Source of the DNA: Corynebacterium resistens DSM 45100
Lineage (GTDB): Bacteria > Actinomycetota > Actinomycetes > Mycobacteriales > Mycobacteriaceae
Reading direction: 5' to 3'
Length of the DNA stretch: 64,000 bases
NCBI RefSeq assembly: GCF_000177535.2
Contig: NC_015673.1
Span: 1,612,001 to 1,676,000, forward strand
The number at the start of each line of letters is the position of its first letter. The stretch's first letter is position 1. Both the position numbers and the translations under genes were made by a program. Shown here one piece after another: positions 1 to 64,000 of this stretch. The notes under the pieces were generated by a model. That model did not search any database. It was not told the origin of the DNA and was given only the letters and a program-made list of their open reading frames with translations.

Positions 1-104
1 GTAGACCGTCCATAAATACTCATCGGTGAAAAGCAGCCCGTCAGTGCACCGCTATTACGCAATGAGCATCAACCTCCGGATTTCTAGAACTAGACGCCCC
101 TCAA

Positions 105-335
105 TCACAACCTTTTCGACTCGGCAATGCGCCGGCGAAGGAACTCGGCACGTTCGCAATCGCCGTAACCTTGAGCCTCCATGACTTCCAGTGCAGCTTG
201 ATCACCAGTGATTTCTCCGCACAGGATACGGCGGCCACGGACCTCATCATCGGGAGTCATATCGTAGCCAGCCATGGTCATGGAAGCGCGGACGGCCGCG
301 ACTTTCTGATCTTCGGTCCGGTGGTCGGTGGTCAT
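105..335 (-). CDS. VbhA-like antitoxin (Fic-inhibitor type), small protein
   Basis: A 76-residue acidic protein. The start is the ATG at 335 because GGAGGAGAA lies 6 nt upstream; an open frame continues to 494 but has no ribosome site. The segment around residues 17-45 (SMTMAG, GYDMTPDDE, then GRRILCGEITGDQA) resembles the short alpha-helical VbhA antitoxins that block Fic AMP-transferases through an [ST]xxxE[GN] motif. Here the motif reads SMTMAG, so the key Glu is Ala, and inhibition may be weakened. In this family a Fic toxin normally follows the antitoxin gene; that would lie at positions below 105. A GGAGG at 73-77 on this strand is followed only by a four-codon frame, so no toxin start is visible before the window ends. 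Family assignment is from memory of motif shape. Confidence 0.55.
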   Translation of the reverse strand: MTTDHRTEDQKVAAVRASMTMAGYDMTPDDEVRGRRILCGEITGDQAALEVMEAQGYGDCERAEFLRRRIAESKRL

Positions 336-592
336 AGCTGGTTCTCCTCCGTATCGGCGAGGATCCGTGCTGGGCGCGGAACTCCTCTTCTTACCTGTTT
401 GGTTATCAACATTGCTTTCGAGCCCTGGTTCTGCTGATTCAAGGTTTTCTCGTCCGAGCGCGACCTGATCAGCGTGGTTGTCTGCGAGATTCACCTCACC
501 GCAACGTTTTCTTTACGCGCACGCAAGCCGCGGATGGAAAACTCAGCCCGTTATTGCACTTTCTACCAACCGACGAAAGAGGCTGCGGCCCC

Positions 593-3232
593 ATGACTTC
601 TTTTAGCTCGACGCCACGCTCCACCACCACGACTTTCAGCATCGCTGCGGCGTTGATCTTAACGGTTCTTCCCGCATCATCCACCGCACCGGCATCCATG
701 CAGCCGGCCGCGCAGGCAGCGCCGGCGGGGCTTGCGGGGTCTGCGGGAACACCGGCATCGAACGGGGCTTCCAGGGGTTCCGCTCCTCTGAGTTCGACAG
801 CGCAGGGTTCGTCAGCGTTCGGCTCCTCCTCGCTCGGCTCCTCCCTTGGTTCCGCTCCCGTAGGTTCCTCCACGCTAGGATCTTCCTACCCTGGTTCCTC
901 CCTCCCTGGTCACCACCTCGGCACCTTCCAGCGCACCGCAACCTTCCCCGTCTACCAAAACCGCCCCGATGGCGATGACCCCGCCAAGGAAACCGTCGCG
1001 GAAATCTCGACGGTCACCAAGGATGGGAAAACATTGATTTACACCGACGCCGCCGCTCAGCGCATCGGTTTTCTGGACATCAGCAGTCCGAATTCACCCA
1101 AGGGGCTGGGAACGCTCGACCTGAAGGCTGCGGGTCACACAAAGGACGAGCCGACCTCTGTCGCCGTGTACGGGGATTACCTCTTGGTTGTCATCGACGA
1201 GACAGGTGGGGATTTCGCACATCCCCGTGGTCGCGTGGACATCGTGCGCATCTCCGATCGCACGCGCGTGAATTCGATCGACCTGAAGGGGCAGCCCGAT
1301 TCCATCGCGATCACGCCCGCAGGTGCGCCCGGCAAGCCAAAGGCCGCAATTGCGATGGAAAACCAGCGCGATGAGGAGACAAATGACGGTGCTTTACCGC
1401 AGCCTCCAACTGGTTTTATCCAGACCATTGACCTTTCCGGAAAGCCCGAAAAATGGCAGGCCACCCCAGTGCGATTCGAAAACGAAAATGGGGAGCTACT
1501 TGGCGTCGTTAAAAAAGCCGGCCTAGATACGCCGGAGGATTTGGAGCCAGAGTACGTCACAATCAACAAAAAGAATCAATTGGCTGTGACGCTGCAGGAA
1601 AATAATGGAGTGGCCATTGTGGACCTGCGGACGAATCGCATTGAAAATGTGTTCAGTGCAGGTAAGGCGGAAGTCAAGGGGATAGATACAAAGTCGGACA
1701 AAGCGATCAATCCGACAGATACGCTGCCCGCGACTCCGCGCGAGCCCGATGCCATTGCCTGGGTGGATAATCACCACATCGCCACTGCTAATGAGGGTGA
1801 TTGGAAGGGCGGGACCCGCGGTTGGACGGTATTCGATACTAAGGGGAATGTGACTTGGGATGCGGGGAATTCCGTGGAGAATTTGGCTATTCGCCATGGG
1901 CTACACAACAACAAGCGTGCATCGAAGAAAGGGGTGGAAATTGAGGGCATTGCGACCGCCCGCATGAATGGCGTGAATTACGCATTTGTCGGGTCGGAGC
2001 GTTCGAATTTTGTGGCCGTATACAACGTGAATAACCCCGCGAAGCCGAAGTTTGTGCAGATGCTTTTCAGCACAAATGGGCCAGAGGGAATTTTGCCAAT
2101 TCCGCAGCGCAATATACTCGCTGTGTCCTCTGAGGTCGACGAAGCCGATAAAGGCGTTCGGAGTGCTGTGACGTTGTACCGCTTGGGTGCGCCTTTTGGC
2201 GCGCAGGATTCACAACCGTCGATTGTGTCTGCTGACGAGGGCGGGGCACCGATCGGTTGGGGCGCATTGAGCGCACTGGCCGCAGATCCACGGGATCCGA
2301 ACCGACTTTATGCGGCATCCGATTCCGCGTTTGCGAATGGTTGGGTGTACACGGTTGATGTCGCTGATGCTGCTAATGCTACTGGTAGCTCTGCGAGGCG
2401 GGCGCCGGGGAAGGCTGGGGGCCATCCAGCAGTAATTACAGAGCGGCGCCAGGTGATGCGTGATGGTGCGCCGGCCGAGGGGCTGGATATCGAGGGTATT
2501 TCTGTGGCGGCCGATGGCGGGTTCTGGTTGGCTTCCGAGGGCAAGAAGGGTCAAGAGAATCGTCTGTTCCACACGGATAAGGATCTGAACATAACCTCTT
2601 CGGTCGAGCTGCCTAAGGAAGTTGCCGATCACATCGGCAAATGGGGCTTGGAGGGGGTAAGCGCCACGAAGGATGCCGATGGTGTGGAGCAGCTGTTCGT
2701 AGCTGTGCAGCGCCCATTGTGGAAAGATCTCAGCGAGAAAAAGCCCAGCCCGCTGGAAGGGGCGAACACCACCCGCATTGGCAAGTACAACACGAAGACT
2801 AAGAAGTGGCAGTGGTTCGGGTACCCGCTGGAGGCACCGGGTGGGAATGGCGATTGGATGGGGTTGTCCGAGATCACCGCGTTGGATGACCAGCACGTGC
2901 TGGTGGTTGAGCGCGACAAACTCAACGGTCCGGATGCCAAGGTGAAGCGGGTCATGAAGGTGACGTTGCCAGATGGCGGTGAGGGCAAGAGGGAAAACAC
3001 GCCTTCGGCCGCGGGCACCGGCGCAGGCGATCCAACTCCCCTCCCCACCGTAAAGAAATCACTCGCGGTAGACGTTCTGCCCTACCTCCGCGAAACCAAC
3101 GGCTGGACGCAGGAAAAGCTCGAGGGGTTCACCGTCTCCGCCGATGGTCAGATGTACGCGGTCACAGACAATGATGCCCTCGAAGACGCGACCGGTGAGA
3201 CCGTCTTCATGCGTCTGGGAAGGCTGAAGTAG
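593..3232 (+). CDS. Secreted beta-propeller / esterase-like phytase protein
   Basis: An 879-residue exported protein. The ATG at 593 is chosen because GAAAGAGG precedes it; a TTG at 554 in frame lacks a site. Residues 10-35 form a signal peptide with a hydrophobic core (SIAAALILTVL), followed by a Ser/Gly/Ala-rich low-complexity linker to about residue 120. The first half (about 125-520) has the repeated blades of a propeller domain of the choice-of-anchor-I/alkaline-phosphatase-associated type (LVVIDETGGDFAHPRGRVDI, EPDAIAWVDNHHIATANEGD). The second half (about 540-879) matches the phytase-like esterase domain (GLDIEGISVAADGGFWLASE near 630; EGFTVSADGQMYAVTDND near the end). No sortase signal or membrane anchor is seen at the C terminus. 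It probably hydrolyses phosphate esters outside the cell; substrate unknown. Confidence 0.75.
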   Translation: MTSFSSTPRSTTTTFSIAAALILTVLPASSTAPASMQPAAQAAPAGLAGSAGTPASNGASRGSAPLSSTAQGSSAFGSSSLGSSLGSAPVGSSTLGSSYPGSSLPGHHLGTFQRTATFPVYQNRPDGDDPAKETVAEISTVTKDGKTLIYTDAAAQRIGFLDISSPNSPKGLGTLDLKAAGHTKDEPTSVAVYGDYLLVVIDETGGDFAHPRGRVDIVRISDRTRVNSIDLKGQPDSIAITPAGAPGKPKAAIAMENQRDEETNDGALPQPPTGFIQTIDLSGKPEKWQATPVRFENENGELLGVVKKAGLDTPEDLEPEYVTINKKNQLAVTLQENNGVAIVDLRTNRIENVFSAGKAEVKGIDTKSDKAINPTDTLPATPREPDAIAWVDNHHIATANEGDWKGGTRGWTVFDTKGNVTWDAGNSVENLAIRHGLHNNKRASKKGVEIEGIATARMNGVNYAFVGSERSNFVAVYNVNNPAKPKFVQMLFSTNGPEGILPIPQRNILAVSSEVDEADKGVRSAVTLYRLGAPFGAQDSQPSIVSADEGGAPIGWGALSALAADPRDPNRLYAASDSAFANGWVYTVDVADAANATGSSARRAPGKAGGHPAVITERRQVMRDGAPAEGLDIEGISVAADGGFWLASEGKKGQENRLFHTDKDLNITSSVELPKEVADHIGKWGLEGVSATKDADGVEQLFVAVQRPLWKDLSEKKPSPLEGANTTRIGKYNTKTKKWQWFGYPLEAPGGNGDWMGLSEITALDDQHVLVVERDKLNGPDAKVKRVMKVTLPDGGEGKRENTPSAAGTGAGDPTPLPTVKKSLAVDVLPYLRETNGWTQEKLEGFTVSADGQMYAVTDNDALEDATGETVFMRLGRLK

Positions 3233-3294
3233 GGCGCGAGGTACGCGGACGGTGCATTACGTGGAATAGTCCGGCTGCTTTTCGCGGCCCTTGT

Positions 3295-3729
3295 TTAGCG
3301 GTTGCGCTTGCTCTTGTTGAAGTCCGAATCAGCAAGCAGCAGAGCAGCACCGATACCGAGGATCCACGAATCCTTTGCTAGTGCAAGGCCGTCTGGTGTT
3401 GGGGAAAGAGAACCTTCCTTGCGAACGCCCGGCGCACGCAGGTAAAGGCTCATGAAGCCCGCACTAAATGCCGTCAGAGCTGCACCTGCTACACGGTTGG
3501 GAACGAATGGCGCAACGAGCGCCGCACCGGTCGCGATCTCCGCGATGCTGAGCGCCTTCGTGAACGTCTTGCTATCTACCTTCGTCGCCAAAGGCATTCC
3601 CACAGACGCGAAGCCCTGGAGGTAGTCGGCGGTTTCCTTATCGGCATTGAATTTGCCGAGGCCGGAGTCGAGGAAGAAAAGCCCTGGGAACAGACGTGCA
3701 GCGAACTGGGCAGGAGTGGTCTTGAACAT
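3295..3729 (-). CDS. DoxX-family integral membrane protein
   Basis: A 144-residue membrane protein with about four hydrophobic segments. The ATG at 3729 is preferred over an in-frame start at 3744 because GAAAGGA sits 6 nt upstream. The N-terminal RLFPGLFFLDSGLGKF matches the DoxX pattern of a first helix ending in a G-K turn; later segments (IAEIATGAALVAPF, WILGIGAALLLAD) fit helices 2-4. DoxX relatives are linked to quinone or thiol redox chemistry in the membrane, but the function here is not shown. It is transcribed away from the reductase-desaturase pair and looks monocistronic. Confidence 0.7.
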   Translation of the reverse strand: MFKTTPAQFAARLFPGLFFLDSGLGKFNADKETADYLQGFASVGMPLATKVDSKTFTKALSIAEIATGAALVAPFVPNRVAGAALTAFSAGFMSLYLRAPGVRKEGSLSPTPDGLALAKDSWILGIGAALLLADSDFNKSKRNR

Positions 3730-3758
3730 GTTGTGTCCTTTCAATCGAATATCTTCGC

Positions 3759-3781
3759 ATCACCCTTCATAATTAGGTGAT
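3759..3781. promoter_or_regulatory. Inverted repeat upstream of the DoxX gene
   Basis: ATCACC and GGTGAT form 6-bp inverted arms separated by 11 A/T-rich bases, about 30 bp upstream of the start at 3729. The position suits an operator near the promoter. The regulator is unknown. Confidence 0.3.
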
Positions 3782-4071
3782 ACATCAACTATCCACTATC
3801 GGCATGAATTTTGCAACCCCACGCCAATTCACCCCCATCCTCGCGCCCCACCCTCCCCACACCGACCCCCCCACCCGTTCCCGCTAATCCCCCATCCCCA
3901 GTGTTATGTTTGTTGTGAAAAAGAAATAAATCCCGCTTCGCCGGGATCTCGCGCGTTCGAAAAGAAATCAGGTTTATCATTTCCACCCCACCTTTTCGCA
4001 GCTCAAGCCCAACACAGTCTGGCAATGCTCACCCACGCTCCTTAACAACCCCGCGCAACACCGTCCGCAGC
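3782..4071. other. Intergenic spacer between divergent genes, with a small hairpin
   Basis: No coding potential that I trust. A short hairpin at 3930-3947 (ATCCCG/CGGGAT, loop CTTCGC) is followed on the minus strand by a T-rich run, so it could end a minus-strand transcript, but no gene is seen to feed it. The T-rich stretch at 3901-3930 may hold the promoter for the reductase gene. Confidence 0.4.
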
Positions 4072-5349
4072 ATGGCGCGCTCCCTCGCCCGCAGTGTGAC
4101 ACGCACATTCACCACCCCACTCACACCAAGCGACTACGCCGGCCTTTTCGACCCCCTCCGTGGCCGTGAAATTCGAGGTCGCATCCAATCCATCACGCAT
4201 CACGGCGACCTCATCAGCCTCACCCTCACACCCGGGCCGGGCCTGCCCACTTCCTTTCATCCTGGCCAATTCATCGGCCTAGGCGTACTGATCGATGGTC
4301 GTTGGCAGTGGCGTTGCTTTTCTATTACCGACGCCCCTCGCCCCCACCTCGCCAGCCTCTCCCTAGGGATCAAACCGGTGCCCGATGGTGCTGTGTCCAC
4401 GCATGTTGCAACCAACGCCAAACCGGGAGACATCATCCGCTTGACCTCCCCCGGCGGAGATTTCTTCCTCCCCCAGCCGGTACCAAGCAAGTTGCTATTC
4501 GTCACGGCCGGCTCGGGCATCACTCCAGTGATGTCAATGCTGCGCTGGTTGCGCCAGGAGTACGGCGCCGCACACTGGCAGCCCCACACAACCGACGCGT
4601 TTTCCACTCCCTCCACCAATAGCCCTGCCAGCCCGACGGCTTTCCCCGATGCCATCCACATCCATAGCCAGCGCTCTGCCGAGGTCCCCGCTCCCTACGG
4701 TGCCGAGCTGCGCACGTTATCCGCGCAAAACCCCAGCTACCAGCTCATCCACTGGAATTCGGAAGCCCGCGGGCGAATCACACCACAAACCATTGCGGAG
4801 CTCGTGCCCGATCTGAACGATCGCGAGCGGTTCGTTTGTGGCCCGACACAACTTCTCGACGCAATGACCGATACCTTCCCCGGCACGCGCGTAGAGCACT
4901 TCCACGTCACCACGGAAGGCGCCGCAACGGGTGGCAAGATCCGCTTCCTGGGCACATCAGGTAGCACGAACCAAGCGAACACCCATACCGAGCGCGGCAC
5001 AGCAACCGGCACTCGCCACGCAGCATCCGCCAACACTGACCTCGGCGCCTCCACTAAAACGGACCGCCCGGCGGCAACCGGCACTCGCCACCCAGCATCC
5101 GCCAACGCCGATCGTGGTGCATTCACGGAGACCGATTGCGACGGATCCACCACGATCCTCGAAGCCGCCGAAGCGTGCGGTGTTCAGCTGACCCACGGAT
5201 GCCGCATGGGCATCTGCCATACCTGCACAGCCACGATCAAAGCCGGCCAGGCCGTGGACATCCGCACGGGAAACACGCACCGCGAAGGCGAACGAGTGCG
5301 CACCTGCTCCGCCATCCCCGACGGCGACATCACCATCGAGCAAACCTAA
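4072..5349 (+). CDS. Ferredoxin-NADP reductase-like oxidoreductase with C-terminal 2Fe-2S domain (desaturase partner)
   Basis: A 425-residue protein built as FAD domain, NAD(P)H domain and plant-type ferredoxin. The FAD-binding signature is RCFSITDAP (about residues 80-90), the nucleotide-binding motif is FVTAGSGITPVMSML (about 142-156), and the iron-sulfur ligands are in CRMGICHTC (CX4CX2C) with the last Cys in RTCSAIP. The layout matches mycobacterial Rv3230c, which passes electrons from NADPH to the DesA3 desaturase; the next gene is such a desaturase, 149 bp on, so they probably share a transcript. Between the reductase and ferredoxin parts is a species-specific linker with two 24-residue tandem repeats. 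The start at 4072 has no clear ribosome site, so the N terminus is less sure. Confidence 0.85.
   Translation: MARSLARSVTRTFTTPLTPSDYAGLFDPLRGREIRGRIQSITHHGDLISLTLTPGPGLPTSFHPGQFIGLGVLIDGRWQWRCFSITDAPRPHLASLSLGIKPVPDGAVSTHVATNAKPGDIIRLTSPGGDFFLPQPVPSKLLFVTAGSGITPVMSMLRWLRQEYGAAHWQPHTTDAFSTPSTNSPASPTAFPDAIHIHSQRSAEVPAPYGAELRTLSAQNPSYQLIHWNSEARGRITPQTIAELVPDLNDRERFVCGPTQLLDAMTDTFPGTRVEHFHVTTEGAATGGKIRFLGTSGSTNQANTHTERGTATGTRHAASANTDLGASTKTDRPAATGTRHPASANADRGAFTETDCDGSTTILEAAEACGVQLTHGCRMGICHTCTATIKAGQAVDIRTGNTHREGERVRTCSAIPDGDITIEQT
5002..5145 (+). repeat. 72-bp tandem repeat, two units, inside the reductase gene
   Basis: Two in-frame 72-bp units (5002-5073 and 5074-5145) share the opening GCAACCGGCACTCGCCAC and encode two 24-residue Ala/Thr/Arg-rich repeats in the linker before the ferredoxin domain. 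The length is a multiple of three, so copy-number changes would keep the frame. Confidence 0.85.
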
Positions 5350-5498
5350 CTCGCACTCGCACCTCACAAATCAAATTGCCTCCACAGGCCCTGTCCGATC
5401 CCGTCTACGTAACAGACAATTCCCGCCAACTGAACAGACAATTCCCGCCAACGGAATCCAATCCGAGTATCCCCCCAACCAACATCAAGGAGAGCACT

Positions 5499-6866
5499 AT
5501 GGCCATCAAAGACATCACCGCGTACGCCCACCTGAGCGCCGAAGACGTGGAGGAAATTGGGCGTCGGTTCGACGCCATCGAGGCCCGCCACCGCGAAACC
5601 CTTGGTGCTAGCGATGCTGCCTACATCCGTAATCTCATCCGCACTCAGCGCGGACTGGACCTCCTATCTCGTGTGGCAACCGTGTTCGCGCCGGCGCTTG
5701 CGGGACCTGCCACGGCCACGATGGGGCTAGCAAAGATCCTCGAAAATCTGGAGATCGGGCATAACGTTATGCACGGTCAATGGGATTGGATGAACGACCC
5801 GGAGATCCACTCCGGCACCTGGGAATGGGACAACACCGGCCCGTCGTCCGGGTGGAAGCACTCGCACAATTTCAGCCACCATACGTTTACCAACATCATT
5901 GGTATGGACAACGACATCGGGTATGGCGTGATCCGCATCACGCGCGATAAAAAGTGGAAACCCACCACCGCGCTGCAGCCCCTGACGAATGTGGTCCTCG
6001 CCGCGCTGTTCGAATATGCCGTCGCGTTCTACGATGTCGAGCTAGGTCGGTACTTTACGGGGCGCCAGAGCTGGGAAGATACCAAGCCCCGGTTGATGGA
6101 AACCTTGCGCAAAGTCCGTTCGCAGGTGGTGAAGGACTACGTCGCTTTTCCGGCTGTCGCTGCACTGGTGGGGTTTGCGCTGGCGGGGAGCAGTGGGCGT
6201 CGGAATGAAAAGAGCCTCAAGGGATTCCTTGGCCGAAAGCTGGGAGCGGCGGATAAGCGGCACCGAGTGAAGGGGCTGGGAATTACCGTGTCGCAGGCGC
6301 GAATCGATGGGGCGAAGCGGCATGCAAAGAAGGCGGCGCAGGCAGCGCTGGTGGCGAACCTGATTCGCAATGTTTGGGCATACGCGGTGATTTTCTGCGG
6401 GCACTTCCCCGATGATGTGGAGACGTTCACCAAACGGACGTTGGAGGAGGAATCGAAGGCAGAGTGGTACCTGCGGCAGATGTTAGGGTCAGCGAATTTC
6501 CGTGGTGGGAAGGTACTGACGGTGCTGTCGGGGAATCTGAATTACCAGATCGAGCACCATTTGTTCCCCGATATGCCCAGTAATCGATTAGGTGCGATTG
6601 CGCGCGAGGTGTCTGCGATTGCGCGCGAATTTGGGCTGCCTTACAACACCGCGAGTTTCCCGCGGCAGCTGTGGGAAGTGCAAAGGACGATTCTAAAGCT
6701 GACATTGCCGAACCGGTTCTTGCGCGCGCCGAAGTGGAATGCGCCGGAGGTACGCGCGGATGAGGTGTTCGAGCGGGTGCCCGAGGTAGGTGCTTCTACC
6801 GGGCCACGGCAGTTGGTGCTGGGGCTGGCGAAGCTGAAGAAGCTGCGGCCGAGGGTGCTGGCGTAG
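5499..6866 (+). CDS. desA3: DesA3-type membrane fatty acyl-CoA desaturase
   Basis: A 455-residue membrane desaturase. The ATG at 5499 follows AAGGAG by 6 nt; the long upstream extension of the frame runs through the reductase gene and is not coding. The three histidine boxes that bind the di-iron centre are present: HNVMH (88-92), HNFSHH (123-128) and QIEHH (350-354). Hydrophobic stretches at about 58-80 and 155-205 fit membrane helices. By analogy with mycobacterial DesA3 it introduces the delta-9 double bond into stearoyl-CoA, giving oleic acid for membrane lipid and mycolate synthesis, with electrons from the reductase encoded just upstream. Substrate chain length is inferred from the family. 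Confidence 0.88.
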   Translation: MAIKDITAYAHLSAEDVEEIGRRFDAIEARHRETLGASDAAYIRNLIRTQRGLDLLSRVATVFAPALAGPATATMGLAKILENLEIGHNVMHGQWDWMNDPEIHSGTWEWDNTGPSSGWKHSHNFSHHTFTNIIGMDNDIGYGVIRITRDKKWKPTTALQPLTNVVLAALFEYAVAFYDVELGRYFTGRQSWEDTKPRLMETLRKVRSQVVKDYVAFPAVAALVGFALAGSSGRRNEKSLKGFLGRKLGAADKRHRVKGLGITVSQARIDGAKRHAKKAAQAALVANLIRNVWAYAVIFCGHFPDDVETFTKRTLEEESKAEWYLRQMLGSANFRGGKVLTVLSGNLNYQIEHHLFPDMPSNRLGAIAREVSAIAREFGLPYNTASFPRQLWEVQRTILKLTLPNRFLRAPKWNAPEVRADEVFERVPEVGASTGPRQLVLGLAKLKKLRPRVLA

Positions 6867-6891
6867 GGGCTGCGTGGGTGGGCGCATCTCC

Positions 6892-7037
6892 GCGAAGCAG
6901 AACGAAACGCACCAAAAAGCGCGTAAAACGGTCATCTCATTCTGCAAATCCGACACAACCACCCACCGCTCTCGCGAAGCAGAACGAAACGCACCAAAAA
7001 GCGCGTAAAACGGTCATCTCATTCTGCAAATCCGACA
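6892..7037. repeat. Two tandem copies of a dispersed hairpin repeat
   Basis: Two identical 64-bp copies (6892-6955 and 6973-7036, period 81). Each has a left arm GCAGAACGAAACG and a right arm that reads GCAGAATGAGATG on the other strand, so each can fold into an imperfect hairpin with a roughly 20-nt loop. Related copies occur at 9506, 17029, 29861/31408 and 37744. Confidence 0.85.
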
Positions 7038-7106
7038 AGGTGCGGGCTAAATGCGCGGCGTCGCGAGTCAAGGCGCACGTTACACGGCAACGGGCCGCCA
7101 CCTCAC

Positions 7107-7148
7107 AGCGCATCACGCGCAGCGCATCACGCGCAGCGCATCACGCGC
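7107..7148. repeat. 14-bp tandem repeat, three units
   Basis: AGCGCATCACGCGC is repeated three times head to tail just downstream of rtcB. No function can be read from it. Confidence 0.8.
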
Positions 7149-7183
7149 GGTCGCGAGCCGCCGCGAGACTGCATGCGCTCCGC

Positions 7184-8395
7184 TTACGTGCCCTTCACAT
7201 TCAGCACCTGCCGCAGCTTGTGCGTAATTTTCACGAGCTTGGCGGCGTCGGCCATAACGGCGTCAATATCCTTATAGGCATCCGGGATCTCGTCGACCCA
7301 AGCCTCGCCCGGCCGATAGACGATCCCCTGCATTCGTCTGGCGAGGTCGTCCGCCGTGAACAGTTCGCGGGCCTTCGAGCGAGAGAAGCGACGACCGGCG
7401 CCGTGCGGCGCGGAACGAAGCGCGGGGCCGTACCCAGTCCCCTCGACGACATAGCTGGCTGTGCCCATCGAACCCGGGATCAGCGCCTTTACCCCCGCAT
7501 CTGCGCGGATGGCGCCCTTGCGGGTAAGCCACACCTTGCGCCCGAAGTGTTCCTCGGGCGTGGTGTAGTTGTGGTGACAGTTGATGCGCTCGACTTCCTC
7601 GAGTTCGCGCCCGACAAAATCAGCCACGCATTCGACGAAACGATCCATCATCTCCTCTCGGTTCAGCCACGCGAACCGCTGCGCCCAGTGAAGGTCGGCG
7701 ATGTATGCATCGAACTCCGGTGTGCGCTCGACGAGGTAGGCCAGGTCCTGCGACGGCAAGCGGATCCAATTCTTCGCGCAGTACTCCTGAGCTGCGAAGA
7801 TGTGCTTCTGCGCGATCCGGTTGCCCACTCCGCGCGAGCCCGAGTGGAGGAACAGCCACACGCTATCCTCTTCGTCCAAGCACAGTTCGATGAAGTGGTT
7901 GCCGCCGCCCAGCGACCCCAGCTGCTGCCGCCACTTCGGCGAGTGCGAAAGATCCACACCGTTTTCATCCGCCATCGCCTGGAGCTCCTCGATCCGAGCA
8001 CGAATCGTCTCGCGCTTGACCTTCGCGTTGTAATTCCCCGGCGACAGCGGAATGGAGCCCTCGATCGCGTCGCGCAGCATCTTCAGGTCTTTGCCTTCGA
8101 TGTCTTTGCTGGTGTACGTGGTTTTGACGCCAATCATCCCGCAGCCGATATCCACTCCAACGGCGGCCGGAATGACGGCGCCGTCCGTTCCGAAGACCGT
8201 GCCTACGGAGGATCCCATACCGACGTGGGCGTCTGGCATCAGGGCTACGTGCGGGAATACGAACGGCATGGTGGCCAACTCGCGGGCCTGTTCGAGCACG
8301 CCGTCCTCGATGATGGACGCGAAGACCTCGATGGGTGCTTCGTCTCTGAATTTGCGCTTGGTGTAGACCGCCTTGTGGCGGCGCTTACGGGACAT
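7184..8395 (-). CDS. rtcB: RNA-splicing ligase RtcB
   Basis: A 403-residue protein that aligns by motif over its full length with RtcB, the GTP- and manganese-dependent ligase joining 2',3'-cyclic phosphate or 3'-phosphate RNA ends to 5'-OH ends. Metal and catalytic residues are visible: Cys85 in DIGCG, Asn166-His167 in GGGNHF, His184 in HSGSRG, the CHHNYT motif near 273, and His331 in PHGAGR, the histidine that receives GMP. The ATG at 8395 follows GAAAGGA. No archease gene and no sigma-54 RtcR regulator is adjacent. The flanks are unusually rich in repeats. Its role may be RNA repair or tRNA restoration after nuclease attack; the sequence does not show which. Confidence 0.93.
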   Translation of the reverse strand: MSRKRRHKAVYTKRKFRDEAPIEVFASIIEDGVLEQARELATMPFVFPHVALMPDAHVGMGSSVGTVFGTDGAVIPAAVGVDIGCGMIGVKTTYTSKDIEGKDLKMLRDAIEGSIPLSPGNYNAKVKRETIRARIEELQAMADENGVDLSHSPKWRQQLGSLGGGNHFIELCLDEEDSVWLFLHSGSRGVGNRIAQKHIFAAQEYCAKNWIRLPSQDLAYLVERTPEFDAYIADLHWAQRFAWLNREEMMDRFVECVADFVGRELEEVERINCHHNYTTPEEHFGRKVWLTRKGAIRADAGVKALIPGSMGTASYVVEGTGYGPALRSAPHGAGRRFSRSKARELFTADDLARRMQGIVYRPGEAWVDEIPDAYKDIDAVMADAAKLVKITHKLRQVLNVKGT

Positions 8396-8510
8396 GGTGA
8401 GTCCTTTCTTGGATTTGGTTTTGGTTTGATGTCAGCTGCTTTTTCCGCGATTCTGCGCTCCTCAAAAACTAAACATTCCTGAAGGGTCTAGATTTTTCTG
8501 CGAATACAGA

Positions 8511-8562
8511 AAAAGGCGGGGCGCAGCGCGACACTCGTCGTTCGTGTCGAACCGCGCCCCGC
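8511..8562 (-). terminator. Strong rho-independent terminator on the minus strand
   Basis: The arms GCGGGGCGC (from 8516) and GCGCCCCGC (to 8562), with an inner CGACAC/GTGTCG pair, form a long GC-rich hairpin. Read on the minus strand it is followed by CCTTTTTCTG. It would stop transcripts coming from the repeat-protein gene at 8940-9257, leaving a 3' region of nearly 380 nt, and would separate that transcript from rtcB. Confidence 0.7.
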
Positions 8563-8939
8563 ATTTGGAAGTGCGAAGAACAGTTTTGATTCTGGGGTCT
8601 CGGATATTCCGTTGATAGTCGGTACAAAGACGGCAAATTACTTACCAATAGGGATGGCTGTAATACGCCAACACAATCCATTTTCAATCCGTGCTGAAGA
8701 GACTTCCGAATCCCTTGCTCCGCCAGTGTTCATCAAAAGTCTGAAACTCAGATTTTCACGAATACTCGACTGAAATAGGGTTTTCGACTAGCCAGATGGG
8801 AATCGGTTTCACGGTGAATCCCACTATCTGCGAGCTTCACGACCGTCAGGATGGACGCTAGTTCAGCAATTGAGGACGGGTCGAAATTGAAAATGATTGC
8901 ACCGTTCACCCAGATCAATCAGATGATCGAGCTGGGAAG
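8563..8939. other. Non-coding stretch between repeat-protein gene and terminator
   Basis: No reading frame with a ribosome site or recognisable product on either strand. Because it lies between a plausible gene and a strong minus-strand terminator it may be a long 3' untranslated region or the body of a small RNA. Confidence 0.4.
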
Positions 8940-9257
8940 CTACCTGGAAACTTGCCGAGGAGACACGAACGCGCCGCAATCTTGCGTATTGAGTTGTAGC
9001 TGCACTTCAAGCTGGTTGTTCTGGTGCAGTTGGAGCTTGGGCTCTTGTCGTTGGAGCTTGGGCTCTGACTGTTGAAGCTTAAGCTCTTGTCGTTGAAGCT
9101 TCGGCTCCTGGTTTGGAAGTTCCAGCTCCTGGTGTTGTAGCTTCGGGGTTAGCTGCGGAAATTCCGCCACCAGCTGCGACTCAAAGAGCTTGAACTCCGC
9201 TAGTCGTAACTCATCAAACTTGAGTTCAAACCGCTTAAACTCTGCGTACTCAAACAC
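8940..9257 (-). CDS. Small Q/E/K/L-rich repeat protein, unknown function
   Basis: A 105-residue protein starting at a GTG (9257) with GAGAGGAGG 6 nt upstream, one of the best ribosome sites in the window, which argues that it is translated. Residues 5-33 run in five-residue steps (AEFKR, FELKF, DELRL, AEFKL, FESQL) like a loose pentapeptide-repeat or amphipathic pattern. Residues 38-79 hold three 14-residue repeats, each opening PKLQ[HR]QE. No signal peptide, membrane helix or catalytic motif is seen. It could form a coiled or beta-solenoid-like binding surface. No family is recognised. Its neighbour, in the same direction, is rtcB, but a strong terminator lies between them. Confidence 0.55.
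   Translation of the reverse strand: MFEYAEFKRFELKFDELRLAEFKLFESQLVAEFPQLTPKLQHQELELPNQEPKLQRQELKLQQSEPKLQRQEPKLQLHQNNQLEVQLQLNTQDCGAFVSPRQVSR
9021..9146 (-). repeat. 42-bp tandem repeat encoding three 14-residue units
   Basis: Three in-frame 42-bp units within the small repeat protein. The DNA also shows shorter internal repetition (TTGGAGCTTGGGCTCTTGTC-like), so slippage could change the copy number without breaking the frame. Confidence 0.75.
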
Positions 9258-9291
9258 GGCGCGCCTCCTCTCTTAAAACTCGGCTGTTCTC

Positions 9292-9313
9292 AGCGCTACC
9301 TCTTTGTAGCGCT
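9292..9313. promoter_or_regulatory. Short perfect hairpin in the leader of the repeat-protein gene
   Basis: AGCGCTAC and GTAGCGCT form an 8-bp perfect stem with a 6-nt loop, about 35 nt upstream of the GTG start at 9257. It may be an operator or an element of the 5' leader. Confidence 0.35.
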
Positions 9314-9460
9314 CGACCATCCACTGAAGCTAGGCCAATCCCCTGCGAACTGACAAGGGGTGTAATAAACGGGGGTGGTGATTCTGATTTGCACACCGCG
9401 CTTGATCGAGCTTTAAACCGGTGCATTTCTTTGCCCTATACTCGTGTACTTTCTGGATGC

Positions 9461-9569
9461 GTTCATCTCGTTCCGCAAATCGAACAATGGCCGCCCACGG
9501 CTCCCGCGAAGCATAACGAAACGCACCAAAAAGCGCGTGAAACGGTCATCTCATTCTGCAAATCCGACC
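9461..9569. repeat. Dispersed hairpin repeat: one right half-copy and one full copy
   Basis: The full copy at 9506-9569 differs from the 6892 copies by a few bases (GCATAACG for GCAGAACG; GCGTGAAACGG for GCGTAAAACGG). A lone right arm (TCATCTCGTTCCGCAAATCG) lies at 9464-9483, 20 bp before it. Confidence 0.75.
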
Positions 9570-9614
9570 TTGGAGGTGCGGTTTCAGATCGTAAGGCGTA
9601 AAGAGAATGTTGGG

Positions 9615-9728
9615 GCGCGGGTGCAGATCTTCAGGCACGCAGGGAAGGCTCAAGCGCGGGCGCAAATCTTCAGGCGTGCAGAGAGTACTCGAGCGCGGGC
9701 GCTGAAAATTCGGAAAACCGAAAATGCG
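9615..9728. repeat. 39-bp imperfect tandem repeat, three units
   Basis: Units begin with GCGCGGG at 9615, 9654 and 9693. On the plus strand they read as a 13-residue repeat in a weak frame with no ribosome site, so I treat the array as non-coding. Confidence 0.65.
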
Positions 9729-9768
9729 AAAACTCCCAGCTCGGCGCGATAATCGCCGAAGCTGAGAG
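9729..9768 (-). terminator. Rho-independent terminator after tRNA-Glu
   Basis: On the minus strand CTCTCAGCTTCGGCG pairs with CGCGCCGAGCTGGGAG around a short A/T loop and is followed by TTTTCGCATTTT. It lies 12 nt past the 3' end of the tRNA-Glu gene. Confidence 0.8.
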
Positions 9769-9779
9769 TTTATGATTTG

Positions 9780-9852
9780 TACCCCGTACGGGATTTGAAC
9801 CCGTGTTACCGGCGTGAGAGGCCGGCGTCCTAGGCCGCTAGACGAACGGGGC
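9780..9852 (-). tRNA. tRNA-Glu (anticodon CTC)
   Basis: A 73-nt cloverleaf with GCCGGCCTCTCACGCCGGT as anticodon arm (CTC), T-arm GGGTTCAAATCCC, acceptor GCCCCGT/ACGGGGT and discriminator A. CCA is not encoded. It is downstream of gltX and tRNA-Gln in the same direction. Confidence 0.95.
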
Positions 9853-9951
9853 ATTAGGACTGTGAAGCATGCACCTGAACCTGATTTAACCTAATAAACC
9901 AGTAAAATTTCTTGCCGGACTAGACGACAAGAATGGAAGCAATTTTCACTG

Positions 9952-10023
9952 CTGGCCTACCAGGACTCGAACCTAGAATGACGGTACCAGAAACCGTAGT
10001 GTTGCCAATTACACCATAGGCCA
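9952..10023 (-). tRNA. tRNA-Gln (anticodon CTG)
   Basis: A 72-nt cloverleaf with a fully paired acceptor stem (TGGCCTA/TAGGCCA; the first T is at 10023), anticodon loop TTCTGGT and T-arm GGTTCGAGTCC. It sits 138 bp after gltX. The neighbouring gltX and distant gatB fit tRNA-Gln being charged with Glu first and then amidated. Confidence 0.95.
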
Positions 10024-10161
10024 ATCGTAAACGCTGGAAGCATATGATTCGGATGATGGAAACATCACCGGATACATTCCCTGCGCAACGAGAAACAATA
10101 TAACCAGACCTGCGCAGCGGAATCAAATCCGCTGGTCAGGAAGCTTTCCCTAGCCCAAGCG

Positions 10162-11652
10162 CTACTGCGCCGCGGGGAACGGGGTCACGGACTGTGCCTT
10201 GCGCAGACGCGCCAGCGTTGAGTCCTTGCCCAACAACTCCATGGACTCAAACAGTGGAGGGCTGACCGCCGCGCCAGAGATCGCCACGCGCAGCGCTCCG
10301 TATGCCTTCCGTGGCTTCAGCTCCATCTCCTCAATCAGCTTCCCCTGCAGGGCCTTCTCGATGACGTCGGTCTTGAAGTCCTCGTCCGCGATAGCCTCTA
10401 ACTGCTCGATGGAAACCTGCAGGACCTCAACCGCATCCTCCTTCAAGTTCTTCCGGGCAGACTTTTCGTCGAGCTGCAGGGCGTCATCACTAGTGACCAA
10501 GAAGCGCAGCAAACCGTCAGCGTCGCCGAGAACCTTGATGCGTGTCTGGACCAGCTCTGCGGCGAATGCGAACTTGTCAGCTGGGTAATCGGCCGGGAAG
10601 TCCTTGTACTCCTCTAGGTACTCGCGGAGGCGAACGGTGAAGTCATCCAGCTCTAGCAGTCGGATGTGATCCGCGTTGATCGCCTCGAGCTTCTTCTGAT
10701 CGAAGCGCGCCGGATTCGGCTTAACGTCCGCAATGTCGAAGTTGTCGATAAGCTGCTGCATCGTGAAGATGTCCTCATCGGCAGACAGTGACCAGCCCAG
10801 CAGCGACAGGTAGTTCAGCATGCCCTCGGGGATGATGCCGTTGTCGCGGTGATTGAACAGGTTGGACTCGGGATCGCGCTTGGAGAGTTTCTTGTTGCCC
10901 TCCCCCATCACGAACGGCAGGTGACCGAAGGTCGGCACCGCCTCGGCCACACCAACGCGCACCAGTGCCTCGTACAGCGCGATCTGGCGCGGGGTGGAAG
11001 GCAGCAAGTCCTCACCGCGCAGCACGTGAGTAATACGCATCAGGGCATCATCGACCGGGTTAACCAACGTGTACAGTGGCTGGCCGTTGGAGCGCGCAAC
11101 CACGAAGTCCGGCACTGTCTTGCCATCCACAGTCATCTCGCCACGCACCAGATCGTTCCACTGGTACACGCGATTATCGGGCATGCGGAGACGCCAGACT
11201 GGCTCACGCCCCTCGGCTTTGAATGCCTCAATCTGCTCGTCTGTGAGGTCGCGATCGAAATTGTCATACCCCAGCTTCGGATCGCGACCGGCAGCCTTGT
11301 GGCGCTCCTCCACTTCCTCGGCCGTGGAGTACGCCGGGTACACATCGCCAGAAGCCTTTAGTTTTTCCAAAACTTCCGCGTAAATATCCATACGCTGCGA
11401 CTGGCGGTACGGCTCGTGCGGACCGCCAACCTCAATGCCTTCATCCCAGCTCAGGTTCAGCCACTTCAGGGAATCAATGATTGCCTGGTAACTCTCCTCG
11501 CTATCGCGCTTGGCATCCGTATCTTCAATACGAAAAATCAATTTGCCACCAGTGTGGCGGGCATACGCCCAGTTGAACAAGGCTGTGCGCACCATGCCAA
11601 CGTGGGGGGTACCGGTGGGCGATGGGCAGAAACGAACACGTACTTCACTCAT
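10162..11652 (-). CDS. gltX: Glutamyl-tRNA synthetase
   Basis: A 496-residue class I synthetase. The HIGH-type motif is [10 protein letters not shown] (about residues 10-19), the KMSKS-type motif is KLSKR (near 260), and [10 protein letters not shown] near 40 is a GluRS signature. It charges tRNA-Glu; in actinobacteria it is usually non-discriminating and also loads tRNA-Gln with Glu, which GatCAB then amidates. gatB at the right end of the window supports that route. The start ATG at 11652 begins the standard [14 protein letters not shown] opening. Two tRNA genes for the same pathway lie directly downstream. Confidence 0.97.
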
Positions 11653-11870
11653 GGGTCAATAGTTTACCCACGGTCACCGACAACGCTGGTGCGGGGCGTG
11701 CTAGCTATAGCTACTCCGCGCTAAGGCGAGGCCCAGTTGCAATTCGTCAGCACCAAGCCGGCGAAACTGCGGCATCCTCCGCCTGCGACACCGGGAAAAT
11801 ACACCCGGCGAATATTCCAATACTCCGGCCTTGCCCCCTACACAGGACCTACACCGGCCCTACGCGAGTG

Positions 11871-12923
11871 CTATTTGTGCTGGCGCGAGAGGAACGACCA
11901 CACAAACCAGGGCACGTTGATACGGTCACTCTCCCAGCGGTGCCAACCGCCCTCAATCCGTACCGACTTGGTCTCCGCGCGGCACCCGGAAAATTGCCGC
12001 GCCACTGTTCCCTTCGCCGGTCGAGACGAACGAATCTGCGCAGCGCGGCAACCGTTACGAGCACCCACCCGGTGGAACATTTCGACCATCGAGTAGTACC
12101 GCATGCCATTACGCGCCCCACCATCAATCCGCATTTGGGGATCGCCAGATTGGTGAATAAGCATCGTCGGCACGCGCCCTGCTGCACATCCCCGATACTG
12201 CGGCGTGTAATACGCTCCGGAGACTCCCACTACTCCAGCCACCAAATCCGGCGCTTGGCACGCCATGTTCAGCGCCATTCCACCACCATTGGAGAACCCA
12301 GTGGCGTAGATTCGCTTCCAATCCAGCGCATGCTCCTTGGACACACGGCGTAGGGCCTGCCGCGCAAATCGCACGTCCTCGCCGCGATGGGTGCGGGCGT
12401 ATGTTGGTCCTTCCCACGATCTATCGACGCCCTGCGGGTAGACCACAATCGCCTTCGCTCGAGCCGCCACGCCTTCCAATCCTGCGTTAGTTGCGAAGTT
12501 CTCCGCGTACTGATTATGAGCATGAAACGCCAACACAACTGGCAACGGCTTATTGCGAGGCACGCCGGTAGGAATTGCGACCAATACTCGTCGCTTTCGC
12601 CCAGTAGAGGTGCGCAGCTCGTACGTCCGATGAGTGTAGCCGGCGGTGCGCTTCAGGCGACCAGTTGTGTGTGCTGCTTGTTTGACCGCGGATTCCCCAT
12701 TTCGTGCGGAAGCGTGCTGGCCCGCAGACCATGGAACCTGCCCGCTCGCAACATGGCCCACGGACTCGGCATTTTGCGATACAGCATGATCGGAGTGCAT
12801 CGCGGGTGCCATTATGGTGAACACCACCGCCATTCCTAGGAAAACGACGGTAGCGGCGCGACTCACCGTGCCGCGCGCGCCAGCCTCATGGCCTTCATTC
12901 CGCTTTGTACCGGAAACGCTCAT
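11871..12923 (-). CDS. Secreted PHB-depolymerase/feruloyl-esterase-like hydrolase (copy 1)
   Basis: A 350-residue alpha/beta hydrolase. The ATG at 12923 follows AGAGG; the frame upstream to 13115 lacks a site. A hydrophobic segment (ATVVFLGMAVVFTIMAP, about residues 25-41) is a signal peptide or anchor. The nucleophile elbow is GFSNGGG, the acid probably Asp in HQSGDPQMR, and the histidine in GGWHRWES. The YPQGVDRSWEG region is typical of the LpqC/COG3509 esterases, which cleave polyester or aromatic ester bonds. It is the last of three adjacent paralogues in the same direction and likely arose by tandem duplication. The real substrate is unknown. Confidence 0.8.
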   Translation of the reverse strand: MSVSGTKRNEGHEAGARGTVSRAATVVFLGMAVVFTIMAPAMHSDHAVSQNAESVGHVASGQVPWSAGQHASARNGESAVKQAAHTTGRLKRTAGYTHRTYELRTSTGRKRRVLVAIPTGVPRNKPLPVVLAFHAHNQYAENFATNAGLEGVAARAKAIVVYPQGVDRSWEGPTYARTHRGEDVRFARQALRRVSKEHALDWKRIYATGFSNGGGMALNMACQAPDLVAGVVGVSGAYYTPQYRGCAAGRVPTMLIHQSGDPQMRIDGGARNGMRYYSMVEMFHRVGARNGCRAAQIRSSRPAKGTVARQFSGCRAETKSVRIEGGWHRWESDRINVPWFVWSFLSRQHK

Positions 12924-12996
12924 GAAGCCTCTTATGAAGCTAGGAACACTATTTAAGTTATGAAAAATGCGGGTAAAGCTCACGTACGGTTCTAAC

Positions 12997-14136
12997 TTAC
13001 TTACTCTGGCGGGAAAGGAAAGACCAAGACTCCTGCGCGGCGCTTGGATTGGATGGGTACCACGTGTGGGTGCCACCTGAAACCTTCTTGACATGGGTTT
13101 CAGCAGAGCAGCCACTAAATGTGTAGGTCGTCACGCTTCCGTTGTAGCTCTCTTGAGGCGCACCGTAGGTAAAGCAACCATTGCGATCACCAACTAGCTT
13201 GTGCATTTCACTGATCGAACGGAAAGGCGCACCATGGCGGGTACCACCTTCGTAGCGAACGATGTCATCGCGCGTTCCATGGATGATCAAGGTTGGAACT
13301 TTGCCAGACGCACAATTGGAGTACGTCGGGTTGTAGTACGCGCCGGATACACCAACCACACCCGCCATCAAATCAGGGGCTTGGCACGCAAGAGCGAGGG
13401 CCATGCCACCACCGTTAGACAAACCGGTTGCGTATACGCGGGAACGATCGGCCTTGCCCTCATTGGCAAGCGTACGAACAATTTCGCGGACGAATGCCAC
13501 ATCCTGACCACGTGACGTAGCGGCATAGGGCGCCCCTTCCCAGGCATTATTGCGCCCCTGCGGGTACACGATGATCGCATCAGAACCTGCACCCGTACCT
13601 TCCAACGCAGCATAACCACGTGCCTTTGCTGCACTGTGTTGCCAGCCCGAGAACATAAAGACCACGGGCAAGTTCTTTGTCTTCCCTGAAGACGGCATCT
13701 TCACGATGGCACTGCGGGATGCACCATTGACATTGAAGGTGCGCGTCTGAGCGTCCCCACTCTGAGTTCCTGGGATGTTTGGAATGCTTGGCAACGGTGC
13801 ACTTCCGCCACCATTGAAGATCTGCAACAGGCCGTTGATGAACTCCAAAATCTGGCGCAGTTGCAGCATGAAGTTGCCACCAGAACCAAGGCTACCGGTA
13901 GCGCTGCTAGCCCCGGGAGAGGTCTGCGCGGTAGCCGAAGGGGTTACATGATTGATGAGATCGGGGGCGTCATTACTAGGAACCACAGCGAAAGCAACAG
14001 CGGCCGTAGCTGCCATGAAACCGGTAGCTACACGGCGGGCGTGGCGCCGGAACGAAGTAACCGCTGGGCGCGCGGCGGGAGTGACCGGAGAAGGAGTCAC
14101 AGCAGCGCCGGGCTGAGAAGACTGAGAGTTTTGCAC
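12997..14136 (-). CDS. Secreted PHB-depolymerase/feruloyl-esterase-like hydrolase (copy 2)
   Basis: A 379-residue paralogue of its neighbours. A twin-arginine-like FRRHARR precedes the hydrophobic GFMAATAAVAFAVV (about residues 38-52). The nucleophile elbow is GLSNGGG, the acid Asp in HGTRDDIVR, and the histidine in GGTHTWYP. YPQGRNNAWEG and DLMAGVVGVSGAYYNP are shared with copy 1 almost word for word. The start is taken as GTG at 14136; no strong ribosome site is seen, so the exact N terminus is uncertain. The spacing to copy 1 is 73 bp and to copy 3 is 80 bp, so one transcript or three are possible. Confidence 0.8.
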   Translation of the reverse strand: MQNSQSSQPGAAVTPSPVTPAARPAVTSFRRHARRVATGFMAATAAVAFAVVPSNDAPDLINHVTPSATAQTSPGASSATGSLGSGGNFMLQLRQILEFINGLLQIFNGGGSAPLPSIPNIPGTQSGDAQTRTFNVNGASRSAIVKMPSSGKTKNLPVVFMFSGWQHSAAKARGYAALEGTGAGSDAIIVYPQGRNNAWEGAPYAATSRGQDVAFVREIVRTLANEGKADRSRVYATGLSNGGGMALALACQAPDLMAGVVGVSGAYYNPTYSNCASGKVPTLIIHGTRDDIVRYEGGTRHGAPFRSISEMHKLVGDRNGCFTYGAPQESYNGSVTTYTFSGCSAETHVKKVSGGTHTWYPSNPSAAQESWSFLSRQSK

Positions 14137-14216
14137 AGATGGAATCTACCCCACCGTGACTATAAAAGTCCAGTCTCTAGAGAAAATATTTCTGAATAAG
14201 TTTTTGTATGCCGAGA

Positions 14217-15410
14217 TTATCGGTGTTGACGTGCGAGGAAGTTCCAAACCTCGTTGGCAACGTCCGGGGTGAAGTACCAATTGTGCCCTTGGTCATTAAT
14301 CCGCCAGAAGACCGTCTCCTTTGCACATCCGGGGTACCCAAACTGAGTCGTGTTGCCGGGTTTTTGCTCAACAACTGGGCGCGGGGCGCACAGATTTCGT
14401 TTGGCGGCACTATCGGCAACAACTGGCGCAGAGTGGTACGGCGCGCGGTGCAGCTGGCCTCCATCGAAATGGGTCAGCTCATCGTGTGCGCCATGGATGA
14501 TGAACGTCGGCACGGGGCCCGGCGCACAATTTTCGATGACTGGGTTATAAAACGCGCCAGATACCGAAACCACGCCCGCTAGGAAATCCGGCGCCTGGCA
14601 CGCGAAGTTCACGGCAAATCCACCGCCGTTGGACATGCCGGCAGCATAGATGCGCTTGCGATCGACATTGAAGTGAGCATCGAGCTCGTTCACAATCTGG
14701 CGCGCAAACGCCACATCGCCACCACGTGGGGTTACGGAATATGGGGCTCCTTCCCATGCATATTCGACGCCCGCCGGGTAAACCACGATCGCTTCATTGG
14801 CGGCACCGGTGTTTGAAAATCGAGAGTAGTTGCGGAAGTTTTCAGGGCTGTCGTGCCAACCACCAAAACCGAAGAGGACAGGCGCGGAGCGCGCGGGATT
14901 GTAGTTCTTCGTGACACTGACAATCGCGCGACGCTTGTGGCCGTTCGGAAGTGTGAATTCGACGTTGACCGCTTCGCCGGGCTTGGCTCTGGTGACGTTG
15001 GAGTGCGCGTGCGGGCCAGGGGCGGGGTGCCGAGTTGGGTGGGGTGCCGGTTTAGGTGCTGGCGAGGGGCGCTGGCCGGCAGGTGGTGCTGGTGGCGCTG
15101 GGAGCTGCGCAGCGGGTGGTGCTGGATTTTGTACTGCCGGGCGCTGTGCTGACTTCGGTGCGGGGTGTCGGGCCTGGCGTGGTCCTGGAGCTGGGCGTGA
15201 ACCGGGGTGATTTTCAGGCGCCGGTGCAGTTCCCGGTGCAGGTGTGGCGGAGGCGCTGGGGAGTGCGGAATGTGGCGTCGAAATGCCAGCAACCACCAGC
15301 CCCAGCAACATCATTCCGACTAAAAACGGCCATGCGACCGAGTGGTCGGTAGGGCGCGAGCGGGAGCGACTGAAGGCACGGGCAAGCTTAACAAAATCCT
15401 CAAAAATCAC
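14217..15410 (-). CDS. Secreted PHB-depolymerase/feruloyl-esterase-like hydrolase with Pro/Ala linker (copy 3)
   Basis: A 397-residue paralogue. Residues 25-45 (VAWPFLVGMMLLGLVVAG) form a membrane anchor or signal peptide, followed by about 95 residues very rich in Pro and Ala that look like a wall-spanning spacer. The catalytic domain follows: elbow GMSNGGG, acid Asp in HGAHDELTH, histidine in DQGHNWYF. The linker is absent from copies 1 and 2. The arrangement suggests an enzyme that stays attached to the envelope and reaches through it. It is the first gene of the tandem trio. Confidence 0.8.
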   Translation of the reverse strand: MIFEDFVKLARAFSRSRSRPTDHSVAWPFLVGMMLLGLVVAGISTPHSALPSASATPAPGTAPAPENHPGSRPAPGPRQARHPAPKSAQRPAVQNPAPPAAQLPAPPAPPAGQRPSPAPKPAPHPTRHPAPGPHAHSNVTRAKPGEAVNVEFTLPNGHKRRAIVSVTKNYNPARSAPVLFGFGGWHDSPENFRNYSRFSNTGAANEAIVVYPAGVEYAWEGAPYSVTPRGGDVAFARQIVNELDAHFNVDRKRIYAAGMSNGGGFAVNFACQAPDFLAGVVSVSGAFYNPVIENCAPGPVPTFIIHGAHDELTHFDGGQLHRAPYHSAPVVADSAAKRNLCAPRPVVEQKPGNTTQFGYPGCAKETVFWRINDQGHNWYFTPDVANEVWNFLARQHR

Positions 15411-15414
15411 TTAT

Positions 15415-15437
15415 GTAACATTAGTAACAATTGTCAC
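15415..15437 (-). promoter_or_regulatory. Possible operator upstream of the esterase trio
   Basis: On the plus strand GTAAC is directly repeated with a 4-bp gap (GTAACATTAGTAAC) and overlaps the inverted repeat GTAACAATTGTCAC at 15424-15437, immediately upstream of the copy 3 start. Direct GTAAC repeats recall sites of the envelope regulator MtrA; that link is from memory and is tentative. Confidence 0.3.
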
Positions 15438-15497
15438 ATTTGCTGTAGCGGCGCGCGGGCGTGTCGCGGGGAACGGTCGGTTTATGGTGGATTCACC

Positions 15498-16868
15498 TCA
15501 AGAAGCTTCACCCGGCCCCGGCAACCACTCCCCTACAACCTCGAGCCCTTCGAGTGATTTATGATGCCAGGCCCAATCGCGTAGACCCCAAATAATGCGG
15601 GTGATCTGATCTGTACGGAAGCGGTTCTCTTTATGGATGCGGTTCATCAAGGTCTGACCACCGGAAAGGTCGTTGCTGGGGCGTTCCTCGCGGTTCCGAT
15701 CACCGATGTGCTGCCCGCTAGGAGGCAACAGCTGCTCGAAAGATTCGTGCTCCTCGAAAATCAATGCACCCCGATCAGGCCACGTGGCAACTTGAACGTG
15801 CGCAAACCCCTCCGTAGCGAGCATGCAACCAATGACGTATTCGAGCTGGATGCAGATTTCGTGGTAGCCGATAGCGAAGGTACATGCGCCGAGAGGAACT
15901 TCGTTTTCATCCCGCTCATTTTCATCCCCTTCATGCTCATCCCACTCATCGTCATCCCATTCATCACTTGGGTAACACTCGATGCCCGCCTCCCAGTTCG
16001 TCAGGAAATGATAAACGTCAATCAAGATGCCCACGCCATTAGCACAGTCCTCCGAGCCATCCTCGTCGATCACTGAGTCATTGGGCTTCTCTGCACAGCA
16101 TTCGTAGAGATAATCCGCGCACTCCCCCTTGAGCTCGAGAGCATCCTTAATCCGCTTGATCGGATAATCATCGATGCCGCTCATATTCTCTATGAGGACC
16201 ATGCCCCCAGTCGCGCGATACACCGCGACCGCAGCCTCGCAAAAACGCTTGACTTGGGTTTCCCACGGGTCCGCATCCTCCCCTCGCCGCCCCAACAGCA
16301 GGTTAAACTTCGATACCCCGGTGAGTTCGTGAATGCGGGTGACGGCGTCGATATGAGAAGGCGGCAACGGCTCGCGATGCAGCACGCCACGTTCGCCCGC
16401 GGCCATGTCGCCAGCCCAGAGATTCATGGCGATAAGCTGCAGGTTGTTGCTGTTGAGGAAATGCACGAGGCGGTCGATGTCACGCTCGGACGGGTCGGGG
16501 CGGTCGAACGGCCACCACATCTCGACGCGCAGGGGCGCGGTTGCGGTGGGGCGGTATTTTTCTTTCGCAGCGACGCCCATGCGCCAGCCTGCCTCGGTCG
16601 TGTGCGGGAAGCCGATCGAGATGTTGTGGGCGGTGATGTGTTCATTGGCGGGGTGAGGTGCGGGAGGGGTGTTTTCATTGGCTGAGTGAGGTGCCGGAGA
16701 AGTGTTCTTGGCGAGCATCGTGTGGGCGCCGTCAACGGTATTGACGCCATCTATCATGGGGGCGCCGTCAATCGCGGGGGCGCCGTCAACGGTATGCATC
16801 GAGGTGCCTCCGGTGGTTGAACTCGAAGGAGAACTGGTGTTTTGTGCTGGGCGATCCTCGTGACTCAT
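15498..16868 (-). CDS. Xylose-isomerase-like TIM-barrel protein (hydroxypyruvate-isomerase-like)
   Basis: A 456-residue protein. The first 80 residues are low complexity with short repeats (VDGAPAIDGAPMIDG; SPAPHSANEN/PPAPHPANEH). From about residue 85 the pattern of the AP-endonuclease-2/xylose-isomerase fold begins: MWWPFDRPDPSERDIDRLVH, LIAMNLWAGDMAAGERG, FNLLLGRRG, VLIENMSGIDDYP, GILIDVYHF, and YHEICIQLEYVIG. The Glu in VLIEN and the Asp in LIDVYH correspond to metal ligands of hydroxypyruvate isomerase. An acidic insert (DEWDDDEWDEHEGDENERDE) interrupts the barrel and stems from a tandemly repeated DNA stretch near 15906-15965. It stands alone with no sugar-utilisation genes beside it. 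The exact reaction is not known. Confidence 0.65.
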   Translation of the reverse strand: MSHEDRPAQNTSSPSSSTTGGTSMHTVDGAPAIDGAPMIDGVNTVDGAHTMLAKNTSPAPHSANENTPPAPHPANEHITAHNISIGFPHTTEAGWRMGVAAKEKYRPTATAPLRVEMWWPFDRPDPSERDIDRLVHFLNSNNLQLIAMNLWAGDMAAGERGVLHREPLPPSHIDAVTRIHELTGVSKFNLLLGRRGEDADPWETQVKRFCEAAVAVYRATGGMVLIENMSGIDDYPIKRIKDALELKGECADYLYECCAEKPNDSVIDEDGSEDCANGVGILIDVYHFLTNWEAGIECYPSDEWDDDEWDEHEGDENERDENEVPLGACTFAIGYHEICIQLEYVIGCMLATEGFAHVQVATWPDRGALIFEEHESFEQLLPPSGQHIGDRNREERPSNDLSGGQTLMNRIHKENRFRTDQITRIIWGLRDWAWHHKSLEGLEVVGEWLPGPGEAS

Positions 16869-17028
16869 GACGTTAGTGTGGCACAGAATGGGTGCCCGAA
16901 GATGGGAAAATGGGCTTGATTCTTACGGTTTGTGTTTATCCCGTTCTCCTCGCGCGGCATTGCGGCCGTTACGGCTGAATTCGCCCTGTGATCGTTACGC
17001 GTGGATTATCCCTGCAGTCACTACGGCT

Positions 17029-17095
17029 GGATTTGCAGAACGAAATGCGCCATCCAACGCATCAAATGCGCATCTCATTCTACTTTTCGAAATGT
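17029..17095. repeat. Dispersed hairpin repeat copy
   Basis: Left arm ATTTGCAGAACGAAATGCGC (17031-17050) and right arm GCGCATCTCATTCTACTTTT (17068-17087) pair over about 17 of 20 positions. This is the longest-armed copy in the window and has a 17-nt loop. Confidence 0.8.
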
Positions 17096-17167
17096 AGGCT
17101 CCCGCTGAGGGTCTTCCCGACACATGCTCCATGGTCACTCCTGGACAATTGCCTTGGGAACCTAACC

Positions 17168-17235
17168 GGCGCAATCCCCATCACCCCCACTGGCGCAATC
17201 CCCATCACCCCCACTGGCGCAATCCCCATCGGCAC
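17168..17235. repeat. 24-bp tandem repeat, nearly three units
   Basis: Units start at 17168, 17192 and 17216 with GGCGCAATCCCCATC. The repeat has no unique spacers, so it is not a CRISPR array. Confidence 0.85.
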
Positions 17236-17285
17236 AACCCTCCACATGCACTTCGCGCGATCTGGGTCAAGACTCTTTTCAAATG

Positions 17286-17323
17286 CTTGTGGAAAACCCG
17301 TGTTCGCCGGACATTTATCCACA
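17286..17323. promoter_or_regulatory. Pair of DnaA-box-like sequences
   Basis: TTATCCACA at 17315-17323 is a perfect consensus DnaA box. CTTGTGGAAAAC at 17286-17297 contains the relaxed box TTTTCCACA on the other strand. Two boxes are too few for an origin; they may be chance or a DnaA-binding regulatory spot. Confidence 0.35.
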
Positions 17324-17851
17324 TGATGGACATTACGCACTCCCCCGGCTATGCCCCGCGTGGTTAATTCAATAGCGGGGGTCGGGGTGCTCCGGAGGGG
17401 GTTATAAGGAGCGCCCCACGACAACCTGAGGCAAGATTCAAAAGGGGGGCGAGTGGCGTCGCTAATAGAAGAACCTTGGCCCGAGGCATGGCCAAGGGGA
17501 AAGCGGCGCGCGAAGTGAACGCGCGTCACGCGGCGTTTTGGGGTGCCGCAGAGCGCGATTGCGAACCGCCTTGGTCACTTTCCGCCGATGATCACGAGGT
17601 TGCGCGCTCATGCGATGGAACACGCCACGTTGGTACTGACCGGGTGGGCCGCAATGCACGTGCTTGGGCTACCAGTGTTTTGCAATGAAATGCCTGTTGA
17701 GGTGGCCAGCCGTACGAACAAGCGGGCGACTTCGGTATACGCTGTGCTGCATGTGAAATACGAGGGGCGGAAACTTTCATGCCACGCTGGATACAAATGC
17801 GCGCGAACTACGATTTAGCCGCCTGACTGGTTCACTTCCAGCGAGCGAGGG

Positions 17852-18364
17852 TCATGGGCCGATCTTCCGGGAAACGAAGAGCTTACGGTAATGGGGATCC
17901 CCGTCTTTACGCGGGTAATAGTGCCAGCTAATTCCTGCCCAAAACTCGTCAGCGCCTTCGGAGAAGGCGATCAAGGGGTAACCTGCGTAGTGGCTGATCA
18001 GATGCCTTGCAAACTCAGCCCCATAGTGTTGTCGGCGAAGGTCATGGCGGATTTCAAAGAACCAGATCTCTTTGGTTGGCACCGTCGAGTCAACTCCGAT
18101 GTAGCTATCGGAGACCGGCCAATCTGTCACCTCAGCGCGCCCGACTTCCACACCATCGGCAAGAAACTGGATGTACTCCCTGCCGCCCAGGGCGTCGTCG
18201 CCGACTCGTCCAGCCATGCGGTGCCACCAGCGGTCATCGAATCCCTCGACCACCTGGAACGGCGTCACGTAGTCCTCAATTTGCTGAAGAACTCTCAGTT
18301 GTAAGCGATCCACCACTCCAAGACTACGCAAGCGCCCACCAGGTTCTGGCGGGCGCTTAGACAT
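17852..18364 (-). CDS. GNAT-like N-acetyltransferase domain protein
   Basis: A 170-residue protein starting at the ATG at 18364 (MSKRPPEPGGRL). The middle contains a strand-turn-helix, WFFEIRHDLRRQHYGAEFAR, in which RRQHYGAE resembles the acetyl-CoA-binding loop of GNAT enzymes. Trp/Tyr-rich segments (WHRMAG, WAGISWHYYPR) flank it. Codons upstream to 18442 are open but overlap the recombinase relic. There is no strong ribosome site, so the start is tentative. The substrate cannot be inferred. Confidence 0.5.
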   Translation of the reverse strand: MSKRPPEPGGRLRSLGVVDRLQLRVLQQIEDYVTPFQVVEGFDDRWWHRMAGRVGDDALGGREYIQFLADGVEVGRAEVTDWPVSDSYIGVDSTVPTKEIWFFEIRHDLRRQHYGAEFARHLISHYAGYPLIAFSEGADEFWAGISWHYYPRKDGDPHYRKLFVSRKIGP

Positions 18365-18374
18365 AGATACTGGG

Positions 18375-18800
18375 TTACTGTTTGATGGCGACTGCTTGGG
18401 TGCTGCCGTCGCGGAATTGAAAGGTGACATTGCCGTCGACATCGACGGTGCCTTTGTCGAGCAAAGCTACGCAGAGGTATGGGCTAAAAACCAACTGTTC
18501 AAGATCAAGGTTGGCTGTCTCCTGTCTGTAGTAGTGGTAGGCGGCTAGTCGGTTGTTCTTGTTTTGGATCTCGGCGATCACGGCAGCGTGCTCAGCTAAC
18601 AGCGCCTGGTGCTGTTCGTGGCTAGCGTTGAACGCCTTTTCGTAGGCTTGCTGGTCTTGAGCGACTCGTGCATTGTGGGCGATCATGACGCGAAATCCGG
18701 CGCGCACGAGGGCGCGGGCGGCGGCGAAACCGATGCCTTCGGCGGCGCCGGCGCCGGTGACGATGGCTACAGGGGAAGTGCTGCTTTGAATTGGCAGACT
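18375..18800 (-). pseudogene. Chimeric relic: SDR N-terminal fragment joined to serine-recombinase C-terminal fragment
   Basis: Read on the minus strand without a stop from about 18800, the frame opens with VAIVTGAGAAEGIGFAAARA, the cofactor loop (TGxGxxxGIG) of a short-chain dehydrogenase. Soon after the next beta strand it changes into a Gln/Ala-rich helix (residues like AYEKAFNASHEQHQALLAEH) and ends with VDVDGNVTFQFRDGST, the typical last strand pair of large serine recombinases. Neither part is complete and there is no proper start codon before the dehydrogenase motif. It looks like a deletion or integration joint, next to a damaged tRNA gene. The two family calls rest on motif recognition only. 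Confidence 0.5.
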
Positions 18801-18881
18801 TTATCGGGGCGTGTTGGATGCGCGCAGAGCTTCGCGAAATGGGGTAAAGCTATTGGAGTTGCCCGATGCAGTTCGGGACAG

Positions 18882-18956
<75 letters not shown>

Positions 18957-19020
18957 GAACGAAAAAAGCCGCCTGATGGCTGCTTTTGAACTGGCCCCCG
19001 AAAGTTGGACTGGTTTAATT

Positions 19021-19842
19021 CTAGGCGGTTAGGGCTTCAAGGGTCTGATTCCGATATTGCATCGGGGTCAGGCCCTTGAGTCGTTGTTGGACGCGTTCGG
19101 TGTTGTACCACCCGATGTATTCGTCGATCGCTTGGTTGAACTCTGCGACCGTGTCGAAGACTTCACCGTGGTACATCTCGGTTTTCAAGTGCCCGAAGAA
19201 GTTCTCCATGACCGCGTTGTCGTAACAGTTGGCTTTACGCGACATCGACTGCACACCACCGTTGTCACCGATCAGATCACGCCACGAGGCATGCTGGTAC
19301 TGGAAACCTTGGTCAGTGTGCATCATCCACCCGGGTTCAGGCGCACTCGCCGCGATCGCCTTGGACAAAGAATCGGTGGTCAACGCTGTCGACGGTGATG
19401 TAGCCACGGTGTGGGCGACGATTGAGCGGTCGAACAGGTCCATCACCGGCGACAAATACACTTTGCGGCCTTGGACCCTGAACTCGGTGACGTCGCTGAC
19501 AAAGACGGTGTTTGGCTGATCCGGGGTGAACTTGCGGTCAAGTTTGTTGTCAGCGATGTGGCTGATCGTCCCAGCATAGGAAACATAAGGTCTGCGCTGG
19601 CGAATCTTAGCTCGCAGACCCATCTCGTGCATGAGTTTGTAGACGAGTTTGTGGTTGACCACCCACCCCTGGTTACGCAGGTCAAGTAGCACTCGCCGGT
19701 AACCAAAGCGATGCTTGTTACGTTCAAAACTTGCCCGGATCGCGTCTTTGAGCTCGGCGTGCTTATCTGACTGGCCGAGACGTTTCTGGTGGTAGAAGAA
19801 CGTCGACCGTGGGATACCTGCTGCCTCTAGGAGGTACTCCAA
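19021..19842 (-). CDS. IS3-family transposase OrfB (integrase domain)
   Basis: The 273 residues shown start at the first Met, but the frame continues upstream to the slippage site, so the protein is probably made as an OrfAB fusion. An N-terminal HTH-like part (IPRSTFFYHQKRL) is followed by the rve integrase core with D in VSDVTEF, D in HTDQGFQY and E in MENFFGHLK, the DDE triad. The ending YNTERVQQRLKGLTPMQYR is typical for IS150/IS3 OrfB. It appears intact. Confidence 0.92.
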   Translation of the reverse strand: MEYLLEAAGIPRSTFFYHQKRLGQSDKHAELKDAIRASFERNKHRFGYRRVLLDLRNQGWVVNHKLVYKLMHEMGLRAKIRQRRPYVSYAGTISHIADNKLDRKFTPDQPNTVFVSDVTEFRVQGRKVYLSPVMDLFDRSIVAHTVATSPSTALTTDSLSKAIAASAPEPGWMMHTDQGFQYQHASWRDLIGDNGGVQSMSRKANCYDNAVMENFFGHLKTEMYHGEVFDTVAEFNQAIDEYIGWYNTERVQQRLKGLTPMQYRNQTLEALTA

Positions 19843-19880
19843 GCGGTGGTGTGACTTGAGGATGACAATCGCCTGGACTT

Positions 19881-20363
19881 TCAGGCGCGTCCCTGATTCC
19901 TCAAGTCCCGCAATTTTTTTAAATAAGCGTTCTCCGCTTCCAACCGCGCGATCCGGCGCCGCAGCTTCTCCTCTTCGGTCAGCGGCTTTGGCACAGCCGA
20001 CCCTTTGGGTCTGCCCTTCGGCTTCGGTTTTAACGCCTCATCGCCACCTTTGCGCCGTTCCCAGGACCAACTAGTGACGAGCTGGTCTGACGACAGGCCA
20101 AACTCACGCGCAAGATCCATCTTTGTCTCGCCGGCAAGATAGCGTTGGACAACTTCCTTCTTGACCTCGAACGAGTACTGCTGCTTTGTCGGTTTCTCCA
20201 CAAGACATAGCCTGCCATGCAGCTTAAACCGACGACAGAGCATACGGGCGGCATACTTGGAGACACCAAGGGCATTGGCAGCGGCTGTATAACCCATGCC
20301 TTGCTCAAATAGTTCAACCAACTGCTCGCGCTGATGCTCACTTAGCGAACTTCGTGCTCTCAA
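19881..20363 (-). CDS. IS3-family transposase OrfA (HTH and leucine zipper)
   Basis: A 160-residue DNA-binding subunit with two helix-turn-helix units (AAANALGVSKYAARMLCRRF near 30-50; KMDLAREFGLSSDQLVTSW near 80-98), a basic GRPKGS segment and a leucine zipper at the end (LRRRIARLEAENAYLKKL). This double HTH is characteristic of the IS150 group. The frame ends shortly after the A7 run. Confidence 0.9.
   Translation of the reverse strand: MRARSSLSEHQREQLVELFEQGMGYTAAANALGVSKYAARMLCRRFKLHGRLCLVEKPTKQQYSFEVKKEVVQRYLAGETKMDLAREFGLSSDQLVTSWSWERRKGGDEALKPKPKGRPKGSAVPKPLTEEEKLRRRIARLEAENAYLKKLRDLRNQGRA
19914..19920 (-). promoter_or_regulatory. Programmed -1 frameshift site of the IS3 element
   Basis: An A7 run on the minus strand (TTATTTAAAAAAATTGCGG context). 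Slipping back one base turns AYLKKLRDL of OrfA into AYLKKIAGLEESG of the OrfB frame, giving the OrfAB transposase expected for the family. Confidence 0.8.
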
Positions 20364-20450
20364 TGAAAACTACTCCCCACTAGTCGGTAACTGATTTCTC
20401 AGTCCAACTAATGGGGAGCAGTTCACTCTGCGCAGGCTCAACGTCTAGCT

Positions 20451-20466
20451 CAAGGGACTTGACCCC
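20451..20466. repeat. Possible IS256-type end scar
   Basis: The 16 bases CAAGGGACTTGACCCC are identical, in the same orientation, to the right terminus of the IS256-like element at 28498-28513. They lie just before the iron operon, so the same terminal sequence occurs on both sides of it. Chance cannot be excluded. Confidence 0.4.
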
Positions 20467-20475
20467 GGTCGGGAG

Positions 20476-20494
20476 TTGGGTTAGGCTAACCTAA
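20476..20494 (+). promoter_or_regulatory. DtxR iron box
   Basis: TTGGGTTAGGCTAACCTAA matches the 19-bp DtxR/IdeR palindrome TTAGGTTAGGCTAACCTAA at 18 positions. It ends 17 bp before the GTG start at 20512 and overlaps the promoter region. This predicts repression when iron is plentiful and expression on iron starvation. Confidence 0.85.
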
Positions 20495-20511
20495 GTGAAA
20501 GGAGGTTTGCT

Positions 20512-21105
20512 GTGACAGACCGATCCGGTACAGTTCGACGCTCAGCTCGCGGGGGATTAACCGACTCAATTCTAGGTACCCGAAATCTCATGATGGTGGC
20601 CTCCCTGTCGGTGGTCGGCCTCATCATCCTCATCCCACTGAGCTACATCGCGCCGGCGGGTGCGGCTTCGCAGAGCGCAGTCTGGCTCGGGGTGTCCCTT
20701 CTCGGACTTTGGGTCATTCCCTACCTCCTTCCTCTGGCCGTTGTGCGAAGGCCGGGCGCTTCGCTGCTGGCCGCGCTGATCATCGGAGTTGTGAGCGTAT
20801 TTACTACTCCCACTGGGCCTGCCGCGATTGTCGGTAACGTCATTGGCGGGCTCCTGGTTGAGTTTCCCATGGCGTTGATGCTGTACCGGAAGTGGACGTG
20901 GTGGGCGTATCTGATCTCCGCCGCATTCTTCGGGGCATTTAACAGCCTGTTGTACCTCACGCTGCTCAAGCACGCGGTGGGAATCTCGGTATCGGGACTG
21001 ATCGTGCTGGTGGGAGTCACGTCGTCCGTCATTGGCGGTTTGGCCGTCGTCGGACTAACCCGTTTGCTCAACAATGCAGGCGTAGGCGTAGACCATCGTG
21101 AGTGA
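20512..21105 (+). CDS. ECF transporter S component (YkoE-like)
   Basis: A 197-residue integral membrane protein with about five to six helices. The GTG at 20512 has AAAGGAGG 6 nt upstream. The pattern of short loops, the FTTPTGPAAIVGNVIGGLLVE region and LYRKWTWWAYLISAAFFGAFNS resemble YkoE-type substrate-binding (S) subunits of energy-coupling-factor importers. It is first in a tightly packed operon under an iron box: its stop overlaps the start of the next gene by 8 bp. Known YkoE-type subunits are assigned to thiamin precursors, but the iron control here suggests a different cargo such as a metal chelate. The cargo is an inference. Confidence 0.75.
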   Translation: MTDRSGTVRRSARGGLTDSILGTRNLMMVASLSVVGLIILIPLSYIAPAGAASQSAVWLGVSLLGLWVIPYLLPLAVVRRPGASLLAALIIGVVSVFTTPTGPAAIVGNVIGGLLVEFPMALMLYRKWTWWAYLISAAFFGAFNSLLYLTLLKHAVGISVSGLIVLVGVTSSVIGGLAVVGLTRLLNNAGVGVDHRE

Positions 21106-23425
21106 AAGGCTGGCCTCCACTTTGAGCAGCGAGCAACGGTCTGTGAGCGAGTCCGCGCGGGCGCTCCTGGCGGTTGAGGATCTTTCCGTTCACTACTTGG
21201 GTCAGGACCGGTGGGTGCTGCAACGTCCAAGCCTGGTCCACCTGAGCGGTCAGGTAACGGCCGTCATTGGGCCCTCTGGATGCGGTAAAACTACCTTCGT
21301 CCGAGCCGTGTGCGGCCTTGTGCCCCACTGTCTGCCGTCCGAATACTCCGGCAGCGTTCAAATTGCCGGCGCCGAAATCGCCGACGCCACGGTCCAGTTG
21401 ATCGCTACCAATGTCGCCTACGTGGGACAAAATCCGGATGCCGCAGTCATTACCCGTACGGTGTATGACGATGTCGCGTTTGCGCTGCAGAACCTCTGCC
21501 TGCCTGTTCCTGAGATTGATCGACGGGTACGCGAGGCATTGGCTGCGGTTGGTCTGGAGACCAAGCTGTGGGAGAGCCCATGGAGATTATCGGGCGGCCA
21601 ACGCCAGCGCCTAGCGATCGCGGTAGCACTGGCTATGCAGCCCCGCTTACTTGTCCTCGATGAGCCAACATCGACTATTGACACGCAAGGCACGGACGAG
21701 TTTTACAGCGTCATCCAACAGCTGGTTAGCGATGGCGTGGGCATCGTGGTGATCGACCATGACCTCGACCCGGTCCTACCCCTGTGCGATCACGTCATAG
21801 CGCTCAACGCGCAGGGCGCGGTGATCGCGCAGGGAACTCCACATGAGGTTTTTCTCAGCCATACCGCGGAACTTGAGGCGTGCGGAGTGTGGCTGCCCCG
21901 TGCGTTACGCGACGAATCCCCGCACCACGCCTTGACCTGCGAGCAGGCGGGCATTCGAGTTCCCCGCATCACGGATATCTGTGGTGATTCGGTGCAATAT
22001 CAGCGGCGCACCGAAGCAGGATGGGAAACCATCGATGCGATTGACACGCTCGACGGTGGAGGCAGCGCCACGGTAGAGCTGGCAGATTTCTGTGTTCCCG
22101 GACGTTCCCCAGCTATCTCTATGCGGCTACGGGGTGGCGAGTTTATCGCGCTTATAGGGCCGAATGGCGCAGGCAAAACATCCCTGCTCGCGGCGCTGGC
22201 GGGTCTCATACCATCAAAGGCACAACGCGCTACGGTCTGCGGAGAGGTTGTGCGGCGAGGGCGGCACCAGGTCGGCTACGTGTTTCAAAACCCGGAACAT
22301 CAGATGGTTTGTTCCACCGTGGCTGGCGAAATCTCCACGGGGGATGTTTCCGCGTCTAAAGCCGAGGCTATTGTGGAGCAATTCCATCTCTCCCAGTATC
22401 GAGACCAACACCCGTTGACTCTCTCAGGCGGCCAGATTCGTAGACTATCGGTGGCTACGATGGTCGCCGAGAGCCGCGATGTGATTGTCCTTGACGAGCC
22501 CACGTACGGCCAGGACTGGGCGAATACCTGCGAACTCATGGCCTTCATCGACGAACTGCGCGCTGAGGGCAGAACCGTCATCATGGCCACCCACGACCTA
22601 GAACTTGCCCTATCACGCTGCAGCCACATCATCGCGCTACCTGCTGCCGTTAGCGAAACTCGTGAAAACGCCGCATCCGCAGCACCAGCGAACCCGCCTT
22701 CGCCGTCCGTGCCCCGTGGACTCTTCTCATCGTTCAATCCTGTGACGTTGCTATTGGCGCTAATCCCGGCGATGGTCATGGTGTTCGTATGCAAGGACCC
22801 GGCCGTCAATGTTGGAGTGCTCATCGCAGCGAGCCTGGCCATGGTAGCCGCGAGAGCGAGTCGCGCTCGAACGGTCATGTCACTGCTAGCACCCTGGGTC
22901 ATCGCAGCTGTGCTACTGCCGGTGTTCCGCTACAACTACACCATTGAAGAGGTCAGCCCACTCTACAATCACGGTGGCGAGCTTGCCGCAGCGAGCGGTA
23001 TCGGGGCACTGTTGTCCCTCATGCTGCTTTCAGGCATCAGCACTCATCCGGAAGCGCTGCTTCGCACGTTGACGACGACGTTCAAGCTTCCCTATCGGGT
23101 CACTGCGGCGGGAACTGCGGCTGTCGCCTTCGTCACTCGTTTCCGGCAAGATTTCCAGCTGTTGCGCACAGCGCGGGCATTGCGGGGTATTGGGGCATCA
23201 TGGGGGCCGTTAGCGCCCGCAATTCGATGGGTGGGTTCCCTCGTGCCGCTGGCGATCCTCGCCGTCCAGCACGGCGAACGGGTTGCCCTGTCGATGGATT
23301 CACGTGGCTTTGGCGCCTATCCGCGGCGCACGGAACTCCAACACACACCGTGGCAGGTGCGAGATTGGTGCCTGGTGGGCCTCCTTTGGGCCGTTACTGC
23401 GTTGCTGTGGTGGTGGCGCCAATGA
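21098..23425 (+). CDS. ECF transporter fusion: two ABC ATPases plus transmembrane T component
   Basis: A 775-residue fusion. ATPase domain 1 has Walker A GPSGCGKTT (58-66) and LSGGQRQRLAIAVALA with LVLDEPTSTID. ATPase domain 2 has GPNGAGKTS (from about 354) and LSGGQIRRLS with VLDEPTYGQD. From about residue 545 a CbiQ-like T domain follows with several helices and the coupling motifs ARALRGIG and SMDSRGFG. Usually these are two or three separate proteins (YkoD and YkoC type); here one chain carries the whole energising module, to pair with the S subunit encoded upstream. The stop overlaps the next start (ATGA). Confidence 0.88.
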   Translation: MSERLASTLSSEQRSVSESARALLAVEDLSVHYLGQDRWVLQRPSLVHLSGQVTAVIGPSGCGKTTFVRAVCGLVPHCLPSEYSGSVQIAGAEIADATVQLIATNVAYVGQNPDAAVITRTVYDDVAFALQNLCLPVPEIDRRVREALAAVGLETKLWESPWRLSGGQRQRLAIAVALAMQPRLLVLDEPTSTIDTQGTDEFYSVIQQLVSDGVGIVVIDHDLDPVLPLCDHVIALNAQGAVIAQGTPHEVFLSHTAELEACGVWLPRALRDESPHHALTCEQAGIRVPRITDICGDSVQYQRRTEAGWETIDAIDTLDGGGSATVELADFCVPGRSPAISMRLRGGEFIALIGPNGAGKTSLLAALAGLIPSKAQRATVCGEVVRRGRHQVGYVFQNPEHQMVCSTVAGEISTGDVSASKAEAIVEQFHLSQYRDQHPLTLSGGQIRRLSVATMVAESRDVIVLDEPTYGQDWANTCELMAFIDELRAEGRTVIMATHDLELALSRCSHIIALPAAVSETRENAASAAPANPPSPSVPRGLFSSFNPVTLLLALIPAMVMVFVCKDPAVNVGVLIAASLAMVAARASRARTVMSLLAPWVIAAVLLPVFRYNYTIEEVSPLYNHGGELAAASGIGALLSLMLLSGISTHPEALLRTLTTTFKLPYRVTAAGTAAVAFVTRFRQDFQLLRTARALRGIGASWGPLAPAIRWVGSLVPLAILAVQHGERVALSMDSRGFGAYPRRTELQHTPWQVRDWCLVGLLWAVTALLWWWRQ

Positions 23426-25203
23426 ACGTTTCGAAAGACTCGACTCGACAGGAGCCCGATGTGAGTATTTCCGTCGCCGCACTAATCCGCCCGGCCAAGG
23501 GCGCGATGGTCCTTTCCGCAGTCCTCACAGCCTTAGGCGCTATCGTCACGCTGGTGCCGTTCGTCGCCTTACACAACATGGCCGCGATCTGGCTTGACGG
23601 GCAGGTGCGCACCGGCTGGACCGGAAAGCCGTGGGTTTGGGCCGTGATAGCGGTGCTTTCGCTGTTCGTGGGCCAATTGCTCTACCTGTTTGGATTGGGT
23701 GTCACCCACGAGGCAGAAGCCAAGCTCCGACATCGGTTGCGCGGCAATGTGGTCCAAGCGCTGGGCAGTTTGCCCTTGGGTAGGGTCTCGCAGGTGCCGC
23801 ACGGGGCCATCCGCAAGATGGTGTGTGACGATACCGCAGCCATCCATACTCTCGTTGCGCATGTTCCCGGTGATGTCACCAACGCCGTGGTCTCGATGGT
23901 CGTAGGCCTCGGGTATCTCGTGTGGGTCGATTGGCGACTGGCGCTCGCGCTCTTTGGAACGTGGGCCGTAGCGATCATGATCATCGTCAGCACGACCATG
24001 CGCGGCTATAGCGATATCACCAAGCGATTCGGACATGCCCAGACCGCACTGGCCGCAGCCACCGTCGAAATGCTTGAGGGCATTAAGGAGATCAAGAATT
24101 TCCAGGCCACCGATGCGACCCGAACGCGCTTTAACGCCGCCCGCCAGCAATTTTCTGCCATCTCCTTCGACTGGGTTCGTCGCTCCGGCAGAGCGATTAG
24201 TCTGCTCGGTTCGCTACTGCGTCCAGCCACGGTCTTCGTCACGGTCGCGTTACTGGCGGCGCTATTCGTCGCACAGGATTGGAGCACGCTGTCGGCGACG
24301 CTGCCATTCTTCCTGATCGCTCCCGGTATCCCGGAGGGGTTCACGGTGCTAGTCGGTCTGATGCAGCATATCTATGAGTCGCAGCTGGCGGCTCGCACCA
24401 CGGCAGAGCTGCTTTCCGAGAAACCCATGCCCGAAGGCAGCCGCACCCAAGAAGAGGGCCCAAACCCCGGCCAAGTTGAGGTCTGTGAGGTTTCCTTCTC
24501 CTACGAGCCTGACGTGCCCGTTGTGCACGGTGTCTCCTTTACGGCTGAGCCCGGAACGGTCACGGCTCTGGTGGGCCCGTCGGGCGGAGGGAAGTCCACA
24601 CTGGCCCGGCTGATTGCGCGCTTTTACGACGTCAATGATGGCGTGGTACGCATCAGCGGTGTGGATGTGCGCGAGGCGAGTTTTTCGTGGCTACTTTCCC
24701 GCGTCGCGATCGTCCTACAGGACGTAACGTTGTCGAACGATTCGGTCCATACCAATATCGCGCTGTCGAAACCGTCGGCAACGCGCGCCGAGGTCGAGGC
24801 AGCAGCCCGTGCGGCATGCATCCACGATCGCATTATGCGTCTGCCCGAGGGGTATGACACCGTGCTTGGCGAGGTTGGTGGCTTCCTCTCGGGCGGTGAG
24901 CGGCAACGCATCACCCTGGCGCGAGCATACTTGCAGGATGCGCCGATCTTGATTCTCGACGAGGCCACCGCGCAAGCAGACCCCCAGTCGGAGCGTGCGA
25001 TCCACGAAGCGCTCAGCACCTTGGCATCCGGGCGCACGGTGATCATCATCGCGCATCGACTCGCCACCATCCGAGACGCCGACCAGATCCTCGTGATTGA
25101 GGACGGCCACATCACTCAGCGTGGTAGGCACGAGGACTTGGTCAACCAAGCGGGGACCTATAGCGAGATGTGGCGGGCCCAAGAACTCCATTACATGGCC
25201 TAA
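23422..25203 (+). CDS. Exporter-fold ABC half-transporter 1 (YbtP/IrtA-like)
   Basis: A 593-residue protein with an N-terminal six-helix ABC-transporter domain (about 20-330) and a C-terminal ATPase: Walker A GPSGGGKST (about 384-392), signature LSGGERQRITLARA, Walker B ILILDEATAQAD, and H-loop IIAHRL. The ATG at 23422 overlaps the stop of the fusion gene. Its partner is the next gene, so a heterodimer is likely. Exporter-fold pairs under iron control include YbtP/YbtQ and IrtA/IrtB, which import ferric siderophores; there is no SIP-type reductase domain as in IrtA. Import of a siderophore is inferred from regulation and gene company. Confidence 0.85.
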   Translation: MNVSKDSTRQEPDVSISVAALIRPAKGAMVLSAVLTALGAIVTLVPFVALHNMAAIWLDGQVRTGWTGKPWVWAVIAVLSLFVGQLLYLFGLGVTHEAEAKLRHRLRGNVVQALGSLPLGRVSQVPHGAIRKMVCDDTAAIHTLVAHVPGDVTNAVVSMVVGLGYLVWVDWRLALALFGTWAVAIMIIVSTTMRGYSDITKRFGHAQTALAAATVEMLEGIKEIKNFQATDATRTRFNAARQQFSAISFDWVRRSGRAISLLGSLLRPATVFVTVALLAALFVAQDWSTLSATLPFFLIAPGIPEGFTVLVGLMQHIYESQLAARTTAELLSEKPMPEGSRTQEEGPNPGQVEVCEVSFSYEPDVPVVHGVSFTAEPGTVTALVGPSGGGKSTLARLIARFYDVNDGVVRISGVDVREASFSWLLSRVAIVLQDVTLSNDSVHTNIALSKPSATRAEVEAAARAACIHDRIMRLPEGYDTVLGEVGGFLSGGERQRITLARAYLQDAPILILDEATAQADPQSERAIHEALSTLASGRTVIIIAHRLATIRDADQILVIEDGHITQRGRHEDLVNQAGTYSEMWRAQELHYMA

Positions 25204-25217
25204 GGAGAGACACGCTC

Positions 25218-26960
25218 ATGTGGAAACTAATGATCAGGGTCGTCAACAGGGCCGAGTTGCGTACGTTGGTGGGCTGGTTCGCCTTCTCCGCTGTCCTACA
25301 AGGCATCACACTGGCGTTGATGATCCCATTCCTTCGGGCATTATTCTCCCGCTCTGAAACCCTTGGCACCTGGCTCGTCGTCGTTGCCATCCTCGGCGCG
25401 ATCACGGTGACGGTCGACACCTTCGCGATGTACCGCTCCTATCGGATCAGCGTCTATGAAGTATGCGATACCTTAATTGATCGCGTAGCAGATCATGTCT
25501 TGCAGCTGCCGCTTGGGTGGTTTAATGCCAAACGCGAAGCGGACGTGGCTAATGCGACATCCAAGGAGATCAACACCCTGTCGCATCTGGCATCAATGGT
25601 GATCCCGAACCTGTGCAACGCCTTCATCGTGCCGTTGGTGATGCTCGTTGCCACCGCATTCATTGAGTGGCCGTTAGCTGTGGTCATGGCAGTGTCGATC
25701 TTGCCGTTTATTCTCACGTGGCGGAAAATGTCGGCGGCAACAACCAGAGCCAATGACATGGAAGACCGTACCTCGTCCGCCGCAGCCGGCCGGTTGATTG
25801 AGTTCGCCAGGCTACAACCGGTGCTTCGAGCCACGGGTGCCGCGACGTCGTGGGACCCCGTACAAGAGACTCTGCAAGCCGACTCTGAGGCGACGTTGGC
25901 CGGGCTTCGGATCAAGGGCCGACCTGCCCAAGGATTCAACCTCATCGCTAACGTGACTTTCGCGGTGGTGCTCGCCTTGGGGCTGTCGTTCGTGACCGGA
26001 GCGCGTCTGGACCCGATTGCGTATCTGGTGATCGCGGCGGTCAGTGCGCGCATGCTGCTGCCGCTCACAAAAGCCGCGCTCTACGCATCTGAGGTCGATA
26101 ACGCCGCAGTAGCGTTGCGCCAGATGGGAATAATCCTTGATGCCGCGCCACTTGCCGAACCTGATTCCGAGCAGGCACGGGAACCGCGTGGGACGTCGAT
26201 TGAATTCCGAGGAGTGTCGTTTTCCTACGAGTCAGGCCGGCCTGTCCTAGACGATGTCTCGCTCACCGCCCCGCAGGGAGCAGTCACCGCACTAGTGGGG
26301 CCGTCAGGGGCCGGGAAGTCGACGATCTTGCGTCTCACCGCAAGGTTTTGGGATGTCGACGCCGGTAGCGTGACCATCGGCGGGGTGGACGTGCGCGAGA
26401 TTCCAACCACGCGGATCATGGAGCTGACCTCGATGGTGTTCCAGGACACCTACCTGTTTGACACCACGATCCGGGAGAATCTGCGGATTGCCCGTCCCAA
26501 TGCGACGAATGCCGAGTTGGAAGAAGCAGCTCGCAAGGCGAGACTTGATCGGGTGATTGAGGCGCTGCCTCACGGTTGGGATACCGAAGTGGGGCCTGCC
26601 GGGCAGAGCCTGTCTGGAGGTGAGCGCCAACGAGTGGCGATCGCTCGGGCATTCATCAAGGATGCTCCGATACTGCTGCTCGACGAGATTACCTCGGCGC
26701 TGGACGGCGAGAATGAATCGGCGATTAGCGACGTCATCAGTCAACTATCTGAGGGCCGCACTGTGATCGTGGTAGCGCACAGACTATCCACCATAGATAG
26801 CGCCGATCAGGTGGTCTTCCTCGAACCCTTAGCGGACGGTGCTATCGTCGCCGAAACCGGCACGCCTAAGGAATTGTCTAGTCGGCCCGGACGGTTCCAC
26901 GATTTCGTGGCTGCCGCCGATGCGTCGTCTCGTTGGCAGCTGAGACACACCTCAGATTAG
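25218..26960 (+). CDS. Exporter-fold ABC half-transporter 2 (YbtQ/IrtB-like)
   Basis: A 581-residue half-transporter. The ATG at 25218 follows AAGGAGAG. The membrane domain spans about residues 10-310; the ATPase has Walker A GPSGAGKST (about 361-369), signature LSGGERQRVAIARAF, Walker B ILLLDEITSALD and H-loop VVAHRLS. The spacing to the previous gene is 14 bp. It ends the iron-regulated operon. Beyond it are a small reading-frame relic and an IS256-family element, so the operon may once have been longer. Confidence 0.85.
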   Translation: MWKLMIRVVNRAELRTLVGWFAFSAVLQGITLALMIPFLRALFSRSETLGTWLVVVAILGAITVTVDTFAMYRSYRISVYEVCDTLIDRVADHVLQLPLGWFNAKREADVANATSKEINTLSHLASMVIPNLCNAFIVPLVMLVATAFIEWPLAVVMAVSILPFILTWRKMSAATTRANDMEDRTSSAAAGRLIEFARLQPVLRATGAATSWDPVQETLQADSEATLAGLRIKGRPAQGFNLIANVTFAVVLALGLSFVTGARLDPIAYLVIAAVSARMLLPLTKAALYASEVDNAAVALRQMGIILDAAPLAEPDSEQAREPRGTSIEFRGVSFSYESGRPVLDDVSLTAPQGAVTALVGPSGAGKSTILRLTARFWDVDAGSVTIGGVDVREIPTTRIMELTSMVFQDTYLFDTTIRENLRIARPNATNAELEEAARKARLDRVIEALPHGWDTEVGPAGQSLSGGERQRVAIARAFIKDAPILLLDEITSALDGENESAISDVISQLSEGRTVIVVAHRLSTIDSADQVVFLEPLADGAIVAETGTPKELSSRPGRFHDFVAAADASSRWQLRHTSD

Positions 26961-27129
26961 CGGACACGGTCCCGGTGCCAGGCGCCAAGCCCTAAACCCA
27001 CAGCTCGAATCGGAGTACCTCGACGCGTTTGGCACACGTGGTGCTGTCGCGAACATGGCGCTAGTGGGATCATTTGCGAACAGCATCTCGCTGATGAGCG
27101 AGGGCGCTACTAATCACCAAGGGAGTTGA
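26944..27129 (+). pseudogene. Short reading-frame relic cut by the IS256-like element
   Basis: An open stretch of about 60 codons with no start codon. It includes ALNPQLESEYLDAFGTRGAV and ends inside the left terminus of the insertion sequence. The composition looks protein-like, with a small hydrophobic stretch ANMALVGSFANSISLM. I do not recognise it. It may be the remains of a fifth gene of the iron operon. Confidence 0.3.
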
Positions 27130-28514
27130 GTCCCTCATAGTGGTGTAGCGGGGTGGTCGTGCTGGACAGCAGGGCGGTCACCGTGTGATCCTCGAGTTTC
27201 GTCCCCTACAACTCACTCGCGAAAGGCCACACGATGACCGCTACCCATATTGTCGACCCTGCCGGGCTGCTTGGCGAACTGCTTGCCGAGGCGTCACCTG
27301 TTGCAGACTGTGATCAACGAGTTGCTGTCTGCGGATACTGATGCGGTTGCAGGTGCCGAGTACGGCCGCCCAGATCCTGACCGACGTGCCCAGCGCAACG
27401 GCTACCGCCACCGGCCTCTCGATACCCGTGTTGGGACCTTGGACATCGCGGTCCCGAAACTACGCCAGGGCACCTATTTCCCTGAGTGGCTGCTGGAGCG
27501 TCGCAAGCGCGCCGAGTCCGCATTGATCACTGTTGTTGCCGACTGCTATCTCGCTGGAGTCAGTACTCGCCGGATGGACAAGTTGGTCAAGACGTTGGGA
27601 ATCGACCGGCTGTCGAAGTCCCAGGTCTCTCGCATGGCCGCCGAGTTGGACGAGCACGTCGCCGAGTTTCGACACCGTCCACTAGGCGATGCTGGGCCGT
27701 TCACGTTCGTGACCGCCGACGCGTTGACGATGAAAGTTCGCGAGGGAGGTCGTGTGGTCAACGCGGTCGTCATGCTCGCGACCGGGGTCAACGCCGACGG
27801 GCATCGCGAAGTCTTAGGGATGCGGGTCGCCACGAGCGAGACCGGCCCGGCCTGGAACAAGTTTTTCGCCGATCCGGTCGCCCGAGGACTGTCCGGGGTC
27901 CGGCTGGTCACCTCCGACGCCCACCAAGGCATCGTGGAAGCGATCGCGGCGAACCTGCCCGGTGCCGTCTGGCAGCGTTGCCGCACTCACTACGCCGCGA
28001 ACCTGATGAGCATCACTCCCAAGAGCTTGTGGCCGGCGGTCAAGGCCATGCTCCACTCCGTCTATGACCAGCCTGACGCCGATGCTGTTCACGCCCAGTT
28101 CGACCGGCTACTGGACTACACCGCCGAGAAACTCCCCGACGTCGCAGACCACCTCGATGCCGCCCGCGCTGACATTCTCGCGTTCACCAGCTTCCCGACC
28201 GAGGTCTGGCAGCAGATCTGGTCGAACAACCCCACCGAACGGCTGAACCGCGAGATCCGGCGCCGCACCGATGCGGTTGGGATCTTCCCAAACCGGGAAG
28301 CGATTGTCCGGCTCGTCGGCGCCGTCCTGGCCGAGCAAACCGATGAATGGGCAGAAGGCCGCCGCTACCTCGGCCTGGAAGTCCTCGCCAAGAGCCGCCT
28401 CAACCTGATCACCACACCCACAACCACGACCGATGCCGACATGCCCGCACTCGCAGGCTAAAACCCCAAACGAGAGGAAAACACCGTTACACCACTACAA
28501 GGGACTTGACCCCC
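27121..28514 (+). mobile_element. IS256-family insertion sequence, about 1,394 bp
   Basis: The ends are imperfect inverted repeats: GGGAGTTGAGTCCCTCATAG at the left and, on the other strand at the right, GGGGGTCAAGTCCCTTGTAG, both continuing TGGTGTA[GA]CGG. The single transposase gene fills the element. Flanks ATCACCAA and AACTTGCT are not duplicated. Confidence 0.85.
27234..28461 (+). pseudogene. IS256-family (mutator-type) transposase, frame broken near codon 24
   Basis: The natural start appears to be the ATG at 27234 ([20 protein letters not shown]), but the frame must shift by one near 27302, after EASP, to continue into [18 protein letters not shown] and the rest. A short deletion at CACCTG, where a few residues between EASP and HLLQ are expected, explains this. 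Downstream all motifs are intact: D in [10 protein letters not shown] in VTSDAHQGI and E in [11 protein letters not shown]. The part from about 27302 is 380 residues. Without the N-terminal part or a re-initiation it is probably inactive. Confidence 0.75.
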
Positions 28515-28828
28515 AACTTGCTAAAAGCTTTGTAGTTGACTAGGAGTGCAGATGGTCGTCGGCCCACCTGCAAGAACGAATAGCAAGCGGTATCGTCTAC
28601 AGGTAGTGGTGCTACCCGCATCATTTGTCGAGACCCCGCGTCTATTCTTGCGCGCGAGATCCCGACTGGTTCACCCCCTCTACGGACGCCAGCCGGGTAG
28701 CGACGTGCCAGATACTCAGCGGTACAGCAGGCTAATCTCCAAACGTCCGCGGCAGCCGGAAATCCCAGTTCATCGCCGGTATCGAAGCTGTTCGATGGCC
28801 CTGCTCCGCGCTGGGTCTTGTATCCATC
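28515..28828. other. Spacer after the IS256-like element
   Basis: No gene that I can support. The frame of the next gene is open upstream to about 28736 without a ribosome site, so that gene may have lost its original 5' end when the insertion sequence arrived. Confidence 0.4.
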
Positions 28829-29536
28829 GTGACCAGTTGTGCGATTCCACTAGCGGATCGGGCGCGATTTTCACCGAAGCATTTTGATCTTCCCGAGGAT
28901 GTGAAGGCTGTGTGCGCCGAGGAGGCGCTGGTGCGTTGCCTGATTTCACTGCTAAAGGGACGAAACGCTTGGGCGCTGCCGAGCGAGCGCGAGCTGTGCA
29001 AGGCCTGCGGGATGAGCGCCCTCGAAATTCGCGCGGTTCAACTGATCGACTCAACGCGCCGCCATGTAGGAGTGGAATTTAGCGTGGTCGAAAGGCTCGC
29101 GCAAAGGCGCTTAAGCAATCGAACCCTGAAGCGATTGTGGGCGCTGTCAGTACCGAACGCGGATTCGCCACCGGAAACCACGCTGCGCCTGTTGCTTCGC
29201 GACCTGCTGCCCGACATCAGAACTCAGGTCCCCGTGTATGTTTCGCCATCGTCGGCCTATGATCTCGCGGATGAAGCGAGATCCGTTTCGCGCCGTGCGC
29301 ACCGGAAACCTACCAAGGTCTTGACGCGCATCGATATCGCATCAAGGAAGTTGCGCATCGCGCTGTTCTACGACGGTGCTCACCATAACAGTCAGCGTCA
29401 GCGCGAACACGATGCCCAGGTGGACCGTGTTCTGCAAACGCGAGGGGCAACAGTATTGCGTTTTACAGCAGCGAGTATGCACGATCCCTTGATGGTACGG
29501 AAGCAAGTGCAGCAAGTAATTGCCCGGAACCGGTGA
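28829..29536 (+). CDS. DUF559/endonuclease-fold-like protein, possibly 5'-truncated
   Basis: A 235-residue protein whose C-terminal part (about 110-235) follows the plan of DUF559 proteins of the PD-(D/E)XK fold: SPPETTLRLLLRDLLP, then TRIDIASRKLRIALFYDGAH, then QREHDAQVDRVLQTRGATVL. The Glu of SPPET, the Asp of TRIDIA and the Asp of FYDGAHH fit the catalytic pattern. The N-terminal half resembles the variable region of corynebacterial DUF559 proteins. The GTG start at 28829 has no good ribosome site and the frame is open upstream. Function is unknown; such proteins are common in actinobacteria next to mobile DNA. Confidence 0.55.
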   Translation: MTSCAIPLADRARFSPKHFDLPEDVKAVCAEEALVRCLISLLKGRNAWALPSERELCKACGMSALEIRAVQLIDSTRRHVGVEFSVVERLAQRRLSNRTLKRLWALSVPNADSPPETTLRLLLRDLLPDIRTQVPVYVSPSSAYDLADEARSVSRRAHRKPTKVLTRIDIASRKLRIALFYDGAHHNSQRQREHDAQVDRVLQTRGATVLRFTAASMHDPLMVRKQVQQVIARNR

Positions 29537-29860
29537 AACGAGACTGAGCTCGGGTGAAAGCTAGAGCGTGGAGCACTCGTGCATTGGGGTGCGCCGAGAG
29601 CAGAATCTTCACTTGTTCTTCCCCAGGCGAGGTGTTCAATTGTGCTAGGACACCCAACCAGAAATTTCGTTCGGGGCCTCCTGTCTAAGCAGGTCAGTGG
29701 AGACGTCGGCGGTCAAGGACTGTTGGCGAAAGGCTGCTGACCGCGTTCGCTTCACGCTGCCTGGCCAAAAGGATACGCACCTAGCGCCACATTTTTGTTT
29801 TGGGAGTCCCCCGGGAGTGTCCCAAAAGCCGATATTCATTGACGATCCGGAGTGGCCAGC
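29537..29860. other. Spacer before the IS30-split repeat
   Basis: No convincing gene on either strand. Short frames here lack ribosome sites and do not resemble known families. Confidence 0.4.
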
Positions 29861-29889
29861 TCGAAAAGCAGAACGAGATGCGCACCTGA
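29861..29889. repeat. Left half of a dispersed hairpin repeat, split by IS30-like element
   Basis: TCGAAAAGCAGAACGAGATG followed by CGCACC matches the left arm of the repeat family. The matching right arm is found about 1.5 kb away at 31409-31438, on the far side of the insertion sequence. Confidence 0.75.
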
Positions 29890-31408
29890 AGCGGGTGGGG
29901 TCTAGTGGTGATTGCGACACCTTGATTTGTTTATGAGGTGTTGAATTGACCTATCTGCCTGATCCTGCTGTTGTTGCTGCTTTCGATCTGATTGCCACCT
30001 ACCGCTACAGCGTGCTGCGCGCGTGCCAGGCCACCGGATGTGCCGAGCGTGCGTTGCGGGACTACATCAAATCCCAAGGGGTGCGCCTTGCGCGGGGTCG
30101 TGGTGGTGGCCTTGCCACGTATAATGCGACTGCCCGGGTGATGGTGATGTTTTTGGCGTGCGCTGGGCGAAGTGATCACGATATCGCCGCTGTAACCGGT
30201 GTCCATCCGGCCACTGTGTACCGGTGGATACATAATTCTGGTATGCCTGTTTCCCGCCCACCGGTGACGTCGACGAGTAACCGTGATCAACCCATTGTGG
30301 TGTCCATAGACCCCGTGATGGTGAATTATCAACCTGCTACGGTCAAAGTCGGCCGGGGTATGCGGTTAACCGCGTTCGACCGGGTGTACATCAAGTTCTG
30401 TCTGGATCAGTCCTATTCCATCCGCCAGATTGGCCGGCAACTTGGCAGGCATCCCAGTGTCATCAGCCGCGAAATCACCCGCAACAGTCTCGACGGGGTG
30501 TATCACCCACTGATTGCCCAGCAACGCAGCATCGATGCGGCCAAACGCCCGAAAGCGCGCAAGCTTGATGCCAATCCCGTCTTGCGGCGTATGGTCATCC
30601 GACTGCTCAACCGGCAGGTCTCACCGAAACGTATTGTGGCGAGGCTGAAACGTTTATCCGGTATCCATAAGGAGTTGACCGTGTCCCACGAAACGATTTA
30701 CCAAGCTCTGTACGTTCAAGCAGCAGGCGCGCTACGCCATGAATTAACCGTTGATTACGCCTTACGATCAGGGCGTACGGGGCGACGACCCCGCTCGAAA
30801 TTACCGACGCGTGGACGCGGGGCGAAACCATGGGGTTCATGGTGCGGAGTATTCCACCCGTCCACCACAAGCAGCTGACCGGGCTGTCCCCCGGACATTG
30901 GGAAGGCGACCTCGTACTCGGCGCCCATGGCGGTAAACACGCGATCATCACCTTGATCGAACGACACAGCAGGTTGTTCATGGCGAGGTTGTTAACCACC
31001 GATCATTCCTCCCACACGGTAGTCACCGCGTTGAAAGATATGCTCGGGCAGATCAACCAGATGGCCACCAGCCCAGATCACCGGGTGAAAACTCTGACCT
31101 GGGACCAGGGCGCGGAAATGGCCACCAGCAGCCAACTGGCTGACCATATTGAGGGGTTAAAAACGTATTTCTGCGATCCGCACTCACCCTGGCAACGCCC
31201 CAGCAACGAAAACATCAACGCCGAGCTGCGCCGATTCATCCCCAAAGGAACTGACCTCACCACGGTGACCCACAAACAACTCCAGGAGTACGAAGACCTC
31301 ATCAACGACACCCCACGGGTGGTGTTAGATGGGCTGACCCCACGGGAAGTATTCTTTAACCTCGACCCATCCGAAAACGTTGCATTCACCGCCTGACCCC
31401 ACCACGCT
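29890..31408 (+). mobile_element. IS30-family insertion sequence, about 1.5 kb
   Basis: Imperfect terminal inverted repeats share GGTGGGGTC, then GGTGA and TGC at fixed spacing (left from about 29894; right, on the other strand, from about 31403). The element carries one transposase gene broken into three frames. It sits inside a copy of the dispersed hairpin repeat, whose arms flank it. The exact ends and the short target duplication typical of the family cannot be fixed by eye. Confidence 0.8.
29946..31396 (+). pseudogene. IS30-family transposase with two frameshifts
   Basis: The first 290 or so codons from 29946 encode an N-terminal HTH extension and the IS30 HTH region (SIRQIGRQLGRHPSVISREI). 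Near 30829 the homologous reading moves to the next frame (GAEYSTRPPQAADRAVP) and near 30891 to the third frame (GHWEGDLVLG onward). Each step equals one extra base in a run: G4 where G3 would fit, and C5 where C4 would fit. The catalytic residues in the last part are intact (D in WEGDLV, D in TWDQGAE, E near NENINAELRR). The gene is broken, unless the two runs are sequencing errors. Confidence 0.8.
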
Positions 31409-31438
31409 GGAACGGTCGTTTCGTTCTGCAAATCGAAC
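31409..31438. repeat. Right half of the hairpin repeat split by the IS30-like element
   Basis: AACGGTCGTTTCGTTCTGCA followed by AATCGAAC corresponds to the right arm AACGGTCATCTCATTCTGCA of the copies at 6892. Confidence 0.75.
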
Positions 31439-31595
31439 AGAGCGGTCCCCAAGGGGTGCGAAAGACATAACCAAATACGCCCCGAGGAACGCCAATACCG
31501 ACCGTCTGAAAACCTACTGGACAGTACTGTCTAGGACTAAGCATGCGCAATGCTTACTTGAACTAGACGTTCTCAGTGAGGAGAAGGAACGAAAA

Positions 31596-32552
31596 ATGGA
31601 CGAATCAACGAGATCTACGCAGGATTGCCCGCAACCTCCCTACACCCACGCCGACCCAACTTCCCCGCCGGCTCCTCACCGCGATTCGGACGCTACGAAT
31701 ACCCAGGTCAACGCAATGATCCATAACCGGAGCGGAAAAGAACCCCAACGCAAAGTTGCAGTCGTCACCGGCGCCGGATCCGGCTTAGGGAGACTCTTCT
31801 CCCAAGAACTGGCTAAAAAAGGGTGGTCAATTGTCGCCGTTGGTCGCACTCGCGAAACCCTAGAAGAGACGATCGCCACGCTTGACAGTGACACCTCGGT
31901 AGACAGTACCGCCACGTTTGACAGCGGCACCTCGTTCAACAACGGCAGCTCATCCGACAACACTGACACTCCAAGCACCCAGACAACTCCCCTTCACCTA
32001 CCGCTGGTGTGCGACATCGGGGACGAGATGGGCGTCATAAAAATGTTCGAACAAGCGACAGCAACCTTCGGCCGCCTAGACCTATTGGTCAACAACGCCG
32101 GCGCCCCTGGCCCCACCGGTGAAATCCACACGATCAACATCGACGACTTCGACCGCACCGTCCGCACCAACTTGCGCGGAGCGTTCCTGTGTACCCAGCG
32201 CGCGTTCGCATGGATGAAAGACCACGGCGGCGGACGAATCATCAACAACGGCTCGATCGCAGCCACTCGCCCACGCCCAGCAGCCGCCACCTACGCTGCA
32301 ACGAAAGCCGCGATCGCCAGCCTCACAGTCAGCACCAACCTCGACGGCCGCCCGTACAACATTCGCGCCACCGAGCTGGACATTGGTAATGCTCGCACGG
32401 ATCTTTTGGGTAGCTTCACTTCTTCTGAACCTATGTTTGACGCCACCCGCGCTGCCCAACTGCTCGCCTCAGTGGCGGAACTGCCACTGGATGTGTGCGT
32501 GGATCAGCTGACGATGACCGCAGCGGGCATGCCGTTCCTGGGGCGGGGTTAG
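31596..32552 (+). CDS. Short-chain dehydrogenase/reductase with low-complexity insert
   Basis: A 318-residue SDR. The ATG at 31596 follows GAGGAGAAGGA, so the longer upstream frame is ignored. After about 45 disordered residues come the cofactor loop VVTGAGSGLG, the NNAG motif, the Ser of NNGSIAA and the active-site YAATK. A Ser/Thr/Asp-rich insert of about 35 residues (SDTSVDSTATFDSGTSFNNG and on) separates beta strands 2 and 3 and is unusual for the family. NAD(P)-dependent oxidation or reduction of a hydroxyl or keto group is expected; the substrate is unknown. The gene stands alone in the + direction before the isochorismate synthase gene. Confidence 0.82.
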   Translation: MDESTRSTQDCPQPPYTHADPTSPPAPHRDSDATNTQVNAMIHNRSGKEPQRKVAVVTGAGSGLGRLFSQELAKKGWSIVAVGRTRETLEETIATLDSDTSVDSTATFDSGTSFNNGSSSDNTDTPSTQTTPLHLPLVCDIGDEMGVIKMFEQATATFGRLDLLVNNAGAPGPTGEIHTINIDDFDRTVRTNLRGAFLCTQRAFAWMKDHGGGRIINNGSIAATRPRPAAATYAATKAAIASLTVSTNLDGRPYNIRATELDIGNARTDLLGSFTSSEPMFDATRAAQLLASVAELPLDVCVDQLTMTAAGMPFLGRG

Positions 32553-32555
32553 GAG

Positions 32556-32683
32556 GCGGGCCGGGATGGGGTTAGGTGGTGGGGCAACGTTAAGGTTGAG
32601 GCAGCAGTCCGGGCACGAGGTTAGGCAGCGGGCCGGGATGAGGTTAGGTGGTGGGGCAACGTTAAGGTTGAGGCAGCAGTCCG
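32556..32683. repeat. 56-bp direct repeat, two copies at 72-bp spacing
   Basis: Copies at 32556-32611 and 32628-32683 differ at a single base (ATGGGG versus ATGAGG). The tandem array lies between the SDR stop and the isochorismate synthase promoter. Confidence 0.9.
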
Positions 32684-32775
32684 ATGGTGGTTGGAAAAAC
32701 GGTCCGAAGGCAAGGCGGAACTCAGCTCAGGCCTCCAAATCGGTTTTGCCGGACTCAATTAGTAGACTGAGCGAT

Positions 32776-33927
32776 ATGACTGCAGAGCACCAGAGACCGG
32801 CCACCGCCCCGGATTTTTTGCTCTCGCGTCCCCATAGCAGCATCCGGACGCAGGGTCGGAAGGCGACGTACCCGGATCCATTCGAAGCTGCTCAGGCGCT
32901 GCACGACGGGCAGGTGGACCTGCTTGTCGGCGCTATTCCGTTCAAGACCAGTTTCCGTGCAGCCTTATCGCAACCCGATTCGGTCATTGTCAGCGAAGGG
33001 CCGCTCGAGCCTCCCGCGTTCTTCCGTGGCCAAAATGCTGCCGACAAGCTGCGCGTGGAATCCATCTCCCCCGTCACCAGCCTCGAAGAACACAAAGCTG
33101 CGGTAGCTGCTGCTATAGCCACGATCCGCCAAACACGCCTTGAGAAAGTGGTTCTCGCGCGAGCAGTCGATGTCACGTTCGAGGACGAACCGGATCCGCT
33201 TCTCATTGCCGCGCGCCTGATCGACCTTTCTGCCAATCGCGACGGATTCGCGGTCGATCTGTCCGCGACTGGCCGCGATGAGGACCAGGGCGCCACGTTC
33301 GTGGGTTCTTCCCCTGAAATGCTGGTGCGCCGGGAAGGCCGTACGGTGACAGCATTCCCGCTCGCGGGTTCCACGCCGCGCACAGGTGTTGCCAGCATCG
33401 ATGACCAAGCAGCCCGCGATCTGCTGATGTCAGGCAAGAACCAGAGCGAACACAAGCTCGTGGTTGACCACTACCGCCATGTCTTGGAGCCACTTTGCGA
33501 CAACCTGGACATTCCTACTAAACCCGATATTCACGAGACCACCGAGGTCATTCACCTCGGCACTGCTATTCGTGGCGAGCTCAAGACCGATTGCGCACAC
33601 TACTCGGCTCTCGATCTTGCGTTAATGCTTCACCCCACGCCCGCCATCGGGGGCACTCCTACCGATGACGCCATCGGCATCATCGAAGAAGTTGAGCAAC
33701 CGCGGGAGTTTTATGCCGGCACCGTTGGTTGGTGTGATTCCGCCGGTGATGGTGAGTACATGGTCGCGATCCGCTGCTGCGTTATAGAGGGCGTGATGGC
33801 TCGGGCATGGGCCGGCGGTGGCATTGTGGCTGATTCGGATCCGGAGGAAGAGGCTGAGGAAACTACGGCGAAACTGCAGACGGCGCTGCGGGCACTGAAC
33901 GTGCCGGCAGCGATGCGCCACGTGTAA
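32776..33927 (+). CDS. menF: Isochorismate synthase
   Basis: A 383-residue chorismate-binding enzyme converting chorismate to isochorismate. Signatures are LEKVVLARAVDV (with the general-base Lys), FVGSSPEMLVRREG, FPLAGSTPRTG, HYRHVLEPLC, LHPTPAIGGTP and EFYAGTVGWCDSAGDGEYMV with WAGGGIVADSDPE. These match MenF/EntC/DhbC. The length is that of the EntC-like single-domain type. Menaquinone synthesis is the likely use, since no isochorismatase or NRPS gene is nearby. The ATG at 32776 has no ribosome site, but TAGACT lies 7 nt upstream, which suits a leaderless transcript; the frame upstream runs through the repeat and is not used. Confidence 0.9.
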   Translation: MTAEHQRPATAPDFLLSRPHSSIRTQGRKATYPDPFEAAQALHDGQVDLLVGAIPFKTSFRAALSQPDSVIVSEGPLEPPAFFRGQNAADKLRVESISPVTSLEEHKAAVAAAIATIRQTRLEKVVLARAVDVTFEDEPDPLLIAARLIDLSANRDGFAVDLSATGRDEDQGATFVGSSPEMLVRREGRTVTAFPLAGSTPRTGVASIDDQAARDLLMSGKNQSEHKLVVDHYRHVLEPLCDNLDIPTKPDIHETTEVIHLGTAIRGELKTDCAHYSALDLALMLHPTPAIGGTPTDDAIGIIEEVEQPREFYAGTVGWCDSAGDGEYMVAIRCCVIEGVMARAWAGGGIVADSDPEEEAEETTAKLQTALRALNVPAAMRHV

Positions 33928-34070
33928 CAGCGGGAGCCGCCACACCTGGCGGCTCTCCCCGGAAAACGCCCTCGGCAGGTCTGGTTGCCTAGGCTATCCG
34001 CGAATAATGCCGAAGGTAGTGACATTGCCCCCTCCCCCGGACCCGTATCTCCCTCTCCTCAGGGACCCCA

Positions 34071-34101
34071 AAGGCGGGGCACCACTTTGGTGCCCCGCCT
34101 T
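34071..34101. terminator. Perfect 14-bp hairpin between convergent genes
   Basis: AAGGCGGGGCACCA and its exact complement TGGTGCCCCGCCTT flank a 3-nt loop between the ends of the isochorismate synthase gene and the FAH-family gene. There is no long U tract, yet the position suggests a bidirectional terminator. Confidence 0.65.
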
Positions 34102-34149
34102 CCAGTGCCTAGGCGCATGCACTTACAGCTCGCGCGTGACCCCGCCTAA

Positions 34150-34962
34150 TTACTGCTCGTAGGCCTGAACCGGGTTCGACAACCGTCCCAAGCCCGGAAT
34201 TTCGATCTCAATGGTATCCCCTGGCACCATCTCAGCAGTTCCAGCCGGGGAACCAGTGCAGATCACATCGCCTGGCATCAACGTGAACGCGCTAGAGACC
34301 CATGCCACGATCTCGGGAATGGATTTAATCATCTGGTTCGAATTTGAATCCTGCTTGGTCTGCGTCTCGCCCTCGTGGGTGAGGTGGGCCTTGATTGGCA
34401 GGTTATCGATCTCGATGCTGTCCACGTTCGTCTCAATGAATGGGCCGAGCGGGCAGAAGCTGTCCAAGCCCTTCGCGCGAGCCCACTGGCCGTCGGCGAA
34501 CTGCAGGTCTCGGGAAGACACATCGTTGACGATCGTGAAACCCATGACGACGGACTTCCAGTCGTCGCGCTTGACGTCCTTGCAGGGACGGCCGATGACG
34601 ATCGCCAGCTCACCTTCAAACTCAACGTTGGTCGCCCACTCCGGAATGCGAATGGGTGCATCGGGACCAACTACAGCTGTCGGTGGCTTCAAGAAGATGG
34701 TCGGTGGCAGGTGTTCTGCACCCTTTTTAAAAACTTCCTGGACGTGGTCGGCGTAGTTGCGTCCGACGGCCACAATCTTGGAAGGCAGAATCGGCGCGAG
34801 GAGGCGGACGTCCTCAATTGGCCAGCTCTTATTGGTGAGTTCAATTTTTCCAAATGGCACTCCGCTGATCTCGCGACAGGTGGCTCCAGTCCCGTCGGGC
34901 TGGCCCCCTTCAAACGCCGCGAAGGCGAGGCCTTCATTGTGAGCAATTCGAGCAATACGCAT
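34150..34962 (-). CDS. Fumarylacetoacetate-hydrolase family protein
   Basis: A 270-residue FAH-fold enzyme. Motifs are VAVGRNYADH (near 66), the metal ligands Glu in VEFEGELAIVIG (near 113), Asp in VNDVSSRD (near 148) and the closing GDVICTGSPAG. Family members hydrolyse or decarboxylate acylpyruvates and oxaloacetate, or isomerise catechol-pathway intermediates. In corynebacteria this gene normally sits close upstream of gltX; here about 22 kb of mostly accessory DNA separates them. Specific reaction not determinable. Confidence 0.85.
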   Translation of the reverse strand: MRIARIAHNEGLAFAAFEGGQPDGTGATCREISGVPFGKIELTNKSWPIEDVRLLAPILPSKIVAVGRNYADHVQEVFKKGAEHLPPTIFLKPPTAVVGPDAPIRIPEWATNVEFEGELAIVIGRPCKDVKRDDWKSVVMGFTIVNDVSSRDLQFADGQWARAKGLDSFCPLGPFIETNVDSIEIDNLPIKAHLTHEGETQTKQDSNSNQMIKSIPEIVAWVSSAFTLMPGDVICTGSPAGTAEMVPGDTIEIEIPGLGRLSNPVQAYEQ

Positions 34963-35009
34963 GTTTAAACACTGTACCGCAGAGCAACTATCGGCACAGC
35001 AGAGCGTCG

Positions 35010-35032
35010 GTGTTCCAGCCCGGCTGGAACAC
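35010..35032. promoter_or_regulatory. Perfect 23-bp palindrome upstream of the FAH-family gene
   Basis: GTGTTCCAGCC and GGCTGGAACAC form 11-bp perfect arms around a single C. It lies 48 bp upstream of the FAH-family start and 87 bp past the exonuclease stop, so it may be an operator or a terminator without a U tract. Confidence 0.45.
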
Positions 35033-35118
35033 GCCGCTCCGCTCCCCGCCGCCTACAACCGCTCAGGTCCGCCACTGCGCCGTCCCTCGGTCCCGAGAAT
35101 CCCGCCGCCCCGCTCCGC

Positions 35119-35796
35119 TTACAGCAGCGCCCCCAACGTCTTTGCTCGGGTCCTCGCGATCAGCGCCAGATACACCTCCGCGCAGGCAAGCGCATCCGTC
35201 AGCGCATTGTGGTTGTGATAGCTCGGTAACTCCAAGCGCTCCCGTATCCGGGCCAATCGCAGATCGTCCCCTTTAGGGTGCCCTCCACCGTCTTCGATGA
35301 AACGTCGTGCCAGCTCGAGGGTATCCACGTACTGGGCTTTCAAACCGGTCCCAAAATGGTCCTGGCAGGCGTCAGAAATAAAAGTGGACTCCACCTTCTT
35401 GTAGTGAACCAACATCGCCCGACCCCGTAGCGCCTGGAGGAGACGGGCCAGAACCTCGGGGGCGGCCTCCCCCTCGCGGTGCACGTGGTCGTCGGTGAGG
35501 CCATGGATCGTGGCAGACTCGCCGACAGTCTCGTGCGTTTCCTGCTCGATCACGCCATAGCCAGCGCCCGAGAGGTCAATTTCGTGGCCGTCTACGGGAA
35601 TCCAGCCGATCGAAAGAAGGCGATCCTTGCGGGAATCCAGCCCGGTGGTTTCCACGTCGACGGCCAGCAGCGGCAATTGGGCAATCGGCGTGCGCCGGCT
35701 GGGAGCAGGCGTGCGATAATACTCAGCCAACGCACCTGTGGCTGCGCGCTCGTCGACGGAATCACCGCCGAAGAACCTGTTCAGAGCATTAAACAT
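35119..35796 (-). CDS. DnaQ-like DEDDh 3'-5' exonuclease
   Basis: A 225-residue exonuclease related to the epsilon subunit of DNA polymerase III. Motif I is LLAVDVETTGLD (near 45), motif II includes IHGLTDDHV and LVHYKKVESTF, and motif III is YHNHNALTDALA with the DEDDh His and Asp. The ATG at 35796 is 5 nt after GGAGG; a GTG two codons earlier overlaps that site and is rejected. It begins 25 bp after the stop of the cNMP-CBS protein gene, so the two are co-transcribed. In corynebacteria the pair is conserved. It probably trims DNA in repair rather than replicative proofreading. Confidence 0.85.
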   Translation of the reverse strand: MFNALNRFFGGDSVDERAATGALAEYYRTPAPSRRTPIAQLPLLAVDVETTGLDSRKDRLLSIGWIPVDGHEIDLSGAGYGVIEQETHETVGESATIHGLTDDHVHREGEAAPEVLARLLQALRGRAMLVHYKKVESTFISDACQDHFGTGLKAQYVDTLELARRFIEDGGGHPKGDDLRLARIRERLELPSYHNHNALTDALACAEVYLALIARTRAKTLGALL

Positions 35797-35820
35797 AGTC
35801 ACCTCCGTCCGCGCGATACT

Positions 35821-37674
35821 CTAAATATTCCGAATCGGGTACCGCACCGCCAACCCGCTTTGCACGGTCTTGAGGATCTGGAAGGCATCGCGCAGATTCT
35901 CACGCTCCATCTTGGCCAGCCGCGACGGCTTCACCTGGTAGCTGAGCTCCTCGCCGTTGCGGAACTGCTTGGCCTGATTGCGCAGCGATACCGCGTTGAG
36001 GAAGTCGAACGCATCCCGCAGATCGCGTGCGTTCTTGCGTGGGAAGCTAAGCCCAGCGGCCTGGTCCAGGCGCCTGCGGGTGGGGAGCACGGCCTTGTTC
36101 GCCTCGATGGCCACCAGTCGGGCGATCTGCACGCACGCAGCCACGCCGCCCTTCTTCACGTTCAACGTATTGGCGTACTTGCCTTTGCGGTCCACCGCCA
36201 AGCCTCGGAAGATTCCCAGCGGAGGTTCCCAGCGCGATGCCAGCGCCGCCAGATGGGCATGCAGGCGGGTTCCGCCATGCGCGGACTCCACGGCTTGGGC
36301 ATGGACGGCATCAGCCAGATCTGTCTCGCCGTAAATCCCGCGCATGTCGAAAAACGTCATCGCCCACAGCAGCGCATCCGGTTCCGGCGCGGTGATCCAG
36401 TAATGAAAAGAGGTCTGCCACTGCGATACCGTCATTCGCCACTTCGGGTTACTTGCCATCATGTCACCCGGGCAAAGGGGTTGCCCCGCTGTTGCTAATC
36501 CATTGCACACATAGTCCGCGAGCTGCGCGAAGTAATCTCCGTGGGCGGCTTCATCGTAGGTATCGTCCAAGATCAGCGCATTGTCTTGGTCGGACGCAAA
36601 CCCCATTTCTCGGCGGCCTTGGGACCCCAGCACCACGAATGCATACGGCACGGGAGGTGGCCCCAACCTTTCTTCCGCCAGATGCAGTAGCCGGCGGGCC
36701 AAGGCATCGGCAGACACTGTAAGCAGGGCTTGTACTTCTTGTGCAGCGACGCCACGCTCTACATATTTCACCGCCATTTCCTGGGCGGCCGAATAGATCG
36801 GAGCCATGTCCTCCGGGGTGTCCGCGTTGGAAAGCTCACCAGTGGTGTAAATCGGATCGTGCTTGAGCAGCCGCATGATGTCCGCGGCGGTGACAATACC
36901 TGTCACCCTGCCGTCATCGACGACCGGTAAGTGGTGAATATCGCGTTCCGCCATAAGCACCATGGCTTCGATGACAACGGTGTCCGAGCTGCGCGTGACC
37001 AGTTTTTTGGGCATTATTTCGGCCACCGTGGTAGAGACTGGGGTGTTGTTAGCTACGACCTTGCGCATGTCACGGTCAGTGACGATGCCGACGAGTTTGT
37101 CGTTATCGATGATGAGCAGCGAGCTGACGCGCAGGTCGTTCATCATTTTTGCAGCATCCTGAACCGACGTTGTGGATCCCGTATTCGCCGGATCCTCAAT
37201 CGCGAATTGCCCCAATTTGGTTCGCAAAACGGCAGATTCTGGGGAGCTTTTTTCTTGCTCCACATTCGCGCGACGCACTCGGTCCGAGACACCAGCGTAA
37301 TAGCGTTTAACTTCGGGATAATCCTCAACGAGTTGTTGGAAAAACTCGCGATCTAGGGTGAGGATCAGGCAGTCTTCAACCGCGATAATCGTGAACTGTG
37401 ATTCGCGGTCCCCTAAGAGCGTGGAATGGCCGAAGCTTTGCCCGACGTCACGGCGATCGAGTAGTAACCCATTAGCATCGATCACATCAATTGCGCCTGT
37501 GCGTAGAACATGCAAGTGATCATTGGGCTCACCCAAATCGAGCAGGTGTTCCCCGCGACGAACGTACTTGATCTTCCAGCAGAAGCTGAGGCGGTCCAAT
37601 TCCTTGGGCTCAAGGTGGCGGAAGGGTTCGTATTCCCCGAGGAAGTCGCGGATTTCTTCGATCTCTACGCTCAT
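35821..37674 (-). CDS. Cyclic-nucleotide-binding, CBS-pair and GlnD-like nucleotidyltransferase protein
   Basis: A 617-residue cytosolic regulator. Residues 10-130 form a cNMP-binding jelly roll (FRHLEPKELDRLSF, GEPNDHLHVLRTGAI). Residues 160-285 hold two CBS motifs (SSLLIIDNDKLVGIVTDRDM; HHLPVVDDGRVTGIVTAADI). Then comes a nucleotidyltransferase core of the DUF294/GlnD kind with GSQGRREMGFASDQDNAL, and a C-terminal helical DUF294_C domain. The architecture suggests that a small nucleotide signal controls transfer of a nucleotide to an unknown protein or small molecule. It is upstream of the exonuclease gene by 24 bp in the same direction. The start at 37674 gives the standard family N terminus. 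Confidence 0.88.
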   Translation of the reverse strand: MSVEIEEIRDFLGEYEPFRHLEPKELDRLSFCWKIKYVRRGEHLLDLGEPNDHLHVLRTGAIDVIDANGLLLDRRDVGQSFGHSTLLGDRESQFTIIAVEDCLILTLDREFFQQLVEDYPEVKRYYAGVSDRVRRANVEQEKSSPESAVLRTKLGQFAIEDPANTGSTTSVQDAAKMMNDLRVSSLLIIDNDKLVGIVTDRDMRKVVANNTPVSTTVAEIMPKKLVTRSSDTVVIEAMVLMAERDIHHLPVVDDGRVTGIVTAADIMRLLKHDPIYTTGELSNADTPEDMAPIYSAAQEMAVKYVERGVAAQEVQALLTVSADALARRLLHLAEERLGPPPVPYAFVVLGSQGRREMGFASDQDNALILDDTYDEAAHGDYFAQLADYVCNGLATAGQPLCPGDMMASNPKWRMTVSQWQTSFHYWITAPEPDALLWAMTFFDMRGIYGETDLADAVHAQAVESAHGGTRLHAHLAALASRWEPPLGIFRGLAVDRKGKYANTLNVKKGGVAACVQIARLVAIEANKAVLPTRRRLDQAAGLSFPRKNARDLRDAFDFLNAVSLRNQAKQFRNGEELSYQVKPSRLAKMERENLRDAFQILKTVQSGLAVRYPIRNI

Positions 37675-37743
37675 GCCTTCTACAGTATTTTCCTGCGCAA
37701 ACTATTGCCAAGAATTCCCGAAACGCACGCCCCACGGATTCTA

Positions 37744-37803
37744 GAAAGCAGAACGAAACGACACGAAACGCCGATACTACGCGCATCTCATTCTGCTAAT
37801 TCC
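37744..37803. repeat. Dispersed hairpin repeat copy near an IS6-family element
   Basis: Left arm GAAAGCAGAACGAAACG and right arm GCGCATCTCATTCTGCTAAT form the imperfect hairpin of the family. The IS6-like element begins 21 bp further on. Confidence 0.75.
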
Positions 37804-37824
37804 GCAGTGGGAGTTACTTCGCCC

Positions 37825-38665
37825 GGTGCTGTTGCAAAGTTGGGGCAGTAGGAAGACCGGCGTGGAATAATCAGGTCCATGGGCATCTTCTCCGGTCGGC
37901 AGTTCCCTCGTGAAATCATCCTGTGGGCGGTGCGGTGGTACTGCCGCTACGGCGTGAGCTATCGCGACCTCGAAGAGATGATGACCGAGCGGGGAGTGCC
38001 GGTCGATCACACCACGATCTACCGCTGGGTCCAGAAATATGCTCCTGAGCTGGATAAGAAGACCCGGTGGTATCGGCAAGTTCCTGACTGGCAGGCCAGG
38101 TCCTGGCGGGTGGATGAGACCTATATCCGGGTCGGGGGAAAGTGGTGCTACCTCTATCGGGCAATCACCGCAGGTGGCCAGACCCTGGACTTCTACCTCT
38201 CACCAAAACGCAACGTCGCGGCAGCGAAGCGTTTCCTGGCGAAGACGCTGCGGTCGAATAAATCGGCAGGCTATCCGCGGGTGATCAGCACCGACAAGGC
38301 CCCCTCACTCGCCAGGGCAATCTCTGAGCTGAAGGCGGAAGGCGTCTGTCCATCGACGGTCGAGCATCGTCGGGTGAAATACCTCAACAACGTCATTGAA
38401 GGCGATCATGGCCGGTTAAAGCGGATCCTGGGGCCGAAAGGAGCATTCAAAAACCAAACGTCTGCCTACCGGACGTTGAAAGGGATGGAAGCGATGCACT
38501 CATTGCGGAAGGGGCAGGGCACGATGTTTGCCTATGGTCACCCGAATACGGATGCAGTGATTGTTAGCCGGGTATTCGAGACGGCCTGACAACACAGGCA
38601 CATAGCGTTGATCACACAATAAAAACGGAGCTTTCTTGGCTCCCGCCCCAAGTTGCAACAGCACC
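37825..38665 (+). mobile_element. IS6-family insertion sequence, 841 bp, with 8-bp target duplication
   Basis: Both ends carry GGTGCTGTTGCAA (right end on the other strand). The flanks at 37817-37824 and 38666-38673 are both CTTCGCCC, a perfect 8-bp duplication as expected for this family, so the insertion is recent enough to be unrearranged. Confidence 0.93.
37879..38589 (+). CDS. IS6-family transposase
   Basis: A 236-residue DDE transposase with an HTH (SYRDLEEMMTERGVPVDHTT) and the catalytic D in WRVDETYIRVGG, D in ISTDKAPSL and E in NNVIEGDHGRLKR. Its length and all motifs are intact, so it is probably active. IS6 elements move by copy-in and form cointegrates, which makes this element a likely substrate for rearrangements. 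Confidence 0.93.
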   Translation: MGIFSGRQFPREIILWAVRWYCRYGVSYRDLEEMMTERGVPVDHTTIYRWVQKYAPELDKKTRWYRQVPDWQARSWRVDETYIRVGGKWCYLYRAITAGGQTLDFYLSPKRNVAAAKRFLAKTLRSNKSAGYPRVISTDKAPSLARAISELKAEGVCPSTVEHRRVKYLNNVIEGDHGRLKRILGPKGAFKNQTSAYRTLKGMEAMHSLRKGQGTMFAYGHPNTDAVIVSRVFETA

Positions 38666-38698
38666 CTTCGCCCTAGCCGCGCACCAACTTGCTTCGCC

Positions 38699-39718
38699 CT
38701 AGCCACGCACCGCTGCCGCAATGCGGTCCCCCACCTCCGCGGTCTTCACCTGAGAACCTTCGCGACTCGAAGCTTCCGCCAAAACAGCGGCTTCGATGGC
38801 TTCGGCGTTGGCGTCATCCCCCAAATGGCGAAGCATCAAAGCCACAGACAAAATGGCTGCGCACGGATCCGCAATTCCCTTGCCGGCAATATCGGGCGCA
38901 GAGCCGTGGACGGGCTCAAACATCGAGGGGAAGCGGCGCGAGGGATCAATGTTTCCGCTGGCAGCCAAGCCGATTCCGCCCGTGACTGCGCCGGCGAGAT
39001 CCGTGAGAATGTCGCCGAAAAGATTATCGGTGCAGATGACATCAAAGCGGCCGGGATCGGTGACCATATAAATAGTGGCTGCATCAATGTGGCAGTAATC
39101 CACCTCCACACCAGGGTATTCCGCCCCCACAGTCTCAATCGCACGCTGCCACAGCGCCCCTGCATTGACCAGCACATTCGTCTTATGGACCCACGTGAGC
39201 TTGTTACGCCGTGTTGTCGCACGCTCGAAAGCATCGCGAACCACACGCTCCACTCCGTAGTAAGTGTTCTGGCTCACCTCGCAGGCAACCTCTTGGTCGG
39301 TCCCCTCGCGAAGTGTTCCGCCGTTGCCCGCATACAACCCCTCGGTCCCCTCGCGCACGACTACAAAATCAATCTCACCCGGGTTCTTCAGTGGCGAACT
39401 CGCGCCCGGATACAACTTCGACGGCCGCAGATTCACCGCATGGTCCAGCTTAAATCGCAGCGGCAGCAGCAGCCCGCGTTCCAGCACGCCTGCCGGCACG
39501 CTGCGCGGATCACCGATTGCTCCCAGCAGGATGGCATCATGTTTTTTAATTGACGCCAAATCCTCCTCGGTCAGGGTCTCCCCTTTGGCGAGGTAGCGGC
39601 GCGCACCGAGGTCGTACTCTGTAATTTCGACATCGTCACGCAATGCCTGCAGAACTTTCAGCGCCTCCGCGGTTACTTCGGTGCCGATACCGTCGCCAGC
39701 AATCACAGCGAGTTTCAT
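38699..39718 (-). CDS. leuB: 3-isopropylmalate dehydrogenase
   Basis: A 339-residue enzyme that oxidatively decarboxylates 3-isopropylmalate to 2-oxoisocaproate in leucine synthesis. It shows [15 protein letters not shown] at the start, the substrate arginines in LRPSKLYPG and [10 protein letters not shown], the metal Asp residues in [13 protein letters not shown], and [14 protein letters not shown] near the end. The C terminus (AAAVRG) is complete although an IS6 element lies only 34 bp past it, so the insertion spared the gene but may have replaced its terminator. Confidence 0.97.
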
Positions 39719-40039
39719 TATATGGACTCCTATTTCTCACTAAGTGGTATTGCCAACGATAGTCAGAGCGCAGGGCGCACGCAAGGAACCGCCACATCCC
39801 TCTGTTTCAGGCAGGTACGGCAGAGTAGTTCGAACCGACCGCGTGGACACTTCGCAACTCGAGAGCACCTGTGGACATTTCGAAAATAGAGAGCACCTTG
39901 AGCCTTGGAACTTGTGGGGCCCGTGGATAGTTCGAAACTGGCCGGACACGAGAGCCTTGAAGTTCCTGCCCGGTTACGGCTCCATAACAATTGCGCTCTC
40001 CCGCGAACCCGCGATTGATAGTTGCGTTAGCGTGGATAT
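39719..40039. other. Spacer between divergent leuB and ABC permease genes, with short repeats
   Basis: No gene seen. The motif GTGGACA[CT]TTCG[AC]AA or close variants recurs at about 39842, 39870 and 39913, each followed by an A/G-rich tail. Promoters of both flanking genes must lie here. Confidence 0.4.
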
Positions 40040-41806
40040 GTGAATGACAGCGGTGGAGTGCCAAAACAACATCTAAGCGGGTCGCAACAAAATATGGACG
40101 CACAGCAACGCCCAACCAGGAAGCGCGCAGCCCGCCCCGCCAGGAAGCGCGCAGCCCGCCCCGCCAGCACCACCAAGACCATCATCGCGCTGCACAGTAA
40201 GCTCTGGTGGCGTAGCTTCATGGAGAACAAGGCCTCCATGGTCATGACCACGGTCATGGCCACTATGATCGTCGCGACCACAGCGGGAATGGCAACAGGG
40301 GCACATTTCGACATCGTCGAGTTGAACCAGCCAGCTCTACTTGTGATGACGATGGCGCTGGGTTCCTTCCTGTACTTCTTCACATCCATAGTGCTCTCGG
40401 GGACGGAAAACCCCATCGAACCAGAACACTTTGGCGCCCTCCCCTTACGCTTCAAGGACATCCTGCCGGGCATGCTGGTATCCACGCTCGTCACATCGCG
40501 CGGAGTCATCAGCGTGCTCAATACTTTGATCATGATGGTGGCTGGCACTTCAGCCTTCGCCATCACCAACCATACGACTGCGGCCATCGCCTGGCCTTTT
40601 GCATGCTTAGCCCAACTTCTCGTCACGATCGTGATCGGTGAAGCTTGCTACTCCATGATCGCCCGCACCATGCACCACCGTGGATGGCGGGAACTCATCA
40701 CAACCGTGACATCCATGCTCTTCATCCTGGGATTCCTCGGGATGACTCTCCTTGCCAACACGGTCAACTCTTTCCCCTCCCACCTGCTCACCAGCCTCAG
40801 CCGGTGGTCCCCGTTCGGCGCGGCCGCTGGCGCCGCTGCCGAGCTGTCTCACACCCCGGATTGGAACAGTGTTCCACGTGCCCTGGCCTACATGGTCATT
40901 TGGGCCGTAGCCGTCGTGATCTTCGTCGCCCTGTGGACTCGCGCGATCGAGGCAGGCTTCCGAAACCCCATTCATGTCGGAGGTGGATCCCAGCGTGGCG
41001 TCACTACCCAAAAAACAACCAGTGACGGCCGCCCTCCCCTTATGAACCGCTTCGCCCCAAACACACAATGGGGTGCTATCTTCTCCCGCGGGTTGTTGTA
41101 CTGGGTACGCGATAATCGCCTCTTCTACTCCACCCTGACGTTCCCGATACTGAGCGTAGTGTATCTTTTCATGGGCTTCACCAGTAACGATGCGATGCTC
41201 TGGATTGCCCTGTGGATGCCAGCATTCAGCGCTGTGCAATTGCTTTCGAACGTTTACGGCTACGACGGCCCCTCGAATTGGCTGCACATCGTTGCGGGGA
41301 TCAGCGGTAAGACCATGGTGACTGCGCGCCTAGTTATTGGGCTCCTACTCGTCTCAGGCCTGTGGTGCATCACCACGCTTGCGGTGGGCATTCACGAGCA
41401 CTTTTCAGCCCTATGGTTCATCCATGGGCTCATTAGCTTCGGGGCGATCTTGGGCGCTATGGCCATAGGCACTTACATGAGTGTGATGAATCCCTACCCC
41501 ACCTCGCCACCTGGGATTAACCCCATGCGAGATCGTTCCAGCGGGGGTTCAGCCGCGTTCTCCACGTTCTTCGGCGGAACGATATTACTCGGCGCTGCTT
41601 CCATTCCCGGTCTCATTTTGACGGTAATGGGAACCGCCAACCTCCCGACAAACTCCATCACCGAGATACACCTCATCGGATGGGCCGGTTTGGTCATTCA
41701 CTTCCTCATCATGGGAGGCATCTTGTGGTTGGCAGTTCGCAAGGCTTCTTATCGTCTTGACGCCAACTGGCCCAAGATCTTCGACAAAGTGAAGGCATGG
41801 AAGTGA
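40040..41806 (+). CDS. ABC transporter permease, multi-helix membrane protein
   Basis: A 588-residue membrane protein with about 12 hydrophobic segments after a basic N terminus. The N terminus holds a 24-bp in-frame duplication encoding RKRAARPA twice (about 40118-40165). The start is uncertain: GTG at 40040 or ATG at 40094; neither has a good ribosome site. Hydrophobic stretches such as SMLFILGFLGMTLLANTV and LVIHFLIMGGILWLAVRK are typical of ABC-2-type permeases. The next gene encodes the ATPase. An exporter is the likely role; the cargo is unknown. Confidence 0.78.
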   Translation: MNDSGGVPKQHLSGSQQNMDAQQRPTRKRAARPARKRAARPASTTKTIIALHSKLWWRSFMENKASMVMTTVMATMIVATTAGMATGAHFDIVELNQPALLVMTMALGSFLYFFTSIVLSGTENPIEPEHFGALPLRFKDILPGMLVSTLVTSRGVISVLNTLIMMVAGTSAFAITNHTTAAIAWPFACLAQLLVTIVIGEACYSMIARTMHHRGWRELITTVTSMLFILGFLGMTLLANTVNSFPSHLLTSLSRWSPFGAAAGAAAELSHTPDWNSVPRALAYMVIWAVAVVIFVALWTRAIEAGFRNPIHVGGGSQRGVTTQKTTSDGRPPLMNRFAPNTQWGAIFSRGLLYWVRDNRLFYSTLTFPILSVVYLFMGFTSNDAMLWIALWMPAFSAVQLLSNVYGYDGPSNWLHIVAGISGKTMVTARLVIGLLLVSGLWCITTLAVGIHEHFSALWFIHGLISFGAILGAMAIGTYMSVMNPYPTSPPGINPMRDRSSGGSAAFSTFFGGTILLGAASIPGLILTVMGTANLPTNSITEIHLIGWAGLVIHFLIMGGILWLAVRKASYRLDANWPKIFDKVKAWK

Positions 41807-41925
41807 TTACGCTGGTTGTCCAGATTTTCCCTATCGGAGTTCTGAAAGTAACCGCCCCGGTGTAATTGGCCCGCAAACCTACTAACCACTACTCACCAAC
41901 GATTCTTCTGCGAAAGCGAACAGTC

Positions 41926-42822
41926 ATGACACCCTCCACTGATCCACTGAACCCCTCCGGCGCCGAGCAATCCGGCGCTTCCCTTCCCGCTTACCCTTCC
42001 TACCCCTCAACCCTCACTCCACAGGACCCGCACTCGCCCGTCCCCGCAGTCCGAATGCATGGTCTTACCAAGGACTTCGGCGGGCATATCGCGGTCAAAA
42101 ACCTAACGCTAGACATTCCCCGCGGCAGTTTCTACGGAATCGTTGGCCCCAACGGAGCGGGCAAAACCACCGCGATTACCATGGCCACGGGCTTGCTCGA
42201 GCCAACTGCGGGGAACGCCTGGATCGCGGGTCACCCCATGTGGGGCGACGCCACGCCGTCCGATGTTTACGCCGCCAAGCAGTCTTATGGTCTGCTCGCC
42301 GATGGTTTGCCGGTGTTCGATAGGCTCACCGCCACGGAATACCTGCAATACATGGGTGCGCTCCGCAAACTGTCCCAAGAGGATATCTCCCAGCGCAGCG
42401 CTGAACTTCTAGCCGCTCTTGATCTGACAGGCACGGGCAAGAAGAAGATCGTAGATTTCTCGGCGGGCATGACGAAGAAGATCCTGCTGGCGGGAGCGCT
42501 CATCCACAGCCCGCAAGTATTGCTTTTGGATGAACCTTTCGAAGCCGTTGACCCGGTCTCTGCCCAGGTGATTAAGGAAATCTTGAAAAAGTTCGTTGCC
42601 GTGGGAGGCACTGTGGTGATCAGTTCCCACGTCATGGAGCTTGTGGAGGGCTTGTGCTCCCATGTGGCGATCATCGCACAGGGGCAGGTCCGTGCGGCGG
42701 GCCCGCTCAACGAAGTTCGTGGCGGGATCCCCTTGGTCGATCGGTTCGTCGAACTCGTTGGTGCCCGCCACCTGCAGGAGGGCTCATTGCAATGGCTACG
42801 CGGAGATTCCTCCGCGAGCTAG
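41926..42822 (+). CDS. ABC transporter ATP-binding protein
   Basis: A 298-residue ATPase from the ATG at 41926. After a Pro/Ser-rich lead come Walker A GPNGAGKTTAI (near 73), a degenerate signature FSAGMTKKILLAGAL, Walker B VLLLDEPFEAVD and the H-loop SSHVMEL. The signature has FSAGM in place of LSGGQ, as in ABC-2-type drug and polymer exporters. It is 119 bp after the permease gene and probably co-transcribed with it. Confidence 0.85.
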   Translation: MTPSTDPLNPSGAEQSGASLPAYPSYPSTLTPQDPHSPVPAVRMHGLTKDFGGHIAVKNLTLDIPRGSFYGIVGPNGAGKTTAITMATGLLEPTAGNAWIAGHPMWGDATPSDVYAAKQSYGLLADGLPVFDRLTATEYLQYMGALRKLSQEDISQRSAELLAALDLTGTGKKKIVDFSAGMTKKILLAGALIHSPQVLLLDEPFEAVDPVSAQVIKEILKKFVAVGGTVVISSHVMELVEGLCSHVAIIAQGQVRAAGPLNEVRGGIPLVDRFVELVGARHLQEGSLQWLRGDSSAS

Positions 42823-42940
42823 GATTCCCCGGCACACGGGGACGTGCCCCCCCTCTTTAGACCTCCAAGGCTGGCAAGCCCCGAAGCCACGCCCCAAGGC
42901 CAAGCTCCGAGGCCACTCTCCAAAGCCAAGCCCTCAGGGC

Positions 42941-44533
42941 TTAGAAATCCAACTGGAACGCAGCAGTAGTACTCAGATCTTCCTTGATGTTTTCCAACAG
43001 ATCTGCCGGTACTTCGCGATCCACGCGCAGCACCAGCGTCGCGGTATCGGCCCCATCGTTAGGCGATAGTGCAGCAGCATCGATATTGATGCCAGCATCA
43101 CCCAGAGCAGAGCCCACCTTGCCCAGCGCACCAGGCTGGTCCAAGTAGACGAGGAACATATTGGAGCCAGTAGCGCGAAGGTCCAATCCGCGGTCATTGA
43201 TGCGAACGATCTTCTCCACGCGCTCCAAGCCAGTCAACGCACCCGTAACAGTGGCGGTGTTGCCATCCGCTGCAACCACCTGTACTTCCAGAACGGAGCG
43301 GTGGGTTACGGACTCATCGTGGGAGCCAACCTCCAGCTGCACACCACGCTCCTCCGCGATCGTTGGAGTATTCACGAAAGTGACTTGCTCATCGATGAAG
43401 CCGGTGAATACACCGCGCATCGCAGCCAATCCCAGAGCATCGACCTTCTCAGTGGATAGCTCGCCCTTGGCGGTGACGTTCACAGCGGTTGGAGCGGCGC
43501 CTAGCAGCTCGCCGGCAACACGGCCCAAGTTGGTAGCGAGGTTCAGCCACAGAGCAACTTCTTCGCTGACTTTACCGCCGGACACGTTCACGGCATCCGG
43601 TACGAAGTCACCGGCGAGGGCGCGCAGAACAGATGCCGCAACATCGGTACCAGCGCGATCCTGCGCCTCCACGGTAGAAGCGCCCAGGTGTGGCGTCACT
43701 ACAACTTCATCCAACTCAAACAGCGGAGAATCAGTGCATGGTTCGGAATCGTAGACGTCAAAGCCGGCACCGCGAATGTGACCAGACTTGATGGCATCGG
43801 CCAACGCCTGCTCATCGACGAGGCCGCCACGGGCAGCGTTGATGATGATCTGCCCCTTCTTTGCCTTGCCCAGCAGCTCTGCATTGAACATGCCTGCGGT
43901 TTCCTTGGTTTTGGGCAGGTGGATGGTGACGAAGTCGGAGCGGCCCATCAGCTCATCCAACTCCACCAGCTCCACACCCAACTGTGCAGCACGGGCAGGG
44001 TTCGCGTAAGGGTCGTAGGCAATAATGTCCGTCTCGAACGCGGCCAAACGCTGCGCAAACAGCTGGCCGATGTGGCCGAAACCTACGATGCCGACGGTCT
44101 TGCCTAGGATTTCTACGCCCTTGAAGGACGAACGCTTCCATTCTCCGTCACGCAAGGTCTTATCGGCTGCGGGAATCTGACGAGCAGTGGATAGCAGCAA
44201 GGAAATCGCGTGCTCACATGCAGAGTGGATGTTGGAAGTAGGGGCGTTAGCAACCATCACACCGCGAGCGGTGGCGGTTTCAATGTCTACATTGTCAAGG
44301 CCAACTCCAGCGCGACCAACGATCTGCAGCTTCGGAGCGGCCTCAAAAACCTCGGCATCAACGGTGGTGGCGGAGCGCACCAGCAGCGCGTCTGCATCGG
44401 CCACGGCTTTCAGCAACTCTGGGCGGTTGGGTCCATCAACCCAGCGCACCTCTACGGAATCTCCCAGCGCATCAACGGTGGACTGCGCCAACTTATCGGC
44501 AATGAGGACTACTGGACGGGTGTTCTGGCTCAC
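42941..44533 (-). CDS. serA: D-3-phosphoglycerate dehydrogenase
   Basis: A 530-residue enzyme for the first step of serine synthesis. The GTG at 44533 (MSQNTRPVVLIADKL) follows AGGAG by 6 nt; the frame upstream to 44647 has no site. It has the NAD loop VGIVGFGHIGQLFAQRL (near 148), the catalytic Arg, Glu and His of INAARGGLVDEQAL, DVYDSEPCTDSPL and TPHLGAS, an intervening domain, and a C-terminal ACT domain (MFLVYLDQPGALGKVGSAL) for serine feedback. Length and domain order are those of the long actinobacterial type. Confidence 0.97.
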   Translation of the reverse strand: MSQNTRPVVLIADKLAQSTVDALGDSVEVRWVDGPNRPELLKAVADADALLVRSATTVDAEVFEAAPKLQIVGRAGVGLDNVDIETATARGVMVANAPTSNIHSACEHAISLLLSTARQIPAADKTLRDGEWKRSSFKGVEILGKTVGIVGFGHIGQLFAQRLAAFETDIIAYDPYANPARAAQLGVELVELDELMGRSDFVTIHLPKTKETAGMFNAELLGKAKKGQIIINAARGGLVDEQALADAIKSGHIRGAGFDVYDSEPCTDSPLFELDEVVVTPHLGASTVEAQDRAGTDVAASVLRALAGDFVPDAVNVSGGKVSEEVALWLNLATNLGRVAGELLGAAPTAVNVTAKGELSTEKVDALGLAAMRGVFTGFIDEQVTFVNTPTIAEERGVQLEVGSHDESVTHRSVLEVQVVAADGNTATVTGALTGLERVEKIVRINDRGLDLRATGSNMFLVYLDQPGALGKVGSALGDAGINIDAAALSPNDGADTATLVLRVDREVPADLLENIKEDLSTTAAFQLDF

Positions 44534-44727
44534 GAATGACTCCTGAAAGTTCGGCTTCCCGCTACCCGGCACGACCGCGCCCAGCAGCAGGGCCCACGTC
44601 TTCGGCAAGAATTTTCTTCCCAGCCGCGACGTGCGACAAGTTCTCATTTTAGATGTTTAGTTTCGCTGTGGCTCAGCAACCCCTAGATTCAGCATGTGTT
44701 GCCCGTCACACTGTTAACGCACATACC

Positions 44728-45861
44728 CTATCCCAGCATCGCCGCTGCTTCTTCATCCGTTAGCATCGCCTCTTCAAATCGGCGCAGCGCCGCCTCCGCA
44801 TCGAAATTCACACCAATCAGCACAACTTCATTGCCGGGAGTCATCCCACTCCCCTTCCAGTATGCTGCCGGCTGAATCCGCAAATCCGGCCCTGCCTGAT
44901 GCCACACCTGCACCTTATCCAGATGATCAGAAATCCAGCAGTACCCCTTCGAGCGCACCAAACCCTTTGTGGACCGCAGCGCAGCGATCAGACGTTCACG
45001 GTCCAGTGGCCGCTCTCCTCGGAAGATCACCGAGCTGATCCCATATTCTTCCGTTTCCGGCGTATGCGGATTAGTCAACTCGTCCATATAGCCCTGGAAT
45101 GCACGCGCCGTATCCTCGTCATACAAATTCGCTCCTAGGATGTCGGTCGTCGCTGGCCGGCTTTCGCCCTGTTCATCTACCACTTGGCCATCTACTAGCT
45201 TTTCGACGCCACCACGCGGATTCATCCGACGGACCAACTCGGCAGTCGCGGCATACTGTTGCGGCGAAACGAGATCTGATTTAGTCACATAAATCTTGTC
45301 CGCAAACTCCACCTGATCAACAAGCAGATCGGCGATCGTCCTTTCATCGCCTTCCACCGCGCCAAGATCGCGATCCGTGAGTTTGGTTTTCGTAGCCATC
45401 ATTGCCAGGAACTGCGTGGCATCCACCAAGGTCACCATTGTGTCGATCGGCGCTATATCCGCCAATCGCGTGCCATCTTCCCACTGCCACTCGAATGTGG
45501 CCGCAACGGGCATGGGTTCGGAAATACCGGTGGATTCAATGATTATCTGATCGAACTCTTGCGAGCGGGCGAGTTTACCCACGGATTCCACGAGATCTTC
45601 ACGCAAAGTGCAGCAAATGCAACCATTCGTCAATTCCACGAACCGGTCTTCCCCGCGTTCCACGTGGCCTTGGTTCGCGATGAGCGTGGCGTCAATATTA
45701 ATTTCAGAAAAATCGTTGACGACCACAGCAATGCGACGATCGGCAAGGCCGGCGGCATCTGCCAGCAAGTCATTCAGCAGCGTTGTTTTACCAGAGCCGA
45801 GGAATCCGGAGAGGATCGTGACTGGCGTGGATCGGAAATCAGAGCGCGTGGTTGGGGACAT
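44728..45861 (-). CDS. COG0523 GTPase (CobW/ZagA-type metallochaperone)
   Basis: A 377-residue P-loop GTPase. Walker A is GFLGSGKTT (19-27), the metal-binding CxCC motif is NGCICCTLREDL (near 79-90), the Walker B region is IIIESTGISEP, and base recognition is VTKSD. The C-terminal CobW_C domain ends the protein. COG0523 proteins deliver metal, most often zinc, to client enzymes, and many are switched on by zinc loss. The leader contains a zinc-regulator-like palindrome and a long hairpin that masks the ribosome site, both listed separately. No metalloprotein paralogue lies next to it. Confidence 0.88.
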   Translation of the reverse strand: MSPTTRSDFRSTPVTILSGFLGSGKTTLLNDLLADAAGLADRRIAVVVNDFSEINIDATLIANQGHVERGEDRFVELTNGCICCTLREDLVESVGKLARSQEFDQIIIESTGISEPMPVAATFEWQWEDGTRLADIAPIDTMVTLVDATQFLAMMATKTKLTDRDLGAVEGDERTIADLLVDQVEFADKIYVTKSDLVSPQQYAATAELVRRMNPRGGVEKLVDGQVVDEQGESRPATTDILGANLYDEDTARAFQGYMDELTNPHTPETEEYGISSVIFRGERPLDRERLIAALRSTKGLVRSKGYCWISDHLDKVQVWHQAGPDLRIQPAAYWKGSGMTPGNEVVLIGVNFDAEAALRRFEEAMLTDEEAAAMLG

Positions 45862-45865
45862 AAAA

Positions 45866-45927
45866 AGCGTGGAACCTCCTCAAAATTGAAGTGTTCAGCG
45901 ACACAGAACACTTGGAGGAACCACGCT
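45866..45927 (-). promoter_or_regulatory. Structured leader hairpin that masks the Shine-Dalgarno sequence
   Basis: Read on the minus strand, AGCGTGG-TT-CCTCC then AAGTGTTC pairs with GAACACTT, a 9-nt bulge, GGAGG-TT-CCACGCT. The outer stem is 7 bp, the next 5 bp pairs the anti-SD-like CCTCC with the only ribosome site GGAGG, and the inner stem is 8 bp. The last stem base is followed by TTTTT and at once by the ATG at 45861. The structure could block translation or end transcription. Confidence 0.7.
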
Positions 45928-45934
45928 ACACTAA

Positions 45935-45949
45935 TGGAAACCGTTTCCA
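45935..45949 (-). promoter_or_regulatory. Zur-like palindrome
   Basis: TGGAAACCGTTTCCA is a perfect 7-1-7 palindrome just upstream of the leader hairpin. Actinobacterial Zur boxes are 7-1-7 palindromes of the form TGAAAATGATTTTCA, so this is a plausible zinc-repressor site for a COG0523 gene; half-site bases differ (GG for AA), so other regulators are possible. Confidence 0.45.
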
Positions 45950-45991
45950 ATAAAACGGGCCACTAATTCTTTCCCAAACAGGAAGCCAAAA

Positions 45992-47620
45992 CTACTTGCG
46001 CTTCACCGCCCGGCGAAGCCGTGCCCCGCGGTGGGATTTCTTGCCATTGATGCGGTGATGATGATCGCGGCTTTCACGCAGAATTCCTTCGATCTCGCTT
46101 TCGTCATCAACCTGTACCTTGGATCCCTCCAGTGGCTGAAGGGCGCTTTCATTAACGAAGCGCAGGCAGACCAAGCACAGAACTGAAGCGCCAATCAACA
46201 TGAACGCTGGGATCATCATGGAGATATTGTCGGAGACCTTGCCGTTAAGCCCCGTGAACGCAGCATCAGCAATCAGCGGAATCGTGCCACAGAAAATACA
46301 GATACCAATGTTGAACGCGATCGATAGCGCACTAAAGCGGACATTGGTTGGGAACAGCGCTGGCAGTGATGCAGCTTGCTGCGCTGCGAAACAGGCCAAA
46401 ATGACACCCAAAATGGTAACGCCAACTACTTGCGCAAACAGGTTATCCATGCGGAACAGCAAGAACACTGGATAGGCCAGCACCAATTGCGCGATGGCCG
46501 CGGAGAGAATCAATACTCGCCGCCCCACGCGGTCCGAAAGGCGACCAAACATGTTGATACTCGCCACAATCAACACGCAGGCGTAGAGCACGAGCATGTT
46601 CGCGCGATTGGCGCTGAACTCGGTGACACCAGTGAAGTAGCTCGGCATGTAGCTGGTAAGCACGTAAACCAAGACATTGAAGCTGACAACCAAGCCCAAA
46701 CAAACAAGGAAAGCACGGCGGTGAGTGGTAAAGATTTCCTTCAGACGAGAACTGGACTCGTTGGCCTGTTGTCGCTTCTCCGATTTCTCCTGTTCTTCCT
46801 TGAAAGCAGGGCTATCTTCGAGTTTCGATCGAATGTAGAGGCCAACCATGCCCATGGGTAGCGCAACCCAGAATGGAATGCGCCAACCGAATTCGACCAT
46901 CTTTTCCATGCCCAAGGTTGCGGTCAGCAAGGTCACGAAGCCCGATCCAAGCGCGAATCCCGCATAGGTACCAAAATCCAGCCAACTACCTAAGAACGCG
47001 CGTTTCCGATCTGGTGCGTACTCGGCAATAAAGGTGGTAGCACCTGCATATTCGCCGCCGGTCGAGAAGCTTTGCAGGAAGCGGCAGGCAAGCAATCCGA
47101 CTGCCGCCCAAATGCCAATACTGTCGTAGCTCGGCAGACAACCAATCAGGAAGGTTCCCAAGGACATCAGCAACATCGTGATGGCCAGCACCTTTTGGCG
47201 TCCAATCTTGTCGCCTAGGAAACCGAAGAAGATGCCACCGAAGGGGCGGATCACAAACCCCAGCGCCAAAGTTCCGAACACACCAACGCGTGCCCAGTCG
47301 CTTTCGCCGTAGAAGACTTGCTCGGTCACACCAGCGGCAAGGAAACCGAACACGCCCATGTCGAACCACTCCATGCAGTTACCCAGCGAAGCTGCGGTAA
47401 CGGCCTTCTTCACAAGTGGCTTATCAACAACAGTGACGTCGTCTTTACCGAGGGGCTTATCCCGCGAGCGTTCAGCAAGCTCCTTACTACGCTCCTCCTC
47501 GACGTGGGTTGGGCCATAACCCCGTGAATCATCTACTTCGGATGACTCAGAAACGGAGACAGCCTTAGCTGTCCCCTCTGAGAAATGGTTTTCAGAACTA
47601 TCATTAGGTGATTTAGACAC
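45992..47620 (-). CDS. proP: ProP-like MFS proton symporter for compatible solutes
   Basis: A 542-residue 12-helix transporter of the metabolite:H+ symporter family. After about 70 hydrophilic residues it shows the family opening SLGNCMEWFDMGVFGFLA, the MFS loop GFLGDKIGRQKVLAIT, RFLQSFSTGGEYAGATTFIA and the symmetric GRLSDRVGRRVL. These match ProP, which takes up proline, betaine or ectoine. The C terminus is basic and His-rich. The start is taken as GTG at 47620, without a good ribosome site. A different organic-acid substrate cannot be ruled out. Confidence 0.82.
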   Translation of the reverse strand: MSKSPNDSSENHFSEGTAKAVSVSESSEVDDSRGYGPTHVEEERSKELAERSRDKPLGKDDVTVVDKPLVKKAVTAASLGNCMEWFDMGVFGFLAAGVTEQVFYGESDWARVGVFGTLALGFVIRPFGGIFFGFLGDKIGRQKVLAITMLLMSLGTFLIGCLPSYDSIGIWAAVGLLACRFLQSFSTGGEYAGATTFIAEYAPDRKRAFLGSWLDFGTYAGFALGSGFVTLLTATLGMEKMVEFGWRIPFWVALPMGMVGLYIRSKLEDSPAFKEEQEKSEKRQQANESSSRLKEIFTTHRRAFLVCLGLVVSFNVLVYVLTSYMPSYFTGVTEFSANRANMLVLYACVLIVASINMFGRLSDRVGRRVLILSAAIAQLVLAYPVFLLFRMDNLFAQVVGVTILGVILACFAAQQAASLPALFPTNVRFSALSIAFNIGICIFCGTIPLIADAAFTGLNGKVSDNISMMIPAFMLIGASVLCLVCLRFVNESALQPLEGSKVQVDDESEIEGILRESRDHHHRINGKKSHRGARLRRAVKRK

Positions 47621-47786
47621 GTGTTCAACAAATAGCGCACACGCACCTACAGTTTCAACAGCAACGTAGGCATCTTAACTAAATCTTGATATTTCTAGTT
47701 TTATCACTTCGCTTCTCCACTCGCCGGAAACGCTTTTTTCAGTTTCGACGCCACGATGGTCCGCCGCCCGCCGGTACTCTGGACAC

Positions 47787-48434
47787 ATGCGACGAAAGAA
47801 CTCACTTATATCCTTCGTGCTCGCCTCTGGCCTAGCGCTTGCAGGCTGCGGCTCCAGCGAGAACGAAAACGTAGGCGATTCCAGCGCGGCGTCGGAAACA
47901 AAAGAAACAAACAGCCAGAAAGACGGCGCAGAAGCTCCTAGGAATTCAGAGCTAGCGCCGGAAATCACCGAAAAACGGCCCGCACCAAAACAAGCCGAAA
48001 TGAATAAGCCAATTCCCGTTATGGCCAACGGCAAACCGGTTCCAGGGGCCGAAGCCACCGTCACAGCTTTGACTGTGGGTGAAAAGTGTGAGTTCGGTTC
48101 GGGCGGGGGTGGCGAATCCAGCGCGAGCCCGCTGCAGGGAAACCAGAAATTAGTGCAGCTTAAGGCCACAGTTGATGTTAAGGCCGGTGCTGGATCGAGT
48201 GGACAGGGAGGGGAGGCAGAGCCTGTTCTGCTGGACGACCCAACGATTGTGGATTCAGCGGGAAAACACCGGCAAATCATCAGTTCGTCTTACTGCAAGG
48301 TTGAAGGCTCCGAGTATCAAGACTGGATCATGGGTGCGCAACCTGGCCAGCAGACGAAACTCTATGGCTCATGGATTGTGCCTGCGGATACTAAGGGGCT
48401 CATCATCGGGGGCCAGTCGTTTAAGGTTGATTAA
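47787..48434 (+). CDS. Secreted lipoprotein, unknown function
   Basis: A 215-residue protein with a lipoprotein signal peptide: MRRKNSLISFVLASGLALAG followed by Cys21 (lipobox LALAGC). A Ser/Glu/Lys-rich linker to about residue 75 follows, then a small beta-rich domain with two cysteines (EKCEFGSG and SSYCKVEG) that may form a disulfide, and GSWIVPADTKGLIIGG near the end. The domain plan recalls DUF4352-type immunoglobulin-like lipoproteins. It is transcribed divergently from the ProP-like gene and converges on ilvC. Confidence 0.75.
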   Translation: MRRKNSLISFVLASGLALAGCGSSENENVGDSSAASETKETNSQKDGAEAPRNSELAPEITEKRPAPKQAEMNKPIPVMANGKPVPGAEATVTALTVGEKCEFGSGGGGESSASPLQGNQKLVQLKATVDVKAGAGSSGQGGEAEPVLLDDPTIVDSAGKHRQIISSSYCKVEGSEYQDWIMGAQPGQQTKLYGSWIVPADTKGLIIGGQSFKVD

Positions 48435-48540
48435 TCGCCCTCTCTCCCACCCTGCCTCAACCTTGGGCTTTCTCAGACTTGGGCTATCTCAGACTTGGGG
48501 ATTCGCCACACCCTTGGGCCAATGCGCAGTCCAACAAATA

Positions 48541-48570
48541 ATGTGCTGCCCACATCAGTGAGCAGCACAT
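48541..48570. terminator. Hairpin between lipoprotein gene and ilvC
   Basis: ATGTGCTGC and GCAGCACAT form a 9-bp stem, extended inside by CAC/GTG, between two convergent genes. It probably ends both transcripts. A 12-bp direct repeat (CTCAGACTTGGG) precedes it at about 48472 and 48488. Confidence 0.6.
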
Positions 48571-48599
48571 GAGATTGGCGGAGTTAACTTGGGTTTGAC

Positions 48600-49679
<1,080 letters not shown>

Positions 49680-49761
49680 TCACTTCTTTAGTTATATCAC
49701 AATTCATTCCACGCTGTGGGACAACTTAGCCCACCTAGTGGAACTTCAGTTATTTGGCGGT

Positions 49762-50268
49762 TTAGAAACGTGCGGGGTACATCGCCTTAGGACCGCGACT
49801 AATCGCGGTCAAGCTAGATTCCACCAGCTCGCGGATACCGAACGGCTCCAGCACATCGAGTAGGGCCTGCAATTTCGAAGGTGTTCCGGTGCATTCCACA
49901 ATGAGGGATTCAGGCCCCACATCGACCACGTGCGCGCGGAAAAGTTTCGCCGCTTCCACAACCTGGGTGCGGTTGGAGTTATCCGCGGAGACCTTAACCA
50001 TCAGCAAGCTACGCGAAACAATGCTGTTGGGATCGTGGCGGGTCACCTTGAGCACTGGAATGAGTTTGTTGAGCTGTTTAGTGATCTGCTCGATGATGTG
50101 CTCTTCGCCTTGCACAACGATGGTGATTCGGTTGACACCCTCTACTTCAGTGCGACCCGAACTGATGGAAATGATGTTAAATGCTCGGCGGGTGAACATG
50201 CCCGAGATTCGGGAGACGATTCCGTCCACATCTTCACACAGGACCGAAAGAGTCTGAACGTCGGCCAT
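49762..50268 (-). CDS. ilvN: Acetolactate synthase regulatory (small) subunit
   Basis: A 168-residue protein with an N-terminal ACT domain (QTLSVLCEDVDGIVSRISGM) that binds valine and a C-terminal small-subunit domain (LIVECTGTPSKLQALLDVLE). It activates IlvB and makes it feedback sensitive. Its ATG overlaps the ilvB stop (TAATG), which points to coupled translation. Confidence 0.96.
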   Translation of the reverse strand: MADVQTLSVLCEDVDGIVSRISGMFTRRAFNIISISSGRTEVEGVNRITIVVQGEEHIIEQITKQLNKLIPVLKVTRHDPNSIVSRSLLMVKVSADNSNRTQVVEAAKLFRAHVVDVGPESLIVECTGTPSKLQALLDVLEPFGIRELVESSLTAISRGPKAMYPARF

Positions 50269-52142
50269 TAGTTCTGCTCCCCTTCTTGGATTACGTCGTG
50301 GATCTGCGCAGGATCCTCGGCAGCGGATTCTTCCTCATCAAACAGTGGGCGAAGATCGCGGGCATACTGGATTTCTTCATTGGAAGTGCCTGCTGCGACC
50401 ATCGGCCAGACCTGCGCATCTTCACCGACAATGAAATCAATGACCACCGGGCGGTCATTAATTTCCTGTGCCTTCCGGATCGTGGGCTCTACATCTTCAG
50501 GCTTGGTTACCCTGAACGCGGCACAGCCCATGGATTCTGCAAGCATCAGGAAGTCCGGCAGGTAGGTTTCCTTTGGCTTGAGGTTGGTATGTGAATAGCG
50601 CTTGTCATAAAACAGGGTTTGCCATTGACGCACCATGCCAAGGTTGCCATTGTTGATGAGAGCGACCTTGATGGGCAGATTTTCTACCGCACAAGTCACT
50701 AGTTCTTGGTTCGTCATTTGGAAACAACCGTCACCATCGATTGCCCAGACTTCCCGATCAGGTGCGCCCGCCTTGGCCCCCATGGCCGCTGGCACGGAGT
50801 AGCCCATCGTCCCTAGACCGCCGGAGTTCAGCCACGTACGCGGATTTTCGTAATCCACGAACTGCGCTGCCCACATTTGGTGCTGCCCCACACCTGCGGC
50901 GTAAATGGCCTCGGGTCCAGCGATCTTGGACAGAGTTTCAATGACAAACTGAGGCGCCAACTTGCCACTGGGTTGTTCCTCGTACCCGCGAGGAAACTCC
51001 TCCACCAAGTGCCCCAAGTAGCGCAGCCATTCAGTCGTGTCAGGCTTTGGCAGGTCCAGCGCTTCCATAGCCGAGTGCAATGCAGCCAGAACTTCCCGGG
51101 CATCGCCGACAATCGGAACCTCTACCTCACGAATTTTGCCAATTTCTGCAGGATCAATATCTGCATGAATCACCTTGGCTTCTGGCGCAAAGCTTTCAAC
51201 GTGACCAGTTACCCGGTCATCGAACCGCGCGCCGATAGTGATGAGCAGATCTGACCGCTGCAGGGCCGCCACGGCTGGAACACTGCCGTGCATACCAGGC
51301 ATTCCCATGTGTAACGGGTGAGAATCCGGGAAGGATCCCAGCGCCATGAGCGTGGTCACCACCGGGATATCATTAGCTTCCGCAAAGGCTTTGAGCTCCG
51401 CGTGCGCATCAGCCTTGATCACGCCACCACCGATGTACAGCACAGGCTTTGCCGCTTCGCTGATCAGCCGAACCGCTTCCTCGATCTGACGACTATGTGG
51501 AGTAGTCACTGGTCGATAGCCTGGCAGCTCATAACTGGGTGGCCAAACAAAATCGAGCTCAGCATTCTGAACATCCTTGGGGATATCCACCAGAACCGCC
51601 CCGGGTCGGCCAGTGCTTGCCACATGGAATGCCTCGGCGATTGCTGCTGGGATGTCTTCCGGACGGGTCACCATGAAGTTGTGCTTGGTGATGGGCATCG
51701 TCACACCACGGATATCCGCCTCTTGAAAGGCATCCGTGCCCAGAAGGTTAGCGCCCACTTGGCCGGTGATGGCAACGATGGGTACAGAGTCCATGTTGGC
51801 ATCAGCAATAGGTGTCACCAGGTTGGTCGCCCCTGGGCCAGAAGTAGCGATGCACACTCCTACCCGACCAGTGACTTGGGCGTATCCCGTGGCAGCATGG
51901 CCAGCCCCCTGCTCATGACGCACCAAAATATGGTTTAGCCGAGCAGAATCGTAGAGGGCCTCATAAAGCGGAAGGACGGCGCCACCCGGCAGACCGAAAA
52001 CGACATCAGTTCCGAGCTCTTCAAGCGAACGCACAATGGCCTGTGCGCCATTCATTCGCTCTGGCTGAGCCACGGCTGTTTTCCCTGGGCCGAGGTTCGC
52101 CAGCATGGCTGGACTTGGTTGAGAGCGTGATGAGTCAGTCAC
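50268..52142 (-). CDS. ilvB: Acetolactate synthase catalytic (large) subunit
   Basis: A 624-residue thiamine-diphosphate enzyme. The GTG at 52142 ([11 protein letters not shown]) follows AAGGAG; the frame upstream to 52214 lies in the attenuator region and is not used. It shows [16 protein letters not shown] with [17 protein letters not shown] (the catalytic Glu region), FAD-binding [10 protein letters not shown], and the TPP motif [20 protein letters not shown]. It condenses pyruvate to acetolactate or pyruvate plus 2-oxobutyrate to acetohydroxybutyrate. A leader peptide and attenuator precede the gene. Confidence 0.97.
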
Positions 52143-52242
52143 GTTGCTCGCTCCTTGCTTTGGGTGCGTTGCTCTTCGGCGCGCTTCGTGGGCGACCGTT
52201 GGGCAACTGTTCACTGGGCAGTTGAGTGCATGTCATCCAACG

Positions 52243-52284
52243 AAAAACGCCCCCGGGCAACCGGTGGTCTCCGGTTCGGGGGCG
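52243..52284 (-). terminator. ilvBNC attenuator
   Basis: On the minus strand CGCCCCCG-AACCGG pairs with CCGGTT-GCC-CGGGGGCG and is followed by TTTTTCG, giving a strong intrinsic terminator in the leader, about 100 nt before the ilvB start and 40 nt after the leader-peptide stop. Confidence 0.85.
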
Positions 52285-52324
52285 CCTTGATTCGAGTTCG
52301 TGAAGTCGAGGGTGCTGGGCGCCC

Positions 52325-52363
52325 CTACGCTACGAGTACTCGAATAATTTCTTTGGAAGTCAT
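52325..52363 (-). CDS. ilvB leader peptide (12 residues)
   Basis: The frame ATG...TAG encodes MTSKEIIRVLVA, with Ile-Ile and Val-Leu-Val codons close together. Ribosome stalling on these codons when branched-chain aminoacyl-tRNAs are scarce would favour an antiterminator and let transcription pass the hairpin at 52243-52284. C. glutamicum ilvBNC has a comparable leader. The ATG lies only 8 nt past the likely -10 box, so it may be leaderless. Confidence 0.8.
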   Translation of the reverse strand: MTSKEIIRVLVA

Positions 52364-52371
52364 GCCGATAG

Positions 52372-52399
52372 CTTATATCAACGCAACAAAAACGTCAAA
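52372..52399 (-). promoter_or_regulatory. ilvBNC promoter
   Basis: TTTGAC (52394-52399) and TATAAG (52372-52377) on the minus strand, 16 bp apart, form a good vegetative promoter directly before the leader peptide. Confidence 0.7.
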
Positions 52400-52601
52400 C
52401 AGATTTACCCCTTTTGACCTGATCTTTCCCAAAGAGCGACATGCTAATCCCATTAGGTGAACACTAGAATCGCGCCTCGATCAGGGATTTAGCACGGTAT
52501 TTAATACTGGAATTGGAGCACCTCTAGAAGTCTCTGGGAAGCTCATGGGACATCGCCGCCACCTATCTGGAATGTCGCGGACTTCACGTAACGTGGCAGC
52601 C

Positions 52602-54419
52602 ATGGTGGATCTCAAATACTTCCTCTTCCAGATGTGGGAATGGATCGTGAACCACGGCATTCCCCTCACTGCGCTCCTCCTGTGCGCAATCTTGCTACCC
52701 CGCCTTGGCCGATTGGTCATCCGCATCATCGCGCGACGATTCAGCAAAGGCGAGGAAGCCACCAAAACACGCCTAGCTCTCATCGGCGCGTTGGTGTACG
52801 TCGTGCAAGCAATCGGCTACTTCATCATCATCATGCTGGCGCTTACCAATTTGGGCGTACCGCCGGTTGGCGCAGCGCTTCCTGCCACCGTCCTTACTGC
52901 AGCCATCGGTTTTGGCTCACAAAAAATCATCGGTGATTTTCTCGCTGGCTTCTTCATCATTTCCGAAAGGCAGTTCGGAGTGGGCGACTTTGTATCCTTC
53001 GACGGCACCACTGGGGACATCTCGGGCACCGTCGTCGCCCTGACCCTTCGCGCAACAAAGGTACGCACACCCTCGGGCGAGCTCGTCACGGTGCCTAACG
53101 GTTCCGCGGGTGTCATCACCAACTACTCCCAAGAATGGTCCCGCGCCGTGGTGAATCTCGCGATTCCACTGCAGCCCGGTGAATCCATGGACGATCTAAT
53201 CCGCACTGTCGAAACCACTGTCCATCGCGCACTCAAAGACCCTTCCATTGCCCGCGATGTTCGTGGACAGATCGAGATTCTCCCCGCAACCGAAATCATC
53301 GCCCCCGTCGCTGCCGGCCAGCCATGGGCAGTGAACTTCCGCATCAACGCAGAGGTGAACCCTGCGATGCAATGGGCGGTTGAGCGTGTGGTTCGCTCCG
53401 CACTTCTCAACGCATTCTGGGATCGCTACGATCTGCCCGGGTCCTCTGCCGGCATTCTCCTTTCACGCGCCGGCTACAGCTCAGCGTCTCCGATCGCCTC
53501 TTCTACCGACGCCACCACGGTCCCCACCGAAGCTTTCCCTGCGGCTACAACCTCCGCAGAGGAGCAATCAGGTCGGCACGCGGCGAACCCGCAAAAGTTC
53601 GCACCAACCGAAACTTTCGGTGCCACTGGTGTGCACAACGCCAACATCGCGGCGTCAGGTACCTCAAACGCCAACATCCCTGGCACAGGTAGCGCCACCT
53701 CAACAAATGACGACACAGGTACGAAGCTCATTCCAGAAACAAATAGCCCTGAAGATGATGGCCCGGCCGCCGCAGCTCCTATCGCCCCAAGTGATCATGG
53801 ACCCGGCAAGGGGTTAGACGCCGATAGAATCGAAGACGAAGACTTAGAGGGTCTCGTTCCACAACGGCAGATTTACGATACCAAGATCAAAAACGCTCTG
53901 AGCCTTGGCGGACGCATCCGTTGGTCAACAACTGCGCTTGTCATTGCTCTGATTATCGTCGGGTTGTTGGCTATCTTCTCCAGTAATCCAGAGGGCGGAA
54001 ACGCAGGTGTCCTCTCCCCGGATAAATGGCGCACGACTAAGTCCGCACCAGCGGAGGCCACCCACCCCGAACCGTCCCCAGAACAGTCACAAAACTCCAC
54101 TACCAGTGAGGGTGAAGAATCTGGTGATTCGACCGAGCCATCTCAAGGGCCTTCCGGAAATCCGAACCAGCCCACCAACACCGATCAAGGCACCGACCAA
54201 AACAATGACGGTGGCAGCACCCCGACCACAACTCAACCCCGTTCCAACAACGCTCCACAGCAGGGCAATCAGCGTATGGGAAACTCCAACACCGGTAACA
54301 ACCCCGGCACTGGGAATAACTCCCGTTCGGGAAACAACTCCGGCAATACGAATGGCACGGATAGCGCCGGTGATAGTCAAGACGGGGCTGCGGGAAATCC
54401 CTCCAGCGCCGCGCGCTAA
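52602..54419 (+). CDS. mscCG: Mechanosensitive channel of the MscCG/YggB type with long C-terminal extension
   Basis: A 605-residue MscS-family channel (ATG at 52602 chosen as closest to the first helix). Residues 10-110 hold three helices, the third being VLTAAIGFGSQKIIGDFLAG, the pore helix. A beta domain follows (FGVGDFVSF, TPSGELVTVPNGSAGVITNY). Beyond the usual end at about residue 280 is a long tail with a fourth helix (WSTTALVIALIIVGLLAIFS near 450) and an outside segment rich in Asn, Gly, Ser and Thr. This matches C. glutamicum MscCG, which releases glutamate on membrane tension, and its position next to ilvB agrees. The tail is longer than in the 533-residue protein I recall. Confidence 0.88.
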   Translation: MVDLKYFLFQMWEWIVNHGIPLTALLLCAILLPRLGRLVIRIIARRFSKGEEATKTRLALIGALVYVVQAIGYFIIIMLALTNLGVPPVGAALPATVLTAAIGFGSQKIIGDFLAGFFIISERQFGVGDFVSFDGTTGDISGTVVALTLRATKVRTPSGELVTVPNGSAGVITNYSQEWSRAVVNLAIPLQPGESMDDLIRTVETTVHRALKDPSIARDVRGQIEILPATEIIAPVAAGQPWAVNFRINAEVNPAMQWAVERVVRSALLNAFWDRYDLPGSSAGILLSRAGYSSASPIASSTDATTVPTEAFPAATTSAEEQSGRHAANPQKFAPTETFGATGVHNANIAASGTSNANIPGTGSATSTNDDTGTKLIPETNSPEDDGPAAAAPIAPSDHGPGKGLDADRIEDEDLEGLVPQRQIYDTKIKNALSLGGRIRWSTTALVIALIIVGLLAIFSSNPEGGNAGVLSPDKWRTTKSAPAEATHPEPSPEQSQNSTTSEGEESGDSTEPSQGPSGNPNQPTNTDQGTDQNNDGGSTPTTTQPRSNNAPQQGNQRMGNSNTGNNPGTGNNSRSGNNSGNTNGTDSAGDSQDGAAGNPSSAAR

Positions 54420-54499
54420 ACCGTCTCCCCTTGTGACCACGACCACGGGAGGAACGGGGTGGCGTCAAATAGAAAAAAGAAGCTGATTAAGATAGCACC

Positions 54500-55096
54500 A
54501 TGAGCTCAAGCCCAGAATCTCCCAGCCCAGAGCAGGTACCGGATCGCGAGACAGCAGATCGCAATGCGAAGCGCGTTGGCGATACCACCGTTTTTCGGCC
54601 GAGCCGCGAACACGTTCTGGCGGCGATCGTGATGTTCCTGATTTGCTTGATGTTCACGGGGTACAACATCAAGTGGTTCTTCTGGGTTCCCGTGCTACCC
54701 CTGCTATTCATTGTTTGGGTTCTGCGGGTCCGCACAGTTGTAGGCCCGCAAGGGATTTCCACCCGTTACCTGCTGCGCAAATCCGACAGCCTAGATTGGG
54801 AGAACTTCAAATCCATCCGCTTCAACAAGGGTGGAAAGGGCTTCGCTACCAGCAATGATGACGACATGTTGTGGTTGCCGGGCGTGAGCTTTAACTCACT
54901 CGCCACCCTGAGTGAGGCCTCCGACGGCCGAATTCCTGACCCGGTGACAGCTGGCCGTCGTGCGACTCAAGAAAAAGTTCAGGTCGTACACAAGGACGGC
55001 TACGCCGTTCTCATGGATAAAGACGAATACGCGGACTACGAAGCCAAGCGCCGCGCGGAATACGATTCCGAGAACAAGAAGTCGAGAGAAGATTAA
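54500..55096 (+). CDS. PH-domain membrane protein
   Basis: A 198-residue protein with two adjacent helices ([20 protein letters not shown] and [16 protein letters not shown], about 37-78) followed by a bacterial pleckstrin-like beta domain ([29 protein letters not shown]). The C terminus is charged. Mycobacterial relatives are annotated as low-molecular-weight antigen CFP-6 type. The stop is 2 bp before ilvD, so the two genes are co-transcribed; the meaning of that link is unclear. Confidence 0.75.
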
Positions 55097-55098
55097 CG

Positions 55099-56946
55099 AT
55101 GAACGCAATCCCCTTCCGTTCCGCTGTCACCACCCAGGGCCGCAACGCCGCCGGCGCGCGTGCCTTGTGGCGTGCGACGGGTATGACCGATAGCGACTTC
55201 GAGAAGCCCATCATCGCCATCGCGAACTCCTACACGCAGTTCGTTCCTGGCCACGTCCACTTGAAGAACGTGGGTGAAATCGTCGCCGAAGCCGTACGGG
55301 AAGCCGGCGGCGTGCCCCGCGAATTTAACACCATTGCCGTTGACGATGGCATTGCTATGGGGCACGGTGGCATGTTGTACTCGCTGCCTTCTCGCGAGGT
55401 TATTTCCGACGCCGTCGAGTACATGGTCAATGGCCACGCCGCGGATGCACTGGTGTGTATCTCTAACTGCGACAAGATCACGCCCGGCATGCTCAATGCC
55501 GCGATGCGGTTGAACATCCCCGTGGTATTCGTCTCCGGTGGCCCGATGGAAGCCGGCAAGGCTGTTGTCGTCGATGGGGTGGCGCAGGCCCCGACCGATC
55601 TAGTGACGGCTATTTCAGCATCAGCTTCCGAGGCCGTATCTGCCCAATCCCTGCTGACCGTGGAGCAAGCAGCATGCCCGACCTGCGGATCGTGTTCGGG
55701 AATGTTTACCGCGAACTCCATGAACTGCCTGACCGAGGCCTTGGGCCTGTCACTACCGGGCAATGGTTCCACGCTTGCCACCCACGAAGCACGTCGCAAT
55801 CTGTTCAGCAGGGCTGGCACGACCATTGTGGATCTGTGTAAGCGGTACTACGGCGAAGGCGATAAGTCCGTGTTGCCGCGATCCATCGCTACGCGCGAAG
55901 CTTTCGAAAACGCAATGGCTCTAGACATGGCTATGGGTGGATCCACCAACACCGTTTTGCACATTCTGGCCGCAGCGCAAGAGGGTGAGATCGACTTCGA
56001 TTTGCACGATATCGACGAGCTTTCCACCAAGGTCCCGTGCTTGTCCAAGGTCTCCCCGAACTCTGATTTCCACATGGAAGATGTTCACCGCGGAGGCGGA
56101 ATCCCGGCCATCTTGGGCGAGCTCTGGCGTGGCGGCAAACTTAATGAAAATGTGCACACGGTGCACGCGGCGTCAATCAAGGAATGGCTGCTGCCCTGGG
56201 ACATTCGCAGTGGTGAGGCAACCGACGAGGCCATTGAGCTGTTCCATGCCGCTCCCGGTGGAGTAAGGACTACCGAGGCGTTTTCGCAGAAAAATCGCTG
56301 GTCCAGCTTGGATACCGATGCGGAAAACGGAGTGATTCGCGATATTGAACACGCATACACGGCCGATGGAGGCTTGGCGATCTTGCGTGGCAACCTCGCG
56401 ACGGATGGCGCCGTAATCAAGGCAGCCGGCGTGGACGAGAATCTCTGGCACTTCGAGGGCACCGCGCTGGTCGTGGAAAGCCAAGAAGATGCGGTTCGCG
56501 TGATTTTAGATAAGAAGGTTCAGCCGGGGGATGTCATTGTTGTGCGCTACGAGGGCCCATCTGGTGGTCCAGGTATGCAGGAAATGCTGCACCCCACCGC
56601 GTTCCTCAAGGGAGCCGGTTTGGGTAAGAAATGTGCGCTGATCACAGACGGCCGCTTCTCAGGTGGATCATCCGGTATCTCGGTTGGCCACATTTCTCCA
56701 GAAGCGGCGCACGGTGGCCTCATTGGTCTTGTACAGGACGGCGACAAGATCATCATCGATGTGCACGAGCGCCGTTTGGAACTCGACGTACCAGGTGAGG
56801 AACTGGCCAAACGTCGCAAGGAAATGGAATCGCGTGAAAAGCCATGGACTCCAACTACGCGGAACCGTACCGTCACCAAGGCGCTTCGCGCCTACGCAGC
56901 CATGGCAACGAGTGCGGATAAGGGAGCGGTTCGCGAGGTGAAGTGA
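55099..56946 (+). CDS. ilvD: Dihydroxy-acid dehydratase
   Basis: A 615-residue iron-sulfur dehydratase. Cluster ligands are in [12 protein letters not shown] (near 122) and [18 protein letters not shown] (near 194); further signatures are [15 protein letters not shown] and [23 protein letters not shown] near the end. It makes the 2-oxo acids of valine, leucine and isoleucine from the IlvC products. It lies close to ilvBNC but on the opposite strand behind the PH-domain gene. Confidence 0.97.
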
Positions 56947-57047
56947 GCCGGGTTGCGATGAGGGGTGAAGTGGGGTGAGAAGCGGCCGAGTGCGAACAGG
57001 ACAGGCAAAGCGCAGCTTTTCACCACCATCCCCATTTAGATGACGTG

Positions 57048-57053
57048 TACACT
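57048..57053 (+). promoter_or_regulatory. -10 box for a likely leaderless transcript
   Basis: TACACT ends 8 bases before the ATG at 57062, and no ribosome site is present, so the transcript probably begins at or next to the start codon. Confidence 0.5.
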
Positions 57054-57061
57054 AGTTTGGC

Positions 57062-58108
57062 ATGAGCTACGTCGAATCTAACGCCTACCAGCGAGATACC
57101 AACTATATTGACGACCGCATAGTCGCCGACCCGAAACATTTCGACGCATCACAAACTCCCTCCGGCCAGGGCCAAGGCTGGCGAGCCGAGCCAGGAAAGT
57201 ACCGACTCGTAGCTGCACGCGCGTGCCCTTGGGCACACCGTGCCGTAATCACGCGGCGCCTCATGGGACTTGAGGATGCGATCAGCCAGGGGCTCACCGG
57301 CCCCACCCACGACTGGCAGTCGTGGACTTTCGACCTCTCCGACAACTCCGTCGATCCGGTACTTGGGCTAGGCAAGCTTCGCGACGCCTACATGAACCGC
57401 TTCCCCGACTACCCGCGGGGCATTACTGTCCCCGCCATCGTGGACATCGAATCCAAAGCAGTCGTTACCAATGATTTCCGCACACTCGTTCCCGATCTCG
57501 CCACACAGTGGGGTGAATTCACCCGCGAGGGCACCCCGGATCTCTACCCTGAGGCACTGCGCGGGGAAATAGACGAGCTCGCCGATGAGATCTTCCACAA
57601 CGTCAACAATGGCGTGTACAAGTGTGGCTTTACCCGCAACCAGAAGGTCTACGAAGAAGCGTTCTCCGCGCTATTCGCGACCCTAGACAAGCTTGAAGAA
57701 CGCCTAGCGGGGCGTCGATACCTAATGGGTGACCACATCACGCTGGTCGACATTTATTTGTTTGCAACGCTCATTCGGTTCGACATGGTCTACCACAATC
57801 ATTTCAAGTGCAACCGGAACAAGATCACCGAGATGCCATCTTTGTGGGGTTACCTGCGGGATCTATTCCAGACTCCGGGTTTTGGGGATACCACCAATTT
57901 CCAACACATCAAGGATCATTACTTCCTCGTACATCAGGACATCAATCCAACTGGAGTGGTTCCCGTTGGACCAGATCCAAAGATCTTCTACACCCCGCAT
58001 GGTCGCGAGCAACTAGGCGGCAGCCCATTTGGTGAAGGTACCGCACCTGGCCCTGTGCGCAATGAGGACAGAGTTGAAGGCGACGAACTAGGGGCATTCG
58101 CACGCTGA
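57062..58108 (+). CDS. Glutathionyl-hydroquinone-reductase-like GST (YqjG/ECM4 family)
   Basis: A 348-residue thioredoxin-fold protein. The active-site motif ARACPWAHRAVI (near 54) has the catalytic Cys of xi-class GSTs. The GST C-terminal helical domain follows (LEERLAGRRYLMGDHITLVD near 215). HHF-type family residues YHNHFKCN are present. In glutathione users the enzyme removes glutathione from hydroquinones; corynebacteria make mycothiol, so the natural thiol is probably mycothiol. The C-terminal 40 residues are a species-variable tail. It appears to be a single-gene unit. Confidence 0.83.
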   Translation: MSYVESNAYQRDTNYIDDRIVADPKHFDASQTPSGQGQGWRAEPGKYRLVAARACPWAHRAVITRRLMGLEDAISQGLTGPTHDWQSWTFDLSDNSVDPVLGLGKLRDAYMNRFPDYPRGITVPAIVDIESKAVVTNDFRTLVPDLATQWGEFTREGTPDLYPEALRGEIDELADEIFHNVNNGVYKCGFTRNQKVYEEAFSALFATLDKLEERLAGRRYLMGDHITLVDIYLFATLIRFDMVYHNHFKCNRNKITEMPSLWGYLRDLFQTPGFGDTTNFQHIKDHYFLVHQDINPTGVVPVGPDPKIFYTPHGREQLGGSPFGEGTAPGPVRNEDRVEGDELGAFAR

Positions 58109-58151
58109 TACTCCACCTTCCACTGCCTCCCATTGCCCAGAAGCCAGAGCC

Positions 58152-59036
58152 TTAGTCCAAGTTGCTCGCTGCAGCGGCGTGAATACTGTCGGTAAGCCGG
58201 TCCAACATCACCGATTCAACCTTCCACCGCTGCCAGTACAACGGCACCTCAAGGCACGCCGGGTGCAATTGAACCAGACGACCATCGTCAATCAACGGCC
58301 ACACGGTCGATTCCGGGATCATCGCCCAACCCAAACCTGCTAGGACGGCATCAAGAATGCCGTCATAGGAAGGAATATGAAATTCTCGCCGCTCTGGCGA
58401 AGGAGTAAAAACCCCCAGCTCTTGGCTTAGAAACTCCACTTCCATCAGATCTTTGGACCCGAAACGAGCTGCTGGCAAGGTCTGCCAGTTAAACTCCCCC
58501 GCTGCAAAACGCCTCGCCATACTGGGGCTGCACACGGGCAGATATCTGTGCCGGCCAAGGTAATCGACTTCACACCCTGCCGTTGCCACCGATTCCGAGG
58601 TCACCACAGCCATACAGTCACCACGGCGCAACATCCTCAGCGAGTGTCGCTCGTCTTCCACGCTAATATTCAAACCTGCTCCCGGCCACGTTGCAGCATC
58701 TGCCAGGACCTGTCGAAACCAAGTAGCCAAGCTGTCCGCATTAATCACCACACTGAGTGGAACGGAGTTCAACCGCCCTTCCAGCTGTAGTTCGGCTTCT
58801 TTCTCTAGCAGCTCCATACGACGAGCAGTCTGCACCAGAATCTCCCCTGCTGGTGTAGCCGAAGCCGGGGATGTACGGCGCACTAGGATGCGCCCAATGT
58901 CGCTTTCCAAAGCCTTGATCCTTTGAGATACCGCCGATGCGCTTACACCCAGCGAGGCCGCTGCGGCGTCGAAACTGCCAGTATCCACTACTGCCAACAA
59001 AGTATCGAGATGTCGGAGTGCCCACTTCCCTGCCAC
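58152..59036 (-). CDS. lysG: LysR-type activator of the lysine exporter
   Basis: A 294-residue LysR regulator of the ArgP/IciA kind. The HTH is SFDAAAASLGVSASAVSQRI (21-40), and the effector domain follows from about residue 90. It is divergent from lysE, the arrangement in C. glutamicum, where LysG with lysine, arginine or histidine as co-inducer activates lysE. The 212-bp region between the genes should contain the LysG site. Confidence 0.9.
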   Translation of the reverse strand: MAGKWALRHLDTLLAVVDTGSFDAAAASLGVSASAVSQRIKALESDIGRILVRRTSPASATPAGEILVQTARRMELLEKEAELQLEGRLNSVPLSVVINADSLATWFRQVLADAATWPGAGLNISVEDERHSLRMLRRGDCMAVVTSESVATAGCEVDYLGRHRYLPVCSPSMARRFAAGEFNWQTLPAARFGSKDLMEVEFLSQELGVFTPSPERREFHIPSYDGILDAVLAGLGWAMIPESTVWPLIDDGRLVQLHPACLEVPLYWQRWKVESVMLDRLTDSIHAAAASNLD

Positions 59037-59248
59037 TAGAAAACCCCTTCACCACCTGTAGTGTTAAGCAGAACTAACCCATGCTAAGGAAGATTAGATT
59101 GCCTTGATTCAGTAGTTCATCCTAGCCTAAGTGACGGGCCGGCCACGACAGCTGCGCCCAATTGCACCCGCAGTGAGCACACTGCGAACAAGTACTGAAG
59201 TGAACACCGCACGTTAGTCGAAGTGGCGCTAGAGAGGGGTTGAGGATC

Positions 59249-60076
59249 ATGGCTCATATTTTCACCGCAGAAGGATTCCACGTCATGGTGCAGGGGTTCT
59301 TTTTGTGGGTATCGCTCATCGTGGCACTCGGCCCTCAGAACGCTCTCGTCATCAAACAAGGTTTGCGCCGCCATGCCCTAGGTGCGGTTTTGACCGTGTG
59401 CGTACTCTCTGACTTGTTGCTTGTCATCGGCGGAATCGCGGGCGTGGACTTCGTCGTTGAACGCGCCCCTTGGTTACTTGAGGTTCTGCGCTGGGCTGGC
59501 GTGGCCTTCCTGCTCTGGTTCGCGTTCGCAAACTTCAAGGAGGCTCGCAACCCTCGCGGAATCATGTCGGCTGGGGATAACTCCCAGTCTTCTTCCACCG
59601 ACGCCGCGCCGAACCCAAGCACGGTGACCGCCAGCTCTCACAAAACCAACGGCTCCGTCCCCATGAGTACTTCTGACCAAGGCGAAATGGCCTACTCAAC
59701 GGGGTCCCCTGTGGCCACACTGGAACGCACATCCACCGAAGTTGCCGTGGCTAAAACATCCGCCCCTGCCTCTCAGGCTACGCGAGAATCCATTCGCAAA
59801 CCCGTACTCGCTGCGATCGCTATGAGCTGGCTAAACCCCGGAGCCTTCGTCGATGGATTCGTAATGCTCGGTGGTATGGCCAATCAATATGGAGACTTGG
59901 CTTGGGCGCTTGGCATAGGAGCCCTAGCCGCAACAGTGATCTGGTTTCCTGCCTTGGGTTTGGGTGCCCGCGCTATGTCACATCACCTCGCTAAGCCCGC
60001 CGTCTGGCAGAAGATCAACATCGGCATTGGGATCTTGATGATTTTCATTGCCGGCCGGCTTGCGCTGGGTGTATAA
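59249..60076 (+). CDS. lysE: Basic amino acid exporter LysE with enlarged cytoplasmic loop
   Basis: A 275-residue LysE/RhtB exporter. The ATG at 59249 is preferred over TTG at 59240. The family opening GFFLWVSLIVALGPQNALVI is followed by helices to about residue 100. A hydrophilic Ser/Thr-rich loop of about 85 residues comes next, then MSWLNPGAFVDGFVMLGG and two more helices. The known protein has 233 residues, so the loop accounts for the extra length. It exports lysine and arginine when they accumulate from peptide uptake. Confidence 0.92.
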   Translation: MAHIFTAEGFHVMVQGFFLWVSLIVALGPQNALVIKQGLRRHALGAVLTVCVLSDLLLVIGGIAGVDFVVERAPWLLEVLRWAGVAFLLWFAFANFKEARNPRGIMSAGDNSQSSSTDAAPNPSTVTASSHKTNGSVPMSTSDQGEMAYSTGSPVATLERTSTEVAVAKTSAPASQATRESIRKPVLAAIAMSWLNPGAFVDGFVMLGGMANQYGDLAWALGIGALAATVIWFPALGLGARAMSHHLAKPAVWQKINIGIGILMIFIAGRLALGV

Positions 60077-60163
60077 CCCCCACGAAAATGTCCCCCACAA
60101 AATACATGGATGGGGCATTCCTAAGCTTTAGGTCTCAGGAGTGCCACACCCTGCCCCGGGTTG

Positions 60164-61441
60164 TTAGTGGACGGGGTTGCCTCCGCCGACAACGAGCCAT
60201 AGGGCTGCAGCACCGCCGACTGCGATGAGTGCGAAGATCCAAGCCGAAGCCAATGGGCGACGGGCCCAACCGCGGTTACGATCTACTGAAATTCGTCCCG
60301 GTCCGGTGAAGATCAGTGCCATGCAAATCAATGCCAGCAGTCCCCAAAGTTGGCTCTGAGGGCTCATTGCGTATGGCCAAAGATTGCCACCCGAAGCGCC
60401 TAAGTAGTGACCGGTAAGGAACGCGCTCACCACGGCACCAATAGCGGCACCCACTGGTGTAACGAGCCCCAGGATCAAAAGCCCACCGGCCGCTACCTGG
60501 CCAATGGATAGCCCCACTGCCAGTAAGTCTGCGAACTTGTACTGGGACAATAAGCCCTCGAGAGAGTTGAGTCCCGGGTTCCCTCCGAAAGCGAATAGAG
60601 TCTGCAAGCCATAGATCAACAGCAGCGCACCTGCCACTATTCGCAGCAGGAACAGGCCAAAGCCCATGGTGCCACGCTTGTCGTGGGCACTAGTTTCAGA
60701 AACGGTATCGCCTTGATCGCTAGCATCCACCGTCGCAGGATCCGGCGTTCCCGCACCAGCAGGGATGTGGCCTTCCTGGGCTGTGCCGTCACCGGTTGAA
60801 CTGCCGTCTACGGCATCACTAGCGGGGGCCTTACGCTCACCGCGGTTCTGTTCAAATTCACTGCTTTCGAAACTACGGGTTTCACCCTCGCCGGCTGCGC
60901 CCTTGTTTGCAGGCAGCACAGTCGTAGGCTGCTCTGCACTAGCAAAGAGAGGGCGTGCCGCCCCAGCCGGAGATGGCGAGGTCTTCTTAGAGTCAGGTTG
61001 AGCAGATTTTGGCGCTGACGATTCCGTCTTCAATGGAGCTGGTTTTGTTTGCTCCGATTGCTCCGATCGCGCGACTTCTTGATTGTTGGCCCCTACCTTG
61101 GCAGACTCTGGCGCCGTAGCTTCAGGCCGAGCTGGCTCTGGCTCCACTTCCTTGGGCTCAGCTAGGCCTAGCTGGGATGACTCTTGCCTTACTGGTTCTG
61201 GGCGCTGTGGTGCAATACGCTGTGGACGCGCGCGCCCCAACACGTCGTAGATATCACGGCGTGGTTTGTTTGGCGTGGATTCTCCCCCTGAATCCGTCGC
61301 ACCCTTCTCCTTTCGGTAAACGGGTACGTCAATATCAGAGGTGTCATCTGCGAAGAGGTCGTCCGCCTCCATGCGGCCGGCCGGCTTCGCTACACCCGGT
61401 TCGGTCTTTCGGTTGCGGTTACGCTTAGTCTCATCAGTCAC
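60164..61441 (-). CDS. DoxX-domain membrane protein with long disordered N terminus
   Basis: A 425-residue protein. The first 260 residues are charged and rich in Glu, Pro, Ala and Ser, without a fold I can recognise (segments such as RPQRIAPQRPEPVRQESSQ). The remainder is a four-helix DoxX domain (LRIVAGALLLIYGLQTLFAF, IGQVAAGGLLILGLVTPVGA, ALICMALIFTGPG) plus a final helix. The start is taken as GTG at 61441 because TAAGAT lies 7 nt before it, fitting a leaderless transcript; an ATG three codons earlier is the alternative. It sits between lysE and gatB, as an equivalent gene does in other corynebacteria. Confidence 0.72.
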   Translation of the reverse strand: MTDETKRNRNRKTEPGVAKPAGRMEADDLFADDTSDIDVPVYRKEKGATDSGGESTPNKPRRDIYDVLGRARPQRIAPQRPEPVRQESSQLGLAEPKEVEPEPARPEATAPESAKVGANNQEVARSEQSEQTKPAPLKTESSAPKSAQPDSKKTSPSPAGAARPLFASAEQPTTVLPANKGAAGEGETRSFESSEFEQNRGERKAPASDAVDGSSTGDGTAQEGHIPAGAGTPDPATVDASDQGDTVSETSAHDKRGTMGFGLFLLRIVAGALLLIYGLQTLFAFGGNPGLNSLEGLLSQYKFADLLAVGLSIGQVAAGGLLILGLVTPVGAAIGAVVSAFLTGHYLGASGGNLWPYAMSPQSQLWGLLALICMALIFTGPGRISVDRNRGWARRPLASAWIFALIAVGGAAALWLVVGGGNPVH

Positions 61442-61548
61442 ATTGCCCATCTTAGAACGCCAGCTGGGCAAAACTGGGGAGGCTTTCCGGCGCGTAACGC
61501 GCGGATGACCTCCCGCTAGTCAAAGCGTTTAGTAACTACCCCCACTAG

Positions 61549-63066
61549 CTACTGCAGCTTCTTCGCGATGAGCTGGTTCACCTGTGCCGGATCAGCCTTG
61601 CCCTTGGTGGCCTTCATCACGGCACCGACGATTGCGCCAGTGACCTTCTTGTTGCCGGCGCGGTACTTCTCCACGATGTCAGGGTTGGCAGCCAGAGCTT
61701 CATCCACAGCTGCTTCGATCGCACCGTCGTCACGCACAACCTCCAGGCCGCGGGCCTTAACGACCTCGTCGACATCGCCTTCGTCAGCCAACACGCCGTC
61801 GACAGCCTGGCGGGCGAGTTTGTTGGTCAACTTGCCCTCGGAAACAAGCTCAGCCACACGGGCAACTTGCTGTGGGGTGATGTGCAGCGCTTCCAGTTCC
61901 ACGCCCTGCTCATTAGCCTTCTGCGCCAGGTAGGAGACCCACCACGAACGCGCCTCAGCTGGTTTCGCACCGGCTTCGACGGTATCCACGATCAAGTCCA
62001 GCGCACCGGCGTTGACCAAGTCACGCATTTCCTCGTCCTTGAGCTGCCACTCTTCCTGGATGCGAGCGCGGCGAATCCACGGCATTTCTGGCAAGGTTGC
62101 GCGGATCTCTTCAACCCACTCTGCCGGTGCGAGTACCGGTGGCAGGTCAGGGTCGTTGAAGTAGCGGTAATCCGCCATGGTCTCCTTGGGGCGCCCCTTG
62201 GAGGTGGTGCCGTCCAGCTCCTGGTAGTGACGGGTTTCCTGAACGATCTCCACTCCATTTTGGAGGCAAGCTGCCTGGCGCTGCATTTCGAAGCGCACGG
62301 CTTGCTCCACGGACTTCAGGGAGTTGATGTTCTTGGTCTCAGTGCGCGTGCCGTATTCGGTAGCGCCCTTCTTCATCAGGGAAAGGTTGGAGTCCACACG
62401 CATGGAGCCCTGGTCCATGCGTGCATCGGAAACGCCCAGGGCCTTAACGAGATCGCGCAGTGCAGAGACGTATGCCTTGGCAACCTCTGGTGCTCGTTCG
62501 CCCGCGCCCTCGATGGGCTTGGTGACAATCTCGATGAGCGGCACGCCCGCTCGGTTGCAGTCGACCAAGGAGGCGGTGGCACCGTGGATACGGCCGCCTT
62601 CACCGCCGAGGTGCGTCAGCTTGCCCGTGTCCTCCTCCATGTGGGCGCGCTCAATCTCCACGCGCCACTCCGTGCCGTCTTCTAGCACCACATCGAGGTA
62701 ACCGTCATACGCAATTGGCTCATCGTACTGCGAGATCTGGTAATTCTTTGGCTGGTCTGGGTAGAAGTAATTTTTGCGCGCGAAGCGAGAATAGGGCGCG
62801 ATCTTACAATTCAGCGCCAGACCGATCTTGATGGCCCACTCCACGCCTTGCTTGTTTACTACCGGCAGCGCACCAGGCAAACCGAGGCTGCACGGATCCA
62901 CGTTGGTGTTCGGCGCATCTCCGAACTCCGCGGAGGAGGTGGAAAACATCTTCGTCTTAGTGGACAGCTCGACGTGAACTTCCATACCCATCACCGGGTC
63001 GAAGCGCTCCAGCACTTCATCGAAGTCCATCACGTCATCGGAGTAGTCATACACAGGCGCAGTCAT
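61549..63066 (-). CDS. gatB: Aspartyl/glutamyl-tRNA amidotransferase subunit B
   Basis: A 505-residue protein of the GatB/GatE family: [14 protein letters not shown] near the start, [42 protein letters not shown] and the C-terminal YqeY-like domain ([20 protein letters not shown]). It converts Glu-tRNA(Gln) or Asp-tRNA(Asn) to the amide form with GatA and GatC, which are not in the window. The ATG at 63066 has TAAGAT 7 nt upstream and no ribosome site, the same leaderless layout as the preceding gene; an ATG at 63096 is rejected. Confidence 0.95.
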
Positions 63067-63170
63067 GCGCTCCATCTTAGTACGACTGAATTCCAACTTT
63101 GGGTAACGGTCGGGGCTGGCAAAGACTAGCGTTATCTCAGCAACCTATATCGACCAGAAAGCCAGTCCCC

Positions 63171-64000
63171 GTGACTACTCCAGATCCCCATCCTGGGTCC
63201 TCCGGACCGGAAGAATTCGTCCCAGAAGAGTACCCGCCAGAAGAGTACGCGCCGCAATTCCTCGATCCGCAGATCATCTCTGCCCCACTTGTCAACGTGG
63301 TCCTTTTCACCCGCACCCCACGCCTAGAGGAGATCATTGCGGAACTTTCTACCCAATTCGGCGAGGACCTAGGGGAACTCCAAATCGATGAGCAAAACAA
63401 TGCAGTCGCAGTGGAGGTTTACGATGATCACCTCATCCATGTCACTGTCATTGATGAAGCTCCTGATGGGGAGACCTACCAGCTGCGCTACCACCCGATT
63501 CTCACTGGTGAGGGCACCGCGCTCGACGAAGTCTGTGCACAAGCCGTCGTCGCGATTTTGCCCTCCGAGGATCGTCTGCAGCTCAATAGGAAATTAATCG
63601 ACCCAAGGATAGGCAGTGCCATCATCCATGCCGTTACTACCGAGGCGATCGCCTCGGTAGAAAGCGCAGTACTCGTGCATTCTTCGCTCGCGGAGGCCAC
63701 GTTCAACGCAGGGTACTATCGTTACTTCGTTCAAGAAGATCGCCTCGAGGAAGTTCTGGCGTCGATCTGGATAGTCCAAGCCGAGGTGACTGACCAACCC
63801 ACCAACCCCCAGCCCACCAACCCCCAGCTCACCGACTCCCAGCTCACACCACCCAGCAATGCCTATACTGCGGGACTCGCGCCGCTGGGACATCCGGAAC
63901 TGATTTTCCGCAACACCACCATCGACCCGAATGAGTTGTACGAAAAGCTAGTCAACCTCGTGAACTACATCCTCAACGGCGGTGTTCTGCGTGCCAAGGA
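63171..64000 (+). CDS. Hypothetical protein, cut by the right edge of the window
   Basis: At least 276 residues from a GTG at 63171 (MTTPDPHPGSSGPEEFVPEE), open to the end of the window. A short acidic repeat (VPEEYPPEEYAP) is followed by an alpha/beta region (LVNVVLFTRTPRLEEIIAEL; HLIHVTVIDEAPDGETYQLR), a Pro/Thr/Gln repeat (TNPQPTNPQLTDSQLT) and GLAPLGHPELIFRNTTIDPN. The plan recalls DUF4261-type proteins, but this is a weak resemblance. It is divergent from gatB. Confidence 0.6.
   Translation, partial: MTTPDPHPGSSGPEEFVPEEYPPEEYAPQFLDPQIISAPLVNVVLFTRTPRLEEIIAELSTQFGEDLGELQIDEQNNAVAVEVYDDHLIHVTVIDEAPDGETYQLRYHPILTGEGTALDEVCAQAVVAILPSEDRLQLNRKLIDPRIGSAIIHAVTTEAIASVESAVLVHSSLAEATFNAGYYRYFVQEDRLEEVLASIWIVQAEVTDQPTNPQPTNPQLTDSQLTPPSNAYTAGLAPLGHPELIFRNTTIDPNELYEKLVNLVNYILNGGVLRAK

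Follow-up and report, generated by a model that had tools for sequence, protein, structure and literature searches.

An operon of four transporter genes in Corynebacterium resistens DSM 45100 travels as cargo on a mobile element derived from a prophage, and this element has spread in recent times through actinobacteria that are only distantly related to one another. Probably, iron represses the operon and its products scavenge a foreign ferric chelate, the carrier being a prophage grounded by internal deletion that had inserted through large serine recombinases of the phage type. That the operon is mobile follows from its ca. 99% identity across genera, from an empty site in a genome of the same genus (G280), from ends held in common with two prophage-like elements and from the phage tail genes in one of these. 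The preliminary description of the window, as we call the whole 64,000-nucleotide stretch of DNA analyzed, had read the locus as a self-contained system and missed its status as cargo on a mobile element across genera. The transporter set itself is of a known kind, like known iron-chelate importers; new are the way in which the operon travels and an element that combines import cargo with a motif I target across three restriction-modification architectures. A literature search of partial coverage returned neither this element nor a DtxR-controlled ECF/YbtPQ set without synthesis genes. The locus links a probable iron-piracy operon with a phage-type element moving between genera, and probably between orders, of actinobacteria, and it offers a minimal, synthesis-free set for asking why ECF and exporter-fold siderophore transporters travel together.

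Four transporter genes behind a DtxR-type box

The operon is headed by a putative DtxR/IdeR-type operator at 20476..20494 (+ strand), which agrees at 18 of 19 positions with the DtxR consensus, as the preliminary description had claimed. Nowhere else in the window does a site come within three mismatches, and 100 shuffles produced none. Across the whole genome, boxes with one mismatch occur at only two places, that of the operon and 1813150, and the looser pattern (up to three mismatches) shows no enrichment, with 14 matches versus 17 for a reversed control. No sigma-70-type promoter was found near the box by a scan covering some promoter types, and a search of the window for riboswitches of all kinds returned none.

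Four genes follow on the + strand, and they are indeed overlapping or nearly abutting: the first two junctions overlap by 8 and 4 bp, and the third is a gap of 14 bp. The first (20512..21105, 197 aa) encodes an ECF S subunit assigned by Pfam (PF09819) and by fold; as first proposed, it has the ECF-S fold of the YkoE kind, the nearest fold being that of the HMP/thiamin subunit. By sequence, its similarity to YkoE is not significant (E 0.068), and it differs from YkoE also in lying behind an iron box without a thiamin riboswitch. The second gene (21098..23425, 775 aa) encodes an ATPase-ATPase-T (A-A-T) fusion, in which Pfam recognizes two ABC_tran domains and CbiQ in a single chain, again in agreement with the earlier reading. 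The fold of S, together with two intact ATPase domains and a T (CbiQ) domain, places these two proteins among the ECF transporters.

The third and fourth genes encode exporter-fold ABC half-transporters, each with ABC_membrane and ABC_tran domains. We refer to them as P (23422..25203, 593 aa) and Q (25218..26960, with an alternative start at 25170). Their best-scoring half-transporter matches are IrtA/YbtP for P and YbtQ/IrtB for Q, which upholds the likeness noticed at the outset. In 6tej_A, the IrtA chain, the part covered by P begins at residue 321; the N-terminal SIP domain is absent from P. Like IrtAB of mycobacteria and YbtPQ of the yersiniabactin system, P and Q are heterodimeric exporter-fold halves, each best matching its respective subunit; unlike these, they have neither a SIP reductase domain nor adjoining siderophore synthesis genes, and they are paired with an ECF module. 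Each of the four ATPase domains encoded by the operon has intact Walker A, signature and Walker B motifs.

Relatives of the transporter set

The set had been described as standing alone. This holds insofar as no siderophore synthesis or SIP domain is linked to it, but not for the set as a kind: two further clusters in the same genome and diverged relatives elsewhere rule out a unique arrangement. By blastp against the open reading frames of fetched loci, the order S, A-A-T, P, Q is kept at 44-67% identity in Propionimicrobium lymphophilum (L010), Mobiluncus curtisii (L011) and Atopobium deltae (L012). The co-occurrence of the YkoE-type fusion with a YbtPQ-like pair, which the preliminary description had proposed to survey, was thus present in these three; it was absent in Mobiluncus mulieris (L013), where S and A-A-T are found and P/Q are lacking within the 18.8 kb examined. 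Further A-A-T fusions at 56-61% identity are among the 120 best matches listed, the few named ones coming from Actinomyces.

The two other ECF plus P/Q clusters of the same genome are arranged as P, Q, S, T, A-A (L031) and as S, T, A-A, P, Q (L032). Their S subunits belong to another family, Trep_Strep (PF09605), and each cluster adjoins a DtxR-like box scoring 15/19. Over 6.7 kb, L032 matches a cluster on the Corynebacterium aurimucosum plasmid pET44532 at 97.4% identity. An ECF module is not a general partner of IrtA-like proteins, since no ECF T gene was found near any of 38 IrtA-like loci (stretches of 8-20 kb) in a sample of the class. A search of 246 genomes with a cut-off of E 1e-100 had yielded these loci, which belong to 31 genomes other than that of C. 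resistens; because this threshold misses the L031/L032 type of the same genome (2e-87 and 1e-91), the result is silent on that type.

Predicted iron control in the mobile copies and their relatives

The box is present in all six near-identical copies of the operon (described below), at 18 or 19 of 19 positions. Among the four diverged relatives, L011 scores 16/19, and L010, L012 and L013 score 11, 13 and 14 of 19, respectively. Of 2000 control stretches from the relatives' loci, 54 reach 13, 14 reach 14 and none reaches 15. The L011 box thus looks real and is the only clear one among the four. Because L010 is without a box and the scores of L012 and L013 are reached by controls, these comparisons give good support to predicted iron control of the mobile copies and L011, and not of the whole family.

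The L010 operon starts 55 bp after a same-strand nrdD/nrdG-type pair (anaerobic ribonucleotide reductase) with a cobalamin riboswitch at its head, and some relatives may have a role linked to cobalt or cobalamin. All six host genomes encode a PF01325 repressor domain, which lends weak support to iron control, since 13 of 14 control genomes have the same domain. An NRPS Condensation domain was found nowhere in the C. resistens genome, whereas 4 of 14 control genomes were positive. IucA/IucC domains lie 0.5 kb from another DtxR-like box in this genome, and an isochorismate synthase scoring above the TIGR00543 cut-off is encoded 5.6 kb downstream, outside the element.

Probable function of the operon

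The closest precedent is the equibactin locus of Streptococcus equi. The preliminary description had named it as combining an ECF importer with a YbtPQ-like pair, and the available text of the published report confirms this (PMC3672683). According to that text, eqbHIJ are required for equibactin-dependent iron uptake, whereas the iron phenotype was still seen after the YbtPQ-like eqbKL had been deleted, the culture supernatant of that mutant being twofold less active, and its authors therefore suggested efflux (PMC3672683). Compared by description, the two systems share an ECF importer, a YbtPQ-like pair, a mobile element and a DtxR-like repressor; they differ in that ICESe2, which carries EqbHIJ/EqbKL, is conjugative and includes NRPS synthesis genes, whereas here there are none, the A-A-T components are fused and the element is prophage-derived (PMC3672683). 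The accessible part of another report describes a similar synthesis cluster on a Clostridioides difficile island, close to a gene whose annotation is that of an ECF cobalt transporter (PMC6814731).

Under low iron, a DtxR-family repressor would leave the box and the four genes would be made as one message. S would bind a ferric chelate not produced by the cell itself, and the A-A-T fusion would drive it inward, as EqbHIJ does for equibactin. The P-Q heterodimer would handle the same ligand, either as a second importer or as an exporter of the emptied chelator. We lean slightly toward import, because IrtAB and YbtPQ, the nearest solved half-transporter relatives, import; release of the chelator, for which the equibactin genetics of EqbKL speak, would be nearly as probable.

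An iron-regulated ECF transporter, LhaSTA of Staphylococcus lugdunensis, has been shown to use heme (PMC7299338), and the ECF module here could bring in heme likewise, with P and Q exporting surplus heme or a thiol. LhaSTA, however, consists of three genes (S, T and A) as presented in the available text (PMC7299338), among half-transporters the closest relatives of P and Q are siderophore importers, and the element frames scanned include neither a heme-binding protein nor a heme oxygenase; we consider heme import unlikely. We give the same low standing to a pairing of unrelated halves, an ECF nutrient importer beside a P/Q drug or peptide exporter. P and Q do share the exporter fold family, YbtPQ has been studied for its influence on antimicrobial susceptibility (as the accessible text of PMC7876324 indicates), and the M. 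mulieris ECF part has no P/Q nearby; on the other hand, P/Q follow S-A-A-T in L010, L011 and L012 at 51-67% identity, and L031 and L032 again combine ECF with P/Q, the S subunit there being of another family.

The Pfam name of the S family, ABC_cobalt, and the position of the L010 operon behind its riboswitch-headed nrdD/nrdG pair would fit an importer of cobalt or a cobalamin precursor, with P/Q as partner for the same corrinoid or metal chelate, a reading that we rate as very improbable. Slightly further down the scale is a YkoE-like importer of a thiamin precursor that merely happens to lie under an iron box: S is closest by fold to the HMP/thiamin subunit, yet its sequence match to YkoE is poor, a TPP riboswitch is absent from the window and from the six other loci searched, and no thiamin gene is present among the neighboring frames scanned. 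An iron-repressed chelate importer, as originally proposed, is the best-supported reading of the operon; that all four genes form one importer is not secure, because eqbKL are not needed for iron uptake and possibly act in efflux.

An 8.4-kb block shared across genera

The operon lies within a block of 8.4 kb (20426..28844, no strand assigned) that is ca. 99% identical in five other species and also contains an IS256-family (mutator) transposase gene (27250..28461, + strand). A scan of genome contigs returned 11 loci, five of which are 99-100% identical over the fusion protein. These five come from [Zimmermannella] alba (now Pseudoclavibacter albus), [Z.] bifida (now Gulosibacter bifidus), Gulosibacter hominis, Pseudoglutamicibacter albus and Brachybacterium timonense, that is, from four genera in three families of Micrococcales (Microbacteriaceae, Micrococcaceae and Dermabacteraceae). 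Among 394 genomes of the class of C. resistens, a near-identical copy was found only in its own genome. The left border of the block falls at 20454 in two copies (L005, L007) whose left element ends lie beyond their contigs.

Pairwise comparison of the six copies over 8.4 kb gave 52-71 substitutions; only the pair formed by the window and P. albus NBRC 15616 (L005) falls below this range, at 19. All four importer frames are full length in each of the five other copies. With codon differences treated as independent, the four importer genes pooled have 35 nonsynonymous and 40 synonymous changes (neutral ratio ca. 2.4; binomial p 2e-5), the transposase has 16 and 5 (p 0.8), and the two differ at p 0.025. 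These counts show that the importer genes are under purifying selection across copies and that the linked transposase is not.

Carriage of the block by plasmids was rejected, as all 20 matching plasmid records hit only IS parts or a tRNA-like stretch. The operon and IS256 are flanked by 13-bp repeats; a simple composite transposon bounded by these is ruled out, the outer ends of the element being att sites.

Ends of the element and an empty site

The prophage-derived integrative element measures 11,073 bp (17772..28844, no strand assigned) and lies between a left core GA (attL, 17770..17771, +) and a right core GA (attR, 28843..28844, +). Its ends are fixed, GA being followed by AACTTTCATG at the left, with TTGTGCGA at the right and GA as the common core. 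The same ends delimit elements of 10,164 bp in Pseudoglutamicibacter albus, 10,302 bp in B. timonense and 12,061 bp in G. hominis. Near the left end lies the C-terminal remnant of a large serine recombinase, type a (18375..18740, - strand), 83% identical to copy c of L009 (G. hominis), followed by an IS3-family insertion (18987..20425, - strand) that replaces most of the recombinase region. The right end (28514..28844, +) is held in common with a prophage-like element of G. hominis (95%) and partly with one of the window's own genome (83%).

In G280 the two flanks adjoin without an insert: when joined, 800 bases of the window's flanks align to it at 74% across the junction. The gene at this empty site encodes a DUF559/DUF2726-type protein by weak Pfam hits, which rules out a methyltransferase as the window's flank. 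In our reading, the G280 site would nonetheless resemble motif I DNA.

Insertion into methyltransferase motif I

At 12 of 13 sites examined, one or both flanks belong to an N6-adenine methyltransferase gene interrupted at motif I, the exception being the window, which has the attachment ends of the prophage-like elements but not their motif I insertion. The count leaves out two right ends, G761:C10:34459 and G921:2284. Ten of the 12 assignments have Pfam support, and two (L115, L117) were made by motif alone. Within motif I (DPxxGxG), the elements insert at the GA of the Asp codon; for sites known from their left flank alone, the Asp is deduced from the remaining GA.

Three restriction-modification architectures are targeted. 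With both flanks seen, the joined sequence reads YDPAVGSGS in Pseudoglutamicibacter (L006, HsdM), LDPACGCGN in B. timonense (L008, MmeI-type), LDPFAGTGT in G. hominis (L009/L167, type ISP), FDPACGSGG in the prophage-like element of the window's own genome (L113/L168, HsdM) and YDPTCGTGG in a second B. timonense element (L116, HsdM). One flank only is seen at L005 (ISP), L007 (N6_Mtase), L118 and L037 (both MmeI-type), L036 (HsdM), L115 and L117; at L117 it is the right one, the left not being recognizable. A match to the attL region was found at only two of 80 IMG/VR loci that have a recombinase relative, namely L036 and L037.

Streptococcal Tn1549-type ICEs, which carry serine-integrase triplets, likewise disrupt hsdM, as far as the available texts describe them; here, by comparison, the carriers are prophage-like elements or remnants in actinobacteria, and the same motif I codon is hit in HsdM, MmeI-type and type ISP genes (PMC4701971, PMC7563491). 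There is close to an even chance, we estimate, that a family of temperate actinobacterial phages fixed its integration on motif I DNA, such that lysogeny splits restriction-modification genes of any type, and that a derivative gained the iron-piracy operon, lost its virion genes and was kept and spread for the operon, a case of lysogenic conversion by nutrient import. It can now be tested whether one integrase that recognizes motif I coding sequence makes lysogeny routinely disable restriction-modification.

Phage origin and decay

Within the window's element no intact integrase or virion genes were found, only the recombinase remnant. The G. hominis copy (L009) has a full a-type recombinase (527 aa) and a 5'-truncated second, b-type one beside the operon, its 12 kb being otherwise filled by the operon and IS. 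Directly beyond its right end lies a 52.2-kb element with the same ends and recombinase-pair frames of 528 and 497 aa, and the window's genome has its own 57.3-kb element of the same kind. L113, part of this 57.3-kb element, encodes a tape-measure protein and a prophage tail protein by Pfam. Their counterparts at L114 are of similar size, stand in the same order and give the same weak hits in PADLOC, and we infer that they too are tail genes. The PADLOC hits at L113 and L114 had suggested defense cargo, which was rejected, the same L113 proteins being tail proteins by Pfam. Relatives of the two recombinases occur in 522 and 528 phage records, several near record ends, with best listed identities of 50 and 59%; identities above 60% were found in three records, for one of the two recombinases.

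The operon and the IS256-type element interrupt a sequence that is continuous at the right end of the 52-kb element of G. hominis, with a match of only 31-38 bp to the left of the interruption and of 333 bp at 95% to its right. Six peptide patterns detected no intact phage carrying the operon among IMG/VR contigs, and patterns for attR and the left border had no match there. The simplest history would be that the right end of a prophage gained the operon and IS and that virion genes were then lost, with later decay of the recombinase region differing by host (by IS3 in the window). The route of this DNA across genera would presumably be that of the phage-type element, and its ends could still be recombined in trans by recombinases whose frames remain intact in the same cell. 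At the decayed region of L006 and L008 there is a 435-aa frame that looks like a putative ISL3-type transposase.

Related importer clusters

The genome of C. resistens carries a second cluster combining an ECF module with exporter-fold half-transporters P and Q (L032; G000:C1, 403766-410110), adjoined by a DtxR-like box. Because this chromosomal cluster is 97.4% identical to its counterpart on the mobilizable C. aurimucosum plasmid pET44532 (L119), it is probably mobile as well.

Among the diverged relatives, the Propionimicrobium lymphophilum locus (L010, 4183-7963) runs from a cobalamin riboswitch through an anaerobic ribonucleotide reductase pair to the S gene, which lies 55 bp past the pair; the reductase pair and S gene are possibly co-transcribed. 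In Mobiluncus mulieris (L013, 7190-10805), S lies with a longer A-A-T fusion of 993 amino acids, and no P or Q gene was found near them; after these two genes come tRNAs and then a large frame resembling a surface protein (DUF5979).

Insertion sites and neighboring genes

In Gulosibacter hominis (L009; G763:C6, 27.4-91.7 kb), a single type ISP restriction-modification gene holds two elements in tandem, the one that carries the importer operon and a prophage-like one of 52 kb. The 57-kb prophage-like element of C. resistens (G000:C1, 1831986-1889275; L113, L168, L170, L171) is inserted in an hsdM gene, and both frames of its large serine recombinase pair are open. Inside this element, close to its right end, are two ABC half-transporter-like stretches (L168, ca. 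8521-11468), which match P and Q at 27-33%.

Within the importer element of the window, a tRNA-like gene (18882-18956) resembles stretches on several actinobacterial plasmid records. Downstream of the element, an SDR gene (31380-32549) adjoins an isochorismate synthase gene (32566-33924) whose product scores above the TIGR00543 cut-off and below the DhbC equivalog cut-off; the two may be catechol or menaquinone genes. An SDR-like frame also lies near the empty site of the element in a congener.
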